DNA of 64,000 nt, taken from IMG/VR virus record IMGVR_UViG_3300025096_003663, positions 17,248 through 81,247 of that record; one strand, given 5' to 3'. This document shows, one piece after another, positions 1 to 64,000 of this stretch. Within the stretch, counting starts at the first letter, position 1. Every line of letters starts with the position of its first letter. This DNA comes from a virus. Both the position numbers and the translations under genes were made by a program. The notes under the pieces are model-generated. The model saw nothing but the letters and a program-made list of their open reading frames with translations. It was not told where the DNA came from and did no database searches.

Positions 1-2
1 AA

Positions 3-53
3 GAGACAGTGAGGGAACATCTTGATGCTTTAAGGGCGGTTTTAGGGAAATGA
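3..53 (+). CDS. C-terminal end of an upstream gene (partial)
   Basis: Only the last 16 codons lie in the window, ending in TGA at 51-53. The peptide ends in HLDALRAVLGK and is too short to identify. It shares an ATGA overlap with the next gene, the usual spacing in this genome, which supports a real translated end rather than a chance frame. The rest of the gene lies before the window. Confidence 0.45.
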   Translation, partial: ETVREHLDALRAVLGK

Positions 54-748
54 ACAAAATAGCCATTTATCATCATCTTGGTATGGGCGATGCAATAGAA
101 TGTAACGGCATGGTCCGCCATTTTGCTGAAAAATACGAAATCGTTGATATATTTGCTAAAGAGTCTTACCATGAGGCTTGTAGCTTCATGTATAGAGACG
201 ACGATAGAATAATCGTAAATAAAATTGATGGCAACAATGAGAAGGAAGAGGTCTCCAGATTCCTTAAGGATTATAAGGGAGAGATTATCATCCCAGGTCA
301 TCAAAACTATTTTAAAAACATACCATACTTTAAATCTCTAAGGTATGGTCCTGGAGAATCCTTCTATCACATTGCTAATGTTCCATGGCAATATAGGAAT
401 GAAAAGTTCCATATCGATAGGGACGAGAGTGAAGAGCAGAGGGTATTAAAGAAGCTAAATCCTTATGGGCAAAAGTTCTTCTTCGTTCACGATGATCCAA
501 GCAGAGGGCATACTATAGATGTACAAAGCCCTTATATGATTTTAAAAAATGATCCATCTGAAAGTTTCTTTAGTATGCTTGGTGTTCTGGAGGCTGCAGA
601 AGAAGTACACTGTATGTCAAGTAGTTTTTTCTGTTTGTTGGACTGTATTGATAAAAAAATACAAGTCAAAAAAAAATTTCTACACAAATCAATAAGAAAC
701 GTAGATTTGGGTGATGATGGTATTGTTTCTGACTGGCTTGTTGTCTAA
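50..748 (+). CDS. Heptosyltransferase-like glycan protein
   Basis: A 232-residue protein whose first 30 residues (YHHLGMGDAIECNGMVRHF) look like the N-terminus of family-9-type glycosyltransferases acting in lipopolysaccharide synthesis, where a Gly-Asp loop follows the first strand. Its C-terminal half has VLEAAEEVHCMSSSF, similar to the donor-site end of such proteins. It is short for a complete GT-B enzyme (usually 320-350 aa), so it may be a minimal or degenerate form. It is the first gene of a sugar island and overlaps the preceding gene by ATGA. Family assignment is by pattern only. Transferase activity and donor sugar are unknown. Confidence 0.5.
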   Translation: MNKIAIYHHLGMGDAIECNGMVRHFAEKYEIVDIFAKESYHEACSFMYRDDDRIIVNKIDGNNEKEEVSRFLKDYKGEIIIPGHQNYFKNIPYFKSLRYGPGESFYHIANVPWQYRNEKFHIDRDESEEQRVLKKLNPYGQKFFFVHDDPSRGHTIDVQSPYMILKNDPSESFFSMLGVLEAAEEVHCMSSSFFCLLDCIDKKIQVKKKFLHKSIRNVDLGDDGIVSDWLVV

Positions 749-759
749 TAGGGGCTCAA

Positions 760-1446
760 ATGTATGAAGCAAAGAAGTTAAATATCGCATTCTTATCGAG
801 CGACAACTATTTTGGATTAGCTGGACTAAGGACTTTAGAACATAAAAATCTGAACATTGTGTACAGGAATTTTGGAAAAAAAGAGTTAGAAATATCTCAT
901 TTAGATATTGATTATTTGATTTCATTCTGTTATCATAAAAAAGTCAGTAGCAAAAATCTGCTAGCTGCCAAGAAAGGGAATATAAATTTTCACCCGGCTC
1001 CATTACCTTCTTATAAGGGATTTTCTGTTTATAATTTTGGAATTTTGAACGATGAAGAAGAATGGGGAACGACAGCTCATATGATGGAAGAAGAATTTGA
1101 TTCGGGCCCTATTATAAAGACTAATTCTTTTCAAATTAGTAACGAAACTGCATATTCTCTAAGGGAGAAGAGTAGGCTTCACCTGCTAGAGTTACTAAAC
1201 GAAGTTACAAACGACATTGTTGAAGGGAGAAAGTTTAAGCTAGTTGATAATGCAGGAGGCTCATATTATTCGAAAAAGATGATGAATGAGATGAGAATGA
1301 TTAGTGCGAGTGATTCGGAAGAAACTATTGAAAAGAAGATAAGGGCTTTCTGGTGCCCGCCCCATGCCGGGGCAGTCGTTAGAATTAGAAACAGAGAATA
1401 TACTCTGATAAACTCAGATATTATAAAAACTTTAGGAGACAAATAA
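760..1446 (+). CDS. Sugar N-formyltransferase (formyl_transf_N fold)
   Basis: This 228-residue protein has the catalytic triad pattern of 10-formyltetrahydrofolate-dependent formyltransferases: Asn76 and His78 in NFHPAPLPSYKG, and Asp114 in EEFDSGPI. Enzymes of this size that lack the methionyl-tRNA formyltransferase C-terminal domain usually formylate amino sugars on nucleotide carriers (the WbkC, VioF and ArnA N-domain group). The aminotransferase gene at 3698 resembles GDP-perosamine synthase, so GDP-perosamine is the most economical substrate and the product would be GDP-N-formylperosamine. The fold call is firm; the substrate is inferred from neighbours. A plain tRNA formyltransferase is unlikely given length and context. 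Confidence 0.82.
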   Translation: MYEAKKLNIAFLSSDNYFGLAGLRTLEHKNLNIVYRNFGKKELEISHLDIDYLISFCYHKKVSSKNLLAAKKGNINFHPAPLPSYKGFSVYNFGILNDEEEWGTTAHMMEEEFDSGPIIKTNSFQISNETAYSLREKSRLHLLELLNEVTNDIVEGRKFKLVDNAGGSYYSKKMMNEMRMISASDSEETIEKKIRAFWCPPHAGAVVRIRNREYTLINSDIIKTLGDK

Positions 1447-1447
1447 A

Positions 1448-1756
1448 ATGGCAGATACTTTAGGTGGATTAGTTGATAAACTTGTCACTATTGACATGAA
1501 GATGTGGAATAACCAAGAATTTCTATATGAGGTAAGGAGATTAACTTTCGATGAATTCGAAGCAAAGCACACAGATTCCAGACAGAAAAGAAAGGATCTT
1601 TTTGAGTCGATCAAAAAGTGTTGTGACTTGAATGTACAGAGAAATCAATTGATTGATGAAATAGACGAAAAAATTGTTGAGATGCTTAAGGCTCTCCTGA
1701 AAGGAAGCGAATTGGACGACGGCAAGTTTATTCAGAGAAAACATAAAACATACTGA
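1448..1756 (+). CDS. Small hypothetical protein of glycan island
   Basis: A 102-residue protein with N-terminal pattern LGGLVDKLVTIDMKMW, then predicted helices rich in charged residues and the sequence RNQLIDEIDEKIVEML. The pattern resembles small uncharacterised proteins found inside lipopolysaccharide gene clusters (DUF4254- or DUF6165-like), but I cannot assign a family confidently. It starts two bases after the formyltransferase stop and ends nine bases before the next gene, so it is probably co-transcribed with the sugar genes. No catalytic motif is visible. Confidence 0.6.
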   Translation: MADTLGGLVDKLVTIDMKMWNNQEFLYEVRRLTFDEFEAKHTDSRQKRKDLFESIKKCCDLNVQRNQLIDEIDEKIVEMLKALLKGSELDDGKFIQRKHKTY

Positions 1757-1764
1757 GGCAAGTT

Positions 1765-2463
1765 ATGATACACGGTAATGAAAATTTATTATTTGGAGAA
1801 CTCTATAAGCAGCTACCTAATGGCGGTCGCTTTATCGAGATAGGGAGTAGAGACGGAAAAGATCATTGTTTTCGTCTGGCAACCAAGGATGGTTGGACAG
1901 GCTTTTGTGTGGAGGCAAACCCAGAAATTGCAAATTATTCTTTAAAAAAAACATATGAAAACCTACCAGAGGTAAGAACATTCAACTATGCTGTCATGGC
2001 AACAAAAGGTAGCGTTGATTTCTATATTGAGGCAACTGAGAATAGCGGAGTATCCAGTATCTTTAAAAACAGAGCATCTGGTCAAGATTCGGGGATTAGA
2101 AGAGCGATTTCCAAAACTGTTTCCGTTCCATCGATTTCGCTGTATGATTTTTGGTTATCAGTAAAAAAACCGCCTGTAGATCTACTAATGATTGATACAG
2201 AAGGATGTGATGCTGAAATTATTATGTCAACTGATTTTTCCGATTTTAAGCCAGAATTTATAATGGCGGAAACAACATTTATGTATTATTACTTGGAGCC
2301 GCATCTAAAATCAAACAATATAAAAGTTTGGGATATGATCAATGAACATCTTTCATCTTATGGATATGAACTGATATTACAGAATAACGATATAAATTAC
2401 AAAAGACAATTCTGCCCAGAATTGATTGATACACCAATGAACGCAGGATGGAGGAGAATGTAG
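1765..2463 (+). CDS. FkbM-family methyltransferase
   Basis: A 232-residue class I S-adenosylmethionine methyltransferase of the FkbM (Methyltransf_21) type. It has motif I FIEIGSRDG (residues 23-31), the acidic residue closing strand 2 in FCVEANPE (about 48-55), and a central LLMIDTEGCDAEII segment typical of the family. These enzymes O-methylate sugars or glycolipid head groups. Among surface-sugar genes it probably methylates a hydroxyl of the phage-directed glycan. It overlaps the coding frame of the next gene near its stop. The acceptor is unknown. Confidence 0.82.
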   Translation: MIHGNENLLFGELYKQLPNGGRFIEIGSRDGKDHCFRLATKDGWTGFCVEANPEIANYSLKKTYENLPEVRTFNYAVMATKGSVDFYIEATENSGVSSIFKNRASGQDSGIRRAISKTVSVPSISLYDFWLSVKKPPVDLLMIDTEGCDAEIIMSTDFSDFKPEFIMAETTFMYYYLEPHLKSNNIKVWDMINEHLSSYGYELILQNNDINYKRQFCPELIDTPMNAGWRRM

Positions 2464-2465
2464 AA

Positions 2466-3701
2466 ATGAGAATACCTAGAGCATGTATAGTGAGAGAGTG
2501 TGGGTACGTTGTCTTGGACGACGAGAATAAGAAAGCATACAGAGTATTGAACAAGCCATCATACGATATAGTGACATCTGAGATGTTCAAAGAGCGAGAG
2601 GGATTGTTTTGGCCAAGAATAATGGAGAAGAATGTCTCTTCTGACGATGGCTTGATAAAGAGCGACGAAAAGTTTAAGACGGTAGAAGTTGAGTATCTAG
2701 AGCATGTTGTCTATTGGACTGAAATGTCCTTTTTCGACATCAAACAATCATTATTGTTTCTGTGTGATATTTCTAAGTATTTAGCGGAAAGCAATGTTCA
2801 TATGGTTTCTCACCTGTGGAATATCAGTCTAAGCAAGGGAAAGCCCTTTTTGATAGACTTGGGAGATTTCAGAAGAGGATCCAATTTGCTGGCGATTTAT
2901 GAAACTATAGTCTCTACATTGTCGGAAAAAACAAGCCATCACATACCAGAAGGGTATCAGCCATCTAAGTGGATGAATAACCATGACTACATTCTTTACG
3001 AGCTAGAGAAAATAAGGCATGGCATCGGCTTAGAGATAAAAGATGTAAATATTCTCATAGACAAAACAAGAGATGTCGTATCGAAAATTGACATAAAGCA
3101 GAAACATATTCGTTGGGACACATACCCTACACAGAGAGACATGCCCGACACATTGGAGGGATTGACTGCTTACGCTCCGAGAAATAGACCAAACCTGTGT
3201 AAAGTGCTGGAGAGTAAAAAGCCCGAAACACTGCTAGATTTGGGATGTTCTTACGGGCTGTATAGCTTTTACGCTTCATCCTTTGGTACTAAGACAGTTG
3301 GTTTAGATTATAGTCATGAGATGATTTCATCAGCGAATAAAAAAGCTGACTTCCTTGATACAGATTGTAGTTTCGGCTTCATTGATTTACTTAATGTGAA
3401 AGAGTGGGGCTTAAACGGGGTATATGAATCTTTCGGAAAAAGACTCAAATCAGAAGCAGTCATAGCCCCAGCCCTACTACACCATGTTCATGGACGAGGC
3501 ACCTCGGTGGAGGATATCATTCGAGAGTGGATGTCTTGTGCCGAAAAGTGGATTATGGTGGAGCATATACCAAACGATACAACTGGTCAGATAATCTCAG
3601 CCGACAAGATTGTAGAGACATTCAAAGAAGGCGGGTTTAAGAATATATCTGTTCTAGACTCCAAGCCTCTTCCAAGGAAATGGATTTTGGCAGAAAGATG
3701 A
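2466..3701 (+). CDS. Kinase-like domain fused to SAM methyltransferase
   Basis: I chose the ATG at 2466 because GGAGGAG at 2450-2456 sits nine bases upstream; an in-frame ATG at 2448 has no such site. The roughly 411-residue product has two parts. The N-terminal half ends in a block like a kinase catalytic and metal loop (HLWNISLSKGKPFLIDLGDF), but the usual catalytic Asp of HxD is not obvious, so it may be a pseudokinase. The C-terminal half has motif I LLDLGCSYGLYSF and a following GLDYSHEM, marking a class I methyltransferase. This two-domain layout probably works on glycan or lipid intermediates. The exact reaction is unknown. Confidence 0.72.
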   Translation: MRIPRACIVRECGYVVLDDENKKAYRVLNKPSYDIVTSEMFKEREGLFWPRIMEKNVSSDDGLIKSDEKFKTVEVEYLEHVVYWTEMSFFDIKQSLLFLCDISKYLAESNVHMVSHLWNISLSKGKPFLIDLGDFRRGSNLLAIYETIVSTLSEKTSHHIPEGYQPSKWMNNHDYILYELEKIRHGIGLEIKDVNILIDKTRDVVSKIDIKQKHIRWDTYPTQRDMPDTLEGLTAYAPRNRPNLCKVLESKKPETLLDLGCSYGLYSFYASSFGTKTVGLDYSHEMISSANKKADFLDTDCSFGFIDLLNVKEWGLNGVYESFGKRLKSEAVIAPALLHHVHGRGTSVEDIIREWMSCAEKWIMVEHIPNDTTGQIISADKIVETFKEGGFKNISVLDSKPLPRKWILAER

Positions 3702-4810
3702 TACCAATCTACAAGCCGTACCTTCCAAGCAATTCTTTAAGATATGCCCATGAAGCGATTGATTCAACTTGGATCTCTTCTTCTGGGAAATTTTTAGAAA
3801 AAGCAACAGAACTACTATCAGAATATCTTGGCACCAGCTATGTTCAGCTAGTAAATAACGGGACGAGTGCAACACATCTTGTCTCAAAGGCACTAGTGTA
3901 TAAACATCCAAATGTTAATAAGATCATTTTACCAAACAATGTTTATGTTGCTGCTTGGAATTCTTTTCTTTATGATAAGGAGTTCGATATTGCCCTGAGC
4001 GAGCCGAACTTATCAACATGGAATATTGATCTGGAAAGTTGCCCCCCTCTAGATGCTGATGTGGCAGTCTGCTTTGTCCACAATCTTGGGAATATAGTGA
4101 ATGTTCCCAAGTTTATGAGAGAAAATCCAGGAGTTGTCTGTGTCGAAGACAACTGTGAAGGTCTTTCTGGCGAGTACGAAGGTAACAAATCTGGCACAAA
4201 ATCTCTTGCCTCTTCCCTATCTTTTTTTGGGAACAAGACAATCACATCTGGCGAGGGCGGAGCCGTTGTGGTTGCTGACGAAGATACTTACGAATATTTG
4301 AAATGTATACAAGGTCAGGGTCAAAGCAAAGAAAGGTATGTACACAGCCATCTTGGTTACAATTATAGGATGACCAATGTTCAAGCTGCAATACTAGCAG
4401 GTCAGCTAGAAATAATATCAGAGATATTGGAAATGAAATCGGGACTTTTCAATTTTTACAGAGAAGGTCTGTCTTCTGTCGATGGAGTTTCCCTTCAAAG
4501 GCAAGAGGAGGGCACGGCTCACTCTAATTGGATGTTTTCTGTCAGAATTCACGGCTCAAGCGGGTACGAAGATTCTTCCAGATTTTTATGCGAAAGAGGC
4601 ATAGAGACTAGACCAATGTTTTACCCGTCTTCGAAGCACGACCACATTAAGGCTTCTAGTCTTGTGGCGAAGGGCACTGAGACTAATGCTGAGATTCTAA
4701 ATAGGGAATGTATCATACTTCCTTCTTTTCCAGAGTTAAGTAAGAAAGAGCTGGATCACATCGTTGAGTCAATTAAATCTTTGGCAATAAAAGTACAAAG
4801 CCAGAGGTAG
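3698..4810 (+). CDS. per: DegT-family aminotransferase, GDP-perosamine synthase-like
   Basis: A PLP-dependent sugar aminotransferase of the DegT/DnrJ/EryC1 family, about 370 residues and normal for the family. Start is the ATG at 3698, which overlaps the upstream TGA (ATGA) and gives the classic N-terminus MIPIYKPYLP. Visible active-site parts are NGTSA (54-58), the acidic residue in VEDNCEGLSG (Asp151), and the Schiff-base lysine Lys180 in SFFGNKTITSGEGG. The start MIPIYKP and DSTWISSSG strongly recall GDP-perosamine synthases, which convert GDP-4-keto-6-deoxymannose to GDP-perosamine. A GDP-mannose dehydratase encoded 2 kb downstream would make that substrate. Other 4-keto-sugar aminotransferases are possible. 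Confidence 0.85.
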   Translation: MIPIYKPYLPSNSLRYAHEAIDSTWISSSGKFLEKATELLSEYLGTSYVQLVNNGTSATHLVSKALVYKHPNVNKIILPNNVYVAAWNSFLYDKEFDIALSEPNLSTWNIDLESCPPLDADVAVCFVHNLGNIVNVPKFMRENPGVVCVEDNCEGLSGEYEGNKSGTKSLASSLSFFGNKTITSGEGGAVVVADEDTYEYLKCIQGQGQSKERYVHSHLGYNYRMTNVQAAILAGQLEIISEILEMKSGLFNFYREGLSSVDGVSLQRQEEGTAHSNWMFSVRIHGSSGYEDSSRFLCERGIETRPMFYPSSKHDHIKASSLVAKGTETNAEILNRECIILPSFPELSKKELDHIVESIKSLAIKVQSQR

Positions 4811-4813
4811 TTC

Positions 4814-5749
4814 ATGAAGTATAAGAAAATTTTAATTACTGGCGGAACTGGGATGGTGGGCACTGCTCTTAGGAAGACTCTTCCCAACATGGTCTTCCAC
4901 TCTTCCAAAGATTTTGATCTTAGAGATCCCTCAGAAGCCAAAAGGATGATGGATAAGCATAGTCCAAATGCCGTGATCCATTTGGCTGCCAAAGTTGGAG
5001 GAGTAAAGGGCAACACTGATTATGTTGCCGACTACTACTCGGACAATATCCTCATAAATACAAACGTGTTAAATGCTTCTCACTTATTCGGAGTAAAGAA
5101 GGCTGTCTCTCTATTATCAACATGTATATATCCAGATAAAGTCAGATATCCGATTACAGAAGAGCAACTTCACGAAGGGGAGCCTCATTTTTCTAATTTT
5201 GGCTATGCTTATTCCAAGAGAATGATCGAGATACAGAGTAGAGCTTACAGACAGCAATATGGTTCCAACTTTATATGTGCTGTGCCGAATAATTTGTACG
5301 GAGGGCACGACAATTTTGATCTTAATAACAGCCATGTTGTACCTGCCTTGGTTCGTAAGATTTGGGAAGCAAAACTGTCAAACAACTCGTCTGTTGAAGT
5401 GTGGGGCAACGGAACTCCAGTTAGAGAGTTCACATATTCGAAAGACATAGCAGAGATACTTCTTTTCTTGCTCGACAATTACGACGATAAAGAGCCGATA
5501 AACATTGGGAATACAGAAGAGCACTCAATAGCAGATGTGGCGAAGCTTATTTGTAAGCAGTTGGATTACAGTGGAGAAATAGTCTGGAATACAGATATGC
5601 CATCTGGACAACATAGGAAGCCAAGCGACAACACGAAACTGATTGACTTGGGCTGGGATAAGAATAGATACACTCCCCTAAAAGAGGGCTTAAAAAACAC
5701 CTGTGATTGGTTTATAATGAACTATCCAAATGTAAGGGGTGTTAAGTGA
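4814..5749 (+). CDS. fcl: GDP-L-fucose synthase (epimerase/reductase)
   Basis: A 311-residue extended short-chain dehydrogenase. Features: NADP-binding TGGTGMVG (9-16), LAAKVGGV, a serine/cysteine active-site block LLSTCIYP (100-107) and the YxxxK pair Tyr131-Lys135. The KVGGVKGN and NLYGGHDNFD segments are diagnostic of Fcl/WcaG, which epimerises and reduces GDP-4-keto-6-deoxy-D-mannose to GDP-L-fucose. Its substrate is also the substrate of the aminotransferase just upstream, so the island has a branch point. It ends in a 4-base GTGA overlap with gmd. Confidence 0.92.
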   Translation: MKYKKILITGGTGMVGTALRKTLPNMVFHSSKDFDLRDPSEAKRMMDKHSPNAVIHLAAKVGGVKGNTDYVADYYSDNILINTNVLNASHLFGVKKAVSLLSTCIYPDKVRYPITEEQLHEGEPHFSNFGYAYSKRMIEIQSRAYRQQYGSNFICAVPNNLYGGHDNFDLNNSHVVPALVRKIWEAKLSNNSSVEVWGNGTPVREFTYSKDIAEILLFLLDNYDDKEPINIGNTEEHSIADVAKLICKQLDYSGEIVWNTDMPSGQHRKPSDNTKLIDLGWDKNRYTPLKEGLKNTCDWFIMNYPNVRGVK

Positions 5750-6765
5750 AAACGGCGATTATAACGGGAGTTACTGGACAGGACGGCTCCTACTTAGCAG
5801 AACTGCTCTTATCTAAGGGTTACAGAGTGATCGGCTTAAAAAGAAGAACCTCCTTGATAAATACGGCAAGGATAGACCATATCTTTTCCCACGAAAACCT
5901 AATCCTGGAATATTACGATCTTGAGGATTCGGGCTGTATCTACAAACTAATAAATAAATACGAGCCCGACGAGATTTACAACCTTGCTGCACAGTCTCAT
6001 GTAAGAGTGTCTTTTGATATGCCTGAGCACACAGTTAGCGGAGTGGCTATTGGACCTCTTAAGATTCTTGAGGCGATAAGAAATATGAATCTCTGTGATA
6101 AGATAAAGTTTTATCAAGCTTCGTCATCAGAGATGTACGGTGATAATCCAGACTACCCTTTTAACGAAACCTCAAGGCTTATGCCGGCTTCTCCTTATGC
6201 CTGTGCTAAAGTGTTCGCCCACAACATTGTCAGGAATTACAGAGAGTCCTATGGCATCCATGCCTCTAGTGGAATTCTGTTTAATCACGAATCACCTCGG
6301 CGAGGAGAAACCTTTGTTACTCGAAAGATAACCTTGGCAGCAGCCCGGATAAAGCTTGGACTACAAGATCAGCTATGTCTAGGAAACCTGGATGCTAAAC
6401 GAGACTGGGGTCATGCTAAAGATTATGTCCTGGCAATGTGGAAAATGTTACAAAAAGAATCTCCGTCTGATTATGTCATCTCTACTGGGGAGACTCATTC
6501 AGTCAAAGAGTTCTTGGAGGAAGTTTTCGATTGTGCTGGGCTTGACCCATATAAATATCTAAAAATAGATGCTAGACTGTTTAGACCACACGAAGTGCCT
6601 TATCTGCTAGGTGATAGTACAAAGGCTCGAAAGGAACTTTCTTGGACACCAGAGCATAGCTTTAAGACACTAGCAAAAGATATGTATGAAGCCGATTACG
6701 AACAGGTGATCAGCTCTGAGGGACGATACGGGCATATCGAAAAAGCGCTGAGAGAGACAATTTGA
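5746..6765 (+). CDS. gmd: GDP-mannose 4,6-dehydratase
   Basis: A 339-residue protein matching Gmd throughout: TGVTGQDGSYLAELL at the N-terminus, the SSEMYG catalytic block, SPYACAKVFAH with the YxxxK pair, and the highly diagnostic FNHESPRRGETFVTRKIT. It converts GDP-D-mannose to GDP-4-keto-6-deoxy-D-mannose, the common precursor for L-fucose and perosamine. Start is GTG at 5746, overlapping the fcl stop by four bases, with AAGGGG at 5734-5739 as ribosome binding site. This is the best-supported enzyme of the island. Confidence 0.95.
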   Translation: MKTAIITGVTGQDGSYLAELLLSKGYRVIGLKRRTSLINTARIDHIFSHENLILEYYDLEDSGCIYKLINKYEPDEIYNLAAQSHVRVSFDMPEHTVSGVAIGPLKILEAIRNMNLCDKIKFYQASSSEMYGDNPDYPFNETSRLMPASPYACAKVFAHNIVRNYRESYGIHASSGILFNHESPRRGETFVTRKITLAAARIKLGLQDQLCLGNLDAKRDWGHAKDYVLAMWKMLQKESPSDYVISTGETHSVKEFLEEVFDCAGLDPYKYLKIDARLFRPHEVPYLLGDSTKARKELSWTPEHSFKTLAKDMYEADYEQVISSEGRYGHIEKALRETI

Positions 6766-6767
6766 CG

Positions 6768-7124
6768 ATGACAGAAAAGAACGAAATAGACCATCGCCCA
6801 TGGGGAATGTATGAAGTTTTGTATTCCGGCGATATCTGCAAAGTAAAGAGGATAGTCGTCAACCCAAGGCAGCGACTAAGCTTACAGTCACACTCTCAGA
6901 GAAGAGAGACCTGGATTATAGTACAAGGAGCAGCCCTCTATCAAAAGGGCGAGTTTGGACTGGGCTCCGCGACGGCAGGAGATCATATCATAATAGAGAA
7001 AAATGAAAAGCACAGGATAGAAAACTGTGGTAAAGAAGAACTGATTTTTATAGAAGTTCAGACCGGTGAATATTTTGGCGAAGACGATATTGTTCGCTAT
7101 GAAGATTCTTATGGTAGGACTTAA
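6768..7124 (+). CDS. Cupin mannose-6-phosphate isomerase, type II
   Basis: A stand-alone cupin of about 118 residues with RPWGMYEVL (10-18), LSLQSHSQRRETWIIVQG (His42 and Glu48 as metal ligands) and a C-terminal EVQTGEYFGEDDIVRYED. This is the pattern of the isomerase domain of bifunctional ManC/AlgA proteins, here without the nucleotidyltransferase half. It would interconvert fructose-6-phosphate and mannose-6-phosphate and feed GDP-mannose synthesis. ATG at 6768 is preferred over TTG 6762 because AGAGAG at 6751-6756 is better spaced. Phosphomannomutase and GDP-mannose pyrophosphorylase genes are not seen here. Confidence 0.85.
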   Translation: MTEKNEIDHRPWGMYEVLYSGDICKVKRIVVNPRQRLSLQSHSQRRETWIIVQGAALYQKGEFGLGSATAGDHIIIEKNEKHRIENCGKEELIFIEVQTGEYFGEDDIVRYEDSYGRT

Positions 7125-7137
7125 GGAGGAAACTAAG

Positions 7138-7311
7138 ATGAAACTTTCAGATCAAGCAGTTGGTGCCCTGATGATGGCACTCCAAAAATGTCTAATGGAA
7201 CAAACAGATATTGTCCCACTGTTGGGCGAGATGGATTTTACACCAGACGATGTAGGGAACTTAATTGTAGAGAACCCACCTAAGTTTGAGGTGCCCACAA
7301 AAAATGCCTAG
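7138..7311 (+). CDS. Small conserved phage protein
   Basis: A 57-residue protein starting MKLSDQAVGALMMALQ, directly behind a strong ribosome binding site (AAGGAGG) at about 7123-7129. A longer in-frame extension begins at 7066 inside the cupin gene but lacks such a site, so the short form is preferred. Predicted mostly helical with an acidic C-terminal half (MDFTPDDVGNLIVENPP). Short proteins beginning like this occur near late genes of T4-like phages. Function is not known. Confidence 0.72.
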   Translation: MKLSDQAVGALMMALQKCLMEQTDIVPLLGEMDFTPDDVGNLIVENPPKFEVPTKNA

Positions 7312-7543
7312 ATATACCTATCAGTGTGAGGTATGTGATGAATACTTCGAAATCACCCACGGGATGAAAGAACATCCAGAACCTTGTGAATGTGGGGAGA
7401 TTTTGACGAAGATTCCATCCATGCCACTCGATATGAAGCTAAAAGAAGGCAAGAAGAAGGTCGGAGACACAGTGAATACTTATATAGAAGATTCCAGAGA
7501 TGACCTCGTTCAGCAAAAGAAAGAGATGGAAAGTAAGAGATGA
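7304..7543 (+). CDS. FmdB-type zinc-ribbon protein
   Basis: Starting from the ATG at 7304, which overlaps the previous stop, the 79-residue product begins MPRYTYQCEVC and carries a four-cysteine zinc ribbon: Cys8 and Cys11, then Cys28 and Cys30 in PCECGE. This is the layout of the FmdB putative regulatory family, common in bacteria and phages. The tail is Lys/Glu-rich and probably helical. It lies between sugar genes and the late sigma factor. Whether it binds DNA or another protein is unknown. Confidence 0.78.
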   Translation: MPRYTYQCEVCDEYFEITHGMKEHPEPCECGEILTKIPSMPLDMKLKEGKKKVGDTVNTYIEDSRDDLVQQKKEMESKR

Positions 7544-7857
7544 ATTATTTAGTAATAGCATTGGCATTGGTTATTATCTTTATGGCTTGGTTTTGTTATA
7601 GATTACTCCGGAATCTATACAACCTGTCGGAAGGTATTCACGATGTTGTCATTGAGATAGAAGGCTTCACAAAGCACCTCGAATCAATTTACGAAATGGA
7701 AATGTTTTATGGGGATGAGACACTAGATTCACTCCTCCGACACTCTAGAGCACTGAAAGAAAACTTGGGCGAATTCACAAGAACAAATGCAGCAGAGCTG
7801 GAGGATAGGGAGGAAATAGATGAAGAAGAAGAGACTGACTCGGAAGAGACGGAATAA
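7540..7857 (+). CDS. Small single-pass membrane protein
   Basis: A 105-residue protein with one N-terminal hydrophobic segment (residues 3-25, YLVIALALVIIFMAWFCYRL) followed by a soluble, strongly acidic C-terminus (EEIDEEEETDSEETE). It overlaps its upstream neighbour by ATGA and its last 38 bases overlap the start of the sigma factor gene, so translation is probably coupled. No family recognised. An inner-membrane anchored accessory protein is the most that can be said. Confidence 0.65.
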   Translation: MNYLVIALALVIIFMAWFCYRLLRNLYNLSEGIHDVVIEIEGFTKHLESIYEMEMFYGDETLDSLLRHSRALKENLGEFTRTNAAELEDREEIDEEEETDSEETE

Positions 7858-8521
7858 GAAAGAGAAGAGAGATTATTTCACCGAAGTCCATCAAGAAGCG
7901 ATTGTAAGATATGCTCAAACAACCGATCTTAAAGAACGAGATCAATTATATGAAAAACTGATAGGTCCAGCATTCAACGAAATGGTCGATAAGATCGTCT
8001 ATACCTATAAGTTTACAAACTTAGCAAATATTGATGATCTAAAAGCCGAATGTAAAATTTGGCTTACAACGATTTTGAACAAGTTTGACCCAGAGAAGGG
8101 CTCGAAAGCTTTTAGCTATTTCAGTGTTATAACTAAGAATTGGTTTATACATAAAGTAAAGCATAATAGCATTCGGCTCAAAAGAGAGGTATACTTCGAA
8201 GAAGTTGCTGATCTGGACGAGATGAAAAATCTAGTAACTCACAACGACTACTACGACCGACGAGAAAAGAAGGAGTTTTGGGATTCTTTAGGCAAGGAAC
8301 TTGATGTGTGGGAAGGCGAAGCGGTGAAAGCAAATGAAAAAAGAGTCGTCGAGGCAATAAGAATTATACTTTCGGAGCCAGAAGACATAGAAATTTTCAA
8401 TAAAAAAGCTATTTATTTATATCTCAGAGAGATAACAGGTCTAAACACAAAGCAGATTGTAAATAGTTTGAACAAAGTGAGAACGAAATACAAGCTGTTT
8501 AAGGAAGACTGGGACGTATAA
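7820..8521 (+). CDS. gp55: T4 gp55-like late sigma factor
   Basis: A 233-residue protein related to the T4 late-promoter specificity factor gp55. Diagnostic is the sigma region-2-like block FDPEKGSKAFSYFSVITKNW (about 93-112), with flanking helices KAECKIWLTTILNKF and HKVKHN. The C-terminus ends in hydrophobic/acidic KLFKEDWDV, where the sliding-clamp binding tail of gp55 lies. It would direct host RNA polymerase to short late promoters. Start ATG 7820 has GGGAGGA upstream at about 7809-7815, inside the preceding gene. Its target sites may be the ACTATTTAT elements listed here. Confidence 0.88.
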   Translation: MKKKRLTRKRRNKKEKRDYFTEVHQEAIVRYAQTTDLKERDQLYEKLIGPAFNEMVDKIVYTYKFTNLANIDDLKAECKIWLTTILNKFDPEKGSKAFSYFSVITKNWFIHKVKHNSIRLKREVYFEEVADLDEMKNLVTHNDYYDRREKKEFWDSLGKELDVWEGEAVKANEKRVVEAIRIILSEPEDIEIFNKKAIYLYLREITGLNTKQIVNSLNKVRTKYKLFKEDWDV

Positions 8522-8522
8522 A

Positions 8523-8822
8523 ATGAAGAGTAAATTTGTTAGCCATCTCGAACAAGCTATCGATAATATAAGAAATGATCGATCTATAGCATCAGAGCTT
8601 CTGGGCGATGTTTCAGAATATATTGGTCAAAACAAAGAGAGACACAAAGATGTCGGTCAAGTTGCCGCTAAATATCTGGAAACTCTTCAGAGATCCAACG
8701 AGCAGCTAGTCAAACTAACAGCCATGTTACAGAGGGCAGACGACGATGAATACGGAGACTTGACGGAAGACGATAGAGATAAGCTGTTCGAATCGTTCGA
8801 GGAGGACGGATCGAATGGCTGA
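8523..8822 (+). CDS. Small acidic protein next to gp55
   Basis: A 99-residue helical protein that starts one base after the gp55 stop. The N-terminal part (SHLEQAIDNIRNDRSIASELL) and middle (AKYLETLQRSNEQLVKL) look like a two-helix bundle. The tail is acidic with alternating aromatics (DDRDKLFESFEEDG). Position and tail invite comparison with T4 gp33, the late co-activator that tethers polymerase to the sliding clamp, but no sequence identity to gp33 can be claimed by eye. Its last 8 bases overlap the start of the next gene. Confidence 0.6.
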   Translation: MKSKFVSHLEQAIDNIRNDRSIASELLGDVSEYIGQNKERHKDVGQVAAKYLETLQRSNEQLVKLTAMLQRADDDEYGDLTEDDRDKLFESFEEDGSNG

Positions 8823-9408
8823 TAAAAAGAAATCAACAGTGAACACTGAAATAGAATGGGGAGTATTAAACCCCAGGCAAGATAGTGTTATTAAAGACAA
8901 CTTTGAGAAGAATGATGTTCAGTGGTTATCATATATAACGAATAAGTTTGTTGACTCAATCAACTCTGATGACGATTATATCAAGAAAGGTATTATAGAG
9001 AGGATTGAGCCCGACCCCGACCGACTCTTGCCGTCTGGAGTTTATCGATGTAAGGTCAGATGGGTAGAAGGTGACGGAATCAGCACTGTTGAGTCTATGT
9101 CGTCGGAACTAGAAACTACCTCCCATTCTCTAAATAATTTACGAAGAACATACGAAGGAGAGCTTTCAAAGAAGCCCCAGATTGGGCAAGAATGTACAAT
9201 CAAAGTACCGAAAACGAACTTGAGGCACATAGACGGTGAAATCTTAGAGCTACATAACAGATTTTGGTATACAACGGCAGGAGCCAGCAGGAAGCGAACC
9301 AAGCCAACATCTGCTAAGAATGCGAATCAGAATGGCGGGGCAACAGGAAATAACGGCATTTCGACGAGTACAAGCGAAGATACTCAGACTGCTGAAGGGA
9401 GCTCTTAA
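8815..9408 (+). CDS. Hypothetical protein, virion module start
   Basis: A 197-residue protein with a central region rich in beta-forming sequence (SGVYRCKVRWVEGDG, IGQECTIKVPKTN) that could be an OB-like or small beta-barrel domain, and a low-complexity Ser/Thr/Asn-rich C-terminal tail (about 160-197). It is followed by a peptidase and a spike-like gene, so a baseplate role is likely. No family is recognised. Confidence 0.6.
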   Translation: MADKKKSTVNTEIEWGVLNPRQDSVIKDNFEKNDVQWLSYITNKFVDSINSDDDYIKKGIIERIEPDPDRLLPSGVYRCKVRWVEGDGISTVESMSSELETTSHSLNNLRRTYEGELSKKPQIGQECTIKVPKTNLRHIDGEILELHNRFWYTTAGASRKRTKPTSAKNANQNGGATGNNGISTSTSEDTQTAEGSS

Positions 9409-9426
9409 TAAGAGAGAGGTGCCCAA

Positions 9427-10035
9427 TTGGCGAATAATAATTTAAAGAGATACAATAATTTATCCTACTTATATTCCCCATTCAGGGAAGAGGTGATCCA
9501 ACTGATCCTATCAATACGCCAAAATCAGCTTCCGTTCGTTGTGTATGAGACATACAGGACACCACAAAGGCAGAAGTATCTAAACCACAGTGGCTATAGC
9601 ACAAACGAGGATCCCTTTCTCAATGCCCATGTTAACGGGTTAGCAATAGATTTTATGTTAAACGAGAAAGCTGTAATATCTCCATCAAGTGACTCAATGA
9701 CGATAGAACAGATAGTAGAGAAAGCATTGGACGAAAGAAATTCACCAAAAAACTTGGTGATATATGATATAGGAACAAACCTTCTGCCGGCGGACGGCAA
9801 GGAAGCTAGGACGATTGTAGAGAACCAGAATGTTTTAGATTTCTGGCAGAACTTAGGAAAGCTGATAAAGAACCAGTTCCCAAACTTGTCTTGGAACGGA
9901 GATAAGAACAAAAAAGAGAACCAACTTATTGGTATTGACCCACCACATGTAGAATTTAAAAAAACATCCAGTTTGATACGATCTGGTATCGCTCGACAAG
10001 AAATCAAGAGAGCGGGAGCCCCAGGGCTAAAATAG
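9427..10035 (+). CDS. M15-family peptidoglycan peptidase
   Basis: A 202-residue protein with the metal-peptidase signature of the M15 family (D-Ala-D-Ala or L-Ala-D-Glu carboxypeptidases): YETYRTPQRQ (40-49), the HxxxxxxD zinc pair His68-Asp75 in HVNGLAIDF, and a third ligand His174 in DPPHVEF. It would cut peptide bridges in peptidoglycan. Start is TTG at 9427 behind GAGAGAGG. It sits among baseplate genes rather than beside the putative lysis genes 41 kb away, so it may be a virion-associated enzyme used at entry, though use as an endolysin is also possible. No signal peptide is seen. Confidence 0.82.
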   Translation: MANNNLKRYNNLSYLYSPFREEVIQLILSIRQNQLPFVVYETYRTPQRQKYLNHSGYSTNEDPFLNAHVNGLAIDFMLNEKAVISPSSDSMTIEQIVEKALDERNSPKNLVIYDIGTNLLPADGKEARTIVENQNVLDFWQNLGKLIKNQFPNLSWNGDKNKKENQLIGIDPPHVEFKKTSSLIRSGIARQEIKRAGAPGLK

Positions 10036-10048
10036 GAGAGGACGAAAG

Positions 10049-10948
10049 ATGAAATCAAAAGCGATAAAGGGATTCAATCCAGAGCTAGATAGCGAACTAA
10101 ATTCTATGCCAGACGGAAAGGGTGTACTCGGCAAAGGTATTGCGGGATCCCCCAGTATAGAAGAAATTCCATCATTAATAGTAACGGATAGAGATTCTGT
10201 TTATCCGCCAGACCCAAAAACAAATGCTCAGATGGTGTGTACGGTTGATAGACCGAGAAGCAGAGTTAGCGGCTATTCATCAGATACCCAGGCTGGGTGT
10301 ATGGATATCGTCGTCGGCAGATTAGGATATGAATCGAGAAGTGTCTCGGTAGATCCAGATTTTACCAAGGATGCAGCAAGAATATACATAAGCCAAAAAA
10401 CAGATGTTGATACCAATTTTAAGCTCATAGAGGGCGGAGTCGGAATGGCGAAAGCCAGATCTGCTATCGCCATCAAAGCTGATGGTGTCCGGATAATAGG
10501 TAGGGAAGGCATCAAAATAGTAACGGGCACAGATAAGAAAAACTCCCAAGGAGGGGACATACGGTCTATCACTGGTATCGATATTATCGCGGGCAATAAA
10601 GAGGCAGAACTTGAGCCCATGGTAAAGGGTGAAAAACTGACTGACTCTTTGGGTAAGATGGCGGATCACGTAGTTAAACTTAATGCGATTGTGGATCACT
10701 TACTGGTTACACAAATGAACTTTAATTCTTCTATCTCTAGTCACTTCCACTATTCTCCCTTCTACGGTAATGCTACAACACCATCGGACTCGTGTGTAGC
10801 ACAGGGAAGCAAGGCATCACTAGACCATCTACAGGAAACGAAGCGATCCCTTTCGTTTCATAAAAACAATGTTCTTAGCTGGAAGAATAATTGTCTATGT
10901 CCATCCGGGCAAGACTTTATCTTGAGCCGATGGAACAAATCTAACTAG
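10049..10948 (+). CDS. Baseplate spike/hub-like protein
   Basis: A 299-residue protein. The middle has short repeated beta-strand stretches (IAIKADGVRIIGREGIKIVT, then DIRSITGIDIIAGN), the periodic pattern seen in spike beta-helices of contractile tails. The C-terminal third is His- and Cys-containing (SSHFHYSPFYGN, NNCLCPSGQDF) and could bind metal. It lies between an M15 peptidase and the gp25/gp6 wedge genes, which fits a central spike or hub role. Assignment rests on pattern and position. Confidence 0.55.
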   Translation: MKSKAIKGFNPELDSELNSMPDGKGVLGKGIAGSPSIEEIPSLIVTDRDSVYPPDPKTNAQMVCTVDRPRSRVSGYSSDTQAGCMDIVVGRLGYESRSVSVDPDFTKDAARIYISQKTDVDTNFKLIEGGVGMAKARSAIAIKADGVRIIGREGIKIVTGTDKKNSQGGDIRSITGIDIIAGNKEAELEPMVKGEKLTDSLGKMADHVVKLNAIVDHLLVTQMNFNSSISSHFHYSPFYGNATTPSDSCVAQGSKASLDHLQETKRSLSFHKNNVLSWKNNCLCPSGQDFILSRWNKSN

Positions 10949-10958
10949 GGGTGACTCA

Positions 10959-13900
10959 ATGGCGAAGAAAAAGAAAGCAACTACAGTAGACGAATCCCAT
11001 CCCCCAAATCCGGATGATCAGTATAGCACCGTCATCCCTCCCATTGTGGAAGATTGGACTTACCGCCCGGTTAATAAGCCTTTTTATGATCCTGAAGCTG
11101 TAGCATATGCTATTATAATTCAGTCTGGAAAGAAAATAAAGGGAGAGATATATCTAACTCCGGATGAATCTGTTGATACTTCAACATTGCCCCGAGATAA
11201 AAATTCAGAGAAGAAGATTGTTAAGCAATCCACATTTCCTCACATCATCTCAGAAGCGAAAGAAAGAACTCTAAAATATTATAATAAAAGAGTAGATCCA
11301 GGAAACATTGAACTTCTTTCAGATTTGACGATCATCGAGCATGTACACATTTCGACACGCCCGCGAGCCCCAAACTTATTCTATGTCACCATCGATGCAC
11401 CTAAATTTGATTTAATACCAGATTTGGGAAGATATATTTTGACACCCATAACCAAAGAAAGCTCTCTCTATCAACTGGCAGAGGAATATAAAGATTTCTT
11501 CCGGATTACTGATAATACAGAAAAAGGCAAAAGAGCACGAATCTCTGAAATACTTCGAGCTAACGGCATTAATGTATTGGAAGCCGACAACTCAGAAGTA
11601 GAAGAATGGATATATAGAGTAAATTACGGGCTCGAAGATCCACCAGGTAAAGACTCGAAATTCAATAAGGGCAGCGAAATTTACCTTCCCAACACGGAGC
11701 CTGACTTCTCTCGGGTGATATCAGGAGGGAAGGAGATAGAACTTCATATTGGAGACACTAAGCAAGATATAGGAAAATTAATAGCTCTTCTGAAAATCTA
11801 TGATGAAAAAATTAGAGAATCTCAATTTGTAGTGAAGAATTTTGATATTGATCGGCAGATTAAAGAATTGGAAAATTTCCTACCTCGAATACGAACCCAC
11901 TTCTTAGATAACGATTATAATTTTAGGAATTTCTTAGAAGACAATATTCGGCTAGGGCTGGATAAAGATTCCAATCTTATATACATAGGAATCAGCTCGT
12001 CCGGCAGTGTAGCATATTTAAATAAGGCAATGCCGAGCTTAGCACTCGAATCCCCTTTCAACAATCCAAGAACTATGAATTTACTCTCTTACCTACAAGA
12101 GATAGTATTGTTAAGTTCATCATCACTCCCATGGAAAGATTTCTTAAGCCGTTATATATCTCCAGCCCCTCAAATTGTCAGTAGAGATCCTCAAAGTGTA
12201 TTTGAAGATGCTCAGCAAAATACCAAAACTATTTTAGAACAGTTAGCTTCTCGCTTTGACAAGTTTTCAGCGAAAAGCAATCGGCAACTTGGTGAAGAGA
12301 ATTCTATATATGGATCCGTACAGATAATGAACGGTATCTTTAATCAGCAGACATCGGCTCTTCGAGACACTGGAGATGCAGTTATACGAGACTTAGCGAA
12401 CATTAGCGAAAAGATCGAGAACCCCGGTGCCAGTGCTTGTGGAGCTGGCGCCACGGTGTATAACGAAGTTCTTAATAAGATAGATTTCAAATCATTGGTG
12501 GCTTCAGCTATTGATTGTCTCAAGGAGCAGGTTCCATTTGATTGTGAAGATATCGTTTTAGCAATTGCTGAAGAGAATCTAGATGCAGTTGCCGGAATCT
12601 TCCGGGCAAGAATAAATCCACAATATCACGACATACTGGAAGAAGCTTTACAGATCGCCACATCAGGTGATTTCACTCTTTATCAAATAAAATATGAATA
12701 TCAGTTTTATAAACCCTTAGAAGAAAAACTAGCTCAAGCTTCTGAAGGGCAAATTTTCTTAGGGGCATTAGAATACGGACTCAATTCCGAGGGAGTAGAT
12801 TACAATTCCTTGTTCCAAGAAGTATGTTCCTACTTATCCGATCCACGTCAAGCCTTATCAGATCTGACAGATGCGTTCTTCCTACCAACAATCTTTTTAC
12901 CTGATAATCTTCCTACCGTTGATATCGATGAAATGACTACCGTTGCTTTCGAGAAAATGCTTCTTGAGCTCGTTTCATCGCTTATCGTCAAAACAGTTCA
13001 GGCAGTCATATCCACTCTCTTGAACCGATGTAGAGAAGGATCAGGATCGGGAGATGGCTCTTCCTCTCCCGGCTACGGCTCTGGCTTGGATGTCGGAGCT
13101 GCCATTGCCGATAATGTTGGCGCACCCAACTTTAGAGAAGCAATGGAAGATTTGCTTGATTCACTTGGAACCTCTCCGTGGTCACCAGCATTGCCTACTG
13201 GTGGTGCATTCGAATTGATTGAATCCGGCACCGTCCAGCTAGCCTCCGATATCAGTTCCAGTTTGACTTCCTCTACTCTCGATATGGTAGAGACAGAAAG
13301 TAAATTCCTGGTTATGCAGAATCTTTTTACAATCTTAAAAGGGGAACTTACGAGTCCAGAGATCATAAGATTGTTAGAGGGTAGGGCATCTCCTTCTCTG
13401 CTCCAAGTGGTATTGAATATTATCCATCCTAGTTCCACCCAGCCACAGAATGAGATATTGTCTCCTCTTCGAGATTCCATCATGACGAAAGGAGATGTGG
13501 AAGAGATGTTTCAAAAAATAGCTAGCCTAGTAGATCTTGGACCTACGATTGAGCAAGTTAATATCTTAAGTAACCAACTCGGTTGCTCGTTGGACGACTT
13601 TGTTTCTTCAAGGGTGCCCCTTTGGTGTAATACACTTCCTCCCGATCAGACAACACCTGTTGCTGAATCTGTAATTTACGATGAAAAGGAAAACTTTCTG
13701 GACTATTATCGATACTTGTGGAAGCCCAGCAACATGCTTCCTGATCCCTGTGAAGATCCAAACACCAATATCAACACCATAGTTCCCAAAGACAGCAACT
13801 CTTTCAGCTTCATGTTGGACAAGGTGCTAAAGACTATCTTTGATAATGTGTATATGGCTTATGATTCGTCCGTTCTTTCATTTCCAGACCCGATGTTTGT

Positions 13901-16900
13901 ATTGACAGAAGAGCCTCGTAAGATCCCAAGAGTTCAAAGGACAGGCGCACAGGTGTCTATTGATTATTATAATTTTCAAAAATTACAAGAAGAAGAGCTT
14001 TCCTTTGAAATTCCGGATCAATTTGGACACGGATATGTTATAAACCCTGAATTCCAGAGATTAATATCAGACGGAATAGTACCAGCCGATGGTGATCCTA
14101 ACGGACCTTATGGACCATATACGACAGAGAAACTAGATCTCATCGGTCGCCTGGCGGATATTCTACCAGAAGGTATACCCCTTACCGACTTTGGTTTAGA
14201 CTCGGCAGGAAAGATGTTTGAGCTTCTTAAAGATTTTTTGGTAAGAAAACCTGCACCTCGAATTACTGTTAATGATACTGTTCCCGAGCTGGCAGCCAAT
14301 TCAAAGGCAGCCCTGAAGAACATAGATAATTTAGTATTGAATTCTTCAACTCCGGGTCAAATTGAACTTGAGCTACAGCAGCCCACGGTGCTGGGAAATG
14401 TAGAATCCAAGATGATGCAGTATGTGCTACAGTTGAAGATGATGGAAAATAATGATTTTCTACTTAAGATAGGTCAATTTCCACCAGATCTAGGAGCTCT
14501 CGCCGTCCAAGAGCCGGTACAATCTGAAAATTCTGCTTTCTTTTATGAAGAGTACGAAGGTAATATTACCTTCCCTGCCACGGCTCACGATTTACTTCAA
14601 TATGTGAGAAGTAACACTCCGTCCGCGATTTTTAATGACTTTCAACAAAAAGCAGACTTTCAGCGATTAATATATACAATAACAAGAAACGGCATAGAAC
14701 ATTATAGTGGAAACTTTTCTTCTCCTCCTAATGTTTTCAATGATAACCTGGTTGGAGATCTGAACGAATTTTCTGACACGGTAATGTATCACGATATTAT
14801 CCGCCAGATGTTTTCTGGCATCTCTTCTCATATTCTGACATCGCCCATGCTTAGGTTTACAGGCGATATGGGCAAGTCCATCATTCGGGTACCATATTTA
14901 TCTATTGTCGATTGGTCACCCCTCCCCAATGAAGACGAGGCTGCCTGTGGGCACGATCCACACATCCTCTCCATAGATACTATTCGGCGACAGATGAAAG
15001 AGGATTACGAAAATAAGATTAATAAGATTGAATGCGACGATCTAGGGAACGAGATAAGCTCCAATGCCCAGGGTCGTAAGGATCTCTCCTCCCTAGAGAA
15101 AGCCATTATGTCGGGATGTGTTCTCACCACCTTGAGGACTTATTCTCTAGAGCAGCTTTTAAGATCTATGTTTCCAGTCTCAGTCTTTTCAGGTTCGGAT
15201 TTTATGACAGAAGTCCAGTTGAAATACATTGTTGATAAGGTTAATGATAACATATACGATAAAAGCGAGAGCTACTATGATGCTTTTCTGCAAGAACTGG
15301 AGAGAGTCTTTGGTGATCGAATGGAGGAATTTAGTCCTTACGGAACCATACCTTCGGTAATAGCAGACGGCAATAAATCGGGCATAAGCTGGGTTTATGC
15401 CCAAAGGGCTTTGGATGAGTTCTACGGAGCTAAGGATTTAGCAACAGAGGAATTATCCTCAAGCCCCATAGGCAACGCCAATCTCGGCGGAGCATCCACA
15501 CCAACAAACTCAGACATTTTCCAGCCAAGTTCAGACGAAGAGATTATCTCACAACCCTCTGCCTCGCCCCCCACACCAGCGACGGGAGGCTCGTCTACTC
15601 AACCTCCGCTCTCTGCTCTAGAAGTTGGCTCGCCACCCAGTAATTTGCCTGCTCAAATAGAGGTAGTGGATACTGATGTTTCCGAGTCTTTGAATCCTGG
15701 ATTATTAGAAGACCCCTGTACTGATCTGAATGTTCCGTCCCTGATTCCCACTACTCCGCTGAGAGAAAATCTTAAATATAGAATAGCATTTCTCATCGAA
15801 GAGCAGGTTTATTCTTTGCTAGGAAAGTTACAAGATTTAATATCTTTTAAGGGCAACTTGTCTTTAGACGATAATTTTCTTACAAAAATCCTACCTCTGC
15901 TAGATACTCCTCGCTATGACGGTGACCCTCGTTTTGCCGAAACAGGAGACTACGGGACAGTGACAGCAATCGCTCTCAAATCTCAAGCCGAAGAATATAA
16001 TGATAAATTTAACCAATGGAAGGCTTCTAAAGAAGCTATATTGAGACTTTTCAGGCAAGCCCCTTTTCCTTCTGAGGCATATCGACAGGCTATGATAGAT
16101 TCATTGGAGGCACCAGATCCACTGACTTTAGGAAGAAATTCAATTCCAGTTCTTGCTAGCACTGATTTGGACGGGACTACATTCTATTCTAAGCACACTG
16201 ATAGTAGTGATTTATCTATGAAACGAGAACTTAAATATATGTCTGTTTCGAATTTTAAACAGATTCTTTCAGCGAAGCTCGATGAATTCAAAACTTGGTA
16301 TGAAGACGACGAAAGAGAAACAAATTGGAATGGCGAGTTTGGATTATTTAGCCACCAAGAAGGCTCCGATAGTAAATACTATTGGGATCTTACTTCCAAG
16401 GGAGACGACGGGCAAGAAGGCAATAAGGGATTTTGGGAATGGTTTTTTGCCGACAGTCAGTATAAGGACATGGATAAGTTCGCTCGAACATACCCCTATC
16501 CAGAATATGATGATTTTTTAGAAGGCATCCAGAAACATACCCCGATTCCAAATGCGAGGGGGCTAGAATCATATTCCGGTGAATCCACACCGTCTTTTGA
16601 CCCATCAGGCGAAGCGGGAAAACTCTTCTTAGAAAGATATATCCTTACAGAGAAGCAGGAGTCTGAAGAGACAGATGTATTTCCAGGCACAAGATTCATG
16701 TCCAGTGATCCCGATAGTCCGACCATTGCCAAAGAAAAGTTAGGTGGAGAAATTAATTTAAGTTCTCAAGAAATACAAAATATTACCACATTTGCAGGGC
16801 AGATGAACGGGATTGCCATACAAGGGGATTCTGAACATTCTCCTGACAGCAATGTCGCTGATAAATTTAAAAAGATATCCTTTGGACTTAGACTTAGCTA

Positions 16901-18896
16901 TGTCTCGCCACTTTCGCCTTTCGTCCCAAAGTCTGATGAAACACACACTCTGAAAGTCGGCGGATACAATTGGAAACAGTCGTTCAACTCCACATGTCAA
17001 GAGAAAAGTAAATCATATGTGTTGAGAGAAGAGTATACTAAAAAATTCACAAGTTCTGAAGCAATTGGCGAGGCTCTGGAATCAACAGTAGGAACTTTAC
17101 AGGGATACCAGGAGTTTGGTCCTACAGAGCCCGAAGAAGCAGAACAGTTGTCAGAACAAGTGTTGGAATCTGCAGCAAACTCTTTAGCCGAATCCGAAAT
17201 AGAGAGTATGGCTGTTCACCGAGATGTAATGGTGTTCCCTATATGTTCGGTGGAATTGCCTATCCAATTATCCGACGATTTGAAATTTAAAGATTTCTTT
17301 AATTCTCTTGAAGTTGGACAAGGCTTTAAAAGCAAAAAGTTGGAAGATCTGTTCAATAACCAATATATGATACCTTTGGTTGAGCAAATGAAGAAATCTC
17401 AGCCATATAAATTACTTTTCAAATATTGTATCCCGTCCGATCCAATACTTTCAGCTACTTCGATATATTCGAATATAGTGAATGAGCTGCCTCAAGAATT
17501 TTTTAGCAAAACTAAGGAAGAGCTAAAGAGCCTCTTCGAAGTAGCTTTAAACGGCGGAGATTATACTTTCGAATCAACATCCCAAAGAGAATCTGGCGGC
17601 AATCGAGGGGCATATGCTCGTGCTTCCGCGAATTATGGAACTGACGGCAAAGCCCGAGATCCAAGTTTGTTTGACTTCGCGATAAAGACACCAAAGCTTA
17701 TTTTTAAAGGACTTACAGAATTTATTGATCCAGTCATTGCCCCAGCATCAAAGATAGTAAAGGCTGCAAATGCAGGTATGCTTATACCCCAAGTTATGAA
17801 GATTTTGAATCCGGATGGAACTGCCGGCGGCACCAACGACGAGAACTATTTCTTGACTCAAGTAGCTTTCCCTCGCGGCTCAATCCCTTTTCCAACTGGG
17901 GATATGCTTGGCGACGAGGTGACTGTCATCGATAAAGCACAAGGCTTTGGAGGAGCATCGGTAGATGAAGAGATAGTAATGTTTCGTTTTAGAGATGCTC
18001 AGCTTAAGAGCTCGGAAACCGGAAACAATTTGTTCGATAGATATATACAAAATGTCTTTATGAAATATAAGCCACCTCTTGCCGCCATGGAGGAATACTA
18101 TGAAAATGCTTCTGACTCAGCCCTTGTCCCTGAGAGCGAATCTCCGCTCTTCTCTGAAGAAACTAAAGCATTTCAGCGATTCGCACTCGGAACAGTGAAA
18201 AGGGACTTTGGATTAGTGGCTGGAGCTCTTATGAGCCAATATTCGAAAGATCTCAAAAAGGTGAGAGATGGTGTGGTGGAAGAGCTCAAAGACAGAGAGA
18301 TGCTCACCGAAGAACTAGATATCCAACTTCATTTAGATGTTCTGCACCCGTTCTCCCGAGCTTTGTTTCAATTCTTACGCCAAGCTTCTGATTCGGTTAC
18401 CTGTGGTGCCCGAGATGTGATAATAGGAATCTTACGAGGTGAAATAGTAGTAAATCCTACTTATTTCAGCGGCATGGCAACCGGGTTTCTTACTGAAGTA
18501 GATATTAAAACAGAAATCGTATCTCTAAAGACAGACTCACCAATCGTGGATTGGGTTATTTGGGGCACAAACGGAGGTGCTTTCCATATTTCTAACCCGC
18601 CGATACCACAAACTATCTTTCCAGGATATCCCCTACCTTTGCCAATCACACCAGTAGCAATGTCTTCTCTTCCTTACGATATGGTACCATATGGACCAGG
18701 ACCACCCCACAGTCCTCTTGGACATATTTACCATGCAGTCGTTGCAGCAGAGGGGCTGGCGAATGTGGATCTCGACATGAAAGATATCTTGAGAGAGGAA
18801 GAAGGCTTAGAAAGCAAGAAAAAGCTTCGTGGAAAACTATGTATAGATATGGAACAAATCTCTGCCGAAGAAAGAAAACGGCGAGGCTTGGAGTGA
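10959..18896 (+). CDS. Giant 2645-residue virion protein
   Basis: One uninterrupted frame of 2645 codons starting MAKKKKATTVDESHPP. The N-terminal 250 residues contain SLYQLAEEYKDFFRIT and KGSEIYLPNTEPD, a weak LysM-like flavour. A Ser/Pro/Thr-rich linker spans about residues 1497-1587. The C-terminus is proline-rich (FPGYPLPLPITPVA). No long coiled coil, so a tape measure is not favoured. It is followed seven bases later by gp25, so a baseplate-associated or hub-peripheral component is likely. I recognise no family. It is one of the two largest genes in the window. Confidence 0.7.
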   Translation: MAKKKKATTVDESHPPNPDDQYSTVIPPIVEDWTYRPVNKPFYDPEAVAYAIIIQSGKKIKGEIYLTPDESVDTSTLPRDKNSEKKIVKQSTFPHIISEAKERTLKYYNKRVDPGNIELLSDLTIIEHVHISTRPRAPNLFYVTIDAPKFDLIPDLGRYILTPITKESSLYQLAEEYKDFFRITDNTEKGKRARISEILRANGINVLEADNSEVEEWIYRVNYGLEDPPGKDSKFNKGSEIYLPNTEPDFSRVISGGKEIELHIGDTKQDIGKLIALLKIYDEKIRESQFVVKNFDIDRQIKELENFLPRIRTHFLDNDYNFRNFLEDNIRLGLDKDSNLIYIGISSSGSVAYLNKAMPSLALESPFNNPRTMNLLSYLQEIVLLSSSSLPWKDFLSRYISPAPQIVSRDPQSVFEDAQQNTKTILEQLASRFDKFSAKSNRQLGEENSIYGSVQIMNGIFNQQTSALRDTGDAVIRDLANISEKIENPGASACGAGATVYNEVLNKIDFKSLVASAIDCLKEQVPFDCEDIVLAIAEENLDAVAGIFRARINPQYHDILEEALQIATSGDFTLYQIKYEYQFYKPLEEKLAQASEGQIFLGALEYGLNSEGVDYNSLFQEVCSYLSDPRQALSDLTDAFFLPTIFLPDNLPTVDIDEMTTVAFEKMLLELVSSLIVKTVQAVISTLLNRCREGSGSGDGSSSPGYGSGLDVGAAIADNVGAPNFREAMEDLLDSLGTSPWSPALPTGGAFELIESGTVQLASDISSSLTSSTLDMVETESKFLVMQNLFTILKGELTSPEIIRLLEGRASPSLLQVVLNIIHPSSTQPQNEILSPLRDSIMTKGDVEEMFQKIASLVDLGPTIEQVNILSNQLGCSLDDFVSSRVPLWCNTLPPDQTTPVAESVIYDEKENFLDYYRYLWKPSNMLPDPCEDPNTNINTIVPKDSNSFSFMLDKVLKTIFDNVYMAYDSSVLSFPDPMFVLTEEPRKIPRVQRTGAQVSIDYYNFQKLQEEELSFEIPDQFGHGYVINPEFQRLISDGIVPADGDPNGPYGPYTTEKLDLIGRLADILPEGIPLTDFGLDSAGKMFELLKDFLVRKPAPRITVNDTVPELAANSKAALKNIDNLVLNSSTPGQIELELQQPTVLGNVESKMMQYVLQLKMMENNDFLLKIGQFPPDLGALAVQEPVQSENSAFFYEEYEGNITFPATAHDLLQYVRSNTPSAIFNDFQQKADFQRLIYTITRNGIEHYSGNFSSPPNVFNDNLVGDLNEFSDTVMYHDIIRQMFSGISSHILTSPMLRFTGDMGKSIIRVPYLSIVDWSPLPNEDEAACGHDPHILSIDTIRRQMKEDYENKINKIECDDLGNEISSNAQGRKDLSSLEKAIMSGCVLTTLRTYSLEQLLRSMFPVSVFSGSDFMTEVQLKYIVDKVNDNIYDKSESYYDAFLQELERVFGDRMEEFSPYGTIPSVIADGNKSGISWVYAQRALDEFYGAKDLATEELSSSPIGNANLGGASTPTNSDIFQPSSDEEIISQPSASPPTPATGGSSTQPPLSALEVGSPPSNLPAQIEVVDTDVSESLNPGLLEDPCTDLNVPSLIPTTPLRENLKYRIAFLIEEQVYSLLGKLQDLISFKGNLSLDDNFLTKILPLLDTPRYDGDPRFAETGDYGTVTAIALKSQAEEYNDKFNQWKASKEAILRLFRQAPFPSEAYRQAMIDSLEAPDPLTLGRNSIPVLASTDLDGTTFYSKHTDSSDLSMKRELKYMSVSNFKQILSAKLDEFKTWYEDDERETNWNGEFGLFSHQEGSDSKYYWDLTSKGDDGQEGNKGFWEWFFADSQYKDMDKFARTYPYPEYDDFLEGIQKHTPIPNARGLESYSGESTPSFDPSGEAGKLFLERYILTEKQESEETDVFPGTRFMSSDPDSPTIAKEKLGGEINLSSQEIQNITTFAGQMNGIAIQGDSEHSPDSNVADKFKKISFGLRLSYVSPLSPFVPKSDETHTLKVGGYNWKQSFNSTCQEKSKSYVLREEYTKKFTSSEAIGEALESTVGTLQGYQEFGPTEPEEAEQLSEQVLESAANSLAESEIESMAVHRDVMVFPICSVELPIQLSDDLKFKDFFNSLEVGQGFKSKKLEDLFNNQYMIPLVEQMKKSQPYKLLFKYCIPSDPILSATSIYSNIVNELPQEFFSKTKEELKSLFEVALNGGDYTFESTSQRESGGNRGAYARASANYGTDGKARDPSLFDFAIKTPKLIFKGLTEFIDPVIAPASKIVKAANAGMLIPQVMKILNPDGTAGGTNDENYFLTQVAFPRGSIPFPTGDMLGDEVTVIDKAQGFGGASVDEEIVMFRFRDAQLKSSETGNNLFDRYIQNVFMKYKPPLAAMEEYYENASDSALVPESESPLFSEETKAFQRFALGTVKRDFGLVAGALMSQYSKDLKKVRDGVVEELKDREMLTEELDIQLHLDVLHPFSRALFQFLRQASDSVTCGARDVIIGILRGEIVVNPTYFSGMATGFLTEVDIKTEIVSLKTDSPIVDWVIWGTNGGAFHISNPPIPQTIFPGYPLPLPITPVAMSSLPYDMVPYGPGPPHSPLGHIYHAVVAAEGLANVDLDMKDILREEEGLESKKKLRGKLCIDMEQISAEERKRRGLE

Positions 18897-18902
18897 TAAA
18901 TA

Positions 18903-19274
18903 ATGTCTGGAATTTCGCCATCTCTACCTTTAAGAAGGGATCCACAGTATGCTGGATATGCCCTGAACTCCAACATGCTTGATGTAGTAAAGCAAAACTT
19001 CAAGCATTTGGTCCTCACGGCACCAGGGGAAAGGATGATGATTCCTGATTTCGGTGTCGGGATCAGGAACTTTCTTTTTGAACAAAATGACCAGTCCACA
19101 TATGCCGCCATCCGTGGAAAGCTGGACGAACAGGTTCGGAAATACATTCCATTTATAGCAATCCAAGAAGTCCAGTTTGAAGGCGGAGAGATTCAGGATA
19201 ATGGTGTTCAGATAGTTATAACATATGAAGTGGTTCCGCTTCAGTTCAGTGATACGCTTTCAATAGAAATTTAA
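18903..19274 (+). CDS. gp25: Baseplate wedge protein gp25
   Basis: A 123-residue protein with the gp25/IraD-like lysozyme-fold signature: LVLTAPGERMMIPDFGVGIR followed by FLFEQNDQ (about 38-65). gp25 is the conserved wedge core subunit of T4-type and related contractile machines, where it binds gp6 and helps nucleate the sheath. It is short and close to the family's usual 130 residues. gp6 follows 16 bases downstream, the conserved order in T4-like phages. Confidence 0.92.
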   Translation: MSGISPSLPLRRDPQYAGYALNSNMLDVVKQNFKHLVLTAPGERMMIPDFGVGIRNFLFEQNDQSTYAAIRGKLDEQVRKYIPFIAIQEVQFEGGEIQDNGVQIVITYEVVPLQFSDTLSIEI

Positions 19275-19290
19275 GGGAGGAGGATAACAT

Positions 19291-21084
19291 ATGCCCTCTG
19301 GCAAAAAGATATCAATAAATTATACAAGCAGGGACTTTGACACCATCAAGAGTGATCTGGTCAACTATGCTAAAAAATACTATTCTGACACTTATCAGGA
19401 TTTCTCGGAAACTGGATTCGGCTCTTTGATGCTGGATACGGTTTCTTATGTGGGAGACATTCTCTCATTCTATGTAGACTACCAGGCGAACGAGGGATAT
19501 CTAGCAAGTGCCATTGAATACGATAATGTGGTCCGCCATGCCCGACAACTAGGATACCGGCTAAACAAGAGCCCTTCTTCCTATGGTACTGTAGCTTTTT
19601 ATATAGTAGTCCCGGCAGTTGTAGATGGACCGAACCGAGCATATATGCCGATCCTCAAGCAGGGGTCCGTTCTCTCTTCCGACAACAACACCAGATTTAC
19701 CCTAACAGAAGATGTGGATTTCGCTAATACCAAAAACAATGTCGTAGTTGCCACAGTAAACAGCACAACCGGTCTGCCGACATCCTATGCAATCCAAGCT
19801 TACGGGCAAGTGGTTTCCGGAAGAATCGTCGAAGAGACAGTTTCAGTCGGCGACTATGAAAGATTTAGGAAAGTCGAATTAGGCGGCACCGATATAGCGG
19901 AAATAGTTTCAATCGAAGATGCCGAAGGGAATGAGTATTTCGAGGTAGAAAACTTATCTCAAAATGTTATTTTCCGAGCAGTAACAAATACCAACTCAGA
20001 CGACAGAGAAAACACCCCATATCTTCTTAAACCACGATATATCTCCAGAAGATTTACGACTGAAAGAGATAGAAATATAACAACAATACAGTTTGGTAGC
20101 GGAGATGAGAGCTCAGATAAGAGTTCAGCCATTTCAGAACCAAGCTCTGTAGTTATGTTTTCCTACGGCAAAGAATATATTTCAGATACAGCAATAGATC
20201 CAACAAGGCTCGTTGATTCTAACAAATTTGGAGTCGCCCCGTCTAACACATCGCTTAGAATAAGATATCGACTCAACAGTGCTGCTAGCAATAATGTGTC
20301 TGCCGGCGGTTTGACATCAATTGAGACATCTAACTTTTCTTTTGAAAACGAAAATGATTTATCTAATATTCTCGTAGAATCTGTAGTATCTTCTGTTGAA
20401 GCAAACAATGAGAGTGCTATTGTTGGCAACATTTCGCTACCAACATCTGAAGAGATAAAAATAAGAAGCTTAGGTATGTTCTCAACACAGCATAGAGCAG
20501 TTACCAGGGAAGATTATATCAACCTCACTTATGCAATGCCAGAAAAGTTTGGAGCCGTGAAGAGAGCAAATCTTATCCAGGACAACAAATCTTTTAAGCG
20601 AAATCTAAATCTTTATATCATCTCAGAAGACGAGAACCAAAAGTTGGTACAGTCCAATCAATCTCTAAAAAGTAACTTAAAAACTTGGCTAAATAAGAAC
20701 AAGATGATATCTGATTCGATTGATATACTAGATGCCAAGATAGTCAACTTTGGCATTGAGTTCGAAGCAATCGGAGAGGTAGACCAAGATAACTTTGACT
20801 TACTATCTGATGCTGTCGAGGCTCTATCTGAAAAATTCACAAAGAACTACGACATCTCGGAGAATATTTACATCTCAGACATCTACTCTACTCTAAAGAA
20901 TGTTGATGGAATCTTGGATGTAACCAGTGCCAAAGCTGTCCTGAAAGTCGGCGGAGTATACTCTGATGTATTTTACGACTTCCAAGAGAACCTTTCGGCA
21001 GACGGAAGAATGATAAACATACCGAATAATGTCATCGTAGAACTTAAGCTGCCAGACATAGACATAAAAGGAGTTATTAGATAA
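19291..21084 (+). CDS. gp6: Baseplate wedge protein gp6 (Baseplate J-like)
   Basis: A 597-residue protein with the gp6/baseplate J N-terminus: INYTSRDFDTIKSDLVNYAK, then ETGFGSLMLDTVSYVGDIL and NVVRHARQLGYRLNKSPSS (about residues 8-95). gp6 dimers form the iris ring around the hub in T4. A GGAGGAGG ribosome site lies at about 19276-19283. The C-terminal part (LKNVDGILDVTSAKAVL) also matches the J-like dimerisation region. It ends by a TAATG overlap with the next gene. Confidence 0.92.
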   Translation: MPSGKKISINYTSRDFDTIKSDLVNYAKKYYSDTYQDFSETGFGSLMLDTVSYVGDILSFYVDYQANEGYLASAIEYDNVVRHARQLGYRLNKSPSSYGTVAFYIVVPAVVDGPNRAYMPILKQGSVLSSDNNTRFTLTEDVDFANTKNNVVVATVNSTTGLPTSYAIQAYGQVVSGRIVEETVSVGDYERFRKVELGGTDIAEIVSIEDAEGNEYFEVENLSQNVIFRAVTNTNSDDRENTPYLLKPRYISRRFTTERDRNITTIQFGSGDESSDKSSAISEPSSVVMFSYGKEYISDTAIDPTRLVDSNKFGVAPSNTSLRIRYRLNSAASNNVSAGGLTSIETSNFSFENENDLSNILVESVVSSVEANNESAIVGNISLPTSEEIKIRSLGMFSTQHRAVTREDYINLTYAMPEKFGAVKRANLIQDNKSFKRNLNLYIISEDENQKLVQSNQSLKSNLKTWLNKNKMISDSIDILDAKIVNFGIEFEAIGEVDQDNFDLLSDAVEALSEKFTKNYDISENIYISDIYSTLKNVDGILDVTSAKAVLKVGGVYSDVFYDFQENLSADGRMINIPNNVIVELKLPDIDIKGVIR

Positions 21085-22499
21085 TGGCTATTAAGAGATA
21101 TATTGCTGATGCAGATAACACCATAACGGATGCCCTTAAATCAAACCTGATTGACTCCGGAAGCCTAGCAAACATGGGAGAGGCAGACATCCTAGAGGTT
21201 TTCTCAATAAGAGGACAAGCCACATCTTCATCACTAGAGATTTCTCGGGCACTAACAAAGTTCCCAGTATCTACTATCATATCTGACCGAGCGGCAGGCA
21301 CGATACCAAAGAGCGGAAGCACCAACTTTGTGTTACGACTTTCCAATGCTCCTCACTCGGAGACAACCCCAACAAAATTTAATTTAACAGTCCAGCCTAT
21401 TTCCCGCTCTTGGGAGGAGGGATACGGGCTAGATATGGAAGAGTATAAAGACCTCGGGGCATCTAACTGGGTATCCTCATCTACAGGAGTATCTTGGACG
21501 ACAGAGGGAGGGGATTATCTCACTTCTTCAAACTATAATGTATATTTTCCCGGCGGCGACGAAGATTTAGAAGTTGATATCACAAACCTCGTTGAGCAAT
21601 GGATTGATGGAACCTTTTCCAACTATGGAGTGGGGGTTCATCTAACAGCCAGCGAGGAGAACTCTTCTAGAAGCTATTACACGAAAAAGTTCTTCGCCAG
21701 GGACAGCGAGTTTTACTTTAAGCGCCCATATGTCGAAGCAAGATGGGACTCTTCTGTTTCAGACGACAGGAACCAGTTTATTATCAGCAGTTCTCTTTTG
21801 CCGGCTGAGGATAATCTAAATAAGATCTATTTTTATAATAAATTTCGTGGAAAGTTTGTTAATGTGCCGGCAGTTGGAACGGGCAGCATATATGTTAGCC
21901 TCTATTCCGGTTCGGTCGGTCCTCTTGGAAGTAAACTAGATCTCCAAGGTGCCGCCACTTCCATAGAAGGAGCTTATGTCTCGGAAGGGATATATTCCGC
22001 ATCGGTAGCTATTGACACGAGTTTTACTACATTATACGATGTATGGCACGATAATGCTGGAACCGAGTTTTTTACCGGCAGTGCTATCAATCCAGTATCG
22101 TTCAATGCTTCATCGGATGACGAAGACGAAGAATACATCATTAAAATAACTAACTTGAAATCTTCATATTCTAAGAACGAAAAATCACAGTTTAGAATGT
22201 ATGCGAGAACAAAAGATTGGTCACCAAATATTTACACAATCGCCACTTCAGACATAGAGAATACTACAATAAACGATATGTACTACAAGCTCTATAGGAG
22301 CTCTGATTTGTATGAAGTCATTCCGTATGGCACTGGAAGCACGAACCATACGAAGCTTTCTTACGATGATAAGGGAAACTACTTCAATTTTGATATGTCT
22401 CTCCTACAAGAGGGCTACGAATATACATTCAAATTCTTGATAGAAGAGTACGGTGAATTTGTGGAACAGAAAGAAGAATTTAAATTTAGAGTTGATTAA
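21084..22499 (+). CDS. DNRLRE-like tail/baseplate protein
   Basis: A 471-residue protein. After an N-terminal region it has a beta-sandwich segment with RSWEEGYGLDMEEYKDLGAS (about 111-130), VDITNLVEQWIDG and YYTKKFFARDSEFYFKRPYV, the pattern of DNRLRE carbohydrate-binding-like domains. The C-terminal part reads as further beta domains (YEYTFKFLIEEYGEF). It probably forms part of the baseplate periphery and may bind glycan. It is coupled to gp6 by a one-base overlap and leads directly into the LamG protein. Confidence 0.65.
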   Translation: MAIKRYIADADNTITDALKSNLIDSGSLANMGEADILEVFSIRGQATSSSLEISRALTKFPVSTIISDRAAGTIPKSGSTNFVLRLSNAPHSETTPTKFNLTVQPISRSWEEGYGLDMEEYKDLGASNWVSSSTGVSWTTEGGDYLTSSNYNVYFPGGDEDLEVDITNLVEQWIDGTFSNYGVGVHLTASEENSSRSYYTKKFFARDSEFYFKRPYVEARWDSSVSDDRNQFIISSSLLPAEDNLNKIYFYNKFRGKFVNVPAVGTGSIYVSLYSGSVGPLGSKLDLQGAATSIEGAYVSEGIYSASVAIDTSFTTLYDVWHDNAGTEFFTGSAINPVSFNASSDDEDEEYIIKITNLKSSYSKNEKSQFRMYARTKDWSPNIYTIATSDIENTTINDMYYKLYRSSDLYEVIPYGTGSTNHTKLSYDDKGNYFNFDMSLLQEGYEYTFKFLIEEYGEFVEQKEEFKFRVD

Positions 22500-22501
22500 G
22501 A

Positions 22502-25500
22502 ATGGGAATTAAAGATTTATTTAATAACGAGAAAGATACTAAAGTAGTATCTGCTACGAACAAGAAGAATATTTCCGAGGAAATTGAGTCCGAAGGGTAT
22601 TATACATCCGAAATACAGGAAAAGAACAAGTTCGAGCCCCATGTTGACTATTCGCTACCAAGAAACTTTGCTAAGTTTGGTTCGGCGAAGAAGTATTATG
22701 AAGACTCAATAACAGGAATATATACCACTTATCCATTCGATGGCTCAAAGAAAAATAAGACCCAATGGATGCTGACTGCCTCCGGTATTGATAGATATAT
22801 CTTCGAGAACGAATATCCCAGAACGAACGGCTATATAGACTTTTCTTATGGCGGCTGGGGATCTACTTCATTATCTACTGGGTCAACCACAGTGTATGCT
22901 CTTCCGTCCACCACAGAGTACATTACAATATATGGTGGACCAAATAAAGATCCGAATGGTTCCGGCAAAACTCTAGCTAGCATTTTCGCCAACTCAAGCT
23001 CAAACTTTTATGATGTCTCTGATAATCGAGAATCGAATTTAGAATTTGCCGATGGCGGTAACACTGTCGAATGGTGGATGAAGAAAGATGCCTTTGTCGC
23101 TGCTGGCCAGCAAGAAGTTGTTTTTGATTTATGGTCTAGCGGATCAACGACGGGTACCCCTGCCGGCGACTATGGTAGATTTGCTGTTCTCGTTAACAGT
23201 TCTTCGTCGCCGATTCATCTCTCTTATTTGTCTGGAATTTTTGGAATTAATGCTAGTTTTGATGGTGCACTTGCTCCTACAGCGGCATCTATAGCAGACG
23301 GCAATTGGCACCACTATGCCATCAGCGCTAATACCACACCATACGAATATTTGTCTAATACAAAAAGCATTTTGTTTGATGGAGCCGCCGAGTATATCGA
23401 AGTTGGAGCGATAGGAGGCACTGCTGATATCGGCGGCCGAACAAATACATCGCTATCTCTATGGTGCAAGATGACTTCTCTTGCAGTCGCCGCCAATGTT
23501 TATGGAAACGGCACCGCCGGAAACACGAATAGATTAAAGATATTGCCCGACGGCACGTTTCAAGTAACAATGAATAACGCTGGCGGCACTACTTTCCCCG
23601 CGACCGGAGCGGGATTAGTTGCCGCTGATACATGGTGTCATTTGGTTTTTACATACGACAGTTCAGACACGACCAACGGTGCAAAATTATATATCAACGG
23701 GGTCATTCAGAATGGAGCGGGCGACGCAACTAATGGCGCCTTGGATATTCCGACACAGGCACCAGCGCTGGCTAGCGGTCGCGCCGGCACAGCCGCTAGT
23801 CCATTTCCTGGGAATATAGATGAACCGAGTTTTTGGGATAGAACACTTTCCGCATCTGAAGTTCTAGGACTTTATAACAATGGAACTCCAACAGATCTAA
23901 AGGGCATGCCTGGATTAATATGCTGGTATAGGATGGGAGACGATCCTCGCGATAGTACAGACAGCACCGATCCCGCAGCGAGAATTTATGATCAAGTGGG
24001 CAGCAACAACGGCACTCCTGTAGATATGGAATCCACAGATATAGTTGAAGATGTGGCCGGCATCGGGCAGTGGGGGCGCATAAAAGCAGACTTGTATGTG
24101 GACGGTGTGTATAAAGATTCAGTTTCTGGGAGCGGAATCAATGAAGTAACAGGAGCACTAATCGCCAATGTTGGATCTTATTACGAGGCTAGGGCAGCAG
24201 ACGATTTATCTGTTGAGTTTACTGGATCTGTTGTTCCCGGATGGTGTAAACTCTCCGCCTCTATTGACGAATTTCGTTTCTGGAAAACTGCTAGGACTGA
24301 TAAGCAAATAGGAATGAATTGGTTTACTCAAGTGGGTGGCGGCACAAACATTGACGATGCAAACACCGACCTCGGTGTCTATTATAAGTTCAACGAAGGA
24401 ATCACTCAAACTGTCAGCATTGACTCGAAAGTCTTAGACTATTCTGGTCGATTCTCTGATGGTACCTGGACTGGGTATAGCGCTGGAGCAAGGAGCACTG
24501 GCTCTGCCATGGTGGATGCCGGTGCCACAGATTCAGAGTTCAAGGATCCCATTATCTACTCTTTCCACCCAGAAGTGGTTTCACTATCGACGACCAAAGC
24601 GATGGAAGGCACAGAATATGATTATGGGAATGCTTCTAGTATTTATTACAGCATCCCGTCTTGGATCATAGAAGAGGACGACACAAGAGGAGATTTATTA
24701 AACCTAACTCAAATAATCTCAAGCTTCTTCGACTCTCTCCAACTGAAGATCCAGGATATCCCAAGGCTCAAAGATGTTCAGTATGTCTCATCCTCTCAAA
24801 AGCCTTATCCGTTTACGAAGCGAGGAATAGAGTCGCTAGGCTTCACAGCCCCAGATTTATTTGTAGAATCAACTCTCCTCGAAAATGTAGCTTCCAGAAA
24901 TGAGACAGAGAATTTCGACGAGAAAATATACAATATCAAAAATGTGATATATCAGAACATCTACAACAATCTTCTGTATATCTACAAGACAAAGGGAACT
25001 GCTAAATCTTTTAGAAACCTAATGAGATGCTACGGCATTGATGAAGAGTTGATGAGAGTCAATCTCTACATCGACGGAGCCACTTACGATCTGGAAGACG
25101 GCTATAAGATAGAAGGCTTGGATAAGAAGTTCGTCAACTTTGCCGGACCAGATAGATTCAATGGCTCTGTTTACCAGACAGCCTCTTCCGACATATCCAA
25201 CTCGGTTTCGTTCCTCACAGCTTCCACTTTCGATCATCCAATGACTGTCGAAGTCGAGGCAATATTTCCAAAGAAATTCACAAAAGAGGACACTCTCTAT
25301 TTCGAGACAAACTTTGTTTCCTCTTCTCTATTCGGCATTCATACAGCCAAAGATGATGGAAGCGACTATACTTGGGAGACAGGAGATCCCGCCAACTTCC
25401 AAGTATATTCGGTAAGAAACTCAACTGAATCTGCTCACGGAAAGTTCGTTCTAAAGAGCACAAGCGAAAATTCGCCTTTCCCAACTCTGGAAACAGAGAT

Positions 25501-26998
25501 CTACAAAGACCTCTATGATAATACTAACTGGAATTTTGCCGTAAGGCTCAAGCAAGAGTATGAGATACTAAACACGGGCTCAGTCCCGATTCCAGCTAGC
25601 GACAACTCATACATCCTAGAGTTCTATGGTGTCGAGACAGAAGGAGACTATGTAAGAAATGAGTTTATCCTAACCTCATCCCTTGCTTATGCTTCTGGTT
25701 CAAACTTTATCAAGAATAATAAGAGGCTCTACACAGGAGCTCACCGAACTAACTTCACTGGCTCTACATTGGAGAAGACGGATGTTAAGATAACTTCTAA
25801 TCGAGTTTGGTACAGCTATCTAGACAGCGAAGTCATGAGGGTCCACGGCAAAGATTCTACAAACTACGGCACGAAATATCCGTTCGAGAACACATATGCC
25901 CTATACAAGGAGATAGGTGTTGAGATTCCCTCGATTGATACTCTCGCTCTCCATTGGGGATATAACACCCTAAGCAGCTCGGATGGCGGCAGCGGTCCAG
26001 GATACACAGCAGGCTTCCATGTCGATGATCTATCTTCTGGCTCAACAGCAGCAAATGTTACTTATGGCTCTCTCGATGATGTCTTGAAGAAGGAACACCC
26101 AGGACGAGGAAACTTCTTCCTAGCATCAGACACCGATGCTATCACTAAAGAGTATCTCTCGAATGCTAAGCTTCAAGGTCCGGAAACTATGCAGTCCGAT
26201 GATCTGATTCAGATAATCAACGGGCAAGACGATCAAATATTCACAAGAGAATCCAGACCACAACAATTCAGGTATGCTATTGAGAAAGGAATGCACCAGG
26301 TTATTTCGGACGAAATGATAAATGTTTTCGGCTCGATCATCGACTTCAACAATCTTATCGGAGAGCCCGTAAACAGGTACCGCCAAGATTATCAGGATCT
26401 AGGAAAGCTAAGACAGATATTCTTCAGCCGAGTAAAGAACACTCCGAATCTCATAAAATATGTAGACTTCTTCAAATGGATCGACGGCTCCATCACAGAG
26501 ATGCTACAACAGCTTATTCCAGCTACTTCAAACTTTTCACCAGATGTGGCAACCGTTGTCGAGAGTCACATACTCGAAAGAAATAAATACTACAACAAGT
26601 TTCCGACAATAGAATTCAAAGAAAACATCCCAGAAGATGCGGCAAGAGGAATCAATGAACTTTGCTATCCCTGGAAAGAGGGTCATGCTCCACAAAACGG
26701 GAAGCAAAACACTAGCTGTTTTTGGTGGAGAAACAGAGCAACCCCAGGACAACTCCCTCTAAACCCAGACCCAGACTCTGTTCGTTCCGGAGTAATAAGC
26801 ATTGCCCACAGCTCATTTCAGAGAGAACTAAATACTCTATACCGATTTTCTGGTGACGGCATTCTAAATACTGATGAGGATGCTAATGATCTAAGTGTGG
26901 TGAAATCAGTTATTAAGTTTGGAGCCAAGGGATTTATTTCCATTTCTGCTGATGATGTAGCTCTGGAAGAGGAGGATTGTACAGATGGGGAAGAATAA
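22502..26998 (+). CDS. Large baseplate/tail protein with nested LamG domains
   Basis: A 1498-residue protein. Residues about 170-283 (NTVEWWMKKDAF to DGNWHHYAISAN) and about 528-620 (KADLYVDGVYKDS to SIDEFRFWKTART) look like two halves of one LamG/concanavalin-like domain. Between them, about 283-528, lies a second, apparently complete LamG domain (SLSLWCKMTSL, DTWCHLVFTYDSS, NGAKLYINGVIQ). The C-terminal half holds YIYKTKGTAKSFRNLMRCYG (around residue 830), typical of large phage tail proteins, and appears to be the conserved core. LamG domains usually bind sugars, so host-surface contact is likely. Possibly a gp7-like wedge component; this is unproven. Confidence 0.7.
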   Translation: MGIKDLFNNEKDTKVVSATNKKNISEEIESEGYYTSEIQEKNKFEPHVDYSLPRNFAKFGSAKKYYEDSITGIYTTYPFDGSKKNKTQWMLTASGIDRYIFENEYPRTNGYIDFSYGGWGSTSLSTGSTTVYALPSTTEYITIYGGPNKDPNGSGKTLASIFANSSSNFYDVSDNRESNLEFADGGNTVEWWMKKDAFVAAGQQEVVFDLWSSGSTTGTPAGDYGRFAVLVNSSSSPIHLSYLSGIFGINASFDGALAPTAASIADGNWHHYAISANTTPYEYLSNTKSILFDGAAEYIEVGAIGGTADIGGRTNTSLSLWCKMTSLAVAANVYGNGTAGNTNRLKILPDGTFQVTMNNAGGTTFPATGAGLVAADTWCHLVFTYDSSDTTNGAKLYINGVIQNGAGDATNGALDIPTQAPALASGRAGTAASPFPGNIDEPSFWDRTLSASEVLGLYNNGTPTDLKGMPGLICWYRMGDDPRDSTDSTDPAARIYDQVGSNNGTPVDMESTDIVEDVAGIGQWGRIKADLYVDGVYKDSVSGSGINEVTGALIANVGSYYEARAADDLSVEFTGSVVPGWCKLSASIDEFRFWKTARTDKQIGMNWFTQVGGGTNIDDANTDLGVYYKFNEGITQTVSIDSKVLDYSGRFSDGTWTGYSAGARSTGSAMVDAGATDSEFKDPIIYSFHPEVVSLSTTKAMEGTEYDYGNASSIYYSIPSWIIEEDDTRGDLLNLTQIISSFFDSLQLKIQDIPRLKDVQYVSSSQKPYPFTKRGIESLGFTAPDLFVESTLLENVASRNETENFDEKIYNIKNVIYQNIYNNLLYIYKTKGTAKSFRNLMRCYGIDEELMRVNLYIDGATYDLEDGYKIEGLDKKFVNFAGPDRFNGSVYQTASSDISNSVSFLTASTFDHPMTVEVEAIFPKKFTKEDTLYFETNFVSSSLFGIHTAKDDGSDYTWETGDPANFQVYSVRNSTESAHGKFVLKSTSENSPFPTLETEIYKDLYDNTNWNFAVRLKQEYEILNTGSVPIPASDNSYILEFYGVETEGDYVRNEFILTSSLAYASGSNFIKNNKRLYTGAHRTNFTGSTLEKTDVKITSNRVWYSYLDSEVMRVHGKDSTNYGTKYPFENTYALYKEIGVEIPSIDTLALHWGYNTLSSSDGGSGPGYTAGFHVDDLSSGSTAANVTYGSLDDVLKKEHPGRGNFFLASDTDAITKEYLSNAKLQGPETMQSDDLIQIINGQDDQIFTRESRPQQFRYAIEKGMHQVISDEMINVFGSIIDFNNLIGEPVNRYRQDYQDLGKLRQIFFSRVKNTPNLIKYVDFFKWIDGSITEMLQQLIPATSNFSPDVATVVESHILERNKYYNKFPTIEFKENIPEDAARGINELCYPWKEGHAPQNGKQNTSCFWWRNRATPGQLPLNPDPDSVRSGVISIAHSSFQRELNTLYRFSGDGILNTDEDANDLSVVKSVIKFGAKGFISISADDVALEEEDCTDGEE

Positions 26999-27146
26999 TA
27001 TCGGAAAGAATAACTCTTTCAAAAACAAGGTGAAGGGATTCGCTGCCACTATCGGAACAGACGATGAAGACACAAATTATATATTAGCAGAGAACGGTGA
27101 TGTTATTACGACAGAAGTCGGGGAAGAATTGACGATTGAATCCTAA
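26985..27146 (+). CDS. Small 53-residue structural-like protein
   Basis: ATG at 26985 lies about eight bases after GAGGAGGA, inside the last codons of the preceding gene. The frame runs 53 codons to TAA at 27144-27146. The peptide starts MGKNNIGKNNSFKNK and ends NGDVITTEVGEELTIES. The C-terminal repeat-like ENGD-V-TTE-GEELT pattern resembles short virion decoration or fibre tags. Strong ribosome site and overlap support expression. Function is unknown. Confidence 0.6.
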   Translation: MGKNNIGKNNSFKNKVKGFAATIGTDDEDTNYILAENGDVITTEVGEELTIES

Positions 27147-27173
27147 TTACAACAAACAGAACGGAGATTTCCA

Positions 27174-27662
27174 ATGGCAAATGTAAAAATATCAAACTTA
27201 CCAGCAGCAGCAGATGTTACAGGCGATGACCTGCTTCCTGTTGTCGATGGCGGAACCACAACACAAAAAGCAACTTTTCAACAAGTATTGGACTATGTTA
27301 CGGGCTCTACTTTTGGCGAGCTTAATGTTAGCGGCTCTCTCATAGCAGATGTAGCACTAAGCGGAGCAGTCGGATCAGAAATAACATCAACTTCCTACTC
27401 TCTATCTTCTGCCGATAGAGGGAAGACACTCCTGTTTAGTAGTTCCGCCACTCAAGGAATCACTTGTTCATCGGGGCTCGATGTCGGCTATAATACCACC
27501 TTTATTCAACTTGGGAGTGGTCAGTTGGAGTTGTCTGCCTCGGCAGGAACTTCAATACTGAATCGCCAAAGTCATACAAAAACAGCGGGACTATACGCAG
27601 CAGCAAGTGTTGTAATAATTTCAGCTAACACATATTTGTTTGCTGGCGATACCTCGGCATAG
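27174..27662 (+). CDS. Tail-fibre-like protein
   Basis: A 162-residue protein opening with VKISNLPAAADVTGDDLLPV, a motif frequent at the N-terminus of phage fibre and tail-appendage proteins, followed by beta-rich Ser/Thr/Gly sequence (SGSLIADVALSGAVG, SAGTSILNRQSHTKTAG). It sits behind a CGGAGA ribosome site. A short fibre or decoration protein is likely. The receptor, if any, is unknown. Confidence 0.62.
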   Translation: MANVKISNLPAAADVTGDDLLPVVDGGTTTQKATFQQVLDYVTGSTFGELNVSGSLIADVALSGAVGSEITSTSYSLSSADRGKTLLFSSSATQGITCSSGLDVGYNTTFIQLGSGQLELSASAGTSILNRQSHTKTAGLYAAASVVIISANTYLFAGDTSA

Positions 27663-27674
27663 GAGAAACCGTTC

Positions 27675-27983
27675 GTGTCTTTTATTTTTTTACCAAACCT
27701 AAAAATCATTTCTGGAGTCACTTCGACTGGCGGAGACATTTTCGACAATCCAGTGGCTTCATCATTTACAACATTTGAATACTCTGGCTGGGATGGAACA
27801 GTCGCGAACCCAATAACAAGTTCTGATTTTTCAGTCTATCAAAACTCGGCAACAGCCAGTTATCAGTATCCAGCCTGGGACGGCACAGTTGCCAACCCAA
27901 TAACAAGTTCTGATTTTTCAGTCTATCAAAACTCGGCAACAGCCAGTTATGAGTACCCTAGCTGGGAAACTGGTTCCGCATAA
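27675..27983 (+). CDS. Repeat-containing small appendage protein
   Basis: A 102-residue product starting at GTG 27675 after AGGAG. Its C-terminal two thirds are two nearly identical 29-residue units beginning WDGTVANPITSSDFSVYQ, plus a truncated third beginning W at 27963. Codon-level repeat conservation suggests recent duplication. Rich in aromatic and Ser/Thr residues, probably beta-forming and exposed. It lies between two tail-fibre-like genes. No family recognised. Confidence 0.6.
   Translation: MSFIFLPNLKIISGVTSTGGDIFDNPVASSFTTFEYSGWDGTVANPITSSDFSVYQNSATASYQYPAWDGTVANPITSSDFSVYQNSATASYEYPSWETGSA
27789..27962 (+). repeat. 87-bp tandem repeat, two copies
   Basis: Two consecutive 87-base units, 27789-27875 and 27876-27962, each starting with a TGG Trp codon in GAY-context and encoding 29 residues. 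The stretch CCAATAACAAGTTCTG and its downstream 40-odd bases are identical in both copies. A third unit begins at 27963 but diverges at once. The period is a multiple of three, so the copy number can change without breaking the frame. Confidence 0.9.
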
Positions 27984-28006
27984 TAAAATAAAATGAAAAA
28001 GAAGAG

Positions 28007-28024
28007 TATTTACTTGTATAATAG
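28007..28024 (+). promoter_or_regulatory. Candidate promoter upstream of giant propeller gene
   Basis: In a 53-base gap ahead of the gene at 28037, TATTTACTTGTATAATAG combines a TATTTA element like those at 43061, 58658 and 60491 with a TATAAT-like box. It starts 30 bases before the ATG, the same spacing as the other copies. Evidence is pattern and position only. Confidence 0.35.
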
Positions 28025-28036
28025 AAAGAGAATCAA

Positions 28037-31000
28037 ATGACAGACAGTTTCTTAAAAATAGCACCATTCCAATTATTTAGTTCATCAGTAGATACCGGCT
28101 ACAATGCCGAGATCTCAGCTAGCTTTAAGCCGGGCATCGATATAACTAATATGAAAACAGATCGATACTCCGATCTGAATGATGCTCCAATGCAAGGACC
28201 GTTTACCGAGAAGTATGTGGGCGGAAGCCAATACAGACATGTCCCTCTGAACGACGGCAACGATACACCGCTTACTCGCCCAGAGCTATACAATATTACA
28301 ATGACATCCAGTGTCCTCAAAGTTATAGGACCAGATAATATTGATGTCAATCGAGCACGAGCTCCTTACTTTCGCGATGGCTTCTCCAAAAGACCAGTCA
28401 ACATAGCGAATATACATACGACCGGCTCCGATGTAGGAAACTACCAGCATGATTACCAGGTTGTACAGACGGTAAGCAGAACTACAAACAACCGAGCATT
28501 CACCGAGGCAACTGGTTCAGGCTTCGCTCAATATCTCACAACACAATTTGTGAGTGGAGCCAAAGATCCGAATCGGACACTTCCAGACTTCGATATAGAC
28601 GGCAAGAATGAGTTCGTCTTCGTCAATCGTTTCAATGCCCCAGGAGGCACTCAGGTAAGCTCTAGGGGTGTTTTAGATACATATGCCGAGGAGTATGCCC
28701 CCGCCAACGATATCAACACTAGGAACTACACAGTTCGCTCTCAGCTACGTTCTGATTTAGCAAGACACACACCGAAAGCTGGTACTGGAATACCGACACA
28801 ATATCATAACGACAACAGGAATCCGAAGATAGATTTTACAAAGGATCCTATAATAGTTCCTGATCGATATGCTTCTCGAATTTTGACAGAACGAAAATTA
28901 ACAGCTAGCGATGCCTCCACTGACGATGTTTATGGATATGCAGTATCTATGGTTTCCGGATCTGATGGTATTTACATCTTGGTAGGTGCCAGGGAGAACG
29001 ATTCATCGGATACAAACAACGGCGCCGCTTATATTTACCAGGTAACCAACTCAGGAATATTATCTGAGCAGAAACTAACAGCAAGCGATGGCTCGCCCCA
29101 AACCAACCAGCTTTTTGGAACTTCTGTTTCTATCACTTCCGGCACCGATGGAATTTATGCCATCGTCGGAGCGCTAGGTGATGATGAAGCAGGCACATAC
29201 GATGGTGCCGCCTACATCTATCACTCAACTAGTGCTGGAGTGTTGACCGAGCAAAAGCTAACAGCTAGCGATCCTCCTCTTTCCAATTATCGCTATTTTG
29301 GCAACTCTGTTTCCATCGCCTCCGGCACTGATGGCATCTATCTCTCTGTGGGCGCCATCGGAGATGATGAAGCTGGATCTAATGATGGCGGCGCTTATCT
29401 CTATCACTCGACAAGTGCCGGCATCTTGACAGAACTTAAGCTAACAGCTAGCGATGCACCCACTTCAGCCGCTAGAAACTTTGGCAACTCTGTTTCAGTC
29501 GCCTCCGGTACTGATGGCATTTACATCTCAGTTGGTGCATATGGCGATAGCGAAGTTGGTCCAGATTATGGTGCCGCTTATCTTTATCATTCAACAAGTG
29601 CTGGACCCTTGACTGAGCTTAAGCTAACAGCTAGCGATGCAGGCTCCTCAGCGACACCGCGTTTTGGCACTTCCACCTCTATTGCCTCCGGCACTGACGG
29701 CATTTATTTACTTGTCGGAGCCCGAGGAGATGATGAAGTTGGTCTAAACGACGGCGCCGCTTATCTCTATCACTCAACAAGTGCTGGACCCTTGACAGAA
29801 CTTAAGTTGACAGCAAGCGATGAGCCTGCTTCAGACGCTAGAAACTTTGGCAACTCTGTTTCAGTCGCCTCCGGCACTGACGGCATCTATTCACTGGTGG
29901 GCGCCGATTTGGAACCAGACGATGTTGGAATATTACAAGGCGCCGCCTATATTTATCACTCAACAGCTACCGCTTTGATAGCCCAGAAGGTAACACCCAG
30001 CGATGGCTCGGAATCAATAGCTCAAAGGTTTGGATCGTCAGTATCGATTGTCTTGACTACCAATCAAGTGGGTGCTAGCGACGTGTATGTTCTAGCAGGC
30101 GCCAGCGGCGATGATGTCGGACCAGGCGGCACCGATGCAGGTGCCGCATATCTCTATAGCGGCTCAAACAGCCAATTGAGATATAGTAGTGAATATTCTC
30201 AGTCATATGATAACGGATTTATAACTCATGCCATACCTCGGTCTGATTTGAAATATAGATGGATTCAAGCATCAGCCCTAACAACCGAGGCAGAATTACC
30301 AGGATATCAACACAGTAGCCCCACTCCATTCGGACCCTACGACGATATAAACTATGTTTTAGATAGTGGAAATCCGGCACTTCATAATATAATCGGCGAT
30401 GTAGTCGAGCCATCGAGGGGAGACTTCATTGGTATTTCTGGAACAGGATTAGATAAATCAGGCATAGATATCCAGACTACACTCGGATCAATAAACCTCC
30501 TTTCCAAGACAGCAGCCACCATTTTTAATGTTTACAATGGACCTTACCAATATTCTTCCTGGAATCAAGTAAGAAACAGCTACAACCCAATCGTCAGACA
30601 GCTTGTAAGGGAGAGTATTCTATCCCTCGCCAACCCACAGAAGACAACAACAAACTCCTTGGGAAATCAGGTATTTTCGAAAAGAAGTGATGGGGTAACA
30701 AACTATAAAGAGCCAGTTGTGAGCGAAAATGCTCATCCCGTTGAGCATAATCTTCTGGTCCGACCAGACCTCACCTCTCAGGAGACAATCCCTTCATCTT
30801 TGAAGTATTCTTTCGCCAACAATCTATCTTCTTTTACTCGGCAGTCTATCGTAAATAAGGCTAACATCCAGCAACAGAACCAGAGCTCTATGTATGACGA
30901 TATCAAAGACTACTATCTAGAGTCTCAGCCAGGCGGAGATAATCCGGTAGAGAAGTTGCTCGACATCAAATATTCTCAAGGATTATATCCAGCCGTAGCA

Positions 31001-34000
31001 AACACATTCATCAACATCACTCGGGAACGAACTGAATACTCCGAAGTTGCCGGCACTGGAAGCAATGGCTATGACAGGATTTTCGGCAAACAAAGAACTT
31101 TCTATAAAGAAGACGAGATAAGAAATTCTAATGCTCCTAACTCACAGGGCTTCGCTCCTTCCGAAAATGTTATAGATTTCAGCTCTTCTTACGATTTCAG
31201 CGAAAACATCTCAACCAACTTCATTAACGACGATTCCAGCATCGTTCGGCTTGATGATACATTGGGTAGCAATGCTTTCTGCTTCGGCACAAATCCAGGC
31301 TCAAGCCCGTCAACCAGATTTTTACAGTGGAAAGACACTTTCTTGACATCAAGTGTGTCCTCGGATATTTCTCTGTCTTTTGAGATTACGAGAGGGACAT
31401 ACGGAACATTCGATGGAACAGTCACGCTAGAAGAACCTTCCTTCTTGCAGCCAGGTAAGGCAGTTTATGTACAATATAGGCTTTCAGATGGAGGAGCTTG
31501 GCAAACAGCAGATACGATACTTCCTGGCGACCTTACAGCAGGCAACTATTCTCTCACGGCTTCCTCTTTCGATCCTGGTGGACCTGCTTTTGTTAGAATT
31601 TCCCAAGAAGTATTTAGCGGACAGGGAACATCGAATGGCTACCAGTTTGATAACTATGCCATCAGAAATCTAAATATTACAGCTTCTACTGTCGATACAA
31701 ACAAGCCAGCTCTCAACTTTGACTCGATGGCAACAGACGGAATAAAATCTTTTCCAGAAAGTGCCTCTTATAGGGATTATAACGGAGAATTGATGCAGGA
31801 TTCAGACGAGACTATGTTCTCCACGAGCCCGCTTCCGTCACTATCCTATTTGGAACTCTATAATATAAAAGTCAATCAGTCAAGCAGCGGCTATGTCGAG
31901 CGACTAACAGAACAAATTGCTGGCGAGAACTCTTGGTATAATACATACAATGATTATGCTGTCGATGTAAGACCCCACACAAAGAATAAGAGCATAGTCC
32001 CAGAGTTCAGGATGTCAGATCACATCCCATACTACATTGTTGATAAGGGTAATGATTTCAGAGCCCCAAATAAGAAAATACTATCTCTCAACGGAGCATC
32101 CATCACATCAAGTGCTGAATCAGTGTCTTCGGAACTCTTTGATAACAACTTTGTTACAAAGTATGTTCAGTCATCGAATACAGCACGATTCGCCAGCATG
32201 ACAGATGAGCACGAAGATGTAGCCAGTGTCAGCAATGTAAGCTTTACTTGTAAAGGAATAAAGAAACTTCTTCCCTACAACGGATTCTACCCCAAAGACA
32301 GAACGGTTCAGATCGGAAACCTGCTTAGCGAATCCTTGTCCACGAATGTCGAAGGCACATACGAAGGAGTGGAAGGATCCTTTCCAAAACAAGGCTGGCA
32401 AGGCATCCTCAAGCCACTTATGTCGCCAGGCATTCTTTACAACTCGATCAAATCAGGCATCGCTGTTGACTACCCGATTTACACAGGAAGTATTCCAGGG
32501 CTTGTAGCGGGCGATAATACACCATCTGATTTCAGACTCGATGTTGGACCAAACTACCGCTTACCATTCGAAACACTCGTCGATGTAAAAGGAAATCTCC
32601 CAGAAGGAACGGAAAACCCAATCAGATTGGTATCCGCCTTTGTTACTGACGAATCAGATTTCAACACCGATCAACTGTTCAACTACAAATCCGTATGGAA
32701 CGGGCAGAAGACAGACTTATTCGAACTTGGGATGCACAACTTCCTAGCCGAAACCGTTGACTTCTTTTTACCACAAAGCGGATTGAGCAACTTCAGGTCA
32801 CAACCAGAAAACGAATGGGATAGGTTCAAGGAAGGCACCTCATACTATATGGATATCGTTCTCCGAGATTCCGTCGAGATGAACAAGTTTATCGAATACT
32901 CAGGCAGCGGAGAAATAGTAGAGAACTTAAAATTTGGAGCTAGCGACGGGGAATTAGATGATCGATTTGGTATATCTGTTGACACCGTAGAGGGTTCTTC
33001 GGGAGAAGGTATCTATGCTTTAGTTGGATCCGTCATCGGCAAAATGTATCTTTTTCAGAATAGATTTGATACAACAGGCTGGAAACAGTTGGAAAGTATT
33101 GAAGTATCACCATTAGACACTCCTTATATGTCTGTATCGATTGCCTCTGGAACTGACGGCATCTATATGCTCGCCGGCAACAGTTTCGATAGCTCATTGC
33201 CTTATGCCGCCAATCAACAAGGAGCAGCATATTTATATCATTCATCCAGCACTGGAATTTCAAAGCAAGCTCTTTCAGCGAGCGATGGAGCAAGCTTTAC
33301 GATGCCAAGGTTTGGGACATCGGTATCAGTAGCATCTGGGACAGACGGCATCTATGCTCTGGTTGGTCAACCAAGGGACATTGGCGGTACCATGAATGCT
33401 GGTGCGGCTTACCTTTTCCACAGCAAGAGTAGCGAACCATTTTATATAGATAGGCTTGGACTCACGAACCAGAAATGGCAGACAAAAATAACATCAAGCG
33501 ATGTTGGCTCGATAGATCTTTTTGGACAATCAGTTTCTGTTGCCTATGGTAGCGACACTGCCTATATGTTGATTGGCTCAACAGGAGATGCCGATGGCGG
33601 ATCAGGAGCAGGAGCGGCTTATCTCTTTCACAGTAAAAGCGGCACACCATTTTATGTTGATAATACTGGTCTAACAAACCAAGAGTGGCAGACAAAGATT
33701 ACGGCAAGCGATTCGACGGCAGGCACGAATCTAGGAGATTCAGTATCTATTGTTTCCGGCACCGACGCATTATATATGGCAGTCGGCGGAACTGACGAGT
33801 CTACCATAGCTTCTGATGCCGGGGCAGCATATCTTTTCCATAGTCAAAGTGGAATTCCGTTTTACATTGATAGCACTGGTCTGACAAATCAAGAATGGCA
33901 GACAAAACTAACAGCTAGCGATGCCGCTGCAGACGATAACTTCGGCAACTCAATATCTAATGTAGTTGGTGCCGAAGGGATATACACTCTCGTTGGAACT

Positions 34001-35674
34001 CGACTTGGCTCTTCTTCTCTCGGCGAAGATGCTGGCAAGTCATATATCTACCATAGCCGAAGTTTGGGTGTTTCAGAGCAAATAATGAGTGCTTCGGACG
34101 GACTTCCTTATCAATATTTTGGAACCTCAGTCTCCTTGATCAGCTCTTCGATTTTGCCGGATGAATTATACTCAACAATGGGAGCGTCAACAGCATCTTT
34201 CGCTGTCTCTGGATCCGGAGCGGGATATATGTTCGCTGGAACATTCGGCTCTCTGTCTGGCACAATCGGCATTCAAAATGTCCAACAAGATTACAGGCAG
34301 CACGGTAAGCTATTCGGCTTACCGCTAGAAGATGCTTACGATCCAGCTTATGCCGCTTACACCCCGCCAATGTTTTATGGCGAGGCAGTAGCAAGAATAA
34401 AGTTCACCCCAACCGTAACTGACAACTACACACTTGATGAGATCATAGAACAGGCGACGGTAGAAGAAATAATAACTGTTGACTCAAATCGAGTAGCTAC
34501 AGTGAACGGCTTTGTAAAATCACTTACGACATTACAAGAGCAAAACAGAATGCCCGTCAGCTCATCAGTCAACTTATTCGGAAAGTATTTCGAGAAAGGG
34601 GCAACTTGGAATGCCGAATCGGGACAAGCAACAACTATCGACGGTGCTACAGCCCAGCCATCATGGGTCGTATCAACCAAGTTTGAAAGCCCAGTTTTGG
34701 ATGTTTCTAGTAGCAAATACAACGATCTTTATTCGGCTCACCTCCCTGATGCTGATATGGCGACAAACTTCAATTTCTACCCAGGCGAGATAAACAGAAC
34801 AAACCCAAGAACAATGTGGACAAGCTACGGCAAAACTCCAACTGGAACAAAAGCTGTTACATTGGAACTGAGAGAATCATTTCCCCACAAAGTGCTGGGA
34901 CGAGCAAGTGCTACGACTGGCTCCCTAATGAGGCAATGTAAGTTCGATAAGGGAGTGACGAAGAAGGTCGGCACCGTCCGAGGCACCAAGGAGATCAGCG
35001 AAGCTATCGTTATGATTCCTTACTTGGACAAGGCAGTAAAGCATGTAACCACTCAGGTCGAGGGCTACAACCTCATTCGACTGAATAGGTCGATATACAA
35101 TATCCAGAAGAAAAACTTTGAGAAAGAAGGTATAGCAATAAAGACAGCCGCTCGCCGAAATAACGAACAGATCGAGAGCACTACATTTACAGATATGTTC
35201 CAGGCAATGGAGAACTACAATGTGCCTCCAAATATGGATTTCCTGAAGTATGACGACATTGCCCCGTTCGCTATGTATTTTTTCGAGTTCAACCAAACAC
35301 TAGACCAGGATGATCTAACGGACATCTGGCAAGGGACTATGCCAAAGGCAGCCCTAAAGGTGGAGAAGGACGAGGTAACGATAGAACATCAAGTAGATCC
35401 GTATGAGTTCTTTGGATACATAAAGGACCAAACATTGATCGGGCAGATGAAGTTTTTCACCTTCAAAGTAAAGAAGAAGGCAAAACAAAATTATTATGAG
35501 ATAACCAAGGATGCCACAGACGATAGTAGATTTAGATTTACATTCTCCAGCGATCCTGAAGCAACAGCAGTCCCACCACAGGGAAGCTATAACTGGCCGT
35601 ATGATTATTTCTCTCTTGTAGAAGGAATTGACATCGAAGCAAAATATACTTTGAAAAATGAGGATGAGGGGTAA
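28037..35674 (+). CDS. 2545-residue virion protein with two FG-GAP propellers
   Basis: A single 2545-codon frame. Two regions are arrays of FG-GAP (integrin-alpha-like) units built on FGxSVSIASGTDGIYxxVGA and GAAYLYHSTSAG. Array 1 spans residues about 280-708 and array 2 about 1632-2071, and I count seven units in each, so each probably folds as a seven-bladed beta-propeller. Between and around them lies non-repetitive sequence, with a Lys-rich C-terminus (FFTFKVKKKAKQNYYE). It likely forms a peripheral tail or baseplate component with two display domains for binding host surface. No enzyme motif is visible. A candidate promoter precedes it. Confidence 0.75.
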   Translation: MTDSFLKIAPFQLFSSSVDTGYNAEISASFKPGIDITNMKTDRYSDLNDAPMQGPFTEKYVGGSQYRHVPLNDGNDTPLTRPELYNITMTSSVLKVIGPDNIDVNRARAPYFRDGFSKRPVNIANIHTTGSDVGNYQHDYQVVQTVSRTTNNRAFTEATGSGFAQYLTTQFVSGAKDPNRTLPDFDIDGKNEFVFVNRFNAPGGTQVSSRGVLDTYAEEYAPANDINTRNYTVRSQLRSDLARHTPKAGTGIPTQYHNDNRNPKIDFTKDPIIVPDRYASRILTERKLTASDASTDDVYGYAVSMVSGSDGIYILVGARENDSSDTNNGAAYIYQVTNSGILSEQKLTASDGSPQTNQLFGTSVSITSGTDGIYAIVGALGDDEAGTYDGAAYIYHSTSAGVLTEQKLTASDPPLSNYRYFGNSVSIASGTDGIYLSVGAIGDDEAGSNDGGAYLYHSTSAGILTELKLTASDAPTSAARNFGNSVSVASGTDGIYISVGAYGDSEVGPDYGAAYLYHSTSAGPLTELKLTASDAGSSATPRFGTSTSIASGTDGIYLLVGARGDDEVGLNDGAAYLYHSTSAGPLTELKLTASDEPASDARNFGNSVSVASGTDGIYSLVGADLEPDDVGILQGAAYIYHSTATALIAQKVTPSDGSESIAQRFGSSVSIVLTTNQVGASDVYVLAGASGDDVGPGGTDAGAAYLYSGSNSQLRYSSEYSQSYDNGFITHAIPRSDLKYRWIQASALTTEAELPGYQHSSPTPFGPYDDINYVLDSGNPALHNIIGDVVEPSRGDFIGISGTGLDKSGIDIQTTLGSINLLSKTAATIFNVYNGPYQYSSWNQVRNSYNPIVRQLVRESILSLANPQKTTTNSLGNQVFSKRSDGVTNYKEPVVSENAHPVEHNLLVRPDLTSQETIPSSLKYSFANNLSSFTRQSIVNKANIQQQNQSSMYDDIKDYYLESQPGGDNPVEKLLDIKYSQGLYPAVANTFINITRERTEYSEVAGTGSNGYDRIFGKQRTFYKEDEIRNSNAPNSQGFAPSENVIDFSSSYDFSENISTNFINDDSSIVRLDDTLGSNAFCFGTNPGSSPSTRFLQWKDTFLTSSVSSDISLSFEITRGTYGTFDGTVTLEEPSFLQPGKAVYVQYRLSDGGAWQTADTILPGDLTAGNYSLTASSFDPGGPAFVRISQEVFSGQGTSNGYQFDNYAIRNLNITASTVDTNKPALNFDSMATDGIKSFPESASYRDYNGELMQDSDETMFSTSPLPSLSYLELYNIKVNQSSSGYVERLTEQIAGENSWYNTYNDYAVDVRPHTKNKSIVPEFRMSDHIPYYIVDKGNDFRAPNKKILSLNGASITSSAESVSSELFDNNFVTKYVQSSNTARFASMTDEHEDVASVSNVSFTCKGIKKLLPYNGFYPKDRTVQIGNLLSESLSTNVEGTYEGVEGSFPKQGWQGILKPLMSPGILYNSIKSGIAVDYPIYTGSIPGLVAGDNTPSDFRLDVGPNYRLPFETLVDVKGNLPEGTENPIRLVSAFVTDESDFNTDQLFNYKSVWNGQKTDLFELGMHNFLAETVDFFLPQSGLSNFRSQPENEWDRFKEGTSYYMDIVLRDSVEMNKFIEYSGSGEIVENLKFGASDGELDDRFGISVDTVEGSSGEGIYALVGSVIGKMYLFQNRFDTTGWKQLESIEVSPLDTPYMSVSIASGTDGIYMLAGNSFDSSLPYAANQQGAAYLYHSSSTGISKQALSASDGASFTMPRFGTSVSVASGTDGIYALVGQPRDIGGTMNAGAAYLFHSKSSEPFYIDRLGLTNQKWQTKITSSDVGSIDLFGQSVSVAYGSDTAYMLIGSTGDADGGSGAGAAYLFHSKSGTPFYVDNTGLTNQEWQTKITASDSTAGTNLGDSVSIVSGTDALYMAVGGTDESTIASDAGAAYLFHSQSGIPFYIDSTGLTNQEWQTKLTASDAAADDNFGNSISNVVGAEGIYTLVGTRLGSSSLGEDAGKSYIYHSRSLGVSEQIMSASDGLPYQYFGTSVSLISSSILPDELYSTMGASTASFAVSGSGAGYMFAGTFGSLSGTIGIQNVQQDYRQHGKLFGLPLEDAYDPAYAAYTPPMFYGEAVARIKFTPTVTDNYTLDEIIEQATVEEIITVDSNRVATVNGFVKSLTTLQEQNRMPVSSSVNLFGKYFEKGATWNAESGQATTIDGATAQPSWVVSTKFESPVLDVSSSKYNDLYSAHLPDADMATNFNFYPGEINRTNPRTMWTSYGKTPTGTKAVTLELRESFPHKVLGRASATTGSLMRQCKFDKGVTKKVGTVRGTKEISEAIVMIPYLDKAVKHVTTQVEGYNLIRLNRSIYNIQKKNFEKEGIAIKTAARRNNEQIESTTFTDMFQAMENYNVPPNMDFLKYDDIAPFAMYFFEFNQTLDQDDLTDIWQGTMPKAALKVEKDEVTIEHQVDPYEFFGYIKDQTLIGQMKFFTFKVKKKAKQNYYEITKDATDDSRFRFTFSSDPEATAVPPQGSYNWPYDYFSLVEGIDIEAKYTLKNEDEG
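28877..30160 (+). repeat. FG-GAP array 1 (seven units, 183-bp core period)
   Basis: Seven in-frame units of about 61 residues. The central ones repeat with an exact 183-base period: CTTATCT at 29394, 29577 and 29760 begins near-identical stretches that continue through CTTAAG and ACAGC. The outer units diverge more, especially the last, as expected if the array grew by duplication from the centre and the edge units close the ring. Confidence 0.85.
32932..34249 (+). repeat. FG-GAP array 2 (seven diverged units)
   Basis: A second set of seven related units with the markers DGIYMLAG, DGIYALVG, DTAYMLIG, DALYMAVG and EGIYTLVG, preceded and followed by weaker ones. Units here carry an insertion (FYIDRLGLTNQKWQTKI and variants) missing from array 1. 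ACAGCTAGCGATGCC near 33910 matches array 1, suggesting exchange between arrays. Confidence 0.8.
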
Positions 35675-35683
35675 TTAATATAA

Positions 35684-36784
35684 ATGACGTTCTTTGATCC
35701 GAAAGAAGATGTAATCGATATAGAGTTCACTCAGTTTGGCAAACACATGTTAGCTAAAGGGAAGTGGAATCCGGTATACTATGCCTTTTATGACGACGAT
35801 ATCATTTACGATTCAGAGTATGCCGGAGTCACCGAAAGCCAGAACGACATACAATCCAGAATAACTGGAAGTGCCAGGGCAAAAAATCAATATGTCTTTA
35901 GTGGCATCGAGACAGAAATCAAGAAGCTGATGGATGACCTCCCATACGGAGACAATGAGAAAGACAAGATAAGCCTCCAGGCGACAGACGATAGAGAATA
36001 TTCATTGAGCTATCCTCTCGGCAGAAGCGACATTGGAAAAGAAAAATATCCAGCTTGGTCAATAACCTTCCTCAAAGGCGAACTGAGCAGCTCACTACCA
36101 TACAGCACTTCCTCTCTCGGAACAGTGCCTCGAATCCACCTCTTCGCCAAGAATGTAGAGTTCAATACTGAAGTTAGAAACAAATTTGCCGATACAGCCG
36201 ACACAGCCGAGGATTGCCCGACCGGCTCAGCGGTGGAATCAAGTTTGAGCCAAATAGGCGAGTCTGGAAATGATATGGTTGAGCCATCTGATCTAGTTTT
36301 TGCAAACAAAGTTTACGAAGACGGAACTTACATAAACATCGTAGAAGATTATCTTTTGATGGAAATGTTGGAAAAGAACACTCCTTTCGACGAGAAAAAT
36401 GTTGATATTGAGGTATTCTTATACGAGAATAATCTCAAGACAGGCAAGGAAGTTCTCACTCCACTAAAATTCAAGAAAAAGAAACCTTCGGTAGTAGACG
36501 GCATCTTAATAGATGAAGCAGACGAAGACAGAGAACAACAAGCAGAACTAACACCAGATTGTGTAGAATACTTTTTCAACATAAGAGTGGACGATGAAAT
36601 TCCAGAGGATGTCCTTTGCCGAGCAGTTAAGAAGCGCCGAGATCTTGGACTCTATGCTCCGCCGGTCGTATGTCCAGAGGAATTTGCTCCACTCTCACCC
36701 CCCGACGGTCCCTGTCCTCCAACCACTCAGAGCTGCCCAGATCCTGTTGAGCCAACTTGTGATGATATAGAGGAGGAAGAATAA
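35684..36784 (+). CDS. Conserved virion protein
   Basis: A 366-residue protein with N-terminal IDIEFTQFGKHMLAKGKW followed by PVYYAFYDDDIIYDSEYAG (about 11-47). The same scheme, a start with an LTxxGRxxLAxG-like stretch and then an acidic DDxIxYD block, recurs in the protein encoded at 43089, so they may share a domain. The C-terminus is Pro/Cys-rich (CPPTTQSCPDPVEPTCDD). Such proteins occur in tail modules of T4-like phages. Function not assigned. Confidence 0.65.
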   Translation: MTFFDPKEDVIDIEFTQFGKHMLAKGKWNPVYYAFYDDDIIYDSEYAGVTESQNDIQSRITGSARAKNQYVFSGIETEIKKLMDDLPYGDNEKDKISLQATDDREYSLSYPLGRSDIGKEKYPAWSITFLKGELSSSLPYSTSSLGTVPRIHLFAKNVEFNTEVRNKFADTADTAEDCPTGSAVESSLSQIGESGNDMVEPSDLVFANKVYEDGTYINIVEDYLLMEMLEKNTPFDEKNVDIEVFLYENNLKTGKEVLTPLKFKKKKPSVVDGILIDEADEDREQQAELTPDCVEYFFNIRVDDEIPEDVLCRAVKKRRDLGLYAPPVVCPEEFAPLSPPDGPCPPTTQSCPDPVEPTCDDIEEEE

Positions 36785-36787
36785 TAG

Positions 36788-39700
36788 ATGTTGAGTATAG
36801 AAGCAATAAAAAGCACAGTTCCTGTTGCAAATATTAAGTCCATTATCTTACAAAACCCCTCGTCTACAGTGGGATCAGGCACGGGGATGGTAGTTCGAGT
36901 AAAGGCAACAGCCATTACAACAGCTAACGAATTGGGTTTTGATACTTCAGCCTCCACAGCATTTTTGTCGGTACCAAAATTAGAATTTAATTCACACCTC
37001 GGAGTAGCACTAATCCAAAGCACTAGTACCAAACTCACCTCTCTCCTTCAATCCTTTGGAACGAACCTTTTGAAATATATAGGACCGGCTAATCAGTGGA
37101 AAGGTAATGCCGCCTTTGATAGTTTTTTGAGTCATAAACTTGGCAACTCTGTGGCGATTCCTGACTTTAAAGCAAAGTTTATGGAGGTGATACATCAGCC
37201 TCTTTTCGGCAATATCGAGTCTCCGATTTTGGAGAAAATAGACAACAACGGACAAACAATCAAAACAGTCCCATTAGAATTCGAGTTTAGTGTAGATAAG
37301 CAAACCCCCACTCATTTAACTTATTTTATTGTAAGCTTTTTAGATATTAACGGAATTGTGGAAGAAGTAAATTCACAGTCTCCCTTTCCTGACTCCGATG
37401 GAGCTCCCACTCTAGGATTGAACACAGTCGATTTGGAAAATCTCACAGGACTTTCATCTCCAGTAAAAAATGACACTATCTTTCAAGCAGGCATACTCTC
37501 TGGACACACTTCCTTTTTTCAACTTCCGAATGGAAAATTTTGGACGGGTCCGGTAGAGAAAGAGGGCGGTACTTACCAAACAGATACCAAAATTCCTCTT
37601 ACTGTCCGAGAAGCTAGAAATGTGAAGATTCAAGATTTTAGAAATCTTGAGCCGCTTGAAGCGGTAGAAGTAATGAGCGATTTCACAGGAGAGAAAGAAC
37701 AACTACGACTTATCTTGGAGAACTTCAAGCCTCGGATTAGGACTCTTGATCCATCTCGAAACAAGCCTCACCCATATATTAGCGAATTATTTTCATCTAT
37801 CGGTGTCCACAACAAAGTAAATCTCATGTTTATGATAAATTTTGAAGATATGTTGTTTAGCAACTCGATATATGGCGAACTGTGGAAGACAGTATATGCT
37901 GATATAAAACAGCAGATTTTTGAATTTTCGGCGATAAAATCGCTTAGGGTTTATCGTCAGCAAGTAGAGGAAGAGAAAGGCACTAATTCCATAGGTTCGC
38001 CAGTTCAGAGACTAACACCAGTTCAAGGAACATTTCCGGAACTCATTGCTGTGTCCGGGCAAAGCCAAAACTCTTCGACACTCACAGAAGTTGCCAATTT
38101 TAAAGAAGAGACTAAAATGACACTATCGGAAGGAACCAGTATTAGGTGCTTTAGTATCACTGACAGCTCCATTCCTGAATCATCGATTTCACAGTATCGT
38201 TATTATGTAGAAATGGATTTGTATGATGGATCGTCAGATTTCCTGAAGTCGAAGGTGCAAGTTTTACAGAAATTCCTATATACACTGGAAAATTATCTTT
38301 CGGATATAATGAACTCTACTCTCCGAAATGACAGCGCCGCCGGAGACGATCAGCTTCGAAGAGAGGGATACAGCCCACAGTTTGGCAACCTTACAGAAGG
38401 CTTCGCTACGAAGATGAGGGGAAAATATCAAACTCGGCTAAAGGCAGGTGTTGCAAGCTTCTTAGAGGTCATATCCCTCTTCACACCTGATAATACACCG
38501 AGTAATACTGAGTTAGACGAAGTAGGCTTTTCCGTATCCGCCACTCAAGAGTTTATGAATATGATATTAAACCCTAGCCACACAAACCCAGAAAGCATCG
38601 GTGCTGCATTACAAATCGTCGCGACAACTATTTCCCAAATCCTGTCTTTTGTTGGCGAGGATTTAGCATCTCAAGACCCAGCCGCCATCCTACCAGCATC
38701 TTCTCCTCGGTCCACCTCAAAAAGATGCGCTATGATTTCTAAACAGTTTTCACAAGCAGTGGATATGAGGGAATTAAGCTCTGGAGGGTACGATTACCTT
38801 TCTTCAAATTTAGCTGTAGCAACATCCGAGCCCAACAATCTAGGTCTTCGAGACATAGGAGGTATTGCTTTTAGACAGAGAGTTCAATCGGAAACTTTAA
38901 AATACTATGTTCAGACACAACCAGATTTGACTACTGGACTAACATCTGACAAGAAAAGTTATGGAGGCACTGTTACTGTTGGGTACCGAGAAATGAGCTA
39001 TTTGTCACCATCCCAAGTATTCGTCGGTCCCACTACCGACAAAACCATCGATCTTCTCGGATTCCTCAAGACCAACGAAAGGGCAATAGTGTTAGAATCA
39101 CAAATAGTCAACAATACACTCAGCCAGAGAAACTCAGTTGTTGCCAGTACGGTACCAGATCAGTTTTCTGTTACCTTCAAGAAAGCCTGGGACAACAAGG
39201 AGCGAAAGTTTTCCCCACCACAGCAAGTGTCGTTTTTTGAAGAAAATATGAATCTAATAAAGACACCGCTACGACCACCCGGCGCCCCCGTCGTTAATGC
39301 CTCCCAATCCACAACCGAAGATGGTGAAGTGCTCGTGATCTTCGGAGGAGACGGCAAAACAAGGACAGCTCCAGCTTCCCTCTATCAGTCCTTGTTCAAT
39401 AAAAGGATGGCGAATACAGAACCAGACCGTGAAAAATATGATATAAATAATACCAGCAATTTTTTAGAGTCTATGACAACAGATCAGGTAAGGGACTTAC
39501 CAAATCAAATAAAGGCATTATTTCAATCAAGCACCGGAGCCCAATCAGAAGTGAACCCAACAAATAGGGCTGAGAAAAATCTTCTTAGCGATCCAAGCCT
39601 AAGTGCCATCTCGACATTTCGATATAAAATGATTGTTGAAATTCAGTGCCTGGTGCAATTCGACAAGCTGGATGGACGATATTCGCTCTCGTCGCCAATC

Positions 39701-40822
39701 TGGACAACACTAGACGAGAAGCTGTTTAGCTCTTTTGTCGATAAGAAAGTGCTTTGCCGTCTAGTAGAGTATTCGGCACCACCAGAATTTGGGTTGAATC
39801 ACCCGGAAGATTTGAAGATGCATGTGCATGATCGATATTTCACCCTCTCGCCAGATACTATGGTGACGAATCCGGTATCAGTTGGGGCAACAGAATCGAC
39901 ATCGTTTATCAACCACGATTACGAATTCGTGAATTCGGATTTTGACGGATCCCCTGAATTTGGAATGACATACTTACCCACCAGCCCCCCGAAGCCTGTC
40001 GATCCTAGGATTTTGAATGCCATAGATCGCCTTAAACACTTTACCAACAAGTTGAGCGAAAATTCAATCATGGATGCCTTTCATTCGATTCCAGGCAGCA
40101 CAAAGAAATCATCAACGAGCCCGAGTGACTCTATGCTTCGAACTGACGAGATTGCAATTTTGTCGGCAACTCAAAAAGCCACATCTGCTAAGCTGGCGAA
40201 GCTCAATAAGACAATTGACTCAACTCGGGGATTATTAAAGGCGAAAGAGAGAGAGGCATCGCTGACAACGGCTAACATAGTGTCCAATTCTTTCACCTCT
40301 TCGGAGAAAGCACAGCTCCAGCAAAAGAGTGTTTCGATAGCTCAAGAGATGAACTCGCTAAGGGTAAAACTAGCGAATGACGAGCAGCAGCAAAGCGCGG
40401 CAAAAGAGGCTCTAAACATAGCCAACAATAATGCCGAGTCTTTCTCTTCCGGCGGAAAGAGCTATACTTCGGTGGAAGATCCAAACAATGTCTCTCAGGT
40501 TGGTCCGCCTAATCAAACATTTACATCAACAGAACAGCTTATGACTGATTATGGCTTACTGATAAGCTCTATAGAGCATGACGCATCCCTGGGAATTGTC
40601 AAAGAAGAGAATATTGACAAACTTCAGAAGTATTCGGGCTACATTGCCGGGCAAGATGGCGACACCGAACAATTCTCAAATGAGATTGAAAGTATCAAGA
40701 TCTCATCCCAAGAGCCGGACACTGTTGTTAAGAATGCTGAAGAGTTACAGCAGAAAGAGCTCGTTACCTCTTCGGGCACCGTCGTCGGGAAGAATCAAAC
40801 TAATAGGGGTGTTAAGAAATGA
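36788..40822 (+). CDS. Large 1344-residue virion protein
   Basis: One long frame with mixed alpha/beta sequence. Residues about 1120-1217 form a likely coiled coil (TQKATSAKLAKLNKTIDS, then QQKSVSIAQEMNSLRVKLAN). No known domain could be named. GAGGAGGAA at about 36772-36780 serves as ribosome site, and the 3' end overlaps the next gene by ATGA, suggesting coupled translation of two interacting virion proteins. A baseplate or tail role is inferred from position. Confidence 0.68.
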   Translation: MLSIEAIKSTVPVANIKSIILQNPSSTVGSGTGMVVRVKATAITTANELGFDTSASTAFLSVPKLEFNSHLGVALIQSTSTKLTSLLQSFGTNLLKYIGPANQWKGNAAFDSFLSHKLGNSVAIPDFKAKFMEVIHQPLFGNIESPILEKIDNNGQTIKTVPLEFEFSVDKQTPTHLTYFIVSFLDINGIVEEVNSQSPFPDSDGAPTLGLNTVDLENLTGLSSPVKNDTIFQAGILSGHTSFFQLPNGKFWTGPVEKEGGTYQTDTKIPLTVREARNVKIQDFRNLEPLEAVEVMSDFTGEKEQLRLILENFKPRIRTLDPSRNKPHPYISELFSSIGVHNKVNLMFMINFEDMLFSNSIYGELWKTVYADIKQQIFEFSAIKSLRVYRQQVEEEKGTNSIGSPVQRLTPVQGTFPELIAVSGQSQNSSTLTEVANFKEETKMTLSEGTSIRCFSITDSSIPESSISQYRYYVEMDLYDGSSDFLKSKVQVLQKFLYTLENYLSDIMNSTLRNDSAAGDDQLRREGYSPQFGNLTEGFATKMRGKYQTRLKAGVASFLEVISLFTPDNTPSNTELDEVGFSVSATQEFMNMILNPSHTNPESIGAALQIVATTISQILSFVGEDLASQDPAAILPASSPRSTSKRCAMISKQFSQAVDMRELSSGGYDYLSSNLAVATSEPNNLGLRDIGGIAFRQRVQSETLKYYVQTQPDLTTGLTSDKKSYGGTVTVGYREMSYLSPSQVFVGPTTDKTIDLLGFLKTNERAIVLESQIVNNTLSQRNSVVASTVPDQFSVTFKKAWDNKERKFSPPQQVSFFEENMNLIKTPLRPPGAPVVNASQSTTEDGEVLVIFGGDGKTRTAPASLYQSLFNKRMANTEPDREKYDINNTSNFLESMTTDQVRDLPNQIKALFQSSTGAQSEVNPTNRAEKNLLSDPSLSAISTFRYKMIVEIQCLVQFDKLDGRYSLSSPIWTTLDEKLFSSFVDKKVLCRLVEYSAPPEFGLNHPEDLKMHVHDRYFTLSPDTMVTNPVSVGATESTSFINHDYEFVNSDFDGSPEFGMTYLPTSPPKPVDPRILNAIDRLKHFTNKLSENSIMDAFHSIPGSTKKSSTSPSDSMLRTDEIAILSATQKATSAKLAKLNKTIDSTRGLLKAKEREASLTTANIVSNSFTSSEKAQLQQKSVSIAQEMNSLRVKLANDEQQQSAAKEALNIANNNAESFSSGGKSYTSVEDPNNVSQVGPPNQTFTSTEQLMTDYGLLISSIEHDASLGIVKEENIDKLQKYSGYIAGQDGDTEQFSNEIESIKISSQEPDTVVKNAEELQQKELVTSSGTVVGKNQTNRGVKK

Positions 40823-43059
40823 GTCACAGTAAAGTAGGTAAAAGGGCGGCATACATCAATAAATCGCTTCTAAGAATTTCTTCTTCTGATATACCAGATC
40901 CGATTAGAAAAATTCTTAAGAGGTATTACACCACAAAAGAGGAATCTATAAAATATGCTCAGGATTTATTTCCATCTCCGTATTTTAATTCAAGTGTGAA
41001 AGAAAACAGTCTAGATGTCGGACTAATAGCCTCCGTCCCCCTAGAAAGACTATACGAATTTGCTTCTGCCGTCAATACGACTGCTAGATTTTCGGACTAC
41101 TATTATCGGAAAGTGCTTCCTATGGATAAAGACACATTAGAAAAATCCAACAAAGTAGGCACCACAGACTATATCGATGTAAACTCTTATTATAGCTTTT
41201 ATGCTAAAATATATGAAAGTGTTCTCTCAAAAAACCCTACATTGCCAGAAAATATACTCCCCAGCTTTTATGCTCTATATGCTCAGGGGGTTTATGAGCA
41301 AGACAATGTAAAGCCTCTCAACAATATTGACTCAAACTTTAAATCCGATATCGCCGAGGGCTTCTTTTCTTCCTTAGCAGGCAATGAGAAAGTAAAGTCG
41401 AGATTTATGAAGTATTTCAACGACTATGGAACAGCCTTGTCTAATATGATATCTTCTGACAGCGAAAGTGCTACGACCCTCAGCAATCTGAGTCTAAATT
41501 ATTCAACCTATGTCTTTACTGAATCCAGTATTCCCCTCTTTACTTCCGAGGCAACAAAGGGAGAAATGTTTCCTATGTATAACAAGGTTTCTTTCTCTAC
41601 AGATACTAACACGGCATTTTCCAACATACTGAGAGAACTCAAGATCGAGAAAGAGCTTGTCCGAGAGATAGTTGGAACTGCTGAAGACGAGTTAGTTCCT
41701 TTTGGGCAGAGTATTGAAAAATATACCCCTTCAGACTCTGGACCTCCGAATCCTTCCGATGCCTTTAGTGATCAGAAGATGAAGATGTGGGATGTAAAAG
41801 AGTGGATTACTGATAAAATTTTTAACAGTGTGCCAACCGGAGTGGAGATAGGAGAAAAGGAAAAGTTGGTATCCGCTGCCGACGAGTCCATTCAAAAGTT
41901 GTTTACGAAAATGATTCTCTCCGCCCGGATAAATGATCTTTCTAAAAACAGACTTAGAACCTTGGAGGAGATGATGGACGGTAAGCCGTCATATTCTGAA
42001 GAAGTAATGTACAAGATAGAGAAATTTGATTATCTCGAAACAAAAAGCCCCACCGTTCAGAGGAATCCGATTGCTACATTCTACATACCGAATTCATCAA
42101 AGCTAGATGTTTGTAACTTCATCGATACTCAAGTTAAGTATGGGAAGCGATATAAGTATGTTGTTTATTCCTATGACCTGGTGATCGGCAGCGAGTATAG
42201 CTATCCTGATGCCTCTTCGAAGGATGGTAAAATCTTAAAGGTGACTGTGAAATATGACCCTAGCATTAAAATAATAGAAAACAAGATTTCCGAATTGGAT
42301 GAGGTAGTCGTAGTGGATCACCCTCCTATGGCTCCGGGTATCTCTTTTGTTCCATACCGAGAAATAAATAATAAGGTATTAATCAACCTAAACTCTTCGA
42401 CTGGAGATAGGCTTTTAGTGCCTGTGACTCTCGATAACTCAGATGTTGAGAAGTTTGAGTTGATTAAAAAGTCACAAAGAAGAATAGATGATAAAATTCG
42501 CTTTAAATCTGACGATATATCTGCTATATTTGAAGTGTACCGGACTACAGAGAAGCCTAAGAGCTATCAAGATTTCGCCGGCAAAAAATATACTGTCACA
42601 GGAGAACTATCTTCGGCAGCCGCTTTTAGAGATGATATAGAGCCTAATACGGACTATTATTATTCCTTTAGGACTAGGGATGTTCATGGCAATGTGTCGA
42701 ATCCGTCTGTTGTCTACAAAATCAAGATGGAAGATCTTGGGGATGGTCCCCACTTTCTAGATGTTGATGTGGTAGACTTCGAGGAAATGGACACTGCAGC
42801 CACCGGCAAAGAAGTAGTGAAGGCAATGAGAAGGTATGTTCAGATACTACCAACTGTCCCCCAAGGGCTACTTAATGTAAAGGAATCTGATTTGTTAGAT
42901 GTAAATACTGTCGATGGAGTGACTAGTGTAGTTCTTGGAGTAGCTGACGAATCATTATGGAATAAGAAATTTAAAATTAGATTTACATCTAAGAAGACAG
43001 GAAGAAAGGTTGATTTAGATGTAAATTTTGTTGTAGAACATAAACTAAAACAAACTTAA
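40819..43059 (+). CDS. 746-residue virion protein with FN3-like segment
   Basis: A mixed helical N-terminal half and a beta-rich C-terminal half. DDIEPNTDYYYSFRTRDVHG (around residues 613-632) is the strand pattern of a fibronectin type III domain. No catalytic motif. It is coupled to the upstream gene and followed by an intergenic ACTATTTAT element, so it probably ends a transcription unit. Structural role inferred from position. Confidence 0.65.
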   Translation: MSHSKVGKRAAYINKSLLRISSSDIPDPIRKILKRYYTTKEESIKYAQDLFPSPYFNSSVKENSLDVGLIASVPLERLYEFASAVNTTARFSDYYYRKVLPMDKDTLEKSNKVGTTDYIDVNSYYSFYAKIYESVLSKNPTLPENILPSFYALYAQGVYEQDNVKPLNNIDSNFKSDIAEGFFSSLAGNEKVKSRFMKYFNDYGTALSNMISSDSESATTLSNLSLNYSTYVFTESSIPLFTSEATKGEMFPMYNKVSFSTDTNTAFSNILRELKIEKELVREIVGTAEDELVPFGQSIEKYTPSDSGPPNPSDAFSDQKMKMWDVKEWITDKIFNSVPTGVEIGEKEKLVSAADESIQKLFTKMILSARINDLSKNRLRTLEEMMDGKPSYSEEVMYKIEKFDYLETKSPTVQRNPIATFYIPNSSKLDVCNFIDTQVKYGKRYKYVVYSYDLVIGSEYSYPDASSKDGKILKVTVKYDPSIKIIENKISELDEVVVVDHPPMAPGISFVPYREINNKVLINLNSSTGDRLLVPVTLDNSDVEKFELIKKSQRRIDDKIRFKSDDISAIFEVYRTTEKPKSYQDFAGKKYTVTGELSSAAAFRDDIEPNTDYYYSFRTRDVHGNVSNPSVVYKIKMEDLGDGPHFLDVDVVDFEEMDTAATGKEVVKAMRRYVQILPTVPQGLLNVKESDLLDVNTVDGVTSVVLGVADESLWNKKFKIRFTSKKTGRKVDLDVNFVVEHKLKQT

Positions 43060-43060
43060 T

Positions 43061-43078
43061 ACTATTTATTACGATAGG
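43061..43078 (+). promoter_or_regulatory. Candidate late promoter ACTATTTATTACGATA
   Basis: Located in the 29-base gap between the 746-residue protein and the gene at 43089, starting 28 bases before that ATG and overlapping nothing coding. The same ACTATTTATT followed by ACGATA occurs at 60491. If it is a T4-type late promoter lacking a -35 box, transcription would start just before the TAGGAG ribosome site. No experimental support. Confidence 0.5.
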
Positions 43079-43088
43079 AGTGAATAAA

Positions 43089-44027
43089 ATGGCTTTTTTG
43101 GATAATTCTGGAGATATTATATTAGATGCGGTGCTGACCGATACGGGCAGGCTCCGGCTAGCACGAGGCGACGGCTCGTTTAGAATAGCGAAGTTCGCAC
43201 TAGGCGACGACGAAATCGACTACGGGAAATACAACGCCAACAATCTAAGCGGCAGCGCCTACTACGATTTAGACATCCTCAAGACACCAGTCTTCGAGGC
43301 ATTCACAAACAATGCTTCAAACATGCAATCTAAACTAATCTCAATCGCTAGAACGAATTTATTGTATCTTCCGGTAATAAAGAAAAACACCCGAGATGCC
43401 TCAACAGCTATGTATTCCGACTCTGATGTCTCTAATTTATTTTTAGTTAGTGTCGATAATACAACCACTACAGCGATTAAGAATTGGGAACCAGATACTC
43501 AGGGCATTCTCTTCCCGACGGATAGTTCCAATGCCCATATTCGCTTAGATCAGGGGCTCGATACTGATCAGCTAACTGCTGCAAACCCTATCGACGCCGA
43601 TCTTAAAGAGACACAATATATCGTAGAGATGGATAATCGATTTGGATATCTACTGTCAAAGACGAACGAGAAAGCAGATATTTCCTTTGTTGATGATGAT
43701 AGCATAGCTAGTTATTTCCTATCCCAAGGGGTTGTTAGTAGCAACTTTATCAAGAATATGGAACCTAACAGTACGGACGGCAGCAATAAGGCAGGTTCCA
43801 GTTTGGCGGGACCGAGAGGAACGAAACTAACGACGAAGATTCGGGCATCTACCGATCTTTCTTCCACAACATTCTTGTTCTCCAAGCTTGGCTCGACAAT
43901 GACTCTCCCGACTGGAACGGGTGGTTCGGCTGAAACTTATCTTACCATAGATACTGTACTAAAAGTTACCGGGGCAACTACAGGATACAAAATTGATGTG
44001 CCCGTTAGGTACATTAAAAAGCAATAG
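43089..44027 (+). CDS. Virion protein with LTDTGR motif
   Basis: ATG 43089 is chosen over GTG 43080 because TAGGAG at 43075-43080 is eight bases upstream. The 312-residue product begins MAFLDNSGDIILDAVLTD and continues TGRLRLARGDG...FALGDDEIDYGKY, a motif set common in virion proteins of T4-like marine phages. It is the first of three consecutive structural genes behind a candidate promoter. The scheme is shared with the protein at 35684. Exact role unknown. Confidence 0.68.
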   Translation: MAFLDNSGDIILDAVLTDTGRLRLARGDGSFRIAKFALGDDEIDYGKYNANNLSGSAYYDLDILKTPVFEAFTNNASNMQSKLISIARTNLLYLPVIKKNTRDASTAMYSDSDVSNLFLVSVDNTTTTAIKNWEPDTQGILFPTDSSNAHIRLDQGLDTDQLTAANPIDADLKETQYIVEMDNRFGYLLSKTNEKADISFVDDDSIASYFLSQGVVSSNFIKNMEPNSTDGSNKAGSSLAGPRGTKLTTKIRASTDLSSTTFLFSKLGSTMTLPTGTGGSAETYLTIDTVLKVTGATTGYKIDVPVRYIKKQ

Positions 44028-44037
44028 AGGTTAAATA

Positions 44038-45078
44038 ATGGCAACAGTTTATAAAACATTTCTCAATAACGATGTCGCTTCGACACGAACTTTACTACAC
44101 GAATCGGTCCCGGTCACGGGCACCATCGTCTCAGGCACATACGCCGACACTAACATCAAGAACTACTCCCACGGACTCTTCCAGTCTGTGTATGACTATC
44201 CATACCTTAGTTCGTCAGCGAATCACATCTTTGATATCACATGCGGATACTCTAGCACTTCTCCATTATCCGCCTCCGCTGTAACAGACGGTGTTGCTGC
44301 TAGCGACATTAAAGACAAAATCAATATGTACAACCAGATGGCTCAAGTTCTAGTAGGGCACGATGTCGAAGGAAATATCCAAGAGTTCGATCAGGACGGA
44401 GATATTTCAGGCGGCGGCACTAAGATGAAAGAAGCCTATGTTCTAAACTTCGCTCGCCTCTTGACAAAAGACGAAATAAAGAAGGGCTCGTTTTCTCTCA
44501 AGGTTGCCACAGGCTCGGCAAACGATCCGGTTGACTTCGCAGACTTGCTGACGATATCTGACTACGGAGCGGAAAACGATTATCGAGTAAACTCACCAGC
44601 AGCAGAATATGGAATTCTGTATACATCATCTGCTACTCCAAGCTCAGACTCTGGGGTTGGACTGCTGTATTATCAAGCTGGAGTTGCTGTGCTTACAGCA
44701 TCACTTTTCGACGGTGCCCTGCTGGCTGACTCTGAAACATATACTGGCTCTCTCTCGGCATCCAACATTCAGTCTAATGCTGATGCTATTCGAGCCAGGA
44801 TCTACGATGTGGCATACAATAATACGACAGAACTAAACTCATCAGTTTATTTTTGCCGAGTGAATCACAACGAGTTTAACTATAGTGCTAATCCTACATA
44901 CCTGAGCAGCAGTAAGATCGTAGTGAAAGACCAAGCCACGGATGCTCCTGTTTCGTATACGACTACTGTCGGACTGTATTCTGCCGATAATGAACTTTTA
45001 GCAGTCGCGAAAGTTTCGGAGCCTCTTAAGAAGGATCCGACGAATGAGCTGATTCTTCGGGTAAGACTAGATTACTAG
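44038..45078 (+). CDS. Virion protein, paralogue A
   Basis: A 346-residue beta-rich protein. The C-terminal 40 residues contain TTVGLYSADNELLAVAKVSE and end in ILRVRLDY, the same layout as the C-terminus of the next gene product (SKIGIYDENRNLIGIAKLAT ending FKMKMDF). The shared ending implies a common domain and probably a shared assembly partner. The N-terminal parts differ. Role is inferred from location in the tail module. Confidence 0.66.
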   Translation: MATVYKTFLNNDVASTRTLLHESVPVTGTIVSGTYADTNIKNYSHGLFQSVYDYPYLSSSANHIFDITCGYSSTSPLSASAVTDGVAASDIKDKINMYNQMAQVLVGHDVEGNIQEFDQDGDISGGGTKMKEAYVLNFARLLTKDEIKKGSFSLKVATGSANDPVDFADLLTISDYGAENDYRVNSPAAEYGILYTSSATPSSDSGVGLLYYQAGVAVLTASLFDGALLADSETYTGSLSASNIQSNADAIRARIYDVAYNNTTELNSSVYFCRVNHNEFNYSANPTYLSSSKIVVKDQATDAPVSYTTTVGLYSADNELLAVAKVSEPLKKDPTNELILRVRLDY

Positions 45079-45089
45079 AAACATGAATT

Positions 45090-46208
45090 ATGTCGTTTTA
45101 CAAATTCGATCCTAGCGATATTCTCTACAACAGGATAAGAACTTATCCTCGGGTCCACTTTGATATTCACACGGGCTCGATATATTATAACGAGAATGTC
45201 AACAAGTTTGGAACCCCAAACGGAAATGTATCACTCCAGGAGCTAGCTACACTGAAAGCATCTGGGGGAGACTATTATACTTTCGTTACGAAGGATAGTG
45301 GACTTGCAGCTTTCAATACTGTATCCACCACGGCTTTTAACGGACTGAGTTTTGGCGATGTGATTACTTCGTCTCTCCCACAAACAGCTTCGATCTCTAT
45401 TGAATACCACGAAGAGGGAGACAGTCGCCTTCACATTGATGCTCTGAGAACTCACACGGACAACTATACTTACCTAAGCAATCATTATGCTTTTAGTTCC
45501 TCTTTAGGAGATAAGGACACACAATCGCTAACATTGGTGAGCTTCCCGTCCATTTTCTACGGCTCATCTATCAAGAAGGGGAGTGTAGATTTAAAATTTT
45601 ATATCACTGGAACACTGATCGGGCAACTTAGAGATGAATACGAAAACGGCGAACTTATACAAGTTGGTCCGCCTGGTAGCACGGGGTCGGGGAGTGTTGC
45701 CGGTGTAGCATACTACGGAGAGGGGCTTCTCCTCCTCACGGGAAGCTGGAACATCACAGAAGAGTCTCAAGATTTTTATGACGGACTGGATTATCCAAAG
45801 TGGAAGTATTTTGCCTCGCCAGGAATTCCGCCATTCCCAGAAACAGAATCAACGAATTATTCGATTGATCTCAGCGGCACGAACTATGTTCCAGTGGTTA
45901 CAATGTTGGCTCATGCTAAAAAGGCTCATCTAAACCACTCGAACAATCCCACGGTCATTACTTATGGACAAGCTAATACCAGAGACACTGGAACTCTTGG
46001 GTTTTATGAGCGAACGGACTTAGATATTAAAAATGTAGCCAAATACCCGTATAATGAAGATACGGGCTCTTTTAAGAAAGAAACATATGTCTCCAAAATT
46101 GGAATATACGACGAAAACAGAAACTTGATTGGGATTGCAAAACTGGCAACCCCAGTAAGAAAAAGAGAAAATGATAACTTCACTTTCAAAATGAAAATGG
46201 ATTTTTAG
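45090..46208 (+). CDS. Virion protein, paralogue B
   Basis: A 372-residue beta-rich protein starting MSFYKFDPSDILYNRIRTYP. It shares its C-terminal domain with the preceding gene product. No enzymatic motif. Its TAG stop at 46206-46208 supplies the first base of the GTG start of the RuvC-like gene, so structural and replication genes are translationally adjacent. Likely a tail or neck component. Confidence 0.66.
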   Translation: MSFYKFDPSDILYNRIRTYPRVHFDIHTGSIYYNENVNKFGTPNGNVSLQELATLKASGGDYYTFVTKDSGLAAFNTVSTTAFNGLSFGDVITSSLPQTASISIEYHEEGDSRLHIDALRTHTDNYTYLSNHYAFSSSLGDKDTQSLTLVSFPSIFYGSSIKKGSVDLKFYITGTLIGQLRDEYENGELIQVGPPGSTGSGSVAGVAYYGEGLLLLTGSWNITEESQDFYDGLDYPKWKYFASPGIPPFPETESTNYSIDLSGTNYVPVVTMLAHAKKAHLNHSNNPTVITYGQANTRDTGTLGFYERTDLDIKNVAKYPYNEDTGSFKKETYVSKIGIYDENRNLIGIAKLATPVRKRENDNFTFKMKMDF

Positions 46209-46726
46209 TGTTATTAGGATTAGATATTTCAACAAGCATCACGGGATTATGTGTTCTGGATGCTAGCGGCACCATTGTTCACTCTGACTATATTGATATG
46301 AGAAAAGAGAAATCTTTTTACGAAAAAGTGAAGAAGGCAAAAGACATCATTGCCGCCACAATAAAAGAGCATAACATAAAAGAAGTCTGGATAGAACAAT
46401 CTCTCCAGGCTTTCCGTCCCGGATTGAGCTCGGCGAAAACCCTGCTTACGCTGGCTAAGTTCAACGGCATCTTGTCGTGGACAATTTGGGAATCAGGAAT
46501 CGAGCCAAATTATGTTGGAGCGAGCACAGCAAGAAAATCTTGTGGGATCAAAGTCCCGAGAGGAGAGAAGGCAAAAAATGTTGTAGTGAACTTTTTACTT
46601 GACAACGAGCCCTGTTTTGAGGTAGAATATACAAAGTTCGGAAATGTCAAACAACATTTTTTTGATATTGCCGATGCTATCATAGTAGCGAAAGCAGGTT
46701 TTACATGTCACACGAAGAAAAGCTAG
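46208..46726 (+). CDS. RuvC-like Holliday junction nuclease
   Basis: A 172-residue protein of RNase H-like RuvC fold: Asp6 in MLLGLDISTSITG, Glu63 in EVWIEQSLQ, and Asp153/Asp156 in FFDIADAIIVAKAG supply the four acidic metal ligands. Length fits RuvC (about 170). It would resolve branched DNA before packaging. T4 itself uses the unrelated endonuclease VII (gp49), so this is a possible functional substitute. GTG start at 46208 overlaps the upstream stop by one base; the end overlaps the primase gene. Confidence 0.82.
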   Translation: MLLGLDISTSITGLCVLDASGTIVHSDYIDMRKEKSFYEKVKKAKDIIAATIKEHNIKEVWIEQSLQAFRPGLSSAKTLLTLAKFNGILSWTIWESGIEPNYVGASTARKSCGIKVPRGEKAKNVVVNFLLDNEPCFEVEYTKFGNVKQHFFDIADAIIVAKAGFTCHTKKS

Positions 46727-47658
46727 ACACCCTCAAGAATGTCTTGTCTTTCTCTCACAGAATCAAGGGTGAACATCTTTTCTACTGCCCATACTGTAAT
46801 CATCACAATCCAAAGCTGTCGGTAAATATAGACAAGAATGTTTATAAATGCTGGGTTTGTGATACAAGGGGAAAAGATATATGGAGAATTGTTAGGAAGT
46901 TTGGAGACTTCAGAGATAAGAGAACTTGGAGATCTTTCTCCGAAGAAATCGACTATTCTGAAACAAACATATTCGAAGCCTTGTTTGGAGAAAAGGAAGA
47001 GGAACAAGAGGAGAAGCTAACTTTACCAGAGGAGTTCATTCCGCTATCGAACAAGAAAAATCCAATCAGTGCTAGGGCACCCTTGAAATATCTCGCCGAC
47101 AGAGGTATAGGAAAGAAAGAAATAATAAACTGGAAGATCGGCTATTGTTCGAGGGGAGAATATGGCGGAAGGATTGTGTTCCCATCTTTCGATAAGAGCG
47201 GTAATGTCAATTATTTTGTTGCTAGAACTTATGGAGACGACTGGGTAAAATATAGGAATCCCCCAGCAACTCGAAATGTTATTTTCAACGAACTTTTTGT
47301 GGACTGGAAAGAGAGAGTATTCTTGGTTGAGGGAATCTTTGATGCAATCTTTCTTGGCACGAATGCCATCCCAATCCTTGGTTCTACTATGAATGAAGAT
47401 TCCAAGCTGTTTAAGAAAATAATAAATAACGATACTGCTGTTTATATGGCTCTCGATGATGATGCCGAAAAGAAATCTATGAGGATAATAGAGAGCCTGA
47501 TTTCTCACGGAACTGAGGTTTATAAGGTAGATACATCAGGCTTTGAAGATATTGCTGAGATGCCGAAAAAAACACTTGACAAAAGAATTAAAAGTGCTAA
47601 AATGATAACTAACGAAGATTTTCTAAGTCGGAAGATCCGTTCGATTGTTGGAGTATAA
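46705..47658 (+). CDS. gp61: DNA primase (gp61/DnaG type)
   Basis: A 317-residue primase with an N-terminal zinc-binding domain, Cys28, Cys31, Cys49 and Cys52 in YCPYCNHH and YKCWVCDTRG, and a TOPRIM core: VFLVEGIFDAIFLG with the catalytic Glu, and ALDDDAEKK with the metal-binding Asp cluster. The short length is similar to T4 gp61 (342 aa) rather than bacterial DnaG. It would make RNA primers with the phage helicase, which is not in this window. The gene overlaps the RuvC-like gene by 22 bases and ends immediately before the nuclease fusion. Confidence 0.9.
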   Translation: MSHEEKLDTLKNVLSFSHRIKGEHLFYCPYCNHHNPKLSVNIDKNVYKCWVCDTRGKDIWRIVRKFGDFRDKRTWRSFSEEIDYSETNIFEALFGEKEEEQEEKLTLPEEFIPLSNKKNPISARAPLKYLADRGIGKKEIINWKIGYCSRGEYGGRIVFPSFDKSGNVNYFVARTYGDDWVKYRNPPATRNVIFNELFVDWKERVFLVEGIFDAIFLGTNAIPILGSTMNEDSKLFKKIINNDTAVYMALDDDAEKKSMRIIESLISHGTEVYKVDTSGFEDIAEMPKKTLDKRIKSAKMITNEDFLSRKIRSIVGV

Positions 47659-50600
47659 ATGAGAATAGCTCACATTTCTGATACACACATCAGGAACTAT
47701 GACAGGCAAGACCAATACAAGGCGATATTTAAATCGCTCTATAAGTCTGTGAGAGAAAATAAGATAGAGTATATTATCCACACTGGAGATATCGCTCACA
47801 AGAAGACGAGCATCTCGCCAGAGTATGTAGAGATATGTTCAGACTTTCTCAGGAACCTTGAAAGTGTCGCTCCCACATATGTTATTTTAGGTAACCACGA
47901 TGGTAACCTTAGAAACTCGGACAGACAAGATGCACTGACACCGATTGTGGATGCCCTCCGTCTTGAGAACTTGTTTCTTCTCAAGAACTCGGGAGAATAT
48001 TCCGTCAACGAGGAACTTACTTTAAATGTTCTTTCTGTCTTCGACACAGACAATTGGGTAAAAACACCAACGGATGATAGCAAGATAAACATAGCCCTCT
48101 ACCACGGTGGTATCAGAGGCTCCCAGACAGACATAGGCTGGGATATTAAAGTCGATCACGACACGGGCATCTTCAGCCCTTTCGATTATGCGATGCTGGG
48201 CGACATTCATAAGTCCAACCAAATTCTAGACTCTGAGGGTAGAATCCGGTATGCGGGTAGCACAATCCAGCAAGATCATGGAGAAGCCCCGGACAAAGGA
48301 TACTTGATTTGGGATATTAAGAGCAAGGAAGAGTTTAATGTTGAACATATTATCCTTCCAGATCCAAACCCCCACTTGGATATCATACTTACTCCTTCTG
48401 GCGAACTTCCGGAAGATGTGAATATCCCAGAAGGAGCCAGAGCGAGAATTATTGCAGAAAAGTCGATAGGAACATCCCAGCAAAAGAAGCTGCTAGATGT
48501 TGTTAGGAAGCGCTTCTCTCCCCAGAGAGTTACTTTTAAAAATAAGAATGTCGGTGAGTCTGCTAGAGATGAAATAGTTTCCGAGCTAGATATTGGAGAT
48601 CTTAAGTCTCTTGATGTCCAAGAGAAGCTTATCAGAGAATATCTAAAGGACTACAATGCCTCTTCAGATGTTATGAGTGAGATTATCGAATTGAATGCTA
48701 GGATGAATGCTATTTCGGAAGCAGAAGATACGACTCTACGAAATGTCAATTGGAGTGTAAATACTCTTCGCTGGGATAACTTATTTAACTACGGAGAGGG
48801 CAATAAGATTGATTTCACTGCTCTAAGCGGGATTATAGGAATCTTTGGGAAAAACTATTCAGGAAAGTCCAGTGTCATTGACAGCCTCTTGTTTACACTA
48901 GAGAACAGCACATCTAAGAGTAGTGTCAAGAATGTTGATATCATAAATCAGAACAAGAAGTTCGCCCAATCCAACCTCTCTCTTACGATTGGTAATGTGA
49001 AATACTTGATCGAGAGAAAGATGGAGAAATATGTCAAAAAGCTCAAGGGCAAACAAACCGACGAAGCTAAAATGACACTCGATTTCTCCTCAAAGAATGT
49101 TGTAACCGGCGAAGAGCGAAACCTAAATGGCGAAACGAGAGGAGATACTGACAACAATATTCGAAGAATTTTCGGGAATAAAGATGACTTCATGACGACA
49201 AGCTTCAGCTCTCAGATGGACTCTCTTCAATTTATCAATCAAGGCTCTGTCGATAGAAAAAAGAGTTTGAGTAAGTTTCTGGGACTTGATCTGTTCGAGC
49301 GAAGGTATAAGATAACAAAAGAAGAGTCTTCTGACACGAGCGGTGCACTGAAGCAGCACGAGAATATTGACTATGATGAGAGCATCTCTAGCGAGAAGCA
49401 GAGTCTCTCTGTTGCTTCGAAAGAGTTGTCAGCACAAAAGCGCACCTGCACTTCCCTGAAAGGAAAGCTTCAAAAAGCACTAGGTGGTGTAAACGATATA
49501 GAAATAAAGATTGCTTCCTATCCAAAGCTGGATATCAATATTGATAAGAACAGAAAAGATATGGAAATAGCGAAAGCGACACATGAATCCCTAAAATCCA
49601 GCAAAGCTGAAAAAGAAGCCATGGCGAACAAAAACAGGTCTTATTTAGATAAGATTGATAGCTTTGTTTCATCTTGTTCTTACGAAGATTTGCGAGCAGA
49701 AAAAGATTCAATACAATCTATTGACACAGATCTGTCACTACTGTTGGTTGAGCACCAGCGAGTAGAAGGGCAAAAGAATAACCTGAGACAAAAGATTTCA
49801 CTACTTAGCGAAGTCCCTTGTGGCGACAAATTTCCTGGATGTAAATTTTTACACGATGCAGTAAAATCGCAGGGAGAAATCTCCGGGGTCGATAATGAGT
49901 TGGTATCTCTAACTAAGAAGACCGACAGCTTGAAAGAGCAATTCAGATCCATAGACAGAGACAAGGTGTTTTCTAAAATAGAGAAGTATGAAAAGATATT
50001 GAAAAATAAGGCAGAGGTAGAAAAAGAAAATAACACCCTCTTGCTGGAATTAGAGCGAAAAACTTCTAACATAAAAGAGTGCCTACGGAATATTGATGAT
50101 CTGGAGAAGGCAGAGAAAGAGTATCTCGAAAACGAGAAAGACTGCAAGCTCGTCGCCTCCCTGCTAAAGAAAAAGGAAACAGCAAAGCAACAAGTGGTAG
50201 GTATTCAAGACAGTTTGGAAGAGTGTGAGAATGACATTTTTAAACTTATTGCCAACAAGAGTAGCTACGAAGAGAGAATCTCTCTCCTCAAAGAACAGAA
50301 AAAGAAGTACGAAGATTTGAAGACACAAAATGTTGCCTACGAATTGCTAAAGAGTTGTATGGATCCAAACGGCATCAGTTCAGATATTATCAAAAAATAT
50401 CTTCCTGTCATTAATGAGGAGATCAACAAGGTTCTTATTTCCGTTGTGCCGTTTGAAGTCTTCTTTGAGCTTCAGGAGCGAAAGCTCGATATTTATATCA
50501 GGCATCCCAAATATGAGCCCCGAGTAATAGAGATGGCAAGTGGTGCCGAGAAGACACTGGCTGCCATGGCAATTCGATTAGCACTCACGAAAGTGGGCAC

Positions 50601-50808
50601 TCTTCCGAAGAGCGATATTTTCATACTAGATGAGCCAGCAACAGATTTAGACTCGGAAAATATGGAAGGCTTCTTATCAATACTAGAAATGTTAAAATCC
50701 CAGTTTAAGACCATTATACTTATCTCACATCTAGATACTCTAAAAGAATGTGTTGACGACGAGATTATTATAGATAAGAAAAATGGTTTCGCTAGTGTAA
50801 ACATTTAG
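47659..50808 (+). CDS. Fused Mre11-Rad50 (gp47-gp46) nuclease/ATPase
   Basis: A single 1049-codon frame carries both subunits that T4 makes separately. Residues 1-350 are the SbcD/gp47 nuclease: Asp8/His10 in ISDTHIRN, Asp44/His47 in HTGDIAHKK, Asn79-His80-Asp81 in LGNHDGN, His149, and Asp182/His184 in LGDIHKSN. From about 365 on it is SbcC/gp46: Walker A GKNYSGKS (397-404), long coiled coil with a Cys-x6-Cys hook (CGDKFPGC, near 720), signature ASGAEKTLAAM (near 958) and Walker B IFILDEPATDLD (near 990). It would process DNA ends for recombination-dependent replication. All key residues seem intact, so the fusion looks functional. Confidence 0.93.
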   Translation: MRIAHISDTHIRNYDRQDQYKAIFKSLYKSVRENKIEYIIHTGDIAHKKTSISPEYVEICSDFLRNLESVAPTYVILGNHDGNLRNSDRQDALTPIVDALRLENLFLLKNSGEYSVNEELTLNVLSVFDTDNWVKTPTDDSKINIALYHGGIRGSQTDIGWDIKVDHDTGIFSPFDYAMLGDIHKSNQILDSEGRIRYAGSTIQQDHGEAPDKGYLIWDIKSKEEFNVEHIILPDPNPHLDIILTPSGELPEDVNIPEGARARIIAEKSIGTSQQKKLLDVVRKRFSPQRVTFKNKNVGESARDEIVSELDIGDLKSLDVQEKLIREYLKDYNASSDVMSEIIELNARMNAISEAEDTTLRNVNWSVNTLRWDNLFNYGEGNKIDFTALSGIIGIFGKNYSGKSSVIDSLLFTLENSTSKSSVKNVDIINQNKKFAQSNLSLTIGNVKYLIERKMEKYVKKLKGKQTDEAKMTLDFSSKNVVTGEERNLNGETRGDTDNNIRRIFGNKDDFMTTSFSSQMDSLQFINQGSVDRKKSLSKFLGLDLFERRYKITKEESSDTSGALKQHENIDYDESISSEKQSLSVASKELSAQKRTCTSLKGKLQKALGGVNDIEIKIASYPKLDINIDKNRKDMEIAKATHESLKSSKAEKEAMANKNRSYLDKIDSFVSSCSYEDLRAEKDSIQSIDTDLSLLLVEHQRVEGQKNNLRQKISLLSEVPCGDKFPGCKFLHDAVKSQGEISGVDNELVSLTKKTDSLKEQFRSIDRDKVFSKIEKYEKILKNKAEVEKENNTLLLELERKTSNIKECLRNIDDLEKAEKEYLENEKDCKLVASLLKKKETAKQQVVGIQDSLEECENDIFKLIANKSSYEERISLLKEQKKKYEDLKTQNVAYELLKSCMDPNGISSDIIKKYLPVINEEINKVLISVVPFEVFFELQERKLDIYIRHPKYEPRVIEMASGAEKTLAAMAIRLALTKVGTLPKSDIFILDEPATDLDSENMEGFLSILEMLKSQFKTIILISHLDTLKECVDDEIIIDKKNGFASVNI

Positions 50809-50819
50809 GAGGATATCTA

Positions 50820-51053
50820 ATGACTGAAAAGGAAAATATAATATCAGAAAGCGATGTAAGCAAGAGCACCGGCATAATCGATATGGGACTAGCCAAGCTG
50901 ACGAGTAGAAAGCTTCTTGTGTGGACTACAGCGACTGTAGCACTGTTTATGAACATAGTCCCACCAGAGGAATGGCTCCAAGTTTGCTTGCTTTATATAG
51001 GCTCTCAGGCAGCCGTAGATATGATTGTTGCCTTTAGGAACTCAGGACGATGA
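50820..51053 (+). CDS. Small membrane protein, holin candidate
   Basis: A 77-residue protein behind AGGAGGAT. One clear hydrophobic segment (KLLVWTTATVALFMNIV, about 31-47) and a second weaker one (LQVCLLYIGSQAAVDMIVAF) suggest two membrane passes with short charged ends. Followed by two further membrane proteins with 4-base overlaps, so a lysis cassette is plausible. Holin assignment is by context only. Confidence 0.55.
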   Translation: MTEKENIISESDVSKSTGIIDMGLAKLTSRKLLVWTTATVALFMNIVPPEEWLQVCLLYIGSQAAVDMIVAFRNSGR

Positions 51054-51445
51054 TTCAGTTGATTATAGCTAAAAGCTATCTCAAGAGGGCTTATATGTGG
51101 GTGAAGAACCACTGGTATGTTCCGTTTGGATTACTGTTTGCGGCAGTGACGTGGTTTTTCTATCGGCAGAAGTCGGCGATGCTTGTTGATAACCTCAAGG
51201 AAACTCGGTCTTCCCACAAGAAGGAAGTCGAGGAAATGAAGAAGGTTCACGAAAAACATATTTCGGACAGGCAACAATCTCTAGACTCTTTTAAAGAAGC
51301 AGAAAAAAAGACTGAAGAGGAAAACAAAGCCAAAACCCAAGAATCTCTAAATAAAGAAAAAGAGAGAAAGGAAGAGCTAAGGAAGAAAGAGATACACGAA
51401 ATTGCCGAAGAGTTGAAGAAGTTCCACAACGAAAGGAAGAAGTGA
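51050..51445 (+). CDS. Membrane-anchored coiled-coil protein, i-spanin-like
   Basis: A 131-residue protein with one N-terminal membrane segment (about 22-41, WYVPFGLLFAAVTWFFY) and then an almost uninterrupted Lys/Glu coiled coil to the C-terminus. This is the topology of inner-membrane spanins. It overlaps both neighbours by a few bases. No lipoprotein o-spanin partner was recognised next to it, so the call is tentative. Confidence 0.55.
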   Translation: MIQLIIAKSYLKRAYMWVKNHWYVPFGLLFAAVTWFFYRQKSAMLVDNLKETRSSHKKEVEEMKKVHEKHISDRQQSLDSFKEAEKKTEEENKAKTQESLNKEKERKEELRKKEIHEIAEELKKFHNERKK

Positions 51446-51900
51446 TGAGAATAATAGCAATAGCGACAATGCTTATGCTGATGTCTTCCAGTCCCTCAGT
51501 GGCTCAAAATATTGTTGCTGTTGAGAAAGGAGCCCCAGCTCCTTTTGACGGTGTTTTGCTGGATAAAGAAACCGCCGCAGACATCATTGCCTCTGGCGAG
51601 CTCAGCGACGAGAGATGCAACATTAAACTTGAATATGAAGTGGGAAAGGCTACGAATGCCTGTAACCTAGATAAAGGAATCGCCGAGGCTAACTTGGCGG
51701 CAGAGAAGGAGAGAGCAGAGAAGATCCTGTCCATTAAGACCCAGGAGATAGATAGGCTCAATAAGAAGTTAGAAGAATCAGCCAGCCCTGATTGGGGACC
51801 AGCTTGGTTTGCCGGCGGAGCCTCCATAGGAGTTGTTGCTTCTTTGGTAATTTTCTTTATAGCAGTTCAAACAGTTAACACAGATATTACTCAATTATGA
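51445..51900 (+). CDS. Secreted/membrane protein with signal peptide
   Basis: The 151-residue product starts with a signal peptide (MRIIAIATMLMLMSSSPSVA, cleavage plausible after SVA-Q), has APAPFDGVLLDKETAADI, two cysteines (RCNIKLEY, NACNL), a coiled coil (AAEKERAEKILSIKTQEIDR) and a C-terminal membrane helix (ASIGVVASLVIFFIAV). Thus it would span the periplasm with its C-terminus in the membrane. Similar proteins occur in phage lysis regions. ATG 51445 is used; GTG 51442 is an alternative. Confidence 0.58.
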   Translation: MRIIAIATMLMLMSSSPSVAQNIVAVEKGAPAPFDGVLLDKETAADIIASGELSDERCNIKLEYEVGKATNACNLDKGIAEANLAAEKERAEKILSIKTQEIDRLNKKLEESASPDWGPAWFAGGASIGVVASLVIFFIAVQTVNTDITQL

Positions 51901-52289
51901 CAAAAGACTTTAATCAAGTTGCCAAATTGGAAAAGGCAATAAAAACAAAATATGGAGAGGATGCAGTAAGGAACCCTCTGAACGACTGGTCCAAGGAAAA
52001 GGAGAAAGACTACCTTGAGCAACTTAAAGAGCTAGCCAGCGAAGAGAGAGCTGCAGATAATGAGCATTCCAAAGAATGCTATTATGGGTTTTTTATCCAT
52101 AAAAAACTACTTAATAAAGAATCTAATAGAATTTGTCCGGTTTGCGAGACTTATTCTTTTGAAGCTCGGGATGATATATATTTAGGCAAATGGGAATGTT
52201 GTTACAAATGTTATGTATCTTGGGTGGATGGAAGAGAGGCTCGCTGGAAAGCGGGCTGGCGACCAGGAGATAAAAGTGGTAGAAAATAA
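51897..52289 (+). CDS. Zinc-ribbon hypothetical protein
   Basis: A 130-residue protein with helical N-terminal half and a zinc ribbon: Cys80/Cys83 in ICPVCETY and Cys102/Cys105 in CCYKCYVSW. It continues WVDGREARWKAGWRPG. Zinc-ribbon proteins of this size recur near terminase genes in marine T4-like phages; the function is unknown. It overlaps its upstream neighbour (ATGA) and contains the ribosome site of the next gene. Confidence 0.66.
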   Translation: MTKDFNQVAKLEKAIKTKYGEDAVRNPLNDWSKEKEKDYLEQLKELASEERAADNEHSKECYYGFFIHKKLLNKESNRICPVCETYSFEARDDIYLGKWECCYKCYVSWVDGREARWKAGWRPGDKSGRK

Positions 52290-52473
52290 GATAAAAGAAT
52301 TGCTGGAAAACATCGAAAAGATTCTCAGAGATGCAGACAAGTTTGATCGAGGGAATTTCTCTGCTGGAGTTCGAGTTCGAAAAGATTTGATGAAAGCTGT
52401 TAAAGAAATAAAAGATGTTAGGCAGAGTGTTTTGGACGAAAGAAGCCGAAGAAAAGAAAATAAGGAGAACTAG
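52276..52473 (+). CDS. Histone H1-like (Hc1-type) small basic protein
   Basis: The likely start is GTG at 52276, six bases after AGGAGA at 52265-52270; a longer frame from 52213 is embedded in the previous gene and lacks a site. The 65-residue helical product carries DKFDRGNFSAGVRVRKDLMK, closely like the KGNxxAxxRxRK core of bacterial/chlamydial Hc1 histone-like proteins, then a basic tail (RSRRKENK). Hc1 proteins bind DNA non-specifically and compact it. In a phage it could condense or reorganise DNA, but the match covers only one short motif. Confidence 0.58.
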   Translation: MVENKIKELLENIEKILRDADKFDRGNFSAGVRVRKDLMKAVKEIKDVRQSVLDERSRRKENKEN

Positions 52474-52477
52474 GCAC

Positions 52478-53035
52478 ATGGCAACAGTAGAAGAAATAGC
52501 GAGAGGAATCTCTCAAGTATTAGCAGACTCTTATGACGGAGCAACCGACGAAGACGGTAACCCGATAAAGATTGGTCTTAAGCGAGAAATGGAAGCAGAC
52601 ATCACCGACAAGAGGGTAATGGACGGCTTCGGCATGGGTCTGAGTGGGAACATTCTCACCATCAAGTATCAAGGCGATGTGACGATGAAGGAGCTCAAAG
52701 ATAAAGGTTTTGAGTCCGATACGGAACAAACACTGGCAGATATTCTTAAGTTCGTCAAAGAGCACTACAAGAGGGTAACTGGTAGCAGTTTGAGCTGCAA
52801 ACCCCACGGAAATATGAGAATGTCCGTACAGTCAACTAGCCGAGTAAGAAACTGGGTAGAAGCACAAATGAAGTATAAGATTACGAATATGGATAATGTC
52901 GTTGACTGTGATGCTGCTCCTACCGGCGAAGAGCTGCTAGATAAATCTATTCGAGATTTTCTAGGAATGGGAAAGAAAACTTTTGGTGCTAAAGAGGCAG
53001 ATAATGTGACTCGAAAAGAGGAGAAGTCAGAATGA
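52478..53035 (+). CDS. Hypothetical protein before terminase
   Basis: ATG 52478 is chosen (AAGGAG at 52462-52467) instead of a longer in-frame start within the previous gene. The 185-residue product starts MATVEEIARGISQVLADSYD and has a compact alpha/beta core (TDKRVMDGFGMGLSGNILTI, LADILKFVKEHYKRVTG) and a charged tail. Unknown function. Its place two genes ahead of the large terminase makes a small-terminase role conceivable, but no matching motif is seen. Confidence 0.6.
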   Translation: MATVEEIARGISQVLADSYDGATDEDGNPIKIGLKREMEADITDKRVMDGFGMGLSGNILTIKYQGDVTMKELKDKGFESDTEQTLADILKFVKEHYKRVTGSSLSCKPHGNMRMSVQSTSRVRNWVEAQMKYKITNMDNVVDCDAAPTGEELLDKSIRDFLGMGKKTFGAKEADNVTRKEEKSE

Positions 53036-53292
53036 AAATTTCAAAGCAAAGGGTGAAAGAGATAATAAGAGAAGAAAACGATAAGTTTCAAAAAGCTCAC
53101 TCGGAGATCAGCAGGACAAAGGGGAAGCTTGAGAGCATCTCGCAGATAGCAAGTCAGATCAACAAAGTGTTGGAAGATCAAGAAATGTACGATCCAGATA
53201 TTGAAGAATGGGTCCAGGAAGATATAGCTGTGATCAGTGCAATGATGAATGCTATCCTTCAATACGAGAAATTCGAGAAGGTTAGATCCTAA
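53032..53292 (+). CDS. Small helical protein before terminase
   Basis: An 86-residue helical protein. Its start MKISKQRVKEIIREEN resembles a short N-terminal motif (MK-S/T-K-x-x-LKxIIxEE) found on many small virion-module proteins in T4-like phages, including the one at 59291 here. ATGA overlap upstream. Small terminase subunits are short and helical too, so that is a possibility; not established. Confidence 0.58.
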   Translation: MKISKQRVKEIIREENDKFQKAHSEISRTKGKLESISQIASQINKVLEDQEMYDPDIEEWVQEDIAVISAMMNAILQYEKFEKVRS

Positions 53293-53321
53293 TAGGGTGA
53301 AACCATACTTTATGTTGTGCT

Positions 53322-54908
53322 ATGTCTTACAAAGTTTCCAAGAGTCAAATAAAGAAAGAGATAACGAAGTGTGGAAAAGATCCGATCTACTTTCTGAACA
53401 ATTACGCTAAAATATCACATCCGAAAAAAGGTCTAGTTCCGTTTAAAACTTACAACTTTCAGACGGAGCTCCTTAAGGATTTTAATGATTACCGCTTCAG
53501 TGTAATATTGAAAGCCCGACAGTTAGGTATATCTACCATTACTGCCGGCTATGTTGCTTGGCTAATGATGTTCCGAAGAGAGAAGAACATTTTAGTAGTT
53601 GCAACAAAATTTAATACAGCAGCAAACCTCGTTAAGAAAGTGAAAGCTCTGATAAAGAACCTTCCAGACTGGGTTAGGATATCCGAAATCTCAGTAGATA
53701 ACAGAACATCTTTCGAGCTGTCCAACGGTTCTCAAATCAAAGCATCCACAACTTCAGCAGACGCTGGGCGTTCAGAAGCACTGTCTCTTCTTGTGATAGA
53801 CGAGGCTGCTCATGTTTCAGAGCTTGATGAGATGTGGAAAGGTTTGTATCCCACACTATCAACTGGCGGCAGGTGTATAGCATTATCAACTCCCAATGGT
53901 GTTGGCAACTGGTTCCACCAAACATATATCGATGCCGAAGAGGGAAGGAATAGCTTTCACCATGTGAAGCTTCCTTGGGATGTACATCCAGATAGAGACA
54001 AAGAATGGTTCGCCAAAGAGACAAAGAATATGTCTAGGCGAGACATCGCCCAAGAGCTTCAATGCAATTTTAACATGTCCGGCGAAACAGTCATACATCC
54101 AGACGACATAGAGAGGATGCTGGCGATTGCTTGTGAACCAAAGTATAGAACTGGCTTCGATAGGAACTATCACATTTGGCAAGAATATCAGGAAGGCTTT
54201 CAATACCTCCTTGTTGCTGATGTAGCCCGAGGCGACGGAAAAGATTATTCAGTCTTCCACATAATCAAAGTGGACACAATGGAAGTTATCGCCGAGTATC
54301 AAGGGAAGCCAAATACTGACACCTTCGCCAACATGATTAGCACCGCTGGGGCAGAGTATGGCAACTGTATGGTGGTGGTAGAAAACAACAATATTGGATA
54401 TAGTGTATTAGAAAAACTAGCAGAGCTTGAGTATCCAAATATTTACTACTCTATCAAGTCTACACACGAGTTTGTCGAGCAACATGTCGCCGAGTCGAAC
54501 ACGAGTGCTGTACCAGGATTTACCACCTCTTCGAAGACCCGCCCCCTTATAGTAGCAAAATTAGAAGAATTTATAAGAAACAACATAATTACACTATATT
54601 CTAGCCGAACCCTGAGCGAGATTAGGACTTTCGTCTGGAACAATGGTCGCCCACAGGCGATGAGAGGGTACAACGACGACTTGATAATGAGCCTGGCAAT
54701 CGGATGCTGGGTTAGGGATACTGTGTTGGAGACATCTAAACGAGATGAAAAATATGCAAAAGCAATTCTTAATAGCTTTGTAGCAGCAAATACTAAAATA
54801 AATACAACAATTCCAGGCATGAGGGGCTACAAAAGAGAAGAAGCTCATGATAGAATGAACAAACAGTTAGAGATTCAGAAAGAATTTAGCTGGCTTTATA
54901 AAGGATAA
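53322..54908 (+). CDS. gp17: Terminase large subunit (gp17)
   Basis: A 528-residue packaging motor. ATPase: adenine/Walker A-like KARQLGIST (64-72), Walker B LLVIDEA with Glu161, and the coupling motif LSTPNGVGNWF. Nuclease: Asp in VADVARGDGKDYSVF (about 299), Glu in VVENNNIGYS and a late Asp pair in YNDDLIMSLAIG, the RNase H-like triad. It cuts concatemers and drives DNA into the prohead through the portal encoded next. Length is shorter than T4 gp17 (610 aa). The ATG lacks a close ribosome binding site; the 29 bases upstream contain only TAGGGTGA far away. Confidence 0.95.
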   Translation: MSYKVSKSQIKKEITKCGKDPIYFLNNYAKISHPKKGLVPFKTYNFQTELLKDFNDYRFSVILKARQLGISTITAGYVAWLMMFRREKNILVVATKFNTAANLVKKVKALIKNLPDWVRISEISVDNRTSFELSNGSQIKASTTSADAGRSEALSLLVIDEAAHVSELDEMWKGLYPTLSTGGRCIALSTPNGVGNWFHQTYIDAEEGRNSFHHVKLPWDVHPDRDKEWFAKETKNMSRRDIAQELQCNFNMSGETVIHPDDIERMLAIACEPKYRTGFDRNYHIWQEYQEGFQYLLVADVARGDGKDYSVFHIIKVDTMEVIAEYQGKPNTDTFANMISTAGAEYGNCMVVVENNNIGYSVLEKLAELEYPNIYYSIKSTHEFVEQHVAESNTSAVPGFTTSSKTRPLIVAKLEEFIRNNIITLYSSRTLSEIRTFVWNNGRPQAMRGYNDDLIMSLAIGCWVRDTVLETSKRDEKYAKAILNSFVAANTKINTTIPGMRGYKREEAHDRMNKQLEIQKEFSWLYKG

Positions 54909-54912
54909 GAAA

Positions 54913-56853
54913 ATGGATCAAGACAATAACAATAGGAACCCCGACTCTAGCTTATATAGAAAGTTGACGAGGCTCTTTTCTGGACCAATCACAAAGAGAC
55001 GAACTCAATTTTATCGTAACGAAAAAAGAAGACAGCTTGATAAATACAAATTTCAATCTGCTAGCGGACAGAGTTTCAAAAAAGCGACTTACAATCCTTT
55101 TGAATCAATCCAATCAAACGCCATGCAAAACCAGGGGCGAGCAGAAAGATACTCCGATTTCGATCAAATGGAGTATACACCAGAGCTAGCATCTGCCCTC
55201 GATATATATGCTGATGAGATGACTACTCACACATCTTTTGAGAACATGCTAACAATCGACTGCCCGAACGAAGAGATCAAGGGAGTGCTTGAGGTTCTTT
55301 ACAATAAGATACTTAATGTTGAGTTCAATCTGTTTGGCTGGTGCCGAACGATGTGTAAGTATGGCGACTTCTTTCTTTACTTGGATATTGACGAAGGAAT
55401 CGGTGTAAAGAGTGTGGTTGGTCTTCCGTCCGCCGAAATCGAACGACTAGAGGGAGAAGACCCAACCAACCCTAACTATGTCCAGTTTCAATGGAACAGC
55501 GGAGGAATGACATTTGAGAACTGGCAAATGGCTCACTTCAGGATACTTGGTAATGATAAGTATTCTCCGTATGGAACTTCAACTCTGGAGCCGGCTAGAA
55601 GGATTTGGCGACAACTCATTCTACTAGAAGATGCGATGATGGCATACAGGATTGTTAGGTCCCCAGAACGAAGAGTTTTCTACATCGATGTTGGTGCAAT
55701 TGCTCCGGAAGACGTTGAGCAATACATGCAGAAAGTCATAACTCAAATGAAGAGAAACCAGGTGATAGATAAGGATACTGGAAGGGTCGATTTGAGATAC
55801 AACCCAATGAGCATTGAGGAGGATTATTTCCTTCCCGTCCGAGGAACAGCAAACAATTCTAGGATTGAGTCGCTGCCCGGCGGAACATATACTGGCGATA
55901 TCGATGATGTAAAATACCTTAGAGATAAACTGTTTTCTGCTATAAAGATCCCACAGTCATACCTCTCCAGGGGCGAAGGTGCCGACGAAGATAAGTCAAC
56001 ATTGGCTCAAAAAGATATCCGCTTCGCTAGAACTATCCAAAGGCTGCAAAGAGCAGTTGTTTCGGAGCTAGAGAAGATCGGCATTATTCATTTATACATC
56101 ATGGGCTTTCGTGGCGATGACTTGATTTCCCATGCTTTAAAGCTAAACAATCCTTCGAAGCTTGCTGAGCTTCAAGAGCTTGAGCAATGGCGAGCCAAGT
56201 TTGATGTAGCAAGTTCGGCGACAGAGGGTTTCTTCTCTAAGCGATGGGTATCGGAAAACATCTTTGGGCTAACAGACGAAGAGTTCCTGAGAAACCAAAG
56301 GGAGAGATTCAACGATCAGAAAATCCAACTCATGCTCGATGCCGCTGGCGAAATGCCAGAAGCTGAGGGTGGAGCCACAGGAGGCGAAGTCTTTTCTGGC
56401 GAAGGAGATGCTGGAGACATGGAATCAGGGTTGGCTGCAGCCACCGACGAGGAAGAAGACTTTGAAGATCTTCCCGTTGATACTGATACTGGGGCAGAGG
56501 GGGATCTTCTGACCGCTCCGCCGGCTCATCGTTCTGATAAAAAACATCATTATGAGAAAGGTTCTTACACTCCAGTGAAGCACCGAGGAGGTGATCGAAG
56601 GTCACTAGGGGCGAAGAAGCGAATGTCCAAGGGGAGCTGGAGCAACGAGACGGGCAAGAATACGACGAGAAATGTGTGGAAGGGTGCCGAAGATTTATTG
56701 GGCATTACGAGTGAGTCGGGACATACTTATAGAGGCGAAGAAGAAAAAGTCTTCGAAGTAAAAGAGAAGCATCAAGAAATCAAACTCCTAATAGAACAAC
56801 TGGAGACAAGGAAGGAAGAAAATAAAAATGAAACACAAGAAGAACAAACATAA
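54913..56853 (+). CDS. gp20: Portal vertex protein (gp20)
   Basis: A 646-residue portal. Diagnostic: YTPELASALDIYADEMTTH, MCKYGDFFLYLDI, RRIWRQLILLEDAMMAYRIV then RSPERRVFYIDVG, and DDVKYLRDKLFSAIKIPQSY. The dodecameric ring sits at one capsid vertex, binds the terminase and later the neck. After about residue 500 there is an extra low-complexity acidic then basic tail (DEEEDFEDLPVDTDTGAEGD, HRGGDRRSLGAKKRMSKG), not part of the conserved core. The last 26 bases overlap the next gene. Confidence 0.95.
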   Translation: MDQDNNNRNPDSSLYRKLTRLFSGPITKRRTQFYRNEKRRQLDKYKFQSASGQSFKKATYNPFESIQSNAMQNQGRAERYSDFDQMEYTPELASALDIYADEMTTHTSFENMLTIDCPNEEIKGVLEVLYNKILNVEFNLFGWCRTMCKYGDFFLYLDIDEGIGVKSVVGLPSAEIERLEGEDPTNPNYVQFQWNSGGMTFENWQMAHFRILGNDKYSPYGTSTLEPARRIWRQLILLEDAMMAYRIVRSPERRVFYIDVGAIAPEDVEQYMQKVITQMKRNQVIDKDTGRVDLRYNPMSIEEDYFLPVRGTANNSRIESLPGGTYTGDIDDVKYLRDKLFSAIKIPQSYLSRGEGADEDKSTLAQKDIRFARTIQRLQRAVVSELEKIGIIHLYIMGFRGDDLISHALKLNNPSKLAELQELEQWRAKFDVASSATEGFFSKRWVSENIFGLTDEEFLRNQRERFNDQKIQLMLDAAGEMPEAEGGATGGEVFSGEGDAGDMESGLAAATDEEEDFEDLPVDTDTGAEGDLLTAPPAHRSDKKHHYEKGSYTPVKHRGGDRRSLGAKKRMSKGSWSNETGKNTTRNVWKGAEDLLGITSESGHTYRGEEEKVFEVKEKHQEIKLLIEQLETRKEENKNETQEEQT

Positions 56854-57673
56854 TAAGAAGAGAAATACCGCTTTTCTTTACGAGATTCTTGTACGGGAAA
56901 TTACGAGAAGTATTGTTAATGGAGAGCACGGTAAAAAGAAGGCATCGATAAAACTTTGTAGGGAGTTTTTCCAAAAGGGAGCCCCTCTATCAGAAGAGAA
57001 GAGAATCTATGATTCGCTACTTGGTCTGTCGGACATATCCGAAGATATCGCCGATAGAATACTTGATGAAGCGAAAAAAGATTACGAAAAGCTAGACAAG
57101 GTAGAGATATTCAACGAGCAGACAAAGTTGATAAATCAGGTAAACAAGGAACTGTCGCCGAACACATTCCAGATATTCGTTCAGAACTATAAAGATTTAG
57201 CGACGGTAGCCCAGATTCTAAACCAGGAGCTCCCAGTAAAAGAGAGGGTTCTTCTAGAAAGAAAGTATGTAAACAACAGGGCTGAAGATGCTGTCGAGGA
57301 CATGAAGCCGACTGACAGCTTGGTATATAATACATTCGTGAAATCTTTCAATGAGAAATACGGCTCTCTCTTGAAAGAGCAGAAAGAGCTTGTTACCAGA
57401 CATGCTCTCTCTTTTAGTGACAACGGACTTTCCCTGAAAGTATTCCTGAACGAGGAGCTAACCAGGCTCAAGAGCTTAATACTCAAGGCAAAAGAAATAG
57501 AATATATAAAAGAAGACACTGTAATGAATGAGAAGATGGATGGGGTATATTCTATCCTAGAATCTTTTCGAGAGAAAGAGGTGATTGATCAGGAGGCTAT
57601 CTCTAGTGTACTTGAGATTCAAGAGTTAGCTAAAGAATTGTGGGAGAAAGATAGTAATGCCATTAATAATTAA
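56828..57673 (+). CDS. Conserved helical protein between portal and protease
   Basis: A 281-residue, almost entirely helical, highly charged protein with a basic start (MKHKKNKHNKKRNTAFLYE). It lies where T4 keeps its small prohead core genes (67, 68) between portal and protease, so a core or scaffold-related function is likely. No direct similarity to gp67/gp68 can be claimed. It overlaps both neighbours. Confidence 0.6.
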   Translation: MKHKKNKHNKKRNTAFLYEILVREITRSIVNGEHGKKKASIKLCREFFQKGAPLSEEKRIYDSLLGLSDISEDIADRILDEAKKDYEKLDKVEIFNEQTKLINQVNKELSPNTFQIFVQNYKDLATVAQILNQELPVKERVLLERKYVNNRAEDAVEDMKPTDSLVYNTFVKSFNEKYGSLLKEQKELVTRHALSFSDNGLSLKVFLNEELTRLKSLILKAKEIEYIKEDTVMNEKMDGVYSILESFREKEVIDQEAISSVLEIQELAKELWEKDSNAINN

Positions 57674-58241
57674 AGTTAGGGAAGAAGAGGAGCCAACCCC
57701 GGCACCATCAGAAGACATAAAGATTAATATCGAAGAGCCACCCAAGGAAGAGACACCCTCTCTAAAGATGAATCTGAGAGCGAGAAAGTCTCTTGATGGA
57801 AGTATAATGATCACCGATCACTATGTTATAGATATAGTAGTTATTCCTGGTTCAAATAAAGTTGCAACTTTCCCCAAAAATGCCTACACTGACGAGGTGT
57901 ATACAGCTCAAAATAGATTATTCGATCACCTGACGAAAGCGGGTGTTATCGACAGAGAGAGTATCCAAGCTGGAGCCGTTCACGGCTCACTAGAGGGAGC
58001 CATTCAAGAATCAGCAGGTGATGTGCCAGCGATAGATCTTACAGTAATGTCGATAGGAAAGTTCCTAGAGAAAGAAAAGCCAGAGTATATGTTCCTAAAA
58101 GCATACGACGATGAGATAGACGATATGTATACCGAGCCAGATGCCGAAGACTCGACTAAGCTCGGAGAGGTGCCACAGGAAGAGTTCAAGGGAAGTGTCT
58201 CAAGATCACCAAGGTATAACTACCTGGGGTCGAGAATATAA
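57657..58241 (+). CDS. Conserved head-module protein
   Basis: A 194-residue protein with an acidic, proline-rich N-terminal tail (EEEEPTPAPSEDIKIN), a folded middle (MNLRARKSLDGSIMITDHYV, FDHLTKAGVIDRESIQAGAV) and a C-terminal basic/aromatic end (RSPRYNYLGSRI). It sits between portal and protease genes. Function unknown; a head-completion or core role is inferred from place. Confidence 0.6.
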   Translation: MPLIIKVREEEEPTPAPSEDIKINIEEPPKEETPSLKMNLRARKSLDGSIMITDHYVIDIVVIPGSNKVATFPKNAYTDEVYTAQNRLFDHLTKAGVIDRESIQAGAVHGSLEGAIQESAGDVPAIDLTVMSIGKFLEKEKPEYMFLKAYDDEIDDMYTEPDAEDSTKLGEVPQEEFKGSVSRSPRYNYLGSRI

Positions 58242-58245
58242 TATC

Positions 58246-58539
58246 ATGGAGCTAATTTTATTCATTTTAGCCTCTTATGGCTTAACTCTGATTCTTTTAT
58301 ATGCTACAATATTTGATAGCATAAGACCAACCGAGGGAAAGCTTGGTGAGCTTTTCTCATGTAGTATGTGTATGGGGTTCCACAGCGGGTGGATAATGTT
58401 TCTACTTTTCTGGGTAGGCGGACTGAGGATGTGGTCCACCTTAGAACTCGGAATCTTTATTATGGGATTTTTGTCTTCTGGAACTTCATATATTCTTGAC
58501 AAGATTGTGTCGGACGATGGCATCCAAATTAGTAAATGA
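58246..58539 (+). CDS. Small membrane protein with CxxC (DUF1360-like)
   Basis: Starting at ATG 58246, five bases after the previous stop, the 97-residue product has three hydrophobic segments (about 2-22, 47-60 and 66-88) and the motif LFSCSMCMGFHSGW with Cys39/Cys42 between the first two. This is the pattern of DUF1360 membrane proteins found widely in bacteria and phages. The longer frame from 58141 is inside the neighbour and rejected. Role unknown; a possible envelope or redox-related helper. Confidence 0.68.
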   Translation: MELILFILASYGLTLILLYATIFDSIRPTEGKLGELFSCSMCMGFHSGWIMFLLFWVGGLRMWSTLELGIFIMGFLSSGTSYILDKIVSDDGIQISK

Positions 58540-58551
58540 GGAGGATATGGT

Positions 58552-58614
58552 ATGTCTTTAGTAAATGTTAGATGGTTTCTACCTAGTGTAAGAAGATGCT
58601 GTAAGGGCAAATAA
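58552..58614 (+). CDS. Possible 20-residue peptide
   Basis: AGGAGGAT at 58539-58546 precedes ATG 58552 by a good distance; the frame encodes MSLVNVRWFLPSVRRCCKGK and stops at 58614, three bases before the terminator stem. Its basic, hydrophobic composition could suit a membrane-active peptide. The strong ribosome site is the main support. A chance short frame remains possible. Confidence 0.35.
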   Translation: MSLVNVRWFLPSVRRCCKGK

Positions 58615-58617
58615 TTC

Positions 58618-58638
58618 GGGCGGGTAGTGCCCGCTTTT
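58618..58638 (+). terminator. Rho-independent terminator
   Basis: GCGGG at 58620-58624, a five-base loop TAGTG, then CCCGC at 58630-58634 followed by TTTT form a GC-rich stem with a T run; G-T pairs can extend it. It lies after the membrane-protein gene and before the candidate promoter of the protease gene, so it probably separates two transcription units. Confidence 0.75.
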
Positions 58639-58657
58639 GCTTTATTGGTGCTGTAGC

Positions 58658-58667
58658 ACTATTTATA
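58658..58667 (+). promoter_or_regulatory. Candidate late promoter ACTATTTATA
   Basis: It begins 28 bases before the protease ATG, the same offset as the copy at 43061, and about 20 bases after the terminator. The terminator-promoter-gene order is the strongest positional argument that the ACTATTTAT motif is a promoter. Confidence 0.55.
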
Positions 58668-58685
58668 TTTTGAGGGAAAATAAAG

Positions 58686-59294
58686 ATGTCTAAAGTTTTA
58701 TTGAGAGAATATTATGAATTGTGTCCCGGCGGCATATGCCAGGATTTGCTGACGGAAGAGGAAAAGAAACAAGTCGCCAATGGTGCTGTTATAATGACAG
58801 GCATCCTACAGAAGGCAGACACCAGAAATGGCAATGGTAGAGTCTATCCTCTTAAAATTCTCGGCAGGGAAATGGAAAACTACCAGAAGCTAATCAAAGA
58901 AAGTCGAGCTCTAGGAGAGTTAGACCATCCAGAGGATAGTGTAATCAACCTGAAGAATGCTTCTCACTTGGTCACCGAGACATGGTGGGATGGCGACACG
59001 GTGATGGGCAAAGTTCGAATCCTAGACACACCCAGCGGAACTATTCTAAAATCCCTTATGGAGGGAGGAGTCAAGCTCGGCATCTCCTCTCGTGGATTAG
59101 GGAGTGTCAGAGAGTCAAATGGAGAAACGATTGTTGAAGATGACTTTCAGTTGATATGTTTTGATTTCGTATCAGAGCCATCGACACCGAATGCTTACAT
59201 GACACCCAGAATGATGGAAGGTAAGGAAAATCCACTTTCGAAGGCAGACAGGGTAAATCGAATGCTCAACAGTATTACAGGGGATAAGAAATGA
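58686..59294 (+). CDS. gp21: Prohead core protease (gp21)
   Basis: A 202-residue serine protease of the T4 gp21 / herpesvirus-assemblin-like group. Features: TGILQKADTRNGNGRVYP (38-55), catalytic His81 in GELDHPED, and the Ser of GISSRGLGSV (134-135). The tail DFVSEPSTPNAYM is also typical. It cleaves scaffold and capsid proteins during head maturation. It starts a new unit behind a terminator and ACTATTTATA. Scaffold (gp22) and major capsid (gp23) genes are not seen after it in this window, which is unlike the T4 order. Confidence 0.93.
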   Translation: MSKVLLREYYELCPGGICQDLLTEEEKKQVANGAVIMTGILQKADTRNGNGRVYPLKILGREMENYQKLIKESRALGELDHPEDSVINLKNASHLVTETWWDGDTVMGKVRILDTPSGTILKSLMEGGVKLGISSRGLGSVRESNGETIVEDDFQLICFDFVSEPSTPNAYMTPRMMEGKENPLSKADRVNRMLNSITGDKK

Positions 59295-59710
59295 AAAAAA
59301 GCGAGCTCAAAAAAATAATCAAGCCAATGGTCCAAGAGTGTATCAGAGAAAATGTCCAACAAATACTGCTGGAGAGCGGTCTTTTATCCTCTGTCATCTC
59401 GGAAGTTGTGAGCGGCTTACAGAAGTCTCCTGTGACAATGGAACCAAAATCAGTTGTCTCTGAGTCAGTAAAGCCCACAGAAGTGGTAAAGTCAGATCCA
59501 GAAGTATCAAAAAAGATAGAAGAGACGAAAACAAAGCTTATGGGTGCAATAGGTAAAGATTCCTATGGTGGGGTGAATATATTTGAGGGCACCACACCAA
59601 TGGCTCCGGATAACGGCTCGTCGAGTGGAGCACTAAAAGATACTGATCCATCAGATTCCGGTGTCGATATAGCAGCGCTCACCAATCCTAATTGGGGCAA
59701 GCTGATCTAA
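59291..59710 (+). CDS. Small conserved head-module protein
   Basis: A 139-residue protein overlapping the protease stop (ATGA). N-terminus MKKSELKKIIKPMVQECIRE is helical and similar to other small virion-region proteins; the C-terminal part has MGAIGKDSYGGVNIFEGTTP, a motif typical of short proteins near capsid genes in T4-like phages. It ends three bases before the convergent minus-strand gene. Function unknown. Confidence 0.62.
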   Translation: MKKSELKKIIKPMVQECIRENVQQILLESGLLSSVISEVVSGLQKSPVTMEPKSVVSESVKPTEVVKSDPEVSKKIEETKTKLMGAIGKDSYGGVNIFEGTTPMAPDNGSSSGALKDTDPSDSGVDIAALTNPNWGKLI

Positions 59711-59713
59711 TAA

Positions 59714-60403
59714 TCACTTTTTCGTAAAAATGGTCTGCTTCTCTATTATATCTTCGAGCCCAGGACGACCCTTCTCTTCGGTGTGAAACCAGATCCAACG
59801 GACATCTTGCTTGATGTCCGTTATTGTTTTGGCTAATTTCTTTATTTTTCTTTTTAGCCACTTCTCTTCTTTGTAGGCACTGACTTCGATGTCTATTCCG
59901 AGCTCGTAGGCAATTTCCAATAATGTCCCGCCATCCCCTTCTTTGGAAGCTTCAGCAGCCAGTTTATACATTTCAGTCCTTTCTTCCTTCTCTTCCTCGC
60001 TCATACTACCAAGCCTGTCTGGATGAGTCTCTAGGGCGATCTTCTTGAAGATATCTTTTATATCTTTGTCTTTAAGAGTTTCTTCGATTTCAGATTCATC
60101 TTCTACCTGAGCTGACTGCTCGCTTTCGTCACTTCCGCTTTGGCGATCCGTGCTTTGCTTCTCGTTGACCTCGGTGGATATATTAGTTTCTTCATTTTTG
60201 TTACCAGATTCAGAGTTTTTGTTTTTCTTTTTTTTCTTGTCAAACTCTTTTTGCTGCTTGGTGGTGTAGTAGTTGCCGAATTCTTCTCGGCATTCATCAA
60301 AAATAAATTGAGCTTCTTCTATTGAAATTTTAGAGAAGTTAAGCTCCATTCTTAGCTTCTTTATCTTTAGTTTTTCCTTCTTTTCATCCCTGGAATAGTT
60401 CAT
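59714..60403 (-). CDS. J-domain (DnaJ-like) protein
   Basis: The only convincing minus-strand gene in the window, 229 residues. Residues about 111-165 form a J domain: IFKKIALETHPDRLGSM with the invariant His-Pro-Asp at 127-129, followed by the third helix KLAAEASKEGDGGTLLEIAY. J domains stimulate Hsp70/DnaK ATPase, so it may recruit host DnaK to phage assembly or replication. A charged low-complexity region (about 56-110) precedes it and a basic helix plus WIWFHTEEKGRPGLED follows. ATG at 60403 has no ribosome site; Met19 at 60349 is an alternative start. It converges with the gene ending at 59710. Confidence 0.85.
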   Translation of the reverse strand: MNYSRDEKKEKLKIKKLRMELNFSKISIEEAQFIFDECREEFGNYYTTKQQKEFDKKKKKNKNSESGNKNEETNISTEVNEKQSTDRQSGSDESEQSAQVEDESEIEETLKDKDIKDIFKKIALETHPDRLGSMSEEEKEERTEMYKLAAEASKEGDGGTLLEIAYELGIDIEVSAYKEEKWLKRKIKKLAKTITDIKQDVRWIWFHTEEKGRPGLEDIIEKQTIFTKK

Positions 60404-60406
60404 AGA

Positions 60407-60416
60407 TATAAGTAGT
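60407..60416 (-). promoter_or_regulatory. Possible promoter of the J-domain gene
   Basis: Read on the minus strand, ACTACTTATA lies four bases before the annotated ATG and differs by one base from ACTATTTATA at 58658. So close to the ATG, it would imply a leaderless message or the internal start at Met19. Confidence 0.25.
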
Positions 60417-60490
60417 TTTTACTTCTTGATGAAGAGCTTACAGTTAAAAGCGGCTTTGTGGGCATAAAATGTATTTTTGTGCTCTTAGCG

Positions 60491-60509
60491 ACTATTTATT
60501 ATTACGATA
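60491..60509 (+). promoter_or_regulatory. Candidate late promoter ACTATTTATT...ACGATA
   Basis: In the 137-base gap between the divergent J-domain gene and the bS21 gene, ACTATTTATTATTACGATA repeats the 43061 element with three extra bases between its two halves. It lies about 50 bases before the bS21 start. Confidence 0.5.
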
Positions 60510-60540
60510 AAATTGCAATAGCAAACACGAGGTGACGACT

Positions 60541-60741
60541 GTGGTATGTGTAGCACGAAGAGATAATGATAGCGACGAAAGAATGATCAAGCGATTCATG
60601 AAGAAAATTAAAAAGTATGGCGTGATCACCGAGGTGCTAAATAGAAGATTTTTTGTTAAGCCCTCGACAAAGAAGAGATTGGCGAAGAAGAAGCTGAGAG
60701 CGGATTATCTAAAGAAACAAAAAAAAGAAGGCAATATTTAA
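60541..60741 (+). CDS. rpsU: Ribosomal protein bS21
   Basis: A 66-residue basic protein matching bacterial small-subunit protein S21 along its whole length: ERMIKRFMKKIKKYGVITEV, then the hallmark NRRFFVKPSTKKRLAKKKL and a Lys/Arg tail. bS21 sits near the anti-Shine-Dalgarno end of 16S rRNA and aids initiation, so a phage copy could replace the host protein and bias translation. Start GTG 60541 is preferred: GAGGTGA at 60529-60535 is well spaced, while GTG 60532 lies inside that site. A candidate late promoter precedes it. Confidence 0.9.
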   Translation: MVCVARRDNDSDERMIKRFMKKIKKYGVITEVLNRRFFVKPSTKKRLAKKKLRADYLKKQKKEGNI

Positions 60742-60762
60742 AAATAGTTTGGAGTTAATACT

Positions 60763-61152
60763 ATGAGCACAATGATATACAGAAACGGAATTGGAAATCA
60801 GGCAGCATACCAGGTCGCTGCAATCCCATTCATTACAGGTTCAACAACCTTAGCCCCAGGCATGGAACAGAAAATATCTTTTCCAGCGATTACTCGGTCT
60901 ATTACGGTAGTTAGTAAAGCAGCCGCCGACATCGATGTCCACTTCAACTCTTCGGCAGATGGTAATGTTACAGGAGGACTTCATTTTGTAACATTGGCGG
61001 CGAAAGACTCGGTAACATTCAATGTAAAATGTAAAGAGATATATATATCCAACAGCGATGCCACTACGGGCTCTTATCAACTGTTCGCCGAGATCACAAC
61101 GATTCAAAACTCAGAGATGTATATTCTTACAGGTTCTGGGCTGACTGATTAA
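60763..61152 (+). CDS. Small virion protein
   Basis: A 129-residue beta-rich protein beginning MSTMIYRNGIGNQAAYQVAA, with FITGSTTLAPGMEQKISFP and NVKCKEIYISNSDATTGSYQ. The pattern (short N-terminal strand, ITGS, K(I)SFP) is common in small structural or decoration proteins of marine phages. It follows bS21 by 21 bases and precedes another beta-rich protein of similar style. Assigned as structural by pattern only. Confidence 0.6.
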   Translation: MSTMIYRNGIGNQAAYQVAAIPFITGSTTLAPGMEQKISFPAITRSITVVSKAAADIDVHFNSSADGNVTGGLHFVTLAAKDSVTFNVKCKEIYISNSDATTGSYQLFAEITTIQNSEMYILTGSGLTD

Positions 61153-61166
61153 AAAGAGGGCAACGA

Positions 61167-61238
61167 ATGGGTAGCAAAAGCGACGATGAGTTCCGATCAG
61201 ATTCCAGCGGGGCAGCATCGGCTCGGTTGGCAATATAA
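61167..61238 (+). other. Short ORF, likely frameshifted 5' end of next gene
   Basis: ATG 61167 is seven bases after AAGAGGG and encodes MGSKSDDEFRSDSSGAASAR, then LAI and TAA at 61236-61238. The next gene's frame (+1) resumes QYNWDYG right at this stop, so the two pieces read like one protein split by a frame change. The downstream frame has no ribosome site of its own. Confidence 0.5.
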
Positions 61239-61509
61239 CTGGGACTATGGTACTTCGACTTCCATAGAGTTCAGGGTATTGATAAATTCGGCTGTCGTTC
61301 AGGACGGAAAGATTTCGCAGCTTTCTGAAAAATTCGCTGCCGACAGCGGCACTGTCGATAGGACAAACCATAATTCTGGATTTTTTTCCTATTCCTATTT
61401 TGAAACTGATGCCTCTCACACTATCGAGCTACAGCTTAGAACCCCCGATTCACTTACAGGTGGCGGCAAATGTTGGAATGCTTCTTTGGAGTTTTGGCGA
61501 GTTCGATAG
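61186..61509 (+). CDS. Small virion protein, possibly frameshifted
   Basis: A 107-codon frame from ATG 61186. From residue 16 on (QYNWDYGTSTSIEFRVLINS to SLEFWRVR) it is beta-rich and similar in style to the preceding structural protein. The first 15 codons look unlike it, lack a ribosome site and overlap a better-placed short frame from 61167. The true product may be the 61167 start joined to this frame at about 61231, either by sequence error, mutation or programmed +1 shift. Structural role inferred. Confidence 0.55.
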   Translation: MSSDQIPAGQHRLGWQYNWDYGTSTSIEFRVLINSAVVQDGKISQLSEKFAADSGTVDRTNHNSGFFSYSYFETDASHTIELQLRTPDSLTGGGKCWNASLEFWRVR

Positions 61510-61533
61510 GACTGCCGAGAGAGCCTCTAAAAG

Positions 61534-61547
61534 CAGATCCGGATCTG
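61534..61547. repeat. Perfect 14-bp palindrome
   Basis: CAGATCCGGATCTG, 25 bases after the stop of the previous gene and followed by GGTCC and an A run. Could form a five-base stem with a CCGG loop. Without a T run it is not a typical terminator; it may be a protein-binding or processing site. Confidence 0.4.
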
Positions 61548-61598
61548 GTCCAAAAAAAAGTTATTTTATTTATTTCGTTATAACTTCTGTATAGCAAA

Positions 61599-61628
61599 CC
61601 CACTGTGCTCCTGTGGATTTTCGCTTTT
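61599..61628 (+). terminator. Weak terminator candidate
   Basis: CCAC, a nine-base loop and GTGG followed by ATTTTCGCTTTT. The stem is only four pairs, so efficiency is doubtful. It sits within the 413-base gap (61510-61922) between the small virion gene and the fibre gene. Confidence 0.25.
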
Positions 61629-61635
61629 CTGATAT

Positions 61636-61654
61636 CTATTTACCTATGACGATA
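61636..61654 (+). promoter_or_regulatory. CTATTTA...ACGATA element in long gap
   Basis: CTATTTACCTATGACGATA keeps both halves of the candidate late promoter. It is followed by the broken ORF below and lies far (about 270 bases) from the next intact gene. The ACGATA half falls inside that ORF's first codons, so this copy may be accidental. Confidence 0.3.
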
Positions 61655-61873
61655 CAGAATTGTATCCGGATTTAGATAGTAAGATTAGATAGACTTTTTA
61701 TACACACGTTCTTTCTGAGCTTCATTTTACACAAACATATTGCCTCTTTTATTGAAAAAGCAGAAGATTTTCTTCCTGGTTTTATTCGTAAAAAGCTTGA
61801 TTTGCTCGATCAAATGCCAATAAAAACAAATTGGATATGTGGAGATGTATGTCTTCACTGTAAAAACGCATAA
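61646..61873 (+). pseudogene. Broken small ORF with in-frame amber stop
   Basis: The 413-base gap 61510-61922 holds no intact gene. In one frame ATG 61646 is followed by nine codons and TAG at 61673-61675; the same frame then stays open for 65 codons to TAA at 61871-61873. The second part has protein-like character: IASFIEKAEDFLPGFIRKKL and a CxxxCxxC stretch (ICGDVCLHCKNA) near the end. It may be a gene remnant, a readthrough product, or the 3' end of a lost gene. No family recognised. Confidence 0.35.
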
Positions 61874-61922
61874 TCAATTTTTAGAATAGAATAACTTTAA
61901 AACAAAAAAAGGAGGAAATAAT

Positions 61923-64000
61923 ATGGCATGTGAATTATCAAGTTCATTTTCGAAAGAAAATAGACTTCAACCAAGCACACCGCTTTGGAACCACGGACCT
62001 ATACTCTGGAATGGACAATATGAACCGGCACATTCCCAGTTTGGAGGACACGACCATGGTGCTGCTACTAGGGTCGTTCCCTACAACAACGATGTATATA
62101 CATTTATCGGTATGCCAGGTTCTGCAAGGGATGGGGGAAGCCAAAATTCTGCTGAACACCAGGGTAGTGTATACATATACAGAAGTGGATCTTCTGGCTT
62201 CGATACGGAGATCATTATAGGTCCAGGCGGCAATGCCGCCCCACTTGGAGGTGCGACTCCATCAAACTACACTGGAATCAACTTAGGGGGCGAAGATTGG
62301 GATGACGCTCTTTTTGGTAAGAGTATCGATGCGATAAGCTCTTCTACAGGGCTTCACTTTGCTGTTGCTGCCCCAGGGCTGGAAAACCTAGCTGGGCGAA
62401 TTTTGCTGTTCCAAAGCTCTTCTAGCGGAATAGAAATGATTGACGATACCGGCAGACTGCTTACCGGCTCTCATGAGCAGCCCGGCGGCTGGACATACGG
62501 GCAGATGTCGCAGCTTTATTCCCAAGCGGGAACAATGAAGAGCCTTGGTGATTGGAGCCATTCATCTGCTATGAGCATGTATGGCTACGGTTCACCAAAT
62601 GACGGTGTATCTGTTGCTTTTGACGAGAATGAAGAAAATCTTTATATCTCTTTTTATGACTCGCTTCTTTCAGGACAATACAACGGGAACACACCACATG
62701 CTGGTGGTGTTCGACTTTACAAGAGCTCTAGTTTAGGTGGCATTGAACACCTCAAAGATCTTGTAGTATCTAGCCCAATTAGTCGAGAGCAAGTTGGTTC
62801 TGCTCACCAGATGATCGTTTCTGATGGAAAGGTATACATAGCCGCCAGTGGTTATGCTATTCCTAGAGATCCTGGGCAAGCATATTTGTTCACATACGAC
62901 ATCAATGAGGGAACTTACACAGAGGATATATACTATCCAGCCAGTTCATTTTCTGACCCAGACGGCGAAATATTCACCGAAAACTTCGGTACCGGCACAC
63001 CAGACATTGTTAGTGGATCTGATGGGATCTACATTCTTCAAGGGTCGGGCAAGCGTCACGACACAGACCCATACACCCCCTTGGATGGACTCGGAAGACT
63101 CTACCTCTTTAAGAGCAGTAGTCTGGGAGGAATAGAAGTACACTCAGTATTTACGGGCTCTAATGATGACAATGAATACGCATACAACTTCTTTGGAGGA
63201 CAAACTCAATTGATGAGTGGAACAAGCGGTTTTATTATCGTATCCTCAGAGTTGAGCGGAGCTTTGACTGGTCCAGATGAATGGTGGGGCAACGGAGTAG
63301 TAGATCCAGCAAGAATCTGGGTTTATGAAACAGGAAGCAACACCAACAACGCTTACTATATAAACGGAAACAATTCAACTGAAATCTCAAGCCTCAGCAC
63401 TGCCTATTATATGGGCAAAGTTTTAGATGCACGGATTAGTAATGATGGGGAAACCCTCTACTTGGCGGCATCAGACCCAGCATGGGATAATAACAAAGGG
63501 GCAACAATTTTATATGAGTGGGGGCTTTCGGGCTCTTGCTCTCAACAACAGGCAGGGGAACCTGCCGAAGGAAACACAATTATGACTACAAAAAAAGGAA
63601 TAGCTGTATTTGATTCCGCTGGAAACAAAGTACACAAATTTTTAGACGATGGTACCGCCATCGTTGGACAAAGCACTAAGCGAGTTGAGCTTAGCGGTTC
63701 TGTTTATTTAGATGATGATTCGGATAAGAATCTCAAAACACGACTAAGCGATGCTGCTGCTTTAGCTTCTGCTGATGTTGCTGCCGAAGAGGCTCGTGCT
63801 CTTGCTGCTGAGACGGTACTATCTGGTGCACTTCACACCGAGATTGGTCGTGCTGTAGCCGCTGAAGCTGCTGTTGCTTCTGATCTTTCAGATTACGAAG
63901 CAAGTAATGATGCTGCTCTAGCTGCCGAAGCTACTACTGCTCGTGCTGCTGAAGCTGCTAACGCTACTGCTATTAGCACCGAAACTGCTCGTGCTACTGC
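61923..64000 (+). CDS. Tail fibre/adhesin with FG-GAP-like repeats (partial)
   Basis: ATG 61923 lies seven bases after AAAGGAGG. The frame is open to the window end (at least 692 codons; 3' end outside). Residues about 30-535 contain beta-propeller-like repeats (VYTFIGMPGSARDG, HFAVAAPGLENL, VYIAASGYAIPRDPG, IYILQGSGKR) of the FG-GAP style. After MTTKKGIAVFDSAGNKVHKF the C-terminal part from about residue 605 is Ala/Glu/Thr heptad repeat (AAEEARALAAETVLSGALHT), a trimeric fibre coiled coil. It likely binds the host receptor. Confidence 0.78.
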   Translation, partial: MACELSSSFSKENRLQPSTPLWNHGPILWNGQYEPAHSQFGGHDHGAATRVVPYNNDVYTFIGMPGSARDGGSQNSAEHQGSVYIYRSGSSGFDTEIIIGPGGNAAPLGGATPSNYTGINLGGEDWDDALFGKSIDAISSSTGLHFAVAAPGLENLAGRILLFQSSSSGIEMIDDTGRLLTGSHEQPGGWTYGQMSQLYSQAGTMKSLGDWSHSSAMSMYGYGSPNDGVSVAFDENEENLYISFYDSLLSGQYNGNTPHAGGVRLYKSSSLGGIEHLKDLVVSSPISREQVGSAHQMIVSDGKVYIAASGYAIPRDPGQAYLFTYDINEGTYTEDIYYPASSFSDPDGEIFTENFGTGTPDIVSGSDGIYILQGSGKRHDTDPYTPLDGLGRLYLFKSSSLGGIEVHSVFTGSNDDNEYAYNFFGGQTQLMSGTSGFIIVSSELSGALTGPDEWWGNGVVDPARIWVYETGSNTNNAYYINGNNSTEISSLSTAYYMGKVLDARISNDGETLYLAASDPAWDNNKGATILYEWGLSGSCSQQQAGEPAEGNTIMTTKKGIAVFDSAGNKVHKFLDDGTAIVGQSTKRVELSGSVYLDDDSDKNLKTRLSDAAALASADVAAEEARALAAETVLSGALHTEIGRAVAAEAAVASDLSDYEASNDAALAAEATTARAAEAANATAISTETARAT

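Follow-up and report, generated by a model that had tools for sequence, protein, structure and literature searches.

Proteins that join Mre11 and Rad50 in a single polypeptide were described in 2011 by Yoshida, Claverie and Ogata (PMC3175470). That account lists R555 of Mimivirus together with twelve other sequences from bacteria, plasmids, eukaryotes and a Bacillus phage. R555 has GDxxH in place of GDxxD, and an Asp where the Pyrococcus furiosus protein has His206. Reads resembling R555 were enriched in aquatic viral fractions, some of them adjoining phage primase genes, and the authors inferred that such fusions abound in aquatic viruses and phages. In better known systems, the two activities reside on separate subunits. 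This is the case for bacterial SbcCD and for the archaeal and eukaryotic Mre11-Rad50 complexes, which also carry a CxxC hook at the coil tip and a GHxH nuclease motif. It is also the case for T4-like phages, where gp46 and gp47 are two genes. The CxxC hook is treated as highly conserved (PMC9569753).

The window, as we call the whole stretch of DNA that was analyzed, comprises 64,000 nucleotides of a viral record from IMG/VR that is 81,247 bases long. On its plus strand, as are the parts of the fusion and the primase and resolvase genes before it, lies a gene for a fused Mre11-Rad50 (SbcD-SbcC) protein of 1049 amino acids (47659..50808). The gene has an ATG start, 1049 codons and a stop codon, with no internal stops; the opposite strand has stops throughout. 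Pfam finds Metallophos, a calcineurin-like phosphoesterase, over residues 1-162 (4e-14), SMC_N over residues 369-1030 (1e-8) and AAA_23 over residues 373-605 (7.6e-6), and PHROG 77, an SbcC-like family, covers residues 286-1047 (3.6e-47). Sequence matches in the PDB are Rad50, SbcC, SbcD and Mre11 chains. The protein thus shows the phosphodiesterase motifs, the ABC ATPase motifs and the long antiparallel coil of the SbcCD/Mre11-Rad50 superfamily.

A sequence-only reading of this DNA had claimed that the two homologues are fused in one continuous 1049-codon frame. The intact frame, the Pfam and PHROG domains, the motifs and the structural model all agree with this, and the fusion is real. It is not, of course, the novelty that the reading implied, since such fusions were described in 2011, when their abundance among aquatic phages was already inferred (PMC3175470). 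The fusion type has been known since then, and the window protein is a further member of it, with a non-canonical hook.

An AlphaFold model of the protein, built with 63 aligned sequences as input, has a mean pLDDT of 85.6 and a pTM of just 0.54, so that the placement of the nuclease relative to the Rad50 heads is unreliable. Within its parts, the model delimits the following units. First comes a phosphodiesterase domain of the Mre11 type (residues 1-235, 47659..48363), assigned from the Metallophos match and from residues that are nearly invariant in 147 relatives. Residues 236-317 (48364..48609) are delimited by modelled secondary structure and would, from their position, be the Mre11 cap; a loop within them (298-309) is modelled poorly. 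Helices 318-332 and 336-356 then stand where Mre11 carries its Rad50-binding helix-loop-helix, and this segment (residues 318-356, 48610..48726) likely has that role, by analogy with the Thermotoga complex as cited in PMC3175470.

The second helix stops at residue 356 and the first Rad50 strand starts at 364, which leaves a linker of about 7 residues (357-363, 48727..48747). For the Thermotoga complex, Yoshida et al. estimated that 9-12 extended residues would bridge both subunits (PMC3175470). The sequence-only reading supposed that fusion fixes a 1:1 ratio and might alter assembly. Because the modelled linker comes near the estimate for Thermotoga, the usual M2R2 geometry is probably retained in the fusion, as suggested by the shortness of the linker together with the helix-loop-helix that is still present.

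The Rad50 part begins with an N-terminal ATPase lobe (residues 364-543, 48748..49287), recognized through AAA_23, that holds the P-loop (residues 397-404, 48847-48870). A modelled helical coil ascends from it (residues 544-718, 49288..49812) and another descends (residues 729-901, 49843..50361). The ten-residue turn 719-728, between helices 675-718 and 729-763, is the tip of this coiled coil and bears Cys721 and Cys728 (49819..49842). The C-terminal ATPase lobe (residues 902-1049, 50362..50805), assigned from SMC_N and near-invariant residues, contains the signature ASGAEK (residues 960-965, 50536-50553), Walker B (ILDE, residues 987-992, 50617-50634), D998 and His1024.

The best full-length structural matches of the model are DNA-repair proteins of giant viruses (Tupanvirus, Harvfovirus, Yasminevirus and Catovirus), 970-1390 amino acids long, and a protein of a Tenacibaculum phage; the mimivirid homologues lead the viral matches. 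Matches at the level of single domains include E. coli SbcCD and archaeal and fungal Mre11-Rad50.

A single frame in one metagenomic record might, of course, be an assembly artefact, or arise when loss of a stop codon runs two ordinarily separate genes together. How common the fusion is among relatives bears on this directly. A search of IMG/VR with the one protein gave no relatives, probably owing to patterns drawn from its variable parts. An alignment-based scan of IMG/VR found at least 578 confirmed relatives, thereby supplying the viral-database search that had been proposed as a check. From the IMG/VR matches listed, together with a scan with Microcystis phage Mel-JY01, 100 viral loci were kept, and both domains lie in one frame in 99 of these. 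Since ranking by the whole protein could favor fusions, a second search used the nuclease domain alone. Among its 80 nearest loci, 78 are fused, two are cut by the end of a contig, and none has separate genes; the close relatives with separate genes that would have spoken against the sequence-only reading are absent among these 80.

Two relatives lend the artefact some color: in the distant L107 the nuclease gene is split off by an overlapping frame change, and in L003 the nuclease part holds an insert. Both interruptions, however, lie inside the nuclease domain, away from the domain junction. The 78 fused loci come from independent metagenomes, and Mel-JY01, an annotated phage, carries a fusion of 1066 amino acids close downstream of a primase-like gene. 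The artefact is refuted by the fused relatives from independent metagenomes, and we regard it as exceedingly improbable.

The two interrupted loci deserve description in their own right. The frames of L107 (3313-3978 and 3965-6547) overlap, the only split among the 100 viral loci kept, and may represent a genuine split, a site of frameshifting or an error in the sequence. The position of the L107 break roughly matches that of the insert in L003 (LR756508.1), a 484-kb uncultured phage whose fused gene is interrupted at about 3600-4650, right after GDIHKRQ in the nuclease domain. The L003 insert is a frame of 305 amino acids whose CxxC pairs resemble a zinc ribbon and whose sequence suggests a homing endonuclease; a search with Rfam gave no known intron there. 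A stand-alone Mre11-like frame of 302 amino acids with GDIH (1409-2317 of its locus), in a Flavobacteriaceae metagenome bin, is possibly an unfused or broken relative.

Elsewhere, an uncultured phage of 735 kb carries a fusion of 1202 amino acids, and the plasmids searched gave no match. A scan of genome collections returned remote separate genes and just a few fusions; these sit on contigs assigned to metagenome-assembled genomes and are probably phage contamination.

Where among these fusions does the window protein belong? R555 and the window protein share an N-terminal Mre11, a C-terminal Rad50, a short linker, GDxxH and the Asp in place of His206. Both are viral, and a primase gene is a neighbor in the window as in some of the R555-type sequences. 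R555, at 1351 amino acids, has a longer coil and belongs to a virus of another host class. The Mel-JY01 protein (WWT39521.1, PP395634), annotated merely as an AAA domain containing protein, resembles the window protein in being a full-length fusion with a primase-like gene upstream and GDIHK in its nuclease; it is, however, only about 29-33% identical to it, and its hook is CKHC, a CxxC hook. The gp46/gp47 pair of T4-like phages such as cyanophage S-SSM7 would be expected to have both activities and to process ends for recombination-dependent replication, as would the window protein. It differs, beyond its two genes, in having GHYH in gp47 and a shorter Rad50 part (574 amino acids). The bacterial, archaeal and eukaryotic complexes share domain folds and motifs with the window protein, which lacks their separate subunits, their CxxC hook and their GHxH.

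The nuclease motifs of the window protein read D8xH10, GD44xxH47, GN79H80D, H149 and GD182IH184. The nuclease motifs, the ATPase motifs and the Cys-x6-Cys pair that the sequence-only reading had listed are all there, with one amendment on which it was silent: the fifth nuclease motif reads GDIH in place of GHxH. H47 and D182 are the two departures that mark R555.

Conservation was scored on 147 different aligned fusions. Residues D8, H10, D44, N79, H80, H149, D182 and H184 of the nuclease, and K403, S961, G962, D991, E992 and H1024 of the ATPase, are invariant or nearly so, with K403 present in every one of the 147. Residues kept with almost no exception through so many relatives mean that the motifs seen in the window are not there by chance. 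The marks of R555 are kept as well: GDxxH occurs in 144 of the 147 and Asp182, replacing the first His of GHxH (His206), in 146. The unfused phage Mre11 proteins examined, from a cyanophage (gp47), Bacillus phage Grass and a Moorella phage, keep GHxH; thus the change to Asp182 goes with the fused family.

Judged from sequence, a replacement of His by Asp in this motif could change how the nuclease uses metal or how active it is. One might go further and suppose that the nuclease, with an Asp ligand in GDIH, is weak or altered, and that the fused protein acts mainly as an ATP-driven clamp or tether for DNA. The near-universal Asp182, set against the GHxH of the unfused proteins, would suit this. 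Asp can, however, bind metal, and the other ligands (D8, H10, D44, N79, H149 and H184) are all kept, which makes a dead nuclease unlikely. A protein that is mainly a clamp is accordingly rated quite improbable.

The hook is less uniform. The sequence-only reading noted that its spacing departs from CxxC, and this holds: the window protein has Cys721-x6-Cys728, which agrees with canonical zinc hooks in its position at the coil tip and differs from them in spacing. The hook segment spans 38 residues, for which the cysteine frequency of the remaining coil predicts 0.31 Cys; each of the 147 fusions has two or more there, which excludes a chance pair. With hook classes set by pattern, 88 of the 147 fusions have a spacing of six residues, 38 of two, 13 of seven, four of one, three of three, and one has another spacing. 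The 38 hooks with a spacing of two are themselves of two different sequence types. In unfused T4-like gp46, taken as a control, the hook is exactly CPTC in 81 of 81 proteins sampled, a set less divergent than the fusions (mean identity 64% vs 43%).

A search confined to the open-access literature gave no earlier report of Cx6C hooks, of phage hook variants or of hook swapping, and the available part of the R555 account contains no discussion of hook spacing (PMC3175470). This silence, and a spacing unlike the CxxC of solved hooks (called highly conserved in PMC9569753), would be expected if the Cys-x6-Cys turn were not a zinc hook but a disulfide that switches with redox state, or two cysteines paired by accident. 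Chance is, however, excluded by the cysteine counts, and in related proteins this tip bears a usual CxxC hook. This alternative is therefore considered unlikely, though in the form of a disulfide it keeps an appreciable probability.

On FastTree trees, in which several rows, the window included, sit on long branches, the hook class has to change at least 22 times on the tree made from the heads alone of 145 proteins (16 with similar classes merged) and 25 times on the tree of all 147 (18 when merged). Pairs with heads at least 80% identical behave according to class. If both members have the same class (heads 88% identical), their hooks are 76% identical and their flanking coils 56-58%; if the classes differ, the hooks are 36% identical.

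One pair makes the pattern concrete. L071, with CxxC, and L065, with Cx6C, have heads that are 97% identical, with three head segments at 96-100%. Their coil just 5' of the hook is still 92% identical, with little synonymous divergence (pS 0.20), and at the hook identity falls sharply to 41%, a break on the 5' side that resembles recombination. The hook DNA of L071 is 80% identical over 71 bp to hooks of the remote clade of Mel-JY01-like proteins, and sister L065 is outside its best matches. Over the 363 bases around the break, the longest exact match of the two is at most 56 bases. A metagenomic chimera may, of course, lie behind single pairs such as this one.

From these sequence comparisons, the hook looks to be swapped between related phages. 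It is conceivable, and we put it forward tentatively as something short of an even bet, that the hook of fused phages is an exchangeable specificity cassette swapped by recombination, in which case Cx6C would be a new metal-hook geometry. The tips exchanged between near-identical proteins would be Cx6C, Cx7C, CxxC of two sorts, Cx3C and CxC. Perhaps such hooks must not join those of co-infecting phages, or perhaps they escape a factor that targets the hook. The same diversity might also reflect mere relaxed constraint on a fast-evolving coil, with no cassette exchanged, and the rapid divergence of the flanking coil in same-class pairs fits that. Within a class, however, the hook is better conserved than the coil beside it, and neither the sharp break between L071 and L065 nor the match of the L071 hook to a remote clade, rather than to its sister, would be anticipated from drift in the coil. 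Relaxed constraint is plausible all the same, at somewhat under an even chance.

The genes around the fusion speak to its role. Directly upstream is a gene for a DnaG-type primase (46705..47658; PHROG 47, DNA primase, 1.7e-43), whose stop codon abuts the fusion's start codon, and before it one for a RuvC-like Holliday-junction resolvase (46208..46726; PHROG 159 and 827). Homologues of the primase occur in 82 related loci, often immediately 5' of the fusion, and of RuvC in 54. The source record also encodes a T4-type terminase, a portal, a head protease and a baseplate wedge protein. Its sole AAA_23 match is the fusion itself, and no RecA gene lies on this incomplete 81-kb fragment. Ten relatives of 141-191 kb likewise have the fusion as their sole AAA_23 gene, hence no second Rad50 gene; a RecA-family gene is present in eight of them.

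Other parts of the window carry genes of a different kind. Two adjacent genes (4814-5749 and 5746-6765), both of PHROG 540 (nucleotide-sugar epimerase), lie near aminotransferase and glycosyltransferase genes in a sugar-modification cluster. Two huge frames (10959-18896 and 28037-35674; 2645 and 2545 amino acids) flank the baseplate wedge gene and are probably tail or fiber proteins.

A sole AAA_23 gene, a RecA-family gene and synteny with primase and RuvC fit end processing for recombination-dependent replication, and by analogy with T4 gp46/gp47 we infer such a role for the fusion. Very probably, then, the window protein is a phage member of the R555-type family of Mre11/Rad50 fusions, an end-processing machine of the M2R2 type for phage recombination-dependent replication and repair. 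Here, two chains would form one M2R2-type particle, each chain contributing its nuclease, its ATPase head and a coiled-coil arm that ends in the two hook cysteines. As the paired Rad50 heads bind and hydrolyze ATP, they would open and close the path of DNA ends to the nuclease; the hook would join two arms through a metal or a disulfide. Expressed in an operon with the primase and resolvase, and working alongside the RecA/UvsX-like recombinase that most relatives encode, the fusion would process and tether phage DNA ends.

The size of some relatives, 141-191 kb, and a terminase of T4 type, a portal and a baseplate in the window's own phage support the inference made in 2011 that the abundant R555-like environmental sequences are largely from phages (PMC3175470). 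With the fusion itself known, the variable hook is the newer part and the one worth following. The fused family offers naturally occurring variants of the hook on a common scaffold. With it, what Rad50 requires of a hook, two cysteines without one fixed spacing, becomes testable, as does the partner specificity of hooks.
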